A DNA stretch of 30,902 nucleotides. Source: Promethearchaeota archaeon (GTDB lineage: Archaea > Asgardarchaeota > Lokiarchaeia > Sigynarchaeales > SOKP01). This document shows, piece after piece, positions 1-30,902 of this stretch; within the stretch, counting starts at the first letter, position 1, and every line of letters starts with the position of its first letter. Location of the stretch: positions 1 to 30,902 of the forward strand of contig JAHLWT010000182.1 of assembly GCA_019057775.1 (NCBI GenBank), given 5' to 3'. Position numbers and translations under genes: made by a program. Under the pieces are notes generated by a model. That model saw nothing but the letters and a program-made list of their open reading frames with translations. It did no database searches and was not told the origin of the DNA.

Positions 1-137
1 TAAGATCCTAGATTCATTTCAAGAATATAAATCTATACTTTTTATATTTTGAAAGGGTTGTTTCACGAAGTATTTTCAACATATGTTTGTGAGTTTCATA
101 TGAGTTAGGAGGTAAATAAATAGTACTTTATGAGAGA

Positions 138-659
138 TTAATGAAAGATCATTTTTGTCTTAATTTCTTGAATCATCTTTTTTGAACCATCATTTATTTC
201 TGTTAATATTTCTCTTAAAATTTCATTGATAGGAACACCGCGTAGTTCACAAGAAATATATAAGAGAGAGATGATTTGTTTAGCCAATGTACGTAAATTT
301 TTTGTATCATTTATAGGGATTCTTATACCAAGAGCTTTTAAATCCACTTGAGTTTCCTTTTCCTGTTGTCTTATTGTAATCAAAATATCGTTTTTTCTAC
401 CCTTCCATTCTTCAGTAATTGATCTTAATGAAAGGAGATACCTTTTAGTAGGACTCCCAATACCAAAAACATCTTTAGCAAATTCTAAGGGTTCTGAAGT
501 TCGTAAAGTTTTAAGCCCAAAAGTCCTATTGATCTTATAATTTTTATCTAATTTTAACTTCATTTTAGAGATTTCGTTGGTGAGTTGCTCAACTTTTAAA
601 GCCAGCTTCTCAAATTTTCCGAGAAATAGTTCCTCAAAATCAGTTCCTAGATTACTCAT
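138..659 (-). CDS. Hypothetical helical protein
   Basis: I do not recognise this protein of about 173 residues. It is predominantly helical, with a heptad-like, charged N-terminal third (about residues 5-45, rich in Leu, Lys and Glu) that suggests a short coiled coil, followed by a mixed basic region. It has no membrane segment, no signal peptide and no Cys cluster, so it is probably cytosolic. The open frame extends to a GTG at 668, but I prefer the ATG at 657-659: reading the minus strand, an AAAGGTG Shine-Dalgarno-like run ends six bases before that ATG, whereas the GTG overlaps the run itself. It lies 162 bases downstream of the next minus-strand gene, so it probably has its own promoter. 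It could be a lineage-specific protein; the coding call is moderately sure, the function unknown. Confidence 0.65.
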   Translation of the reverse strand: MSNLGTDFEELFLGKFEKLALKVEQLTNEISKMKLKLDKNYKINRTFGLKTLRTSEPLEFAKDVFGIGSPTKRYLLSLRSITEEWKGRKNDILITIRQQEKETQVDLKALGIRIPINDTKNLRTLAKQIISLLYISCELRGVPINEILREILTEINDGSKKMIQEIKTKMIFH

Positions 660-821
660 AATAAACACCTTTTAGAAATTAAGTATGACATTTTTTGATA
701 AAATGTTTAATAAACCTAATTATTAAACTATTAATCTATATAGAATTTTTGATTTACTGGAGTATAACAAAATCCTAGAAATAAAATCCGTAAGTTTTAG
801 AATTGTTCATATCATCAAATT

Positions 822-2081
822 TTATTCATTGATACTATCATTGATATCATCATTAGAATCAGATATCTCATTATCTTCTGAAGTACTGTTTTCTTCGTCT
901 GGTATTAGTTCTTCTTGAGTTCTCACTTCTTCGGTAGTATCAATTTCTTCTATGATTGCTTGGGGTTCAGGTGAAATAAATTCTTCCCTTTCTTCCCCTT
1001 CATCTTTTTCAGTTACTCTGTTTTTATGATATTTATGAATCTCATATATCCCAATGATTACTAATAACGCAATAAAGAATATTAAAACGGCAACGTTCTT
1101 TATGTCGTTAACAAGATTATTAAGATTATCTACCGTACTTAATATATTAATCAATGGAATATTTGCTAAGAGATCATAGGGAAAGTAGTGAATAAATTCA
1201 TATGTTACTTTTGAGAGAATTAACCAAATTATTACAGTATCAAGTCCGAATCTTTTGAATCTTTTACTTAATAACTCTGCCTGAGAACCCATGAGAGTAC
1301 TTAATGAGTAAAAAATGATAAAAAGATCTGGAATAATCATTCCAATATAAGTCCATATCGAGCCGATCTCTTCTGGTTTAGTATCAACTCCTCCGAGATA
1401 GATTTTTAAAACTAAAAACAAAGTATAAAATGAAACAAGTATCGCAAAAAGTCCAAACCATCCTGGAAAACTTTTCTTAAACATATAAATAATGCTCACA
1501 ATTGCGAGTCCAATAATGATGCCTCCAACAAGGATATAGATACCATTAAGATACCACGGAAAAACTACAGGTGTCTCCAATATTACCGAAAAATCATATA
1601 AAATTGGTCCTATAAGAAAGAAAAATAATAACAATAGAGAAACTACTAAACCTCCGAAAAATACAATAAATCTTAGGAATGATCCACCTTTTGGCATTTT
1701 TATCAAACGACTATCTACTCGTTTTCCAACTAAATGACTTCCATAAAGGATAAACCATGAAGTAAAGAAGAAATATGTAATGATTGAAATAGCCAATAAA
1801 GCTATTAAAAGTATTGAAAGCAAAAGCATTATTGGTAGAGATATTAGCAAGAATAATATAATCTTCCATGGAGGATATTCAAAGATATTTCTTTTTGAAA
1901 CTAGAGAGAGTAAGAATAAAAACATTAAAAATGCTAAAAATGGAAGGAATATCAAAATCCCAATTATATTTACTATAGGATTAGGATAAGGTATTATCGC
2001 GGTACCAACCATCAACCAAATTACTAAGGCTAAAAGCCGCCAATTTTTACCTAATTTCTTTAAATTATCTATCATATCCAT
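822..2081 (-). CDS. Polytopic membrane protein with acidic cytosolic tail
   Basis: This 419-residue protein has about nine or ten hydrophobic segments spread over residues 12-350, followed by a basic stretch (HKYHKNR) and a C-terminal tail of about 65 residues dominated by Glu, Asp, Ser and Asn. By the positive-inside rule the basic stretch places the acidic tail in the cytosol. No transporter or enzyme signature is visible, and I cannot assign a family. The ATG at 2081 is the natural start (MDMIDNL, then the first hydrophobic segment). The acidic, probably disordered tail could be a docking site for a soluble partner, but that is inference. It is preceded on the same strand by the DUF72 gene with a 101-base gap and followed by an unknown gene, with no visible operon logic. 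Confidence 0.75.
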   Translation of the reverse strand: MDMIDNLKKLGKNWRLLALVIWLMVGTAIIPYPNPIVNIIGILIFLPFLAFLMFLFLLSLVSKRNIFEYPPWKIILFLLISLPIMLLLSILLIALLAISIITYFFFTSWFILYGSHLVGKRVDSRLIKMPKGGSFLRFIVFFGGLVVSLLLLFFFLIGPILYDFSVILETPVVFPWYLNGIYILVGGIIIGLAIVSIIYMFKKSFPGWFGLFAILVSFYTLFLVLKIYLGGVDTKPEEIGSIWTYIGMIIPDLFIIFYSLSTLMGSQAELLSKRFKRFGLDTVIIWLILSKVTYEFIHYFPYDLLANIPLINILSTVDNLNNLVNDIKNVAVLIFFIALLVIIGIYEIHKYHKNRVTEKDEGEEREEFISPEPQAIIEEIDTTEEVRTQEELIPDEENSTSEDNEISDSNDDINDSINE

Positions 2082-2182
2082 AAAAAAATAGTTAAACCAA
2101 ATATATTTAAATTTTCGGGTTCAATCGTTTGATTTAAAAATACCCAAATGAAGCTAAAAAGTATAACTAAGAGTTATTAATA

Positions 2183-2986
2183 TTATTTTAAGTATTCAAT
2201 TAAACTTTTTTGGGTTCTAAAATTCTGAAATTTTAAGCCATATTTCTGTTTTAAATTAACGACGCTTTCAGGAGCAGCGCCTTGGAAATGATTATTTACA
2301 ATAATAAAGATTTCATATATACTAGGTTTGTTCATCAAAGATTGAACATTTTTATAGAGGTTTTTTAATGCTTCCTTTTGATCTCTTTGAATCCGGTTGA
2401 ATACTGTGAGCTCTCTATCACCGATAAGTCTAATATAATAGAAATTCTGGTTTTGCCAGTAGAATGGTTCTAAATGGGGTTTATATGTAGTTCCGAGTAC
2501 TATTCTATCGCCATCTATGAATCTTTTAAGAATTTCAGGATTAAACCATGAATCATCACGTAACTCAATAAAATATCGATATTCTGCCGGTATTTCTTTA
2601 AGCAAAATTATTAATTGACTTAAATGGTTTTCTGAACATTTAAACCAAGGTGGAAATTGTATCAAAAGCCCAGAAATTTTGTTCGCTAGTGGCTTAATCC
2701 TAGAAAAAAAGTCAAGTATGAAGGAATACAAATTTGGATCATTTAAATTATGCGAAATCCTCTGCCATACTTTAACAATAAAACGGAAATTTTGCGGAAC
2801 GCGATTATACCAGTTTTCAACCATACTACTTGTTGGGAGATTATAAAAAGTGGAGTTGATCTCAACTACATCAAAGTATTTAGAAAAATATTCTAAGTGT
2901 TGGGATTTCTCCAATTTTTTTGGATAAAAAGTGCCAATCCAATCTTTATAGTCCCAACCTGCAGTTCCTATAGAAATTTTAACCAT
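2183..2986 (-). CDS. DUF72 (YecE-like) family protein
   Basis: This is a full-length (267-residue) member of the DUF72/YecE family. Family hallmarks are easy to see: an N-terminal GTAGWDYKDWIGTFYP block, the FDVVEINSTFYNLP block near residue 40, a central LIQFPPWF, and the YFIELRDDSW segment near residue 140. The family adopts a TIM-barrel-like fold; its biochemical role is not established, although bacterial members are often found with Fe-S or DNA-repair genes. The start ATG at 2986 gives the expected N-terminus directly before the first strand. There is no obvious operon partner: the next gene downstream (a membrane protein) starts 101 bases away and the upstream neighbour is divergent. 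The family call is secure; any enzymatic activity would be a guess. Confidence 0.95.
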   Translation of the reverse strand: MVKISIGTAGWDYKDWIGTFYPKKLEKSQHLEYFSKYFDVVEINSTFYNLPTSSMVENWYNRVPQNFRFIVKVWQRISHNLNDPNLYSFILDFFSRIKPLANKISGLLIQFPPWFKCSENHLSQLIILLKEIPAEYRYFIELRDDSWFNPEILKRFIDGDRIVLGTTYKPHLEPFYWQNQNFYYIRLIGDRELTVFNRIQRDQKEALKNLYKNVQSLMNKPSIYEIFIIVNNHFQGAAPESVVNLKQKYGLKFQNFRTQKSLIEYLK

Positions 2987-3137
2987 TTAATTCTTAAAAC
3001 TGATTATATTTTAAGGATTCAATATTTTTTTTAACTGATATAATTAATATTTATAAAAAATTAATATTGCTTGTTATCTGAATGAAGATTTAGATGATAA
3101 CTCTTATAGTGAAAACATTATTGTTAATAAGGTGAAA

Positions 3138-3860
3138 ATGGTGAGTATTGATTGGACTAAAGCTGAAGAAAGACCGGATAAAAAGTTATCCATAGAAGGA
3201 AAACACTTATTAGAACTAAGAAATAAGATAAACGAGCTTGACCAGGAATTAATAAAAAAGCAGGAAGAATTAGACAGAATAACAAATGAATGGAAAATAA
3301 CAAAAGATAAGTTAACAGGAAGAGAAATAAGTTTAACGGTGTTAACTGAGAGAAGATCATCTGCGAGAAAGTCACTAGATAAAGTGAAGGAACAAAAACT
3401 TCATACAGATATAGAGGTAACTAAATTAAGAGCAGTAAAATCAGAATTAAATAAGAAACTTACTGAAGCTGTAGCAAAAATTACAAACCTTGAAAAACAA
3501 CTCAGTGTAAATGTAAGAAACTCTGAAGAAATGGAACGTAAAATCTTAATTAAAGAAATAAATATCCAAAATAAAGAACAGGATATGTTAGATAAAGTTA
3601 AGGAGCTACTAAAAAAAGACGAAGAAATTAAGGGATATAAAAATGAAATAAATAATCGAGATAAAGATATAGAGTTTTTGAAAGAAGAATTGAAAAAAGA
3701 AATGAATAAAACATACGAACAAATTAAAAAATATACCACTTTTGAATTACAAACATCTAAAGCTATAAGAGCAGCTGAAATACTCTCTCAAATAAAAAGC
3801 TCAATTCAAGTTAAAGGATGGTTGACAGATAAAGAATTGGAAGAATTACTTGAAGATTAG
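3138..3860 (+). CDS. Coiled-coil protein with conserved N- and C-terminal caps (paralog 1)
   Basis: This protein of about 240 residues is almost entirely a long charged coiled coil (roughly residues 20-200, rich in Lys/Glu/Leu, with heptad spacing). It is bracketed by two segments shared with the next gene. The N-terminal cap is SIDWTKAEERPDKKLS, leading into a short helix; the C-terminal cap is a mini-motif KGWLTDKELEELLED that resembles the 'G-x-L-(T/S)-D-x-E' pattern of short SHOCT-like domains. It has no membrane segment or cysteine cluster. The frame opens at a GTG at 3132 inside an AAGGTG ribosome-binding sequence, so translation more likely begins at ATG 3138 or GTG 3141. A TATA-like ATTTATAAAA lies around 3050. 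The architecture suggests a rod-shaped scaffold or adaptor; the actual function is unknown. Confidence 0.8.
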   Translation: MVSIDWTKAEERPDKKLSIEGKHLLELRNKINELDQELIKKQEELDRITNEWKITKDKLTGREISLTVLTERRSSARKSLDKVKEQKLHTDIEVTKLRAVKSELNKKLTEAVAKITNLEKQLSVNVRNSEEMERKILIKEINIQNKEQDMLDKVKELLKKDEEIKGYKNEINNRDKDIEFLKEELKKEMNKTYEQIKKYTTFELQTSKAIRAAEILSQIKSSIQVKGWLTDKELEELLED

Positions 3861-3979
3861 GAAAAATAAAGAATTTGTATGGTTTGGAAACTAGTTAATT
3901 CTTAATGTAAAATTTATATGCAATAAATTTTAAGAAAATAAATATAGAGCAAAATTTAAATAAAAATATACAAATAGAA

Positions 3980-3997
3980 AAAGGTGAAGAAATTATT
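3980..3997 (+). promoter_or_regulatory. Ribosome-binding site followed by tandem ATT codons
   Basis: The AAAGGTG at 3980-3986 is complementary to the usual archaeal 16S 3' end and is followed by two in-frame ATT codons at 3992 and 3995. The same AAGGTG precedes the start of the upstream paralog. This site decides the start of paralog 2, because no standard start codon exists in the conserved N-terminal part of the frame. Confidence 0.55.
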
Positions 3998-4735
3998 AGT
4001 ATAGATTGGGCAAAAGCAGAAGAAAGACCTGAAAAAAAGCTGTCTGTTGAGGGAAAGATATTACTAGATCTTAGATCTAAAGTTAATGATTTAGAAAAAC
4101 AATTAGCTCAAAAGACTAAAAATCTTGAGAAAACGATCAATGAATTAAAAACGGTAAAAGAAAACTTAATTGAATCTGAGAAGAAAGTGGAAAGTTATAA
4201 CGAGACACTCACGACTTTAAAAAAGAGTTTTGAGAGAGTAAAAGAAGAATTACTTTATGCTGAGGCTGAGATCAATAAAGTTAAGACCGTAAAATCAGAT
4301 TTAGAAAACAAATTCTCTGAATCGACGTCAAAAATCTCAGAATTAGAGAGTCAATTAAACGAAGCAAATAAAAAGGTTGAAAATGTTGAAAAAGATAAAA
4401 ATGAAATCATTTCCAAGTTAGGGACGGAAAAGGAAGATCTCAAAAATGAATTAAACCAAAAAGAAAATGAAAACGAAAGTCTTAAAAAGGAATTAAAAAC
4501 GACTCTTTCAGATAAATATATTGAAATTGAGAATCTAAAAGAAGATAGAGATGATAAAGCGCAAGAAATCAGTAATCTTTCTCTAAAGGTTAAATCTATT
4601 GAGGAAAATCTCAAAGAAACACTCTCAGAAGCTAAGGGTGCTCCTGAACTTATTGAAGAAATTAAAGATATTATGGTACGCAAGGGTTTCTTAAGTGACA
4701 GAGAATTTGACGAATTACTTTTAAAATTAGAATAA
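3992..4735 (+). CDS. Coiled-coil protein, paralog 2, apparent ATT start
   Basis: This is a paralog of the preceding gene. An N-terminal block SIDWAKAEERPEKKLSVEGK is nearly identical to that of paralog 1, followed by a long Lys/Glu coiled coil and a C-terminal KGFLSDREFDELLLKLE that matches the paralog 1 cap. A naive start at GTG 4187 would delete the conserved block. The frame is open upstream to a TAA at 3908 but contains no ATG, GTG or TTG before 4187. Two in-frame ATT codons (3992 and 3995) sit 5 and 8 bases after an AAAGGTG ribosome-binding sequence (3980-3986), exactly where paralog 1 begins. I therefore call an ATT start at 3992. The alternatives are a sequencing error of ATG or a start-codon mutation. 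Function is unknown; a structural or adaptor role is inferred from shape only. Confidence 0.75.
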   Translation: MISIDWAKAEERPEKKLSVEGKILLDLRSKVNDLEKQLAQKTKNLEKTINELKTVKENLIESEKKVESYNETLTTLKKSFERVKEELLYAEAEINKVKTVKSDLENKFSESTSKISELESQLNEANKKVENVEKDKNEIISKLGTEKEDLKNELNQKENENESLKKELKTTLSDKYIEIENLKEDRDDKAQEISNLSLKVKSIEENLKETLSEAKGAPELIEEIKDIMVRKGFLSDREFDELLLKLE

Positions 4736-4762
4736 TTTAATCAATTTCTTTTCACAAATAGA

Positions 4763-5857
4763 ATGGTTAATTTAACCTGGAAAGATAAATCAGATAAAAT
4801 CTCTAATATAGAAGAGTTAAAAAAATGCTATTCAGAGTTTTTTAAACCTTTTTTTCTTCCTCCAATTTCTAAAAATGATGAAATCGTTTATAAACAAGAG
4901 ATTAATGGGTGGAAGAATAAGTTATTTTGGGGCGAAAATTTATTTGTTTTGTATCAATTGTTAAATGAATTTGAAGAAAAAATAGATTTGATTTATATAG
5001 ACCCCCCCTTTTTCTCAGGTACTAATTATAAGATCAAAGTTGAAGAAAAGCAAACCAGCTATAATACAGTAGCATATTATGATCATTGGGATAAAGATCT
5101 TGATTTGTATTTACAAATGCTTTATGAGAGAATAATTTTATTTCGAAAACTATTATCAAAAAAGGGACTATTATTTATTCATTCAGATTGGCATGCGAAT
5201 CATTATTTGAGACTCATCCTTGATGAAATTTTTGGATCAAACAAGTTTGTGAATAATATAATTTGGTACTATTATAACAAATATTCTGCGGGAAAGAAAA
5301 ATCTGCCTAGAGCTCATGATACTATTTTAGTCTATTCAAAATCAAATAAATATACCTTCAATCAAATAAGGATTCCCCGAGAAAAACCCATAAAACAATT
5401 AAAGAGAAAGATGGTAAATGGCGTTTTAAAAAATGCGAAAGATGAGAACGGACATGTAATATACAGAATTGTTACTGACAAAAAGATGGACAATGTATGG
5501 CGAATTCCTTGTTTACAGCCTGCTTCGAAAGAATATTCTGGGTTTCCTACCCAAAAACATCACCATCTGCTTGAAAGAATTATTAAAATAGGTTCTAATG
5601 AAGGAGACTTAGTAGCTGACTTTTTTTGTGGTTCTGGAACAACTCTGTTAATTGCAGAAAAATTGAAGAGAAAGTGGATAGGTTGCGATATTTCTGAATA
5701 TTCCATATATTTGACAAGAAAAAGAATTTTACAATACCAACAAATTAATAAAATAACTAATCCGTTCGAAATTCTAATTGAATCTGATAAAAATAAAAGA
5801 GAATTAATTGAAACAGGTTTTTTTCAAAAAGATCTTATAATAAAAAGAAAAAAGTAG
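4763..5857 (+). CDS. Solitary DNA methyltransferase, beta class (N6-adenine/N4-cytosine)
   Basis: This 364-residue S-adenosylmethionine-dependent DNA amino-methyltransferase carries the catalytic motif IV IDPPFFSG at residues 79-86, ahead of the cofactor-binding motif I FFCGSGTT at 287-294. That order defines the permuted beta class, as in type III Mod and CcrM-like enzymes. The region between them (about 170-260) contains the presumed target-recognition segment, and the approach to motif I has a QKHHHLLERIIKIGSNEGD block where relatives have QKPxxLLER. DPPF favours N6-adenine methylation. No restriction endonuclease, helicase (Res) or specificity subunit flanks it: upstream are coiled-coil proteins and downstream a convergent isomerase-like gene, so it is likely an orphan epigenetic or protective methylase. 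The start ATG 4763 is 27 bases after the preceding stop, with no clear ribosome-binding site. Confidence 0.92.
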   Translation: MVNLTWKDKSDKISNIEELKKCYSEFFKPFFLPPISKNDEIVYKQEINGWKNKLFWGENLFVLYQLLNEFEEKIDLIYIDPPFFSGTNYKIKVEEKQTSYNTVAYYDHWDKDLDLYLQMLYERIILFRKLLSKKGLLFIHSDWHANHYLRLILDEIFGSNKFVNNIIWYYYNKYSAGKKNLPRAHDTILVYSKSNKYTFNQIRIPREKPIKQLKRKMVNGVLKNAKDENGHVIYRIVTDKKMDNVWRIPCLQPASKEYSGFPTQKHHHLLERIIKIGSNEGDLVADFFCGSGTTLLIAEKLKRKWIGCDISEYSIYLTRKRILQYQQINKITNPFEILIESDKNKRELIETGFFQKDLIIKRKK

Positions 5858-5859
5858 CA

Positions 5860-7296
5860 TCAAACTTCTTTATTATGAAATTCTATATTATATCCTAAAT
5901 AATTAGTTAAAGCATGATACACAATTTCTCCAACTTCATTCAGGGTTGCAGCTACATGGTGATTAAAACCACCAATACATAAATTCCTTAATAACTCTTG
6001 TAAATTTGGAATTTCTACAACTCCAAACCCTCCAAATGTTTCTAAAGGATCATCCGTGTAATTCCCTTCTACTATTATTCCCTTTATCTCTCCGTACAAA
6101 TCATCAGTATCAATTCGGAGTAATGTGCATGGCTTATTTTTAATACGCCCTTGAATTGCACCAAAACTTACATCTCCGCCTTTTTGATCTGATATGATGG
6201 GATGAATTGTCATTATTGTGTCTTGAAAGAACGATTTAGGAAGGTTGCTGCAATGAAATAATACCATTTTATTTGGATCATCACCGTAATTATTATTCCA
6301 ATCTAGGATAGCAGAAGGAGTCTCTGATGCTACTTGCAGTATTAACATTGCAATAAGCCCTGAAATATCAACTTCGCAAGCAGCTGGAACTAAACCTTCA
6401 CTAAACATGCTTAATGCTGCGCAAGGTACAATTCCGAAATTATCTTGAATGGAAGGCCAGCATTGAAAGGCAAATCCATCCAATTCGTTTTCCCTCACCC
6501 AAGCTTCAATTACAACTGCTAATTTTGCTAATTTAATTAGAGGTTCTTCTGGAATTGTTGTAGTACTCGTATAGTTCTTTATGAATTCAATCTTCTTTTG
6601 TACTTTGGGGTCCTCAGTCCGCAAATTATTAATATGACTCAAAATCTCAGATAAATCAATAGGTTCTATACTGATCCCGTTAAATTCTAAGATTTTTTCG
6701 CTATATCTAACAGTTTCAAAAGCATTTGGTCTTGTTCCGATTTGCCCCAATCTAGCATTTTTAAGTTTCTTCACAATTTTACATATTTTTTCAAATCGTT
6801 TGAGATCTTCCCTGAAAAAATTTGATTTAATTGAGCAAACGTGGTGTTTTGTCAGCGTAAATGGAATTCCATGTTGATACAATACACTTGAAACAGAGAT
6901 CTTACCACAAAACGCATCTCTTCGATTTGATCTATCCATTTTATCAAGTTCATCAGAAGATGCCTGAAGTAAAACGGGAACGTTAAGATTTGCTAATTTA
7001 AGAGTGTTTACGATTCCCTTTTCATCAGAAAAATTCGGCATCACAATAATGATACCTATTATTGAATCTCTATCCTTTTTAAATAACTCAGCACATTTCT
7101 TTGCATCTTCGAAAGATTCTACAACTCCAAATTTAGTATCTGTTTCATTCAAAATAATGTATTCATATCCCAAATCTTTTAAAACACTGATTACTTCTTT
7201 TCGTCCTTCTTCTGCAAGAAGGCTAGGAAATACATCTCTATTTCCAACAATAACACCGAAAAAAGGTTTTTTATTGTTAGATTTAATTATTGACAT
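5860..7296 (-). CDS. L-fucose/L-arabinose isomerase family protein
   Basis: This 478-residue protein belongs to the FucI/AraA-related sugar isomerase superfamily. An N-terminal Rossmann-like region (GVIVGNRDVFP near residue 15) is followed by the central KLKNARLGQIGTRPNAF segment typical of the family, and a C-terminal catalytic half. The three metal-ligand positions of FucI-type enzymes appear conserved: Glu in AACEVDISG, Asp in AILDWNNNYGDD, and His in GGFNHHVAAT. FucI-type enzymes use Mn2+ to interconvert aldoses and ketoses; the substrate here cannot be read from the sequence, and relatives act on fucose, arabinose or other, even sulfonated, sugars. No kinase, aldolase or sugar transporter is adjacent, so the pathway is not evident. 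It converges on the methyltransferase with only two bases between the genes. The ATG at 7296 is chosen because it immediately precedes the first strand. Confidence 0.85.
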   Translation of the reverse strand: MSIIKSNNKKPFFGVIVGNRDVFPSLLAEEGRKEVISVLKDLGYEYIILNETDTKFGVVESFEDAKKCAELFKKDRDSIIGIIIVMPNFSDEKGIVNTLKLANLNVPVLLQASSDELDKMDRSNRRDAFCGKISVSSVLYQHGIPFTLTKHHVCSIKSNFFREDLKRFEKICKIVKKLKNARLGQIGTRPNAFETVRYSEKILEFNGISIEPIDLSEILSHINNLRTEDPKVQKKIEFIKNYTSTTTIPEEPLIKLAKLAVVIEAWVRENELDGFAFQCWPSIQDNFGIVPCAALSMFSEGLVPAACEVDISGLIAMLILQVASETPSAILDWNNNYGDDPNKMVLFHCSNLPKSFFQDTIMTIHPIISDQKGGDVSFGAIQGRIKNKPCTLLRIDTDDLYGEIKGIIVEGNYTDDPLETFGGFGVVEIPNLQELLRNLCIGGFNHHVAATLNEVGEIVYHALTNYLGYNIEFHNKEV

Positions 7297-7543
7297 TCGA
7301 GTTTCATTTTCAAATTTTAATTAAGATAACAAATATACTCTAAATATTTATCTTTTTTATCTAAAGATAACTAAAATTCAAAAGGTAAATTTTTCATTCT
7401 ACCTATATTAATTAATGGTATGATTTCTAAAAAAGGCTGTAAATTTTCTTACATCTTCACTTATTATGTGAAATATTTAAAAAATTTAATAAAATAAATA
7501 AAATTAAGAATTTAATATTAAAACAAAATTACCTTACAATTCA

Positions 7544-8809
7544 ATGAATTTAGGTTCAAAAATAAAGATAAGATTAAAATATCTTTGGGAGCAAAAAATA
7601 TTTCGTTATGCTGTAATTCTTCAAATATTTTATTTTATCCTTTCAATCGTATTATTTTTCTTATTATATAGAGAGAAAAATGATTTCATTATCTTTTATA
7701 ATGTAGGAGATATTTTCCTTAATGATATTGAAAACTTATATAATCAATCGAATTACTTGTGGGATTTTAGATATTTACCTTTATCAGCACTCTTCTTTTT
7801 ACCATTCTCAATCTTAAGTTTTGATTTAGCATTTATAGTTTTTACTATTTTTAATTTTATCCTAAATATTTTGATTTCTATTATTCTTTACAAAGTAATT
7901 ATCTTAATGAGAAATAGGGATCATGAAACTGATGATAAAAGGGTTATATTATATGTATGTATATATTTAATGGGTTTACCTCATGTGCTTAATTATATTT
8001 ATGGCCAAATAAATTTATACATTACGTTGTTCCTTTTATTATCTCTTTACATATTCCTAAGATATAAAGAACTTAAGTGGCAGTTTATAGGGAGTATAAT
8101 TCTTGGTATAAGTATTATAATAAAACCAACTGCAATATTCTTAATTCCATTTATTGTTATTCTAAATTTTGATCTAGAAAAAAGGAAGTTGAACTTCGAT
8201 TTTTTTATGAGTGGAATAAGATTGTTTGGTGTGATACTCCCTATTTTATTAAATTTTATAATATTTTTAATATATCCTTCTTTATGGGAGGGTTTTTTAG
8301 ACACAAATTTTACTGGAAGTAATCCAATTGCCTTGAATTTTTCCTTTAGTATGACTAAGTTAATTACGAATTTTTGTTATTTTTTTAATATTTCTTTTAA
8401 TCAAACCATTATTTTGATTGCTGTTACTGTCATTGTAGGAAGTCTTGGTTTTTTAAGCTTCATATTCGGAAGATTTGAAAATAACTCAATCATATATGGT
8501 TATGCTCTTGGTATAATTATTATGTTGCTTGTTTATTTTGACTCTTGGGATCATCATTTACTTAATTTAACACCGATCTTGATTATCATTATTTTTAATT
8601 TATCCCGACATTCAGATTTTACCGTCCCTATTAAATTAAGTTTGTTTTTCTTTAGTTTTGTGGATCTTGCTTTCATTGGAATATGGTATCTTATTTATCC
8701 ATTATTTCCTTATAATTTTGAAGGGACATTTTTTCTTATATTAGCTTTTTATGCAATTGTCAAATACTCCTTAATGAAAAAGGAAAATAGAGATAAGGAG
8801 GGGGTTTAA
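7544..8809 (+). CDS. GT-C membrane glycosyltransferase, GT87/DUF2029-like (paralog 1)
   Basis: This is a 421-residue polytopic membrane protein with about ten hydrophobic segments. It has the layout of GT87/DUF2029 polyprenyl-phosphate-dependent mannosyltransferases: a first transmembrane helix, then an extracytoplasmic loop carrying an invariant acidic residue (REKNDFIIFYNVGD), then the DFRYLPLSALFFLPF block. Further on are a GQINLYITL segment and IIIKPTAIFLIPF, and near the C-terminus FDSWDHHLLNLTP. Such enzymes transfer a sugar from a lipid-phosphate donor to a glycolipid or glycoprotein on the outer face of the membrane. It heads a three-gene plus-strand run: the next gene starts four bases after its stop, and a close paralog follows. 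A TATA-like ATATTTAAAA lies about 70 bases upstream. Donor and acceptor are unknown. Confidence 0.8.
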   Translation: MNLGSKIKIRLKYLWEQKIFRYAVILQIFYFILSIVLFFLLYREKNDFIIFYNVGDIFLNDIENLYNQSNYLWDFRYLPLSALFFLPFSILSFDLAFIVFTIFNFILNILISIILYKVIILMRNRDHETDDKRVILYVCIYLMGLPHVLNYIYGQINLYITLFLLLSLYIFLRYKELKWQFIGSIILGISIIIKPTAIFLIPFIVILNFDLEKRKLNFDFFMSGIRLFGVILPILLNFIIFLIYPSLWEGFLDTNFTGSNPIALNFSFSMTKLITNFCYFFNISFNQTIILIAVTVIVGSLGFLSFIFGRFENNSIIYGYALGIIIMLLVYFDSWDHHLLNLTPILIIIIFNLSRHSDFTVPIKLSLFFFSFVDLAFIGIWYLIYPLFPYNFEGTFFLILAFYAIVKYSLMKKENRDKEGV

Positions 8810-8816
8810 GAAATTG
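8795..8816 (+). promoter_or_regulatory. Strong ribosome-binding site deciding a TTG start
   Basis: AAGGAGGGGG at 8795-8804 overlaps the end of the preceding gene and lies nine bases before a TTG at 8814. It is the strongest Shine-Dalgarno match I see in the window, and supports TTG as the start of the secreted protein and translational coupling to the upstream glycosyltransferase. Confidence 0.7.
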
Positions 8817-9566
8817 AAAAGAAAAGCTTTTTATGCCTCACTTCTCTTACTGATGTCATTAATAATTAACAATCTACATAATGTAAGCGCACTAGGGTAC
8901 AGCACAGGAGTTAAGCAAAATCAAAATTTCGTATGGAAATGCAATGTTTGTAATGAATTAGAAATGAATGCTATATTTGGAAGTTTATGGGATAATTTTG
9001 GAGACTTCAAAAATCTGAGTACAGGAAAGAAAATGAAATGGGAAGTAAGCAATGTAGTTATCAATGAAACATTTATTAGTATTAACATTGACACTTGGGA
9101 TTGGAGCAAGAAGAAAAATTGGGGAATAAAAGATAATACATCTCAGATTGTATATTTTACCAACCCAGATAATTATTCCGACGACGAGTTGAATTTTTCA
9201 GATTATTCTTCTTTAGTGCCTTTTTGGTTTCCTACTCCTGTTGGAGAGTACTTGGGAGGTTTGAATTTAATTAAATGGTACGATGTTGATAATAGAGTAT
9301 TACCAACTCTTAATGTAGAAATCCCTAAAAATGCTATTACATCTAATTTGCCTACTAAAGACATATATATTATAGCTATTTATAGCGATCAAGGAATCCT
9401 GGATTCCTACAAACTATACACTAAAGGGAATGTAGTAATTATTGATATTTCACTTGATTTTTTACCATTATATGTTATCCCCTCTTTAGTTAGCTTAACA
9501 GTCATTTTCTTTATCGGTATAGTAATTTACGTATATAAAAAAAGAAGAACACAAGTTCAATCATAA
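8814..9566 (+). CDS. Secreted, C-terminally membrane-anchored protein
   Basis: The 250-residue product has an N-terminal signal sequence (KRK, then about 18 hydrophobic residues ending near SALG), an extracytoplasmic domain of about 185 residues, and a single C-terminal transmembrane helix (about 216-240) followed by a short basic tail YKKRR. The outside part contains a CxxC pair (CNVC, about residues 43-46), many aromatic residues and several N-x-S/T sequons, fitting a glycosylated surface protein. I do not recognise a named family. The start is TTG, preceded by a strong ribosome-binding site that overlaps the upstream gene. It is sandwiched between two paralogous GT-C glycosyltransferases with gaps of 4 and 16 bases, so it is probably made with them and may be their substrate or a partner subunit; that link is inferred from position only. 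Confidence 0.78.
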   Translation: MKRKAFYASLLLLMSLIINNLHNVSALGYSTGVKQNQNFVWKCNVCNELEMNAIFGSLWDNFGDFKNLSTGKKMKWEVSNVVINETFISINIDTWDWSKKKNWGIKDNTSQIVYFTNPDNYSDDELNFSDYSSLVPFWFPTPVGEYLGGLNLIKWYDVDNRVLPTLNVEIPKNAITSNLPTKDIYIIAIYSDQGILDSYKLYTKGNVVIIDISLDFLPLYVIPSLVSLTVIFFIGIVIYVYKKRRTQVQS

Positions 9567-9582
9567 AAAAATTTAAAAAAAA

Positions 9583-10836
9583 ATGAAATTAAGAAATAAT
9601 TTCACAAAAATAAAAATTAGAATTAGGGAACTCTGGGAGTATAACATCTTTCGTTATACGGTAATTTTTCATTTACTTTATTTTGTAATTTCAGTGATAT
9701 TGACTCTTTCTGTATTTAGAGAAAGAAACGATTTCTTGGTTTATTACGAAGTAGGGAAAGTTTTCACTACGGATATTAACAACCTTTATAGTGCAGATTA
9801 TTTATGGCCTTTTAGGTATTTTCCAATATCGGCTATTTTTTTTGTGCCATTTTACCTATTGGGATTCGAATTGGGTCTGATTTTATTTAACCTTCTAAAT
9901 TTAATACTTAATCTGCTAATCTCCATACTACTTTACAAAATAATTATATTAATCAAAGGAGAGGGTCATGAAAAGGAGGAAAACAGAGTTATCTTATACA
10001 TATGTTTGTTTTTACTATCCCTTCCTAACTTGTTTAATTATATCTTAGGTCAAATCAATTTATATATTACATTTTTGGTTTTATTATCACTCTTTCTTTT
10101 TCTTAAATTTGAGAGCATAAAATGGGAGTTCGTTGCGAGTGTAATACTTGGTCTCAGTATAATAATTAAACCAGTTACAATTTTTATGATACCCTTCTTA
10201 TTAATAATTAATTTTAATTGGAAGTCAAAAAAATTCGTTCTCTCTCCTTTTAGAAGCACAATTAAAATAGTAGGAGCATTAGTTCCACTATTATTAAATC
10301 TATTCATTTTCGTACCCTATCCGCAATTATTTGAGGGATTTTTATCGATTAATTTTACAGGTTCTGAACCCATTATCTTAAATCATTCATTTAGTTTATC
10401 CAAGTTAATCGTCAACTTCTGTATTTTTTATAACATTACATATAATCCGCTCTTAATTCTTATGATTCTTTTTCTCTTTTTTGGGATCTTAAGTTTTGCT
10501 ATTTATATGTTTAGACGAACGTCAGAAAATTCCATCGTCTATGGGTATATTTTTGGGATATTAATTATGTTGCTCGTATATTTTGATTCTTGGCCTCATC
10601 ATCTTCTCATACTAACTCCTATGCTTATAATACTTATTTTTCTTTTACCCCGAAATTCTGATATAGTAAAGAAATATATTAAGCCAAGTTTTATATTTTT
10701 GAGTTTTTGTGATTTAGTATTTATGGGTATTTGGTTTCTTTTACAAGCTTTTTTCCCTTTTAACTTTGTAAGTACTATCTTCCTTATTTTGACATTTTAT
10801 GGGGTTAGTAAAAATCTATTGAAAGAGAATACGTAA
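9583..10836 (+). CDS. GT-C membrane glycosyltransferase, GT87/DUF2029-like (paralog 2)
   Basis: This 417-residue polytopic protein aligns along its whole length with the glycosyltransferase at 7544-8809. The shared blocks are IFRYTVIF at the first helix, RERNDFLVYYEVGK with the conserved acidic loop residue, PFRYFPISAIFFVPF, GQINLYITF, IIIKPVTIFMIPF and YFDSWPHHLLILTP. By eye well over half of the positions are identical or similar, so this is a local duplication. The expected reaction is lipid-phosphate-sugar-dependent glycosyl transfer outside the membrane. The ATG at 9583 has only an A-rich leader with no ribosome-binding sequence, which hints at re-initiation after the preceding gene 16 bases upstream. 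A hairpin with a T-rich arm follows at 10884-10912. The pair may add successive sugars of one glycan; this is inference. Confidence 0.8.
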   Translation: MKLRNNFTKIKIRIRELWEYNIFRYTVIFHLLYFVISVILTLSVFRERNDFLVYYEVGKVFTTDINNLYSADYLWPFRYFPISAIFFVPFYLLGFELGLILFNLLNLILNLLISILLYKIIILIKGEGHEKEENRVILYICLFLLSLPNLFNYILGQINLYITFLVLLSLFLFLKFESIKWEFVASVILGLSIIIKPVTIFMIPFLLIINFNWKSKKFVLSPFRSTIKIVGALVPLLLNLFIFVPYPQLFEGFLSINFTGSEPIILNHSFSLSKLIVNFCIFYNITYNPLLILMILFLFFGILSFAIYMFRRTSENSIVYGYIFGILIMLLVYFDSWPHHLLILTPMLIILIFLLPRNSDIVKKYIKPSFIFLSFCDLVFMGIWFLLQAFFPFNFVSTIFLILTFYGVSKNLLKENT

Positions 10837-10883
10837 AATAAAAAGGAGTTCTACGATTTCGAATTAAGTTTTAACATATCATT

Positions 10884-10912
10884 TTATTAAAGAAATTTCT
10901 TCTTTTTAATAA
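10884..10912 (+). terminator. Possible transcription terminator hairpin
   Basis: TTATTAA at 10884-10890 can pair with TTAATAA at 10906-10912, with additional A/T pairs inside and a T-rich descending arm. It sits about 50 bases after the second glycosyltransferase and before the next promoter, where the end of the three-gene unit would be expected. The stem is A/T only, so this is tentative. Confidence 0.35.
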
Positions 10913-10940
10913 TTCAAAAATACTAAATATGATGATTAGG

Positions 10941-10950
10941 ATTATATAAA
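10941..10950 (+). promoter_or_regulatory. Candidate TATA box for the CcdA/NicO-like gene
   Basis: ATTATATAAA matches the archaeal TATA box and lies 59 bases upstream of ATG 11000, which would place the transcript start near 10975 with a short leader. It follows the candidate terminator of the glycosyltransferase unit. Background A/T richness makes any single TATA call uncertain. Confidence 0.4.
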
Positions 10951-10999
10951 CTAAAGATCCAAAATTAAAAAAAATAACAAAATCAAATCCTTTTTGAAA

Positions 11000-11731
11000 A
11001 TGTTAGAAGCATTCTATATTCCTCCATTATTAGTAGTGTTCGCTCCTGCTTTTCTTTTAGGTATTCTTCACACCGCACTTCCATGTGAAGATAAAGCTAT
11101 TTTCTTTTTTTGGTCATTTGGAATTTCGAAAACACCTGCAAGAAGTCTTTTCACCTTAATTTTATATGGATTTGGATTGATGTGTGCAAATTTAATAATT
11201 GCTACAGGAACAATTCTTATTAGTTTTATTCCACAAATTTTGCTTCCTGGAATTATTCCTGATCCACATACCATTAATTTTTATGGGGCAGTTGGATCCA
11301 TGATCGCAGGATTTATCTTGTTATTCTATATAATTAGGAGAGGTTATTATCCACATTCAAAACATAAAGATGAAATACCTCAATTAAATTGGGAAAAGAA
11401 AAGAACTCCATATTTATTTGGAATTTTAGCCGGATTTGCTCCATGCATTTTTGAATTGATGATATTCACTCAATGTTTGCAATATTCTTTAAGGGGAGGT
11501 TTTGGTTTTATTGATGGAATTTTCACAGTATTCTATTTTTCACTAGGCACATTTATAGGATTATTCCCCTTGGCTTTGGCAAAACATGGTACAGCTCAAA
11601 TTATCCATGCTAAAGATTCTAAAAGAAACTGGATTTTAATTATGATGATTATAATAATAATCTTATTTAATAGTTTAGTTATGATTCTCTCTATTCTTGG
11701 GATTCATGTCTTCCCTCAAGTAGGAATATGA
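11000..11731 (+). CDS. Six-helix membrane protein, CcdA/DsbD- or NicO/UreH-like
   Basis: This 243-residue integral membrane protein has about six hydrophobic helices in two related halves. Each half opens with a similar signature: GILHTALPCEDKA in helix 1 (His24, Pro28, Cys29) and GILAGFAPCIFEL in helix 4 (Pro148, Cys149). Paired Pro-Cys motifs at the start of both halves are the hallmark of the CcdA/DsbD-beta fold, where the two cysteines carry electrons across the membrane. The His and acidic residues in helix 1 also recall NicO/RcnA and UreH-type metal transporters of the same superfamily. I cannot choose between thiol-electron transfer and metal/anion export. A TTG at 10994 extends the frame by two residues, but ATG 11000 is more likely. 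No thioredoxin-like or cytochrome partner gene is adjacent. Confidence 0.65.
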   Translation: MLEAFYIPPLLVVFAPAFLLGILHTALPCEDKAIFFFWSFGISKTPARSLFTLILYGFGLMCANLIIATGTILISFIPQILLPGIIPDPHTINFYGAVGSMIAGFILLFYIIRRGYYPHSKHKDEIPQLNWEKKRTPYLFGILAGFAPCIFELMIFTQCLQYSLRGGFGFIDGIFTVFYFSLGTFIGLFPLALAKHGTAQIIHAKDSKRNWILIMMIIIIILFNSLVMILSILGIHVFPQVGI

Positions 11732-11828
11732 TTTAAGTAGATTAGTTTTTATGTATGATAATAGTAAGGTTAAAAATCTTTAGATTATGGTATTAAAATT
11801 ATATATATATAATTGGACTCTATAAAGT

Positions 11829-11840
11829 CTATAAATATTT
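11829..11840 (+). promoter_or_regulatory. Candidate TATA box for the 787-residue protein gene
   Basis: CTATAAATATTT lies about 60 bases before ATG 11900, and a GAGGGA ribosome-binding sequence at 11885-11890 lies nine bases before that ATG. An alternating AT run (about 11800-11815) precedes the box. Plausible, but in AT-rich DNA not unique. Confidence 0.4.
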
Positions 11841-11899
11841 TAAGTTATAATTTTATTATATTAGTATAGTGTTCAAAATGTTTAGAGGGATTTAGAATA

Positions 11900-14263
11900 A
11901 TGAATTGTTTATTTTGTGAAAGTCAAAATATCGATTTTACTTGCGAGAAGTGTAAATCAAGTTTTTGTATTAATCATATGGCTACAACTGAGATACACGA
12001 ATGCCGAAAACATAATCTAGCTTATTCTAAAGTAAAGGCTGTTGAACGCAATTATAAATGTACAGTTGTAGGAAATAGCGTATGTCCCGAATGCCAACAT
12101 CTTTTACGCTTAGAAAGATTATCTTCAGGACAATATTATCTGGAATGTACTAATCTAAAATGTCCGGAAGCCTGGAATTCATATTTGAAAACGCCAGGAT
12201 TATTTTTTCCCTCCAGAGAAAAGCTTGCAAGAGAGGCTTTAAGATATAATCTCATAAGAGGAAATAAATTATCATTATGTAATAAAAAATTAAGACATAT
12301 TATCGGAAAGGAGGTGTGTCCTAACTGTTTTATGGATTTACTAAAGAGGGCACCTTTAACCAACTTTTCAACCATTTTGAATTCTTTCAATTTATCTGCG
12401 GAACATATGATTAAATTTATAAAGAAATACATGGAAGAAGAGCGAATCTATGGAATAATTGACAAAAAAAACCAGCTGTTTTATTATATCTCTAATGAAG
12501 TTCGGGAAGATATACTTAATAAAATACAAGATGAGGGAATAATTAAAGTAGACGATCTTGGAATAATGCTTGATATGAGCTCTGATATCGCTATTAAGGT
12601 GATTTACAAGTTAATAAGCCAATTTCAAATAAAAGGATCCTTTTCACTAGATAAAAAAACATACTATACTCAACAGTATATTATGGATAACTTGATTAAA
12701 GAAATCAAGAGTAAAGGAAGAAAAACTCTAAAGGATCTCGCTAACAAGTTTAACATCCCCAAAGAATTAACGAAGACTTTTTGTGTTAATCTAATGAGAG
12801 CAAAAGCAGTAAATGGTTTTTTCGCAGATCGAGGAAACGAAATTATTACTTCTGGTCAAATTTATAAAGAAATTAAGAAATATTCTAAAGAAACAGGCTT
12901 ATTTGAACTTTCTAAACTCGCAACCAAATTAAAAATTGCAGTTGAATTAGCTCGAAAAAGTTTGCATGAATTAATAAAAATAGGCTCTATAAAGGGATTG
13001 TTTACTCAAAGAAGAGAGTTCATGACCAATAAATACCTCGAAAAAAAAATACAGGAATTTGCCAGAGCCTACAGAACGATGCCACTGAGAGAGCTTTCAA
13101 ATAGACTAGGTGTAACTGAATCTAGTATAGAAGAAAATCTAGCACAGATTATTGCTCGTGGTGATATTGATGGTTATATAGATATGCAAAAAAGATTATT
13201 TGTCGCTTATGCTGTAAGTTCAACACGCCCAACAAAACAACCAGTGAAACAACCCTCCGATGGAGGTAAGATTGAAGTGGTGCGTGAGTACGATTTTGTT
13301 GGTGGACAATTACACTTTAAAGTGGCTGTTAGGAATAAGAGTGATATGGCAATAAATTCAGTGAAAGTTATTTTAGATATTCCTGGTAGCTATAAAGCAG
13401 AGAGTCCACTGATTAATATACCTTTTATTGAGGCTAAAAATTCTAGGGGCGTTGATTTTTATTTGGAGCCAAAAGAGTGTGGTTTATCAAATATTGGCGG
13501 TACAGTCATTTATAAAACTGCAGATGGAACTAAAAAGACTGTGCATATAAGAAAAAAAGAAGTTCAGATTATATGTCCTCTAGTAGTGTCATGTCTATCG
13601 ACAATCGAGGATGTACAAATTGCTATTCAAGATTTACCTAATGATGCTCGTGCTTTTTTAATAGCAGATTTAGATCCTAGACTTGCTTATCGAGCAGCAA
13701 ACAGAACAATTAAACGTTTTGAAGTAAGTATTGTAACTTCTCACGAAGATCATAATGCTAAAGGGCTTTATGAAGCGGAGAGTTGGTATTGTAGTGAAGA
13801 AAAGGTTCATGGAGGGAGAGTTATTACAAGGGTGTATGTTTCTGAGGCTGGTCAATCATTAGAAGTGAGAGTTTGGACAGCAAACATGGGTCAGTTGACT
13901 GGATTCTTGGCGAAGGTAATTGAGATGCTCTTTGAAGAAATTAATTTAATTCGGAAAATAAAAAGCGATGAACGCGAAAAAACAATTGATATCATGGCAA
14001 TTACACAGAATATTGCAGAAATGTCAGATTATGCTATGCTTAGATGGAAAGCGCAAAATATACGAATAAAATTACATGATACATTTGTTCGTGTCCGAAA
14101 AATAATTGGGGAGAAAGAAGCAATTTTAGGAAGAATGGAGTATTGGCTCACTGAACTGAACAAATACGGAAAAGATGATAAGATTTCGGATGAGCAGGCT
14201 GACAAATTGACAAATGATTTGGAGAATTTTAAAAACGTAATAGCTCGAGCTATTAAATTATAA
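11900..14263 (+). CDS. AN1-finger / winged-helix-repeat / appendage-like multidomain protein
   Basis: This 787-residue protein has an unusual domain string. Residues 1-36 form an AN1-like zinc finger (Cys3, Cys6, Cys15, Cys18, Cys23, His26, His33, Cys35). Residues 60-90 look like a zinc ribbon (Cys62, Cys65, Cys83, Cys88), and a further CxxC is at 140-143. Residues 195-437 read as about four tandem winged-helix units (for example TLKDLANKFNIPKELT and PLRELSNRLGVTESSI), a layout seen in PCI, ESCRT-II and UFL1-type proteins. After a Pro/Gln/Lys linker (442-455) comes a predicted Ig-like beta sandwich (457-560) and an alpha/beta module (about 565-685), the order and size of an adaptin/coatomer appendage. 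The last hundred residues are helical. It is soluble and cytosolic. ATG 11900 has a GAGGGA site nine bases upstream. Its function is unknown; a ubiquitin- or trafficking-type adaptor is only inferred. Confidence 0.85.
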   Translation: MNCLFCESQNIDFTCEKCKSSFCINHMATTEIHECRKHNLAYSKVKAVERNYKCTVVGNSVCPECQHLLRLERLSSGQYYLECTNLKCPEAWNSYLKTPGLFFPSREKLAREALRYNLIRGNKLSLCNKKLRHIIGKEVCPNCFMDLLKRAPLTNFSTILNSFNLSAEHMIKFIKKYMEEERIYGIIDKKNQLFYYISNEVREDILNKIQDEGIIKVDDLGIMLDMSSDIAIKVIYKLISQFQIKGSFSLDKKTYYTQQYIMDNLIKEIKSKGRKTLKDLANKFNIPKELTKTFCVNLMRAKAVNGFFADRGNEIITSGQIYKEIKKYSKETGLFELSKLATKLKIAVELARKSLHELIKIGSIKGLFTQRREFMTNKYLEKKIQEFARAYRTMPLRELSNRLGVTESSIEENLAQIIARGDIDGYIDMQKRLFVAYAVSSTRPTKQPVKQPSDGGKIEVVREYDFVGGQLHFKVAVRNKSDMAINSVKVILDIPGSYKAESPLINIPFIEAKNSRGVDFYLEPKECGLSNIGGTVIYKTADGTKKTVHIRKKEVQIICPLVVSCLSTIEDVQIAIQDLPNDARAFLIADLDPRLAYRAANRTIKRFEVSIVTSHEDHNAKGLYEAESWYCSEEKVHGGRVITRVYVSEAGQSLEVRVWTANMGQLTGFLAKVIEMLFEEINLIRKIKSDEREKTIDIMAITQNIAEMSDYAMLRWKAQNIRIKLHDTFVRVRKIIGEKEAILGRMEYWLTELNKYGKDDKISDEQADKLTNDLENFKNVIARAIKL

Positions 14264-14351
14264 TCGAAAATCCTAAAATAAGTTTATAAATTTTAGTAAC
14301 TATAATAATAAATATTAGAAAGGATATTATCAAAATAAAGGAGTCTTTAAA

Positions 14352-14768
14352 ATGCCAATTATATCGATAAGTATTAATGAGAGCCTTAGGAAATTTATTA
14401 ATAAGCTTGTTTCTAAAAACCAATATGAAAATAAATCAAAAATCGTTAGGGATGCGTTATTACGATTAATGTCTACTATGGATGCGTCCCCTACTGTTGA
14501 TACTTCAAGCGATTTCATCCCAATAACTAAAAATATTATTGGCAATATCATTATTGTTGCTCCCAATGATTACAGGATACAAAAAAAGTTAAATAGAATC
14601 GAGAGTGAATATAAAGCCCAAATTATTAGTAAAAACCAAAATTTTGTAAATGAAAATTTCATTGCTTTTATGGTTTTTGACGGAAGTCTCGCAGATTTCC
14701 AAAAACTTGTTGTTGATATAAACAGAATTGAAGATATTAAAAATTTCAGGTATTTAATAATTAATTAA
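14352..14768 (+). CDS. NikR-like ribbon-helix-helix regulator lacking metal ligands
   Basis: This 138-residue DNA-binding protein has NikR architecture. Residues 1-45 form a ribbon-helix-helix domain (ISISINESLRKFINKLV, then SKIVRDALLRLM). After a linker, residues 65-138 form an ACT-like ligand domain that matches NikR in pattern (GNIIIVAP, the NFVNENFIAFMVFDG region, then DFQKLVVDINRI and an FRYLII end). NikR binds nickel through conserved His and Cys residues; this protein contains no His and no Cys at all, so it cannot use that site and may sense another ligand or none. ATG 14352 is preceded by AAGGAG at 14338-14343 with eight-base spacing, and a TATA-like TTTATAAATTTT lies near 14283. It is transcribed in the same direction as the multidomain gene, 88 bases downstream. 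Its targets are unknown; autoregulation would be typical. Confidence 0.78.
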   Translation: MPIISISINESLRKFINKLVSKNQYENKSKIVRDALLRLMSTMDASPTVDTSSDFIPITKNIIGNIIIVAPNDYRIQKKLNRIESEYKAQIISKNQNFVNENFIAFMVFDGSLADFQKLVVDINRIEDIKNFRYLIIN

Positions 14769-14846
14769 AACATATATTATATTCATGATCTCCCTGAAGT
14801 TCTATATTTATACTTAATTTAACATATTCGATTTTGGGTATTATCG

Positions 14847-15209
14847 ATGGGAAAAAATAAGTATGGAAAAGGATTTCAAAGTAAAGGAAAACCACCTAAG
14901 AGCGGAGATTCAAGAAAGGGAGGAGCTCCAATCCGTGGTGGAAAGATAAAGGCAAGTCATATTTTGGTAGAAAAGTTTGGCAGAGCTCAAGAGATATATG
15001 AAGATTTACGTGCTGGTGAAAATTTTGAACAGATGGCGAGACAATATTCAACAGGCCCAAGTAAGAAAAAAGGAGGCAATCTTGGGGAATTCGCTAAAGG
15101 AGATATGGTTCCTGAATTCTGGAGTGCGTGTACTAAACTAAAAATTAATGAAATTTCTCAACCAGTGAAATCTAAGTTCGGATATCATGTTATAAAACGA
15201 ACTGGTTAA
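14847..15209 (+). CDS. Parvulin-type peptidyl-prolyl isomerase, Par14-like
   Basis: This 120-residue single-domain parvulin is a cytosolic enzyme catalysing cis-trans isomerisation of X-Pro bonds. The rotamase domain spans about residues 32-120: KASHILVEKFG with the first conserved His, YSTGPSKKKGGNLGEF, and KFGYHVIKRTG with the second conserved His. Residues 1-31 form a Gly/Lys-rich, probably disordered basic tail (about ten Lys/Arg). This organisation, a basic glycine-rich tail plus a minimal rotamase, is that of eukaryotic Par14/PIN4, in which the tail serves ribosome-biogenesis or nucleic-acid association; most archaeal parvulins I know of lack it. The start ATG 14847 has no Shine-Dalgarno sequence but follows a TATA-like TATATTTATA by about 40 bases, suggesting a short leader. 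A CTTAAA/TTTAAG hairpin follows the stop. Confidence 0.93.
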   Translation: MGKNKYGKGFQSKGKPPKSGDSRKGGAPIRGGKIKASHILVEKFGRAQEIYEDLRAGENFEQMARQYSTGPSKKKGGNLGEFAKGDMVPEFWSACTKLKINEISQPVKSKFGYHVIKRTG

Positions 15210-15227
15210 CTTAAAAGAAACTTTAAG
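15210..15227 (+). terminator. Small hairpin after the parvulin gene
   Basis: CTTAAA at 15210-15215 and TTTAAG at 15222-15227 form a perfect six-base inverted repeat that begins on the base right after the parvulin stop codon. It could aid termination between this gene and the convergent gene, but the stem is short and weak. Confidence 0.3.
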
Positions 15228-15317
15228 CCTTCAATTTATTGAATAATATTTAATTAGAACTATATGATCTTTTCTTGGGTATTATCCCATCCCTTGCCAT
15301 TTCTTCTTCAAGTGAGG

Positions 15318-15740
15318 TCATTTTTGGTCATCCACAGGTATCCATAGAGCATCTCTATATTTAAATAGAACAACAATTAAGGTTAAAAAACCGAATAGAG
15401 AAATTATCTCTAAATAGTACCCAATAAAAGGCTTGATATTAAAATTAAAGATTAACACTGTATCAAAATATAACTTTAGAATATCCAAAATAGCGATAAC
15501 TGCACCTACTTTAAGAGCTTTATCGTTCTCTAATTTAAGAATTTCAGCACAAGAATAAATTGTTAAACTAAAAAGAAGAAAAGTAATAGGAGGTAATCTT
15601 ATTGGATTCCATAAACTAAGTGGAAAAATATCACCCTGAAAACATAATTTTAAGCTCCACCACATAGAACCTGTGATAAAATCAATAATACCAAAACTTA
15701 TGAAGAAGGAAACTAAAATTTTTACCTTATAATTATACAA
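15318..15740 (-). CDS. Small four-helix membrane protein
   Basis: This 140-residue hydrophobic protein has four predicted membrane helices (about residues 5-25, 48-68, 78-97 and 107-127) and short polar ends. No motif or family is recognised. The reading frame starts with TTG at 15740 and an in-frame stop lies just upstream; a GGTG ribosome-binding sequence ten bases ahead supports TTG. It is convergent with the parvulin gene and lies 64 bases downstream of tRNA-Gln on the same strand. A small accessory membrane protein is all that can be said. Confidence 0.6.
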   Translation of the reverse strand: MYNYKVKILVSFFISFGIIDFITGSMWWSLKLCFQGDIFPLSLWNPIRLPPITFLLFSLTIYSCAEILKLENDKALKVGAVIAILDILKLYFDTVLIFNFNIKPFIGYYLEIISLFGFLTLIVVLFKYRDALWIPVDDQK

Positions 15741-15804
15741 TCGATGTTTTCACCAGTAAAACAATTTCAATCAATTTACTCATTGGATTCATAAAGAATA
15801 AAAG

Positions 15805-15877
15805 TAGCCCAGCACGGATTCGAACCGTGGTCTAGGGGTTCAGGGCCCCCGATGCTTGACCGCTACACCACTGGGCT
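15805..15877 (-). tRNA. tRNA-Gln (anticodon CUG)
   Basis: Read on the minus strand, the 73-base sequence folds as a cloverleaf. It has a perfect seven-pair acceptor stem (AGCCCAG/CTGGGCT), a D arm GTGT/GCAT, and an anticodon stem GGGGG/CCCCT with a seven-base loop CCCTGAA. The variable loop is AGAC, and a five-pair T stem CACGG/CCGTG closes loop TTCGAAT. The anticodon is CTG, decoding CAG (glutamine); the A1-U72 end pair is typical of archaeal tRNA-Gln. The discriminator base is A, and CCA is not encoded. Position 33 is C instead of the near-universal U. No intron is seen. Confidence 0.88.
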
Positions 15878-15951
15878 TTAAAATGTGATTTTAAAAGTTT
15901 TTTTTTTTATTTAAAATTTAAGTTAGAATAATTGATTATTATCAAATTTTT

Positions 15952-16107
15952 CTAAAAAACTTTACTTAAACCTAAAGAACTTAAAAAAATGTGGTAGATT
16001 TGCTGTAATGAATAACTCTCGTCATACATCTCATCCAAACTGAAGGTTGGCTTTGATACGGTGGTGCTGGTCTGAGCTTTACATCCACGTCCCATTAATT
16101 TACTCAC
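15952..16107 (-). CDS. Possible small ORF coupled to a gene remnant
   Basis: This is a 51-codon minus-strand frame starting at GTG 16107 (ATG also possible at 16095). An AAGGTG ribosome-binding sequence overlaps the stop of the preceding frame with six-base spacing to the GTG, which looks like genuine translational coupling. The product starts SKLMGRGCKAQ, continues with a Thr/Ser-rich stretch and ends in a more hydrophobic helix (QQIYHIFLSSLG). It is not recognised. It may be a surviving small gene of the decayed accessory segment, or chance. Confidence 0.35.
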   Translation of the reverse strand: MSKLMGRGCKAQTSTTVSKPTFSLDEMYDESYSLQQIYHIFLSSLGLSKVF

Positions 16108-16112
16108 TTCAC

Positions 16113-16328
16113 TCACCTTCTTTTTTTTCTTTCTTGAGGTTGAAATTTGGCTAAATATTGCGTAATGGCTTTGAAATCGGTTTCAAACTCGTCTATTTCG
16201 AACGTGTCTTTAATTCTATTACTCCAGCAGTTGGAGTACGCGAAATTAAAGTTTATGCTTTCATCGAAGGACTTCATCAGTAGATACGCAGAAATTTCCG
16301 CTAAAACTTCATTCTTAGCATAATTTTG
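16113..16328 (-). pseudogene. Truncated remnant, possibly ArdC-like metallopeptidase C-terminus
   Basis: A minus-strand frame of 71 codons runs from just after a TAG (16329-16331) to a TGA (16113-16115) and has no start codon in its first part; the first ATG is in the middle of an apparently conserved helix. The translation (AKNEVLAEISAYLLMKSF, later NFNFAYSNCWSNRIKD and AITQYLAKFQPQERKKRR) looks like the C-terminal part of ArdC-type zinc metallopeptidases of plasmids and phages, where a YAxxELxAEI helix is followed by a tyrosine/tryptophan-containing segment. That resemblance is by eye and modest. The upstream frame is interrupted by TAG and then TAA, so the gene is a 5'-truncated relic. It suggests past insertion of a mobile element beside the tRNA. 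Confidence 0.4.
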
Positions 16329-16415
16329 CTAGTGATTCAAGCCAAGACGACAACGACTCTTCTGTTTTCTAATACCTAATAAATTTTTTATTTAAGTTTT
16401 ATTATTTGTAGTATA

Positions 16416-16784
16416 ATGAAGTTAAAGCGTACAATATCGATACAAGATCCTTATTTAAGAAGGATTAGGAACAATATAAGATCCTTACTAATAGAGGCAT
16501 GCGGGGAATACCAAGGGAAAATACAGACAGAGAAGCAAAGACTTAGAAAATTTGATGATTATTACGATAATAAGGATATTCAGAAAACTGCTAAAGAACT
16601 CAACGATCAGTGGTGGGAGATTGAGCGTCCATTACGAGCTTCAATTCTGCTTTGCCCTGCCTGCTTTCAATCCGATAAAGACATGACCTACAACCCTGTA
16701 CGTAAGGAATGGTATTGTACAGATTGTTATGCCAAACTAAAAAAAGGATTCACCGAAGACGGGGAACCAGAACAGTTTCCTTAA
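16416..16784 (+). CDS. Small zinc-ribbon protein
   Basis: The 122-residue product has a basic helical N-terminal region (about residues 1-70, Arg/Lys/Glu-rich with a DQWWEIERPLR block). A C-terminal zinc ribbon follows, with ligands Cys80, Cys83, Cys101 and Cys104 (LLCPACFQSDKD ... WYCTDCYAKLK), and an acidic end. There is no signal or membrane segment, so it is presumably a cytosolic nucleic-acid- or protein-binding factor; no family is recognised. The ATG at 16416 follows an A/T-rich region without a Shine-Dalgarno sequence, suggesting a leaderless or short-leader transcript. It is an isolated gene inside an otherwise gene-poor stretch with remnant frames on the opposite strand. Confidence 0.72.
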   Translation: MKLKRTISIQDPYLRRIRNNIRSLLIEACGEYQGKIQTEKQRLRKFDDYYDNKDIQKTAKELNDQWWEIERPLRASILLCPACFQSDKDMTYNPVRKEWYCTDCYAKLKKGFTEDGEPEQFP

Positions 16785-16893
16785 TTATTGCTTTTTAAAA
16801 TTGCTTTTTAAATTTTTTTGTGGTTGCTGATTTAAAGGTTCCATCTAAACATATAATTGATTTCTTGTCCACCACATAATGGACATTCTCAGG

Positions 16894-17082
16894 TTAAAAA
16901 TCCTCATCCAAATATTCACAAATTTCAACTTGAACATCATCTTGATTTTCTTTTTTCCATGTATAATACTTATTTTTTGAAGATTTAAACTCTTTGTTAA
17001 AAATGCGATTCAGCGAGGTTGATAGCCTATTTAATAAATTGATAGAAAGGAGAGCAGCACGAATAATTTGAGGAATCGTGCA
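16894..17082 (-). pseudogene. Unrecognised broken reading frame
   Basis: This frame of 62 sense codons is bounded by stops and contains no ATG, and no start with a ribosome-binding sequence. The composition is protein-like: a hydrophobic helix (RAALLSINLLNRL), a Lys-rich middle and an acidic end (EICEYLDEDF). It may be the tail of a lost gene or chance in AT-rich DNA. Confidence 0.2.
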
Positions 17083-17270
17083 TTACCATGAAATTAACGT
17101 GATTAATACACAAATAATGTCGAAACGGAAAGGTTAAATAATGTATTAACTATTTAAATATGATCATACCTAAAGAACTCTTCTTTACTAAACATCATAT
17201 TAAAAAAACGCTAATTTGTTAATAAATAAAATTAAGATAGATTTTTATATTGATAATCTATATCATATCT

Positions 17271-17429
17271 TGGATTACACAATCGATGGGAATTAAAAAG
17301 CGATCAGTTTATTAAAACTAATTTTTAAAAACCCCGTGAAATTAATGGAAACGACCCTTATTTCGGGAAACTGAAGAAAAACCCCTAAACGTGATTACTT
17401 TATCAACGATTCCTCTTATGTGTAATCCA
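17271..17429. repeat. Inverted repeat pair flanking about 137 bases
   Basis: TGGATTACACA at 17271-17281 is exactly repeated in inverted orientation at 17419-17429. Between them are two copies of AAAAACCCC, each followed within a few bases by CGTG (about 17327-17338 and 17383-17396), and a small CCC/GGG hairpin. The arrangement is MITE-like or could be a protein-binding or structured site; no transposase is nearby. Confidence 0.4.
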
Positions 17430-17513
17430 CCTTATTTAATAATATTCAAATGTGATATAAGTATAATATAACAAATCTAAATATATTACCACTAACTAAA
17501 TAAAGTCTGTGAA

Positions 17514-18701
17514 TTAACTTTTACTCTGAATTCTGCTATAGGTATCGTTAAAATATTTATCAGACATTCCAGCGATATAATCCCTTACGATTAATGGAAG
17601 TCGATCCTTATTTTTAAGTTGGTTAAAATAAGTATTATAGCTCGGATCATCAATATATTCAATATGATCGTTAAAAATTGGAGAGTTATAGTTATTTTCT
17701 TCTAAATCTTTTAAACATTTCTTAAATATTAATGTAAACCTGAATCTTAATGTATCCAAAAATTCTCGATCTCTTCTATGATAGATATTTGAATAATTAA
17801 ACTCTTTAAGTTTTTTTAATGCTAGGAAGACTTCATTGCTATAGCCAATTACATCATTATCTAAACTAAAATTAAGTAAATCATTTATGAGAGTATTAAT
17901 TATTTGTGGGTTGGTATTGCCGAGTACTTTTTTACATTCCTCGGGAATTTGCTTGCGAGTTATGAGTTTTAACAATATTGCATCTTCGATATCTCTTCCA
18001 ATGTAAGATATTGTGTCCGCTACTCTTACAGCAATTCCTTCATAACTCATAGGAATTCGCTTAATATGATTTTCATTGAAACAGTCCTCATATTCTCTAT
18101 AATGATCTTCCCAAGATTTTCCATTTCTCTTAACTGGCTTTAATTTTTGTTCATTCACTTCACCATCATGACAAAGAATCCCATCGAGTACCTGCAGAGT
18201 TAGATTAAGTCCCATAGCGGGATCTTGAGGAGATTTTTGTTCAAGATAAGAGAGCCATCGAATTCCTTGAGCATTATGACTAAATGTGCCAAAATTATAT
18301 TTCTTACTAATTTCATCTAAAAGTTGTTCTCCAAGATGGCCGAATGGAGGGTGGCCCAAATCATGACCGAGTGCGATAGCTTCAATTAAATCAGTGTTTA
18401 ATCTTAATACACGCCCAATTTGCCGAGCAATTCTTGAAACCAAGGTTACATGTAGAGATCTATGAGTGATATTAGCATTGTTTATATTAAAAAATACTTG
18501 TGACTTATCAATATATCTGCTAAAAGCTTTGGAGTGTACGATTCTATCTACATCTCTGAAAAATGAGGGTCTAATATCTTCATTGATTACATTTACTTCT
18601 TTTTTATACCTTGTGGCTTCTGAATCCATTATTCCATGGATACCAACATTCACATCTCGTTTCATTCGATCCTGCAAGAGATCGATTGTTTTTTTATCCA
18701 T
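17514..18701 (-). CDS. dGTPase-like HD-domain triphosphohydrolase
   Basis: This 395-residue cytosolic hydrolase of the Dgt/SAMHD1-type HD family removes triphosphate from deoxynucleoside triphosphates. It shows an N-terminal RPSFFRDVDRIVHSKAFSRYIDKSQVF block with the usual Arg/Asp-rich approach. The first metal His is in NITHRSLHV (His80), the HD pair in ALGHDLGHPPFGHLGE (113-114), then FSHNAQGIRWL, and a late metal Asp in VRVADTISYIGRD. All HD-box ligands appear present and the length fits. Family members set dNTP pools and, in several bacteria and in animal SAMHD1, limit viruses; which applies here cannot be read. The ATG at 18701 leads directly into the expected N-terminal helix. The neighbour upstream on the same strand is a polyferredoxin gene, 179 bases away, so co-transcription is doubtful. 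Confidence 0.93.
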   Translation of the reverse strand: MDKKTIDLLQDRMKRDVNVGIHGIMDSEATRYKKEVNVINEDIRPSFFRDVDRIVHSKAFSRYIDKSQVFFNINNANITHRSLHVTLVSRIARQIGRVLRLNTDLIEAIALGHDLGHPPFGHLGEQLLDEISKKYNFGTFSHNAQGIRWLSYLEQKSPQDPAMGLNLTLQVLDGILCHDGEVNEQKLKPVKRNGKSWEDHYREYEDCFNENHIKRIPMSYEGIAVRVADTISYIGRDIEDAILLKLITRKQIPEECKKVLGNTNPQIINTLINDLLNFSLDNDVIGYSNEVFLALKKLKEFNYSNIYHRRDREFLDTLRFRFTLIFKKCLKDLEENNYNSPIFNDHIEYIDDPSYNTYFNQLKNKDRLPLIVRDYIAGMSDKYFNDTYSRIQSKS

Positions 18702-18880
18702 TCTATGTTTTTACCCTCAAGGTAATAAAGTAAATTTGATGGTCTAAGAATAAATAGGGTATTATTAAGATTTTACTCTCTAGTCTTATTAAACTTATAG
18801 TTTTTCGATTTAAAAAAGATATCAAAGACATTACTCACTACTTAAATAAATTCCAGATCTTTCTTCTAAAACCATTTAAA

Positions 18881-19822
18881 CTAACCAAATTTTAAATCTA
18901 TGGCATCATAAGGGCAATCCTGCTTGCATTTCAAGCAAAGATTGCACTCTCCTTTACCGGTAAAAAACTCAAAAGACTCGTCAAGTATTCTTATCTGTTT
19001 GGGGCAAACTTTCTCACATATACCACACTCAGTTCTTCCCACACATCGCACTGGGCTTCTGGAGAGTTTTAAAAAGGAGTATTCGCTAACTGCTGAGGCT
19101 ATCGCTCCAAATGGGCAAAGATACCGACAATATATTCGTGGATACCACACAGATAAAACAACGACAACCAAGTAAAAAACAAAAATAATAAATACTAGAA
19201 GATTAGAAAATAGAGGGGCTATACTCCTTGAGATAAACAATTCTTTAATCATCTCCGGAAAAAAGACAAAAATATATTCAGATAAAGAAAAATTCCCCAT
19301 AGGTTTTTTTCCTAAATCTCCTAAATTATCTCTATAATCCAAATAAAAACTCAAGTTAGTTGTTTTAGTGATACTTAATGGAAGAACTATGATAATAATT
19401 ATTATAACTATTACATACTTAATCTTCAACAGTGAATTATGAGTACTGGGCTTTATTTTCTTTTTATTTGTAGGAATTGACGCACATGCGTCTTGAATTG
19501 TTCCAATTGGGCAAATCCATCCGCAAAAAAACCTCCCAGTAAAAAGCAACACAAAAATAAGTACTCCAATTAGGAATAGAGGAAAAAAACCTTCTAATAG
19601 GAAATAAAAAATGAATTCCAAGATCCCTGCTCCATTTGAAATTGGATTCCGAGGGGAGTTTAAAATTGGAAGAATTTTTATCAGCCCATCTAAACTCAAT
19701 AAATTAATAGCGAAGATTGCTTCAATAATGACATAATTTACTAATAAAAATGCAAAAATCTGTACTGTACGTCTTAAAATTGTTAAGGCCCGGATTCTTC
19801 GTTTATTATCTCCTTGATTCAA
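18881..19822 (-). CDS. NapH-like membrane polyferredoxin
   Basis: This 313-residue membrane iron-sulfur protein of the NapH/NosR-C/CcoG type has about five hydrophobic segments. Cytosolic loops carry two CxxxCP motifs (FFCGWICPIG and YCRYLCPFG). At the C-terminus are two ferredoxin-like clusters (CVGRTECGICEKVCP and CNLCLKCKQDCP), each able to bind 4Fe-4S. Such proteins pass electrons between the quinone pool or cytosolic ferredoxin and a partner oxidoreductase. No FMN-binding or reductase partner is adjacent. The frame begins at TTG 19822, immediately preceded by an in-frame TAA, and no ATG or GTG exists before the first helix, so TTG is the likely start; its ribosome-binding sequence is weak (GGTAAC). 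Confidence 0.88.
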   Translation of the reverse strand: MNQGDNKRRIRALTILRRTVQIFAFLLVNYVIIEAIFAINLLSLDGLIKILPILNSPRNPISNGAGILEFIFYFLLEGFFPLFLIGVLIFVLLFTGRFFCGWICPIGTIQDACASIPTNKKKIKPSTHNSLLKIKYVIVIIIIIIVLPLSITKTTNLSFYLDYRDNLGDLGKKPMGNFSLSEYIFVFFPEMIKELFISRSIAPLFSNLLVFIIFVFYLVVVVLSVWYPRIYCRYLCPFGAIASAVSEYSFLKLSRSPVRCVGRTECGICEKVCPKQIRILDESFEFFTGKGECNLCLKCKQDCPYDAIDLKFG

Positions 19823-19966
19823 AAGTTACCACTAAATACTATTTGAGAAAAAAAATTAATGCTATCTAAAAAAATTAATTTTTCTTTTAATGAAATGAAT
19901 AATAGAAAAAAATTTTTATAATTAATCTATTTTTCTATAATTTCAATCAATTCAGATGCATACAGT

Positions 19967-21877
19967 TCACTTTAAAAAAAGTGTTTCTAAATTCTTCGGG
20001 CTTTTAGTTGATTTCCTGAGCTTTTTGTGAATCATTGTTGACAAGCTTACCACTTTTGACTCCTCTCCATGATTAACGATAATTAATTTAGGTCGTGGTT
20101 GAATTCGTCTTAAAAATTGTGAAATTTGTGATCTAGAACTATGTCCACTAAACCCCTCTAAAGTAAAAACTTTCAAATTATGCTTAATCAACTGTGTTCT
20201 CCCCTTAGCATCGACATACTGGAATTCCCTAAATCCCTTTTGGATTCTATTCCCCAACGTACCAGAAACTTGATATGATACGAAAATAAGAGAATTTTTT
20301 GAATCTTCAGCCAATTTTCTTAAATATTGAACAGATGGACCTCCTATTAACATCCCGCTAGTAGCCAAAATGATACACGGTCCACCCTTAATAATATTTA
20401 GTCGTTCTTCTTGAGCTGAAACAGTTTCAAAAAAATCGCTCAAAAATGGATTTTTACCTTGGTGCAATATTTTCTCTTTTAAGTCACTACTAAGAAAATC
20501 AGGATTTGCAGTATGGATGGCAGTAGCTTCACTAATTAAGCCATCAATAAAGATTGGTACTTTATCAATAAATCCCTTAGAAATATATTCTTCTAAGACA
20601 ATTAATAGTTCTTGGGCTCTTCCCACGGCGAGAACAGGAATTAAAACCTTTCCACCTCTTTTGAGGGTTGAGTTCAGAATTTGTTTTAGTTCTTTTTCAG
20701 AATCTTGCCTGCTAGGAATTCGATCTTGAGGTCCTCCATAGGTTGATTCTATTAACAAACTTTCAACTCTTGGAAATTTAACAGTTGCTTTTTCTAATAA
20801 TCGAGTTTTTTGATATTTAAAATCCCCTGAATAAACAAAATTATAATCCCCTTTACCAAAGTGTAAATGTACCATTGATGAGCCTAGGATATGTCCAGAA
20901 TTATGAAGTGTTAATTTAATATCAGGTGCGATGTCAGTAACTTTTCCCCAGGAAAGTGGGATAGTATGGAGAACTGTTGATTTAACATCTCTTTTTGAAT
21001 AGGGTTGTGGTGTGCCTTCTTTTTCACATATTTGGATGAAATCCAATTGTAACATCGTTGATAAATTGCGTGTAGGTAACGTTGAATAGACCGGTCCTCT
21101 ATATCCATATTTATAAAGAAACGGGACTAAACCACAATGATCTAAATGAGCATGTGAAATGATTACAGCATCTAGATCTCTCACAGAAAATTCAGGAATA
21201 TAAAAATAAGGAAACCTATCATGAGGACTCCCTACATTTAACCCACAATCCAATAATACACTACTTTCTCTAGTTTGCATTAATATACATGATCTACCAA
21301 CTTCTCGAAAGCCTCCTAATGCCGTTAATCGAATATTTAGATCTTTGAAAAGAGATGGTCGATGTATTCTTTTTCCGATTCGTAATAAAATATCTTTTTG
21401 AGTTTGTCGTTCTTTTTTCAACATACCTCTTATTAATAGAATTGTTCTTGAAGTAAGTGGAGGTGTTCGAATCGTTTTAGGTTGCCAAAAAGTGTTTGCT
21501 CTAATATCTTTAAGATTTACACCTTTCTTCCCAATGACAAGCCCAGGCTTACCAGATTCAATTATAACTTCACCACGAGTGTGGTCAAACTCAATATTGG
21601 TAATTTCCGCATCAACATTTACAAGATTTCTTATGTAAGTTTCAGTTTCTGCGGGATCTTTTCGTTTATCTACATTCCATCGAAAAACTACACGTTTTCG
21701 CATGGTTTTTGCCAAATCCTTTAAAACGGTTGAGCTTTCAACTGCTTGTACATCAGCACTCTCAGAATAGACTGCTATTTCAGGACCTTCAAATTCTATT
21801 TTCTGAACTGTTATTTCTGGAGGGAGATTGGAAACTATTTCATCATAAATTCTTTTTAATTCGCTTTCGAAGGACAT
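19967..21877 (-). CDS. fttA: FttA/aCPSF1 transcription termination ribonuclease
   Basis: This full-length (636-residue) archaeal CPSF73-like beta-CASP nuclease belongs to the factor that cleaves nascent RNA and terminates transcription. Residues 1-70 and about 75-150 are the two N-terminal KH-like domains, with a VIGKKG loop at 114-119. The metallo-beta-lactamase core follows, with motif SHAHLDHCGL (zinc ligands in 242-247), SGHILGSSM and YSGDFKY. The beta-CASP insert carries LIESTYGG, VLIPVLAVGRAQE and ILATSGMLIGGP, and the C-terminal FSGHSSR and VNHGEESK supply the last ligands. It is expected to act as a dimer with RNA polymerase and Spt4/5. The ATG at 21877 gives the canonical MSFESELKRIYDEI start. 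It is divergent from purN across 329 bases. Confidence 0.97.
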   Translation of the reverse strand: MSFESELKRIYDEIVSNLPPEITVQKIEFEGPEIAVYSESADVQAVESSTVLKDLAKTMRKRVVFRWNVDKRKDPAETETYIRNLVNVDAEITNIEFDHTRGEVIIESGKPGLVIGKKGVNLKDIRANTFWQPKTIRTPPLTSRTILLIRGMLKKERQTQKDILLRIGKRIHRPSLFKDLNIRLTALGGFREVGRSCILMQTRESSVLLDCGLNVGSPHDRFPYFYIPEFSVRDLDAVIISHAHLDHCGLVPFLYKYGYRGPVYSTLPTRNLSTMLQLDFIQICEKEGTPQPYSKRDVKSTVLHTIPLSWGKVTDIAPDIKLTLHNSGHILGSSMVHLHFGKGDYNFVYSGDFKYQKTRLLEKATVKFPRVESLLIESTYGGPQDRIPSRQDSEKELKQILNSTLKRGGKVLIPVLAVGRAQELLIVLEEYISKGFIDKVPIFIDGLISEATAIHTANPDFLSSDLKEKILHQGKNPFLSDFFETVSAQEERLNIIKGGPCIILATSGMLIGGPSVQYLRKLAEDSKNSLIFVSYQVSGTLGNRIQKGFREFQYVDAKGRTQLIKHNLKVFTLEGFSGHSSRSQISQFLRRIQPRPKLIIVNHGEESKVVSLSTMIHKKLRKSTKSPKNLETLFLK

Positions 21878-22206
21878 TTATTTTCACTAGTTTTATTATC
21901 TATTTTTAAAGTCTCTACTCAAAATTTTATTTAAACTATGGATAAAATGGATGTAATAATAATACTTGAGAGTTGTTTGTATGTTGTTATGTTTTGATAA
22001 TTTGCGAATTCTATTTTTGAATAAATAGAATTACAATACTTTTTAGAATGAAATATTTCTAAATTTCTAAGATAGATATAAATTAATCAAATAAAAAGAT
22101 TTTCATTATCAGAAAACTGAAATTATTCTGCATTCTTCTCTTTTCCATGACGATAATTCTTCCTTAATAAGATATATTTTTTTGATTAAAAATATTATAA
22201 TCAATT
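21878..22206. other. Divergent intergenic region, fttA / purN
   Basis: These 329 bases hold no gene. They must contain the promoters of both flanking genes: a TATA-like GATATATTTT (about 22169) sits roughly 35 bases before the purN ATG and suggests a nearly leaderless purN transcript. The notable element is a perfect ten-base inverted repeat near the centre. Confidence 0.6.
22007..22032. repeat. Perfect 10-bp palindrome with 6-base spacer
   Basis: AATTCTATTT at 22007-22016 and AAATAGAATT at 22023-22032 are exact inverted copies separated by TTGAAT. The spacing (16 bases centre to centre, about 1.5 helical turns) could suit a dimeric DNA-binding protein, or a hairpin in RNA. The site lies between divergent fttA and purN, so an operator role is possible. 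Confidence 0.45.
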
Positions 22207-22842
22207 ATGGGAAAACTAAAAATTGGTGCTATAGCATCCGGAAGTGGCAGCAATTTTGAAGCAATTGTTCAATCTACGGAGACCGGGATATTAAAGGATA
22301 AAGCAAAAGTAAAACTCTTAATTTGCAATAAGGCTGGTGCTTTTTGTATAGAACGTGCTAAAAATCATAGTATACCATATGTTTTAATTGAATCAGATAA
22401 ATTCCTCCACCTTCCCCGAGAGGAATTTGATTTGAAATTGATAGAATCTTTCAAGCAGCATGGTTGTTCATTAATTGTTCTGGTAGGGTATATGAGACTA
22501 GTCAGTCAAGTTTTTATCGATGCTTTTGATGGTAAAGTTATGAATATTCATCCCGCTCTTTTACCTTCATTCAGAGGAATGCATGCACACAAGGATGCTT
22601 TAGAATATGGAGTTAAAGTTTCGGGAGCAACTGTTCATTTTGTTGACGTTCAATCAGATCATGGCCCTATCATAATGCAAAAATGTGTACCCGTTTATGA
22701 TACTGATACTGAAGAAACTTTAGGAAGTAGAATATTAGAATGGGAACATAAAATTTTTCCTAAAGCAATCGAATTGTTTTGTGATAATAGATTGCATATC
22801 GATGGGAGAACTGTGCGAATAGATGGAGAAATCAATTTTTAG
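22207..22842 (+). CDS. purN: Phosphoribosylglycinamide formyltransferase
   Basis: PurN transfers a formyl group from 10-formyl-tetrahydrofolate to GAR in de novo purine synthesis, in the cytosol. At 211 residues it has the normal length. The N-terminal phosphate-binding loop IASGSGSNFEAI, the catalytic NIHPALLPSFRG (Asn113, His115) and the VHFVDVQSDHGPII segment with the catalytic Asp (Asp151) are all intact. The ATG at 22207 places MGKLKIGAIASG directly at the first strand. No other pur gene adjoins it; the neighbours are the divergent fttA and, downstream, the EF-2 paralog. Use of the folate-dependent PurN rather than formate-dependent PurT suggests a folate or folate-like C1 carrier. A long stem-loop follows the gene. 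Confidence 0.96.
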   Translation: MGKLKIGAIASGSGSNFEAIVQSTETGILKDKAKVKLLICNKAGAFCIERAKNHSIPYVLIESDKFLHLPREEFDLKLIESFKQHGCSLIVLVGYMRLVSQVFIDAFDGKVMNIHPALLPSFRGMHAHKDALEYGVKVSGATVHFVDVQSDHGPIIMQKCVPVYDTDTEETLGSRILEWEHKIFPKAIELFCDNRLHIDGRTVRIDGEINF

Positions 22843-22860
22843 TTGAACCAATTTATATCA

Positions 22861-22962
22861 AGGGAAATGATTTTAATGTGCTATCTGACCCAACGGATTA
22901 TTTCAGCTTTTTAGTTGATAATAATATGACGAAGATCTTGAGTAGCTAAAAATCATTTCCCT
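22861..22962 (+). other. Long imperfect stem-loop downstream of purN
   Basis: AGGGAAATGATTTT at 22861-22874 is exactly complementary in inverted orientation to 22949-22962, and a further GCTA/TAGC pair (22880-22883 with 22943-22946) extends the stem inside a small asymmetric loop. The apical part has a CTGA/TCAG hairpin. In RNA this gives an 18-pair stem closing about 60 bases; a pyrimidine-rich CCCCCTTT follows. It could be a small structured RNA, a 3'-UTR element or a terminator for purN. No coding frame covers it. Confidence 0.45.
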
Positions 22963-23064
22963 CCCCCTTTCTGAAGTCTTTTCAAATTATATCTTAAATA
23001 CTAAAATTTTAATCAGAGTATTTATAATCCTTAATATCATTTGAGAAAACAAGTTTAAAAGGAA

Positions 23065-25254
23065 ATGCCTCGTAGAAAAGAAATCTCGGAAATACTAAAT
23101 TTAATGGAAAAAACAGAAAATATAAGATGTGTGGGATTGGTCGGGCATATTGATCACGGCAAGACTACACTTTCAGATTCGTTATTAAGTGAAGCTGGTT
23201 TTTTATCACCCGATTTGGCGGGAGAAGCACGAGCTTTAGATTATTTAGAAGAAGAACAAGCACGAGGGATCACAATGAAGTCAGCAAACATCTCACTATA
23301 TTATGAAAAATCTCTAGAAGATCATGAACCTTTTCTTATTAATTTAGTTGATACACCTGGACATTTAGATTTTAGTGGGAAAGTTAGCCGTGCATTAAGG
23401 TTAATTGATGGAGTTGTAGTGGTAGTAGATGCGGTTGAGGAAATTATAACTCAATCGGAAACAGTAATTAAACAAGCGTTACAAGATGGTGTTCAACCAG
23501 TACTCTTTATCAATAAAGTAGATCGTTTAATCAGAGAATTAAAGCTCTCAGATGAGGAAATTAAGAAAAAATATATACGTATAATAAAATCGTTTAATAC
23601 ACTTATCGAACGCCATGCTGAACATCCTTTCAATAAAAGATGGAAAGTATCTCCTTTAGCAGGAAACGTCGCTTTTGGTTCAGCCCTTCATAAATGGGGT
23701 TTTACATTAAATATTTTAGAGAAAGCAGATTTAAAGTTTAAAGATATTAGAGCAAGGTATAAGAAGGAAACATACACAAAAGAATCTTATGCTGATTTAG
23801 CCACATATTTTCCAATTCATAAAGCAATATTAGAAATGGTTGTTGATCATTTGCCAAATCCGATGGAAGCACAAAAATATAGAATTGAAAAGATTTGGGA
23901 TGGTAATGTTAATTCTGAAGTCGGGAGAGCAATGATTAATTGTGATCCTAACGGTCCTTTGATAGTATGTTTAAGTAAAGTTCAAGCAGATAAACATGGG
24001 TTAATTGCAACAGGAAGAATATTCTCTGGAACATGTGTAAAAAAAGCTGAAGTGTTAGAATTAAGAGAAAACAATTTTGATACAATTCAGAGATTATCGA
24101 TTTTTATGGGACAGAGAAGAGAACAAGTAGAAAAAATCCCTGTTGGAAATATAGTGGCAATTGAAGGATTTAAAAAGATAAAAAGCGGAGAAACAATTAT
24201 TGATAAACATAAGATTGGCGATATGGTGCCATTCGAAAATGTAAAGTACGTAACAACGCCAGTGGTTACGGTTTCAATTGAACCCGAATATTTAAGAGAT
24301 TTGGATAAAATGAAGATCCTTGTTGAGAATTTATTAATAGAAGATCCAAATCTAAAATTTGAAGTGCACGAAGAGAATGGCGAATTTTTATTATCTGGAA
24401 TGGGTCCATTACATCTTGAGGTTACTGTCAACGAAATTGGAAAAAGAGGAGTAGAAATTTCTGTTTCGGAACCTAGAGCAGTTTTCAAGGAATCTTGTAA
24501 CTACAGTTCATCATTAATCACCACACATTCCCATAATAATCAAAGTTCAGTTTCATTAAAAATTGAAAGATTAGATACCAAAAGTGTTAGATTCTTTCAA
24601 AATATAGATTTTAAGAGCTTAAAGATTTTAGATCAATATAGAGAAATACTTTCTGAAAAAACTCTATTAAGCAATGAGGAAATTGAAAATCTTCTAACTT
24701 GTGATGATGAGTTAAATATTGTGATATATAACGGAAAATTTGAGTTAGAAGAGATGTACAAGAATACTATTCTTGAAATAATAGATACAATTCGTTTAAA
24801 TGGTCCTTTATGCGGTGAAAAGCTAACAGAGACGAAAATAACCATCGAAGATTTAATTATCAACAATGTACCGCAAGAAAATCTATTTAATGAATTATCT
24901 ATCATATTCTACGAAGCTATAAAAAAGAGTTTAGATGATGCAGAATTAATATTATTAGAACCAATATATCATACAATTATACAACTCCCTCCGGATCATA
25001 TAAAAAATACTTTATCTCTCCTTTCAAAGCATTCAGCAAAAATAAAAAGTATTGATCAAGATAAGGAATACCAAGCAATTATAGAAATCTTATTACCAGT
25101 CAGAAATTCAATAAAATTTGCTGAAGATATACGTAACAGTACGTCTGGGAGAGCTTTCTGGCAAAATGAGTTTTATGCTTACTTAGAAGTTCCAAAACAT
25201 GAAGCACAGCGAATAGTTCAAGATTTGCGATTCGCTAAAGGTTTATCTTGGTAA
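23065..25254 (+). CDS. EF-2 paralog without the diphthamide loop
   Basis: This 729-residue translational GTPase has the length and domain order of archaeal EF-2. The G domain is intact: GHIDHGKT at 27-34, ARGIT at 66-70, DTPGHLDF at 96-103 with the catalytic His, NKVDRL at 150-155. Domain II and the SGMGPLHLEV block of domain III are recognisable. Domain IV is degenerate. The VYRET-like entry has become VFKESCNYSSS, and the tip that in EF-2 carries HRGPAQ with the diphthamide histidine reads DLIINNVPQENLFNEL (596-611), with no His. The SGRAFWQNEF region near the C-terminus survives. It is thus probably not the main translocase but a ribosome-binding GTPase with another task, as proposed for Asgard EF-2 paralogs. 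ATG 23065 follows an AAAAGGA sequence closely. Confidence 0.9.
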   Translation: MPRRKEISEILNLMEKTENIRCVGLVGHIDHGKTTLSDSLLSEAGFLSPDLAGEARALDYLEEEQARGITMKSANISLYYEKSLEDHEPFLINLVDTPGHLDFSGKVSRALRLIDGVVVVVDAVEEIITQSETVIKQALQDGVQPVLFINKVDRLIRELKLSDEEIKKKYIRIIKSFNTLIERHAEHPFNKRWKVSPLAGNVAFGSALHKWGFTLNILEKADLKFKDIRARYKKETYTKESYADLATYFPIHKAILEMVVDHLPNPMEAQKYRIEKIWDGNVNSEVGRAMINCDPNGPLIVCLSKVQADKHGLIATGRIFSGTCVKKAEVLELRENNFDTIQRLSIFMGQRREQVEKIPVGNIVAIEGFKKIKSGETIIDKHKIGDMVPFENVKYVTTPVVTVSIEPEYLRDLDKMKILVENLLIEDPNLKFEVHEENGEFLLSGMGPLHLEVTVNEIGKRGVEISVSEPRAVFKESCNYSSSLITTHSHNNQSSVSLKIERLDTKSVRFFQNIDFKSLKILDQYREILSEKTLLSNEEIENLLTCDDELNIVIYNGKFELEEMYKNTILEIIDTIRLNGPLCGEKLTETKITIEDLIINNVPQENLFNELSIIFYEAIKKSLDDAELILLEPIYHTIIQLPPDHIKNTLSLLSKHSAKIKSIDQDKEYQAIIEILLPVRNSIKFAEDIRNSTSGRAFWQNEFYAYLEVPKHEAQRIVQDLRFAKGLSW

Positions 25255-25295
25255 AAAAGTGTATTTTAAATTTATTCCTAAGGTACAAATTTGCT

Positions 25296-26693
25296 TCATT
25301 TAGTAAACTTAAGGATGAACTCAGCGATATTGTAATTTGGAACAATAAAATCAGCCAAGCCTTTTTCAGCGGCAAGTTTAGGCATAGCATAGAGTATACA
25401 CGTCTCTTCTGACTCGGCGATAGTTTTTCCTCCTACTTTTTGAATCACACCTAGCCCATTTACCCCATCTGACCCCATTCCTGTTAAAAGGATTCCCATT
25501 GTCCTACTTCTATAAATCTTTGCAGAAGAAAAGAATAAAACATCAATCGAGGGCATACAAAAGTTCACTGGTTTTCCTTTGTATAATTTTAACGATGGTT
25601 TACTATTTTTCACACAGATTTCCATGTGCATATCACCTGGTGCTATATAAGCCATTCCGTTCTGAAGGAGGTCACCGTCTTTAGCAACTTTTATTGATAA
25701 GTTACATTCAGAATTTAGATTCTCTGCAAATGCTTCAGTAAAATGTGCTGATAAATGTTGAACGACTAAGATAGGTGCTCGTATAGATGGAGGGATTTCT
25801 TTTAGAATTGTTGTTATCGTCCTCGGACCTCCAACGCTAGCTCCTATCACAATGACATTAGACGATAGAAATAAATCTTTTACTGGCTTGAGATCAGGAG
25901 TGTAATCTTGTAATTTATTTATCGTCTTAACAGGTATTACTTTCTTTTTTAATGTTGATTCTGCTGGTACTTGAATTTCTTTTGTTTCAAGTTTTTGGGT
26001 AGTTTTTATAGTAGATACTGGTTTTTGAGCACTTTTAATAGCACTTGGTTTACTTAATTCCTGTTCTCTTTTAGAGGGAATAACTTCTTCACTTACTTTC
26101 TCAACTTCTATTTTTAGAGTTGTCTTCATTTCCTCTTTATCATAAAATGTAATTTCTGGTTTTTCTTCAATTTCTTCAATTGGGGTTAATTTATTTATAT
26201 ATTGGCCAAAATCAAAAATCCCATTTACAATATCTTGCCTTAATGATTTACTCTTTCGAGAAATATCTTTTTCAATCTGAAAAATTTTTTTAATCTGGGA
26301 TTGTGATGCTAATAAAACTTTTGCTAGTAACTCTTCACGAAATCTTGGTAAATCTTTTGCTCCAATTCCGCCTGGTTTAACAATATAATCAAAAGCTCCC
26401 ATTAAAAGTGCTTGAATAGAAGAATCTAAATTTTTAGGGCTAATAGCTGAAAGAATCACTGTCGGTGTAGGGTGTTCTTCCATAATCAACTTGAAAGCGT
26501 CCAAACCATTCATTTTTGGCATTAATAAATCTAAAACTAAAACGTCTGGTCTATATTTCTTAACAAATCTGACTGCTTCCTCTCCATCTTTCGCATATTC
26601 AACAATTCTTATTGAATCATGCTCCTTAAGAATATCTGAAATTTTTTTTCTCAAAAATTGAGAATCATCTGCGATAAGCACTTCTATTGACAT
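25296..26693 (-). CDS. cheB: CheB chemotaxis methylesterase with extended linker
   Basis: This 465-residue CheB is a cytosolic response-regulator esterase/glutamine deamidase that demethylates chemoreceptors. The receiver domain covers residues 1-125 with phospho-acceptor Asp55 (VLVLDLLMP) and acidic residues at 9-10. The C-terminal methylesterase domain begins near 280 and has the catalytic Ser (VIGASVGGPRT), His (VVQHLSAHFTEAF) and Asp (LLTGMGSDGVNG). Between them lies a linker of about 140 residues rich in Lys, Glu, Thr, Ser and Pro, much longer than usual and longer than in its paralog at 29075. It is last in the minus-strand cluster, 125 bases after the GTPase gene, so it may have its own promoter. 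The long linker could loosen control by the receiver domain or add docking sites; that is inference. Confidence 0.96.
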   Translation of the reverse strand: MSIEVLIADDSQFLRKKISDILKEHDSIRIVEYAKDGEEAVRFVKKYRPDVLVLDLLMPKMNGLDAFKLIMEEHPTPTVILSAISPKNLDSSIQALLMGAFDYIVKPGGIGAKDLPRFREELLAKVLLASQSQIKKIFQIEKDISRKSKSLRQDIVNGIFDFGQYINKLTPIEEIEEKPEITFYDKEEMKTTLKIEVEKVSEEVIPSKREQELSKPSAIKSAQKPVSTIKTTQKLETKEIQVPAESTLKKKVIPVKTINKLQDYTPDLKPVKDLFLSSNVIVIGASVGGPRTITTILKEIPPSIRAPILVVQHLSAHFTEAFAENLNSECNLSIKVAKDGDLLQNGMAYIAPGDMHMEICVKNSKPSLKLYKGKPVNFCMPSIDVLFFSSAKIYRSRTMGILLTGMGSDGVNGLGVIQKVGGKTIAESEETCILYAMPKLAAEKGLADFIVPNYNIAEFILKFTK

Positions 26694-26818
26694 ATTTTAT
26701 TCTCTTTTCAATAATTTAGAAACATTATGATAAGTTAGATTAAATTCAGAATGTAATTCTAATATTTTTTTTTTATTTCTTGGCTAGTAGTGTTAAGAAA
26801 TTTATATTTTGTTTTATG

Positions 26819-27775
26819 CTAAAAAAGATTTGAGATGAAAAAAGTAAAAAGTTCATCGATACCTTCTCCTGTAAATGCTGATGTTTCAAAAAATGAAAAA
26901 TTATATTGTTCTGCCAGTTGTTGAGCTTGATTTTTAAGATCTACTCGATCTGTGGAAATATCTATTTTATTACCAATGAGAATAATAGGGATTGTTTGAT
27001 CAGTCACAAAATGTTGAATTTCTTCAATCCATTTAGTAATATCATTGAAAGTTTCGGGTCTTGCATAATCAAACAAAAGGAGAACTGCATGTGCCAATCT
27101 ATAATAAAATTTACGCACTTTAATAAAACTCTTTAATCCTCCTAAATCAAATAGTATCAATGACAAATTATAATTTTTTGATATCTGTAGGCTTTTTTCT
27201 TTTATCGAAATTCCAATAGTTGGTTTGTAGGAAGGTATCAACTCAATATCACAAAATATATCGACTAATGTACTTTTTCCAACTTCTTCAGAACCAATAA
27301 TCGCAATCGCTTTTATTTTACCATTTGAATTCGAATTATTAATAGAAGATAAGACTATCTCACCATTTTCATTCAATTTCGGGAGTTTTAATGATGTACT
27401 TCGGTTATTTAAAATCATCGATATTTTTTCTGCAACTATATAGGTATAAGGGATATATTGGTCAATATTTGCGTAAGGATCAGCAATCAAAACGAAAATA
27501 GCTGGAGTAACTTTTCTTAACTCTATATAAAACAGCTGGAATTCATTAGTATCAAAGGTTCCACTTCCAAATGAAGTTTCTGCATATCTCCTAATTTTAG
27601 TTATTGTTTGCTCTAATATTGTAGTAATTGCTCCTATAAGTTCTTCATCAAAACCTTTCATGGATTGTTTAGCTATGATTAATCCATCTAAATCTAAAAC
27701 TAAAGCAGCTGATAGATCTCTAGCTTCATTTAGCAGATTAGAAAGTAATTCCTCTAGTGTGGATGATAATGACAT
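26819..27775 (-). CDS. Roadblock/LC7 - Ras-like GTPase fusion
   Basis: This 318-residue cytosolic protein joins two modules. Residues 1-125 are a Roadblock/LC7 domain (LEELLSNLLNEARDLSAALV, then DLDGLIIA), the fold of MglB and of GTPase-regulating scaffolds. After a Ser/Asn-rich linker (135-153), residues 155-318 are a Ras-superfamily GTPase: G1 GSEEVGKST (161-169), switch I KPTIGISI with Thr186, G3 DLGGL (210-214), G4 NKID (269-272) and G5 ETSA (297-300). Compared with Ras, positions 12 and 13 are both Glu and position 61 is Leu, substitutions expected to impair GTP hydrolysis. The gene lies between cheC (36 bases upstream) and cheB, inside a chemotaxis operon. It suggests a self-contained MglB/MglA-like switch coupled to chemosensory signalling; the coupling is inferred from position. 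Confidence 0.93.
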   Translation of the reverse strand: MSLSSTLEELLSNLLNEARDLSAALVLDLDGLIIAKQSMKGFDEELIGAITTILEQTITKIRRYAETSFGSGTFDTNEFQLFYIELRKVTPAIFVLIADPYANIDQYIPYTYIVAEKISMILNNRSTSLKLPKLNENGEIVLSSINNSNSNGKIKAIAIIGSEEVGKSTLVDIFCDIELIPSYKPTIGISIKEKSLQISKNYNLSLILFDLGGLKSFIKVRKFYYRLAHAVLLLFDYARPETFNDITKWIEEIQHFVTDQTIPIILIGNKIDISTDRVDLKNQAQQLAEQYNFSFFETSAFTGEGIDELFTFFISNLF

Positions 27776-27811
27776 TTCAATTCTTTATTATAATATTGTT
27801 ATTGCCCTTCC

Positions 27812-28477
27812 TCATATATTTAAATCATATTTTAAATTCAAAATTTTAAATAATTCTTTCAAAATTTCCATACTTGGTACAAGACATATCGTACCGTTTA
27901 ATTTTATATCTTTAACTTGAATTTTAGTCTTAATTATAATCGTATAATCTGAATATTGAGAATTTTTAGCAATAACTGTATCCAACATAGCATTTAAGTT
28001 ATCAAGTGCTAATTTTGGTACGCCCGGAACTAATCCGATTGATAATAAGTTAGCTACTGCACTTGCATAATTTCCAGATAAGATATTACCAATTTCAGAA
28101 ATTATACTATACGAAAATTCATCCAGATCTTGAATTGTGTTAATATTATCAACCATTATTTCATCTTCGTCGTTTAAAATATTAACTAAGTTTATAACTG
28201 ATTCCTTAGTATAAAATTGAATTATTGACAAATCACTTTTGCCTATAATTTCTGAGTATATTCCAAATGCTTCAGTATTTGGATCTTCAAATAAATCTGG
28301 AATATTCCAAAACGGAATTATGTTAACTGCTGTTAGTGATACATCTACTCTTTCTTCTATTAATTCAGATAATGCTGTAATCGCATGACCAGCGCCTATA
28401 TTACCAAGTTCCTTTAATATATCCAATTGTTCTGGCGTTAATTCAAGACTTCTTGATTTATTATTTTCTCCATTCAT
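27812..28477 (-). CDS. cheC: CheC-family chemotaxis phosphatase
   Basis: This is a 221-residue CheC/CheX/FliY-family protein, cytosolic, that dephosphorylates CheY-P and binds CheD. Both active-site motifs of two-site CheC are present: DILKELGNIGAGHA (Glu23, Asn26) and FSYSIISEIGNILSGNY (Glu128, Asn131). It therefore looks catalytically competent at both sites, unlike CheX, which has one functional site in a different layout. It follows cheD with a 29-base gap and precedes the Roadblock-GTPase gene by 36 bases, a tight operon that fits the CheC-CheD complex. The GHA in place of GNA after the first motif is a mild deviation. The ATG at 28477 begins a short charged lead before the first helix. 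No CheY is in the window. Confidence 0.93.
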   Translation of the reverse strand: MNGENNKSRSLELTPEQLDILKELGNIGAGHAITALSELIEERVDVSLTAVNIIPFWNIPDLFEDPNTEAFGIYSEIIGKSDLSIIQFYTKESVINLVNILNDEDEIMVDNINTIQDLDEFSYSIISEIGNILSGNYASAVANLLSIGLVPGVPKLALDNLNAMLDTVIAKNSQYSDYTIIIKTKIQVKDIKLNGTICLVPSMEILKELFKILNLKYDLNI

Positions 28478-28506
28478 TTATATCATTTTTTCAATTAATA
28501 ATCTTT

Positions 28507-29049
28507 CTAAAGTATTTTAGGCCTTTTTTCTTCACCACTTATTTTAACAAATACTTCATAATTTTTCGTATTGAAATTGACGATTCTTCCTTGCATTCCA
28601 CCAATACTTTTTTTAATTATCTTTATACCATATTTATCTAACTCATGCTTAATTTGGTTTATGTTTTCTTCACCAATATCATTATTTGGTAAATCAAAGA
28701 TTTTTGATCCTCCCACTATAATTGCGTTAATTAATTCTTTTTGAGCTCCTCCATCGGTAAGTTCATCAAGCAAGTATTTTACAGATAAATTTGCATATTT
28801 ATGAGGAAGTTTAATTTCTTTGTTTTTGTGTGATTTTGGTAAGAGAACATGAGACATGCCACAAATTCTATTTTTTTTATCAAAAAGGATTAGAGCAATA
28901 CATGACCCTAATCCATAAATAGAGATTGTAGGAAATTTATTTTCTAAGCCTGTATTACCATTTATTAAAGTATAGTGCCCTATTGGTAATATTATTTCTC
29001 CTTTCTCATTAACTTGTGTAATTTTATCAGAGTGAGGACGTTCAGTCAA
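28507..29049 (-). CDS. cheD: CheD receptor glutamine deamidase
   Basis: This 180-residue CheD deamidates receptor glutamines and stimulates CheC phosphatase activity. The catalytic Cys50 (IYGLGSCIALILFD) and His67 (CGMSHVLLP) are separated by 17 residues as in characterised CheD, and the KYANLSVKYLLDEL and AIIVGGSKIF blocks are family-typical. There is an N-terminal extension of about 25 residues compared with minimal CheD proteins. It sits between cheB (25 bases upstream) and cheC (29 bases downstream) on the minus strand, so the genes for the CheC-CheD pair are adjacent. The ATG at 29049 is the only ATG near the start; a TTG or GTG further in would still leave the catalytic core intact. Confident family call. 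Confidence 0.94.
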   Translation of the reverse strand: MTERPHSDKITQVNEKGEIILPIGHYTLINGNTGLENKFPTISIYGLGSCIALILFDKKNRICGMSHVLLPKSHKNKEIKLPHKYANLSVKYLLDELTDGGAQKELINAIIVGGSKIFDLPNNDIGEENINQIKHELDKYGIKIIKKSIGGMQGRIVNFNTKNYEVFVKISGEEKRPKIL

Positions 29050-29074
29050 TATGGTTTATCCCAATATTTTAATT

Positions 29075-30208
29075 TTAATTATAAAGATCATTTGTAAATT
29101 TTATTGCATATTTTATCATATAGCCATGAATTTTATAATTTGGAAGTATCAAACTTGCAGCTCCTCTTTTTGCTGCGGCTTTTGGCATGCCATATAATAC
29201 ACAAGTTTCTTCGGATTCAGCTATTGTTTTTCCTCCCTGAGTTTTTATCGCTTCCAATCCCGCAGCGCCATCCTCACCTAATCCGGTCAATATAATACCT
29301 AAAGTATGATTTTTATAGGTTTCAGCAGCTGAAAAAAACAAAACATCCACAGAAGGCATACAAAAATTGACAGGTTTACCTTCGAATGTTTTTATATAGG
29401 ATTTATGGTTAATTACATCGATTTTCATGTGTTTACCTCCTGGACTTAGATATATCATCCCTGGTTGGATCTTTTCACCATTATCGGCAATCTTTACTGG
29501 CAACTTACATAAATGATCTAAGGATTGAGCAAATTGTTTCATAAAATAAGCATCCATATGTTGTACAATTAAAATAGGGCTTTGAAAATCTTCAGGGATT
29601 TCCTTTAGTAAACTTTTTAATGTTCTAGGACCACCCGTACTTGTACCTATGACTATTATATTAGATTCAAATGTCGGGAGCGATATTTTTGGTAGTTTCA
29701 CAGAAACTTCTTCAGGTTTATCCCAAACCTCACTTTTACTTTTAATTTTCTGAAATGCAGATTTGTCAATTGATTTTTTAATTAATTTCGTACGTTTTTC
29801 GTAGGTCTTCTTTATCCCCGCAGCATATACAACGCTAGATATGAGTTTTTCTTTATATTTTAAAAATTCTTCCTTCCATACACCTTTGGGCTTTATTATA
29901 AAATCAAATGCTCCTAAAAGTAAAGCTTGGACTGAATCATCTAAAGTCGCAGGATTTTTGGCTGAAAAAATAATTGTGGGTATTGGATAATGTTCGGAGA
30001 GAAATTTAAATACTGTCAGCCCATCAACTTCAGGCATAACTAAATCTAAAATTAATACATCAGGATTCAAAAATTCGATTTTTTCAATTGCTTCTCTTCC
30101 ATTTCTTGCTATGTCTACTTTTGTAATTTCTTCATGTGTTAAAAGCATATCTTTAATAAGTTTCCTCTGAAAGGCTGAATCCTCAGCCACAAGAACTCTG
30201 ATGGGCAT
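29075..30208 (-). CDS. cheB: CheB chemotaxis methylesterase (standard linker)
   Basis: This 377-residue CheB starts the minus-strand che cluster. Its receiver domain has Asp55 as phospho-acceptor (VLILDLVMPEVDG). The methylesterase domain has Ser in VIGTSTGGPRT, His in VQHMDAYFMKQF and Asp in LTGLGEDGAAG. The linker (about residues 130-180) is of ordinary length. It is clearly paralogous to the second CheB at 25296; both keep all catalytic residues, so two active esterases of different architecture are made from one locus. cheD follows after 25 bases. Upstream, a TATA-like TTATTTATAG lies about 20-30 bases before the ATG, suggesting a short-leader promoter for the whole cluster, with 282 bases of non-coding DNA beyond. 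CheA, CheR and receptors must be elsewhere. Confidence 0.96.
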   Translation of the reverse strand: MPIRVLVAEDSAFQRKLIKDMLLTHEEITKVDIARNGREAIEKIEFLNPDVLILDLVMPEVDGLTVFKFLSEHYPIPTIIFSAKNPATLDDSVQALLLGAFDFIIKPKGVWKEEFLKYKEKLISSVVYAAGIKKTYEKRTKLIKKSIDKSAFQKIKSKSEVWDKPEEVSVKLPKISLPTFESNIIVIGTSTGGPRTLKSLLKEIPEDFQSPILIVQHMDAYFMKQFAQSLDHLCKLPVKIADNGEKIQPGMIYLSPGGKHMKIDVINHKSYIKTFEGKPVNFCMPSVDVLFFSAAETYKNHTLGIILTGLGEDGAAGLEAIKTQGGKTIAESEETCVLYGMPKAAAKRGAASLILPNYKIHGYMIKYAIKFTNDLYN

Positions 30209-30490
30209 TAAAATCGATAATCTAAATACTATAAATAATAATGATAAATTTACTTTAATGTAATCTAAATATTTTCTAATTAATTACATCATGGAAATTT
30301 GCTTTAATATACTTTTAGAAAACGAAAGGCTTATTATGTTATTTAAAATTAATAAATTCTTAATAATCAGCAAAGTATCATCAACTTCCTTTGACTTAGA
30401 TTTCATACAATCAAATAAAATTAAATTTTATACTCAGATTAGAAGTGTAATAGAAATAGAAAATTTTTAAAAATTTTAATTATATGCCAT

Positions 30491-30902
30491 TCAATTTCCT
30501 AATAGCCTTTCTATCTCAACAAACCTCTGTTGAATATGCTCTATAGAATATTTGATATGATTTTGCATTTCCTTTATTTCATAAAAAATCTTTTTTATCC
30601 TATTCTTTACAGAAGGTGATATGACACTCTCAAGGGGAGTTCTTTCTGCTTGAACTAGTAGGTCTGATTCTGCTTTTGCTTCAGTGTATTCCCTACTGTA
30701 TAGAGCTTGTCTCGATACACCAGGATATTCAAAATCAGTTTTATTATCTTTAATTTCATTATAAATTACATGAAATTCAGGTGGTTCTATCCCCTGTTTG
30801 ATAACTTCATATTTAAAATTGAAAAATTTCTTCTTTGTTTTAAGCTTACCAGCCCAATTTGCTGCCATATATCTATGAAATAGACGTGAATGACCTCCTG
30901 CC
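30491..30902 (-). CDS. Hypothetical protein, 5' part cut by the window edge
   Basis: At least 136 residues are encoded. The frame stays open from the apparent ATG at 30868 to the right edge, and the upstream residues (GGHSRLFHRYMAANWAGKLK) look like real protein, so the gene most likely begins outside the window. The visible part has a basic segment (LKTKKKFFNFKYE), a middle with EPPEFHVIYNEIKDN, a helix with SREYTEAKAESDLLVQ, and a long C-terminal amphipathic helix (IFYEIKEMQNHIKYSIEHI) that could be a coiled coil. There is no membrane helix and no Cys. I do not recognise it. It is on the same strand as the che genes, but the 282-base gap makes co-transcription unsure. Confidence 0.6.
   Translation of the reverse strand, partial: AGGHSRLFHRYMAANWAGKLKTKKKFFNFKYEVIKQGIEPPEFHVIYNEIKDNKTDFEYPGVSRQALYSREYTEAKAESDLLVQAERTPLESVISPSVKNRIKKIFYEIKEMQNHIKYSIEHIQQRFVEIERLLGN

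Follow-up and report, generated by a model that had tools for sequence, protein, structure and literature searches.

What does a Ras-like GTPase do among the adaptation enzymes of an archaeal chemosensory operon? The question is raised by one gene of the window, the whole stretch of 30,902 nucleotides of lokiarchaeial DNA that was analysed. According to a sequence-only reading, a Roadblock domain and a Ras-like GTPase are encoded there in a single gene that sits with short gaps between cheC and cheB. The fusion is present between cheC and cheB2, as a 318-aa open reading frame with an ATG start (26819..27775, minus strand). The position thus stands, as does the short distance to cheC (36 nt), whereas the 125 nt that separate the gene from cheB2 are not very short.

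The Roadblock-GTPase fusion

The N-terminal part of the protein (residues 1-128; 27392..27775, minus strand) is assigned to the Roadblock domain by an AlphaFold2 model and Pfam PF03259. For the window protein alone, PF03259 remains below its cut-off (E 2.7e-4 to 3.6e-4), while among the N-terminal domains of the window copy, 14 clade copies and 4 paralogues, 16 of the 19 match it at E <= 0.01, the best with 2.8e-7. The model (mean pLDDT 87.9) displays the order helix-two strands-helix-three strands-helix, as expected of Roadblock/LC7, and then the G domain. As the Roadblock profile retrieved a single weak match from the PDB (CvnB5, 3leq, E 0.081), the assignment rests on the Pfam matches of the family and on the topology of the model. 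A fold search with the whole model listed GTPases and thereby scarcely probed the Roadblock half.

The second half is a Rab-like GTPase, with a Pfam Ras match over residues 157-315 (E 8e-35), so that the proposed combination of the two domains in one gene holds. All Ras-superfamily motifs are present, namely G1 (GxxxxGK[ST]), the switch-I threonine, NKxD and SA. The P-loop GSEEVGKST (residues 161-169; 27269..27295, minus strand) has a glutamate at the position of Ras Gly12, and the G3 motif DLGGLKSF (residues 210-217; 27125..27148, minus strand) places Leu214 at that of Ras Gln61. By sequence, the best 60 of 858 PDB matches of the G domain are of Rab/Ras type and none of them is named MglA; the top matches listed in the fold searches are likewise of Rab/Ras type, again with none named MglA.

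A protein search with the fusion gave 305 homologues, of which the 120 listed share 48-95% identity with the query and cover 90-100% of it; wherever an organism is named, it is an Asgard archaeon, in line with the origin suggested earlier. Given these identities and a neighbourhood that is kept in other genomes, the gene is not a chance ORF. Viral origin was considered and rejected, since none of 10 pattern matches to viral contigs was confirmed by tblastn.

The GTPase of this clade has lost the switch-II glutamine. The position of Ras Gln61 is occupied by another residue in 137 of 137 clade rows, a few of which are identical (Leu 95, Ile 21, Ser 9, Phe 3, Val 3, Ala 3, Lys 2, Thr 1), and by glutamine in all 16 paralogue rows examined. 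Glutamate or aspartate stands at the Gly12 position in 114 of the 137 rows, NKxD is retained in 135, and the switch-I threonine does not vary across the 90 rows of alignment A2. Such changes in Ras-type proteins slow GTP hydrolysis without abolishing GTP binding. With P-loop, switch-I threonine and NKxD intact, the protein would bind GTP, and because the glutamine is lost we propose that it hydrolyses it slowly; it might be turned off just by nucleotide exchange or by a partner supplying catalytic residues.

These residues bear on the parallel to MglB and MglA drawn in the sequence-only reading. Bacterial MglA has a catalytic switch-II glutamine of its own, Gln82. In a polarity switch of this kind acting in cis, the Roadblock domain would act as a GAP on the GTPase to which it is fused, with the Che pathway flipping polarity; both folds do occur in one chain here, and Frz acts on MglA/MglB in Myxococcus, as excerpts of PMC9481161 describe. 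MglB is said in the same excerpts to reposition residues that belong to MglA itself (PMC9481161), and with the glutamine lost throughout the clade and kept in the paralogues, the mechanism is not simply transferable. Together with the Rab/Ras-type PDB matches listed, this weakens MglA/MglB as a direct model, and we regard such a switch as very improbable; the MglB-MglA reading holds only in part.

The chemosensory operon and its conservation

Also on the minus strand, the fusion is preceded by cheC (27812..28477), a member of the CheY-P phosphatase family with two ExxN sites in the expected repeats (Pfam CheC 7.7e-18; NCBIfam CheC_Thtogales 2.9e-39, below the cut-off of that model), by cheD (28507..29049) of the receptor deamidase family, with Cys50 and a histidine 17 residues later (Pfam CheD 2.7e-21), and by cheB1 (29075..30208), which encodes a receiver and a methylesterase with the active-site motif GTSTGG (CheB_methylest 5.9e-62, Response_reg 1.6e-20). 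It is followed by cheB2 (25296..26693, minus strand), in which a long linker joins the receiver to a methylesterase with the motif GASVGG (CheB_methylest 1.6e-57, Response_reg 8e-22). Gaps of 25 and 29 nt separate cheB1 from cheD and cheD from cheC. The active-site motifs of CheB, CheD and CheC are all found in the window proteins. CheC and CheD also occur in other archaea.

Between the gelsolin gene at the end of the window and cheB1 (30209-30490), cheR is absent, as it is in L115 and L116, and several relatives have one there; in L001 just a 73-aa cheR-like piece is retained (7380-7601). The receptor methyltransferase of the window-type operon may have been lost or be encoded at another site. 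Past cheB2, gene order is maintained between the window (17514-25254) and L002, L003, L005 and L014, with EF-2-like and formyl transferase genes matched by BLAST and genes for beta-CASP, ferredoxin and HD proteins matched by ORF size; hence the locus looks vertically stable. Farther along, a 787-aa protein (11900-14263, plus strand) that matches PCI, E3_UFM1_ligase and DDRGK and, weakly at its C-terminus, VPS28 is a possible eukaryotic-signature protein.

The window holds the downstream part of a longer operon that is complete in L114 (genome G049), which carries the best-scoring orthologue, 66% identical to the window fusion. Its genes, identified by BLAST, all lie on the same strand with gaps of -1 to 109 nt, in the order ~273-aa protein, cheW, cheY, cheA, 674-aa DUF11-type protein, 283-aa protein, CheW-CheC fusion, gelsolin, cheR, cheB1, cheD, cheC, Roadblock-GTPase and cheB2; the gelsolin and cheR ORFs, as called, share one base. 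L013 encodes CheW, CheY and a CheA with all five domains (Hpt, P2, dimerisation, ATPase, CheW), and CheR is encoded in the cluster of L005. Judged by sequence, the set of CheA with CheW, CheY, CheR and CheB is a Che chemosensory system.

Several further proteins belong to the operon. One of ~660 aa, combining a CheW domain with several CheC/CheX-type phosphatase repeats, is conserved (L005:3796-5781, L114:8143-10122, L013:7348-9297), and its CheW and CheC halves are separate genes in G007 (L117:7824-9034). A ~282-aa protein is likewise conserved (L005:2902-3750; relative L013:6413-7279), with no Pfam match at E <= 0.001 and a weak CheW-type PDB match (E 0.18), as is the ~273-aa protein encoded upstream of cheW. 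The protein with DUF11-type repeats measures 675-1058 aa (L005:833-2860; relative L013:3251-6379); at 675 and 1042 aa it is without an MCP match in Pfam or a transmembrane segment by simple hydropathy. Downstream of the Roadblock-GTPase, L013 encodes a PAS-histidine kinase-receiver protein and then a Gtr1/RagA-like GTPase (10979-13997), and L012 a relative of the former (10994-13075). In L118 (2109-4319), from a genome without an orthologue of the Roadblock-GTPase, a 736-aa CheR with a long C-terminal extension adjoins gelsolin.

A scan in which each bacterial and archaeal species was represented by one genome gave 53 loci, 14 of them with relatives matched over both domains; all 14 are titled Lokiarchaeota or Lokiarchaeia, and 13 have at least one che-operon gene on the same locus, the exception being L011. 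We then considered 83 genomes of the lokiarchaeial class (that of G001, the genome of L003), one per species, whose loci are titled as metagenome-assembled genomes. At a threshold of at least 278 bits, the next best match being a paralogue at 180 bits, an orthologue is present in 16 of the 83, and the same 16 are the only ones among 227 genomes of the phylum. The neighbourhood, whose conservation had been suggested as a check, is kept: a che gene lies within two genes of the orthologue in 14 of the 16 genomes and directly adjoins it in 11, and in three (L063, L066, L068) the gelsolin gene adjoins it, with the CheW-CheC gene next. Neither adjoins it in the remaining two (L065, L067). Their copies fall into a subclade of six rows and ~433 aa that branches within the group (SH-aLRT 100, in a quickly made tree that drew long-branch warnings, also for L067); the exit from the operon therefore looks secondary. 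Relatives of 433 aa with a C-terminal extension and no che gene found nearby are seen at L011:10001-11302 and L067:1501-2802.

CheW is present in 24 of the 83 genomes (in G042 merely as a fragment with a stop), CheC in 21 and CheB in 30; in the phylum, CheW occurs in 45 of 227 genomes, 44 times above the cut-off. It accompanies the orthologue in 15 of 16 genomes, compared with 9 of the 67 others (Fisher p 1.5e-9, kinship ignored). It is near-certain that the Roadblock-GTPase is a conserved member of the che operon.

Membership by itself could reflect hitch-hiking, with one of many Asgard small GTPases co-transcribed by chance and without a link to Che signalling. Matches to the fusion are numerous (6 to at least 27 per genome at E <= 1e-12 in the 83 genomes) and include many paralogous fusions, some che operons lack the gene, and the copies of the ~433-aa subclade in G003 and G054 sit outside the operon, G054 having no CheW, CheC or CheB match. 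Against this, the association persists with varied neighbours (cheC-GTPase-cheB2, cheR-GTPase, gelsolin-GTPase-histidine kinase), the clade carries a G3 change of its own, and CheW goes with the orthologue in all but one genome. We consider hitch-hiking quite unlikely.

The variants of the operon also inform on the relation between GTPase and gelsolin. The two genes are adjacent in L009, L012 and L013, 8, 59 and 18 nt apart, respectively. Gelsolin-positive genomes without an orthologue of the GTPase are G024, G025 (where the contig stops shortly past cheC), G041 and G083; in G003, the GTPase is absent from the operon and the 433-aa relative lies at another site. Hence, the GTPase is not obligatory, and gelsolin appears more tightly tied to this operon type. 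Gelsolin is absent in 6 of the 24 CheW-positive genomes, and the che cluster of G007 (cheW, cheY, cheA) has neither gelsolin nor GTPase.

In the window-type operon the GTPase gene has cheC and cheB2 as neighbours and lies apart from gelsolin, which would suit a module for adaptation or array positioning, in which the GTPase works in the CheC/CheD/CheB branch or places arrays at the membrane, gelsolin anchors the arrays to actin, and a diffusible output lies elsewhere (pili, transcription, metabolism). The CheW-CheC fusion, suggestive of an array-fixed phosphatase, points the same way. In L009, L012 and L013, however, the GTPase adjoins gelsolin and no homologue of cheB, cheC or cheD follows directly, and we judge this arrangement rather unlikely.

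The gelsolin-domain neighbour and the output of the pathway

The best hint at the output is a gene that the sequence-only reading overlooked. Cut by the window end, its 3' part (30491..30901, minus strand) encodes residues 46-181 of a protein for which we have very high confidence that it carries a gelsolin domain. Profile A3 of the gelsolin-like proteins matches gelsolins in the PDB, and the gelsolin fold was found in a fold search with an AlphaFold2 model of the relative L005:5904-6449, which served in place of the window copy. Single sequences are weak in Pfam, with none of 10 reaching the cut-off and 5 matching Gelsolin below it. The window fragment is contained in the full-length protein P0206 and includes a long helix (~30839-30889) and a C-terminal helix. 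As two strands of the domain are nearly as conserved as the long helix, the conservation of the latter is weak evidence for actin binding.

For the archaellum, three Pfam models were searched in the 83 genomes, which as metagenome assemblies make the counts provisional. CheF and ArlD/E (Arch_fla_DE) were found in none of the 83 (positive controls 3 and 2 of 14 named genomes, respectively), and archaellin in none above the cut-off (positive controls 4 of 14), with one match below it in G074 (E 3.4e-5). This makes a non-archaellum output plausible, and with it the earlier suggestion of an output beyond a flagellar CheY. Archaeal CheY has been reported to act via CheF on ArlCDE (excerpts of PMC9680633). 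For Ca. L. ossiferum, passages of PMC9834061 describe gelsolins and filaments of Lokiactin as well as putative receptor arrays (n = 2), and amoeboid-like migration by Asgard cells is cited in part of a review (PMC12993045).

We give about even credence to a lokiarchaeial Che pathway with the actin cytoskeleton (Lokiactin) as its output, of which we observe the genes and folds and infer the wiring. The array and CheA would phosphorylate CheY and both CheB proteins, CheR, CheB and CheD would adapt the receptors, and CheC together with the CheW-CheC fusion would dephosphorylate CheY at the array. Since no CheF or archaellum was found, the pathway would act on Lokiactin through gelsolin, which might cap, sever or sequester actin under the control of CheY-P or a partner. 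The Roadblock-GTPase could be long-lived in its GTP-bound state, as a Roadblock dimer or platform linking Che components with gelsolin or the membrane; this role and the action on Lokiactin are the least certain steps. Somewhat more tentatively, in lokiarchaeial cells without an archaellum a CheA-type phosphorelay with an array of bacterial type may steer actin, using a Ras-superfamily switch and a gelsolin dedicated to this task, and so direct protrusions or crawling.

Known outputs of chemosensory pathways are flagella, archaella, pili and gliding machines; we know of none that acts on a eukaryotic-type actin system. The host group counts among the closest archaeal relatives of eukaryotes. 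If true, the proposal would describe a sense-to-actin pathway that predates eukaryotic chemotaxis and is made of other parts. The operon supplies concrete candidates for the target on the actin side and would link receptors with regulated actin, a joining that is central to amoeboid behaviour.

Relation to known systems

The sequence-only reading knew of no described archaeal system of this kind, which agrees, for a che-linked fusion, with the literature listed and does not hold for the fusion as such. Asgard RB-GTPase architectures, in which, as here, a small GTPase comes after an N-terminal Roadblock domain within one chain, were catalogued by Tran et al. 2024 (passages of PMC10933270), so that the fusion itself is not new in Asgards. 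The present clade differs from those passages in the lost switch-II glutamine and the che-operon location, and the word 'chemotaxis' does not occur in the main text of PMC10933270. Among the matches listed from open-licence PMC literature, judged by titles, abstract starts and passages of PMC9834061, PMC10933270, PMC9481161, PMC9680633, PMC9433394, PMC11853071, PMC12050087 and PMC12993045, none connects Asgard che genes to gelsolin or to a Roadblock-GTPase.

With the Frz-MglA/MglB/RomR system of Myxococcus xanthus (excerpts of PMC9481161), the operon shares chemosensory genes, a Roadblock protein and a Ras-like GTPase and, in the reading proposed here, an output other than a flagellum. In contrast to Frz, where Roadblock protein and GTPase are separate, the two are fused here, the GTPase is Rab-like and lacks the glutamine, and the operon also has a gelsolin gene and adaptation genes of the CheC/CheD type. 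The CheA/W/Y/R/B set is common to the operon and to euryarchaeal CheY-CheF-ArlCDE chemotaxis (excerpts of PMC9680633), whereas CheF and Arch_fla_DE were not found in the 83 lokiarchaeial genomes. In Ca. L. ossiferum, che genes, gelsolins and Lokiactin come together in one lokiarchaeial organism; the passages of PMC9834061 do not connect the che genes to gelsolin or a GTPase.

The che operon carries a gelsolin-like actin regulator together with a Ras-type switch in genomes where machinery for swimming was not found, and it may steer the actin skeleton. Its gelsolin domain is shared, by profile and fold, with the Asgard gelsolins (Thor ProGel; Loki, Heim and Thor 2DGel), for which structures are given in parts of PMC9433394 (PDB 7c2f, 7whg, 7whf, 7c2h). 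Unlike Thor ProGel and 2DGel, the operon protein has one domain and a C-terminal helix, a layout that we read as '1DGelX'-like from our interpretation of that label in PMC9433394, and it is encoded in a che operon.
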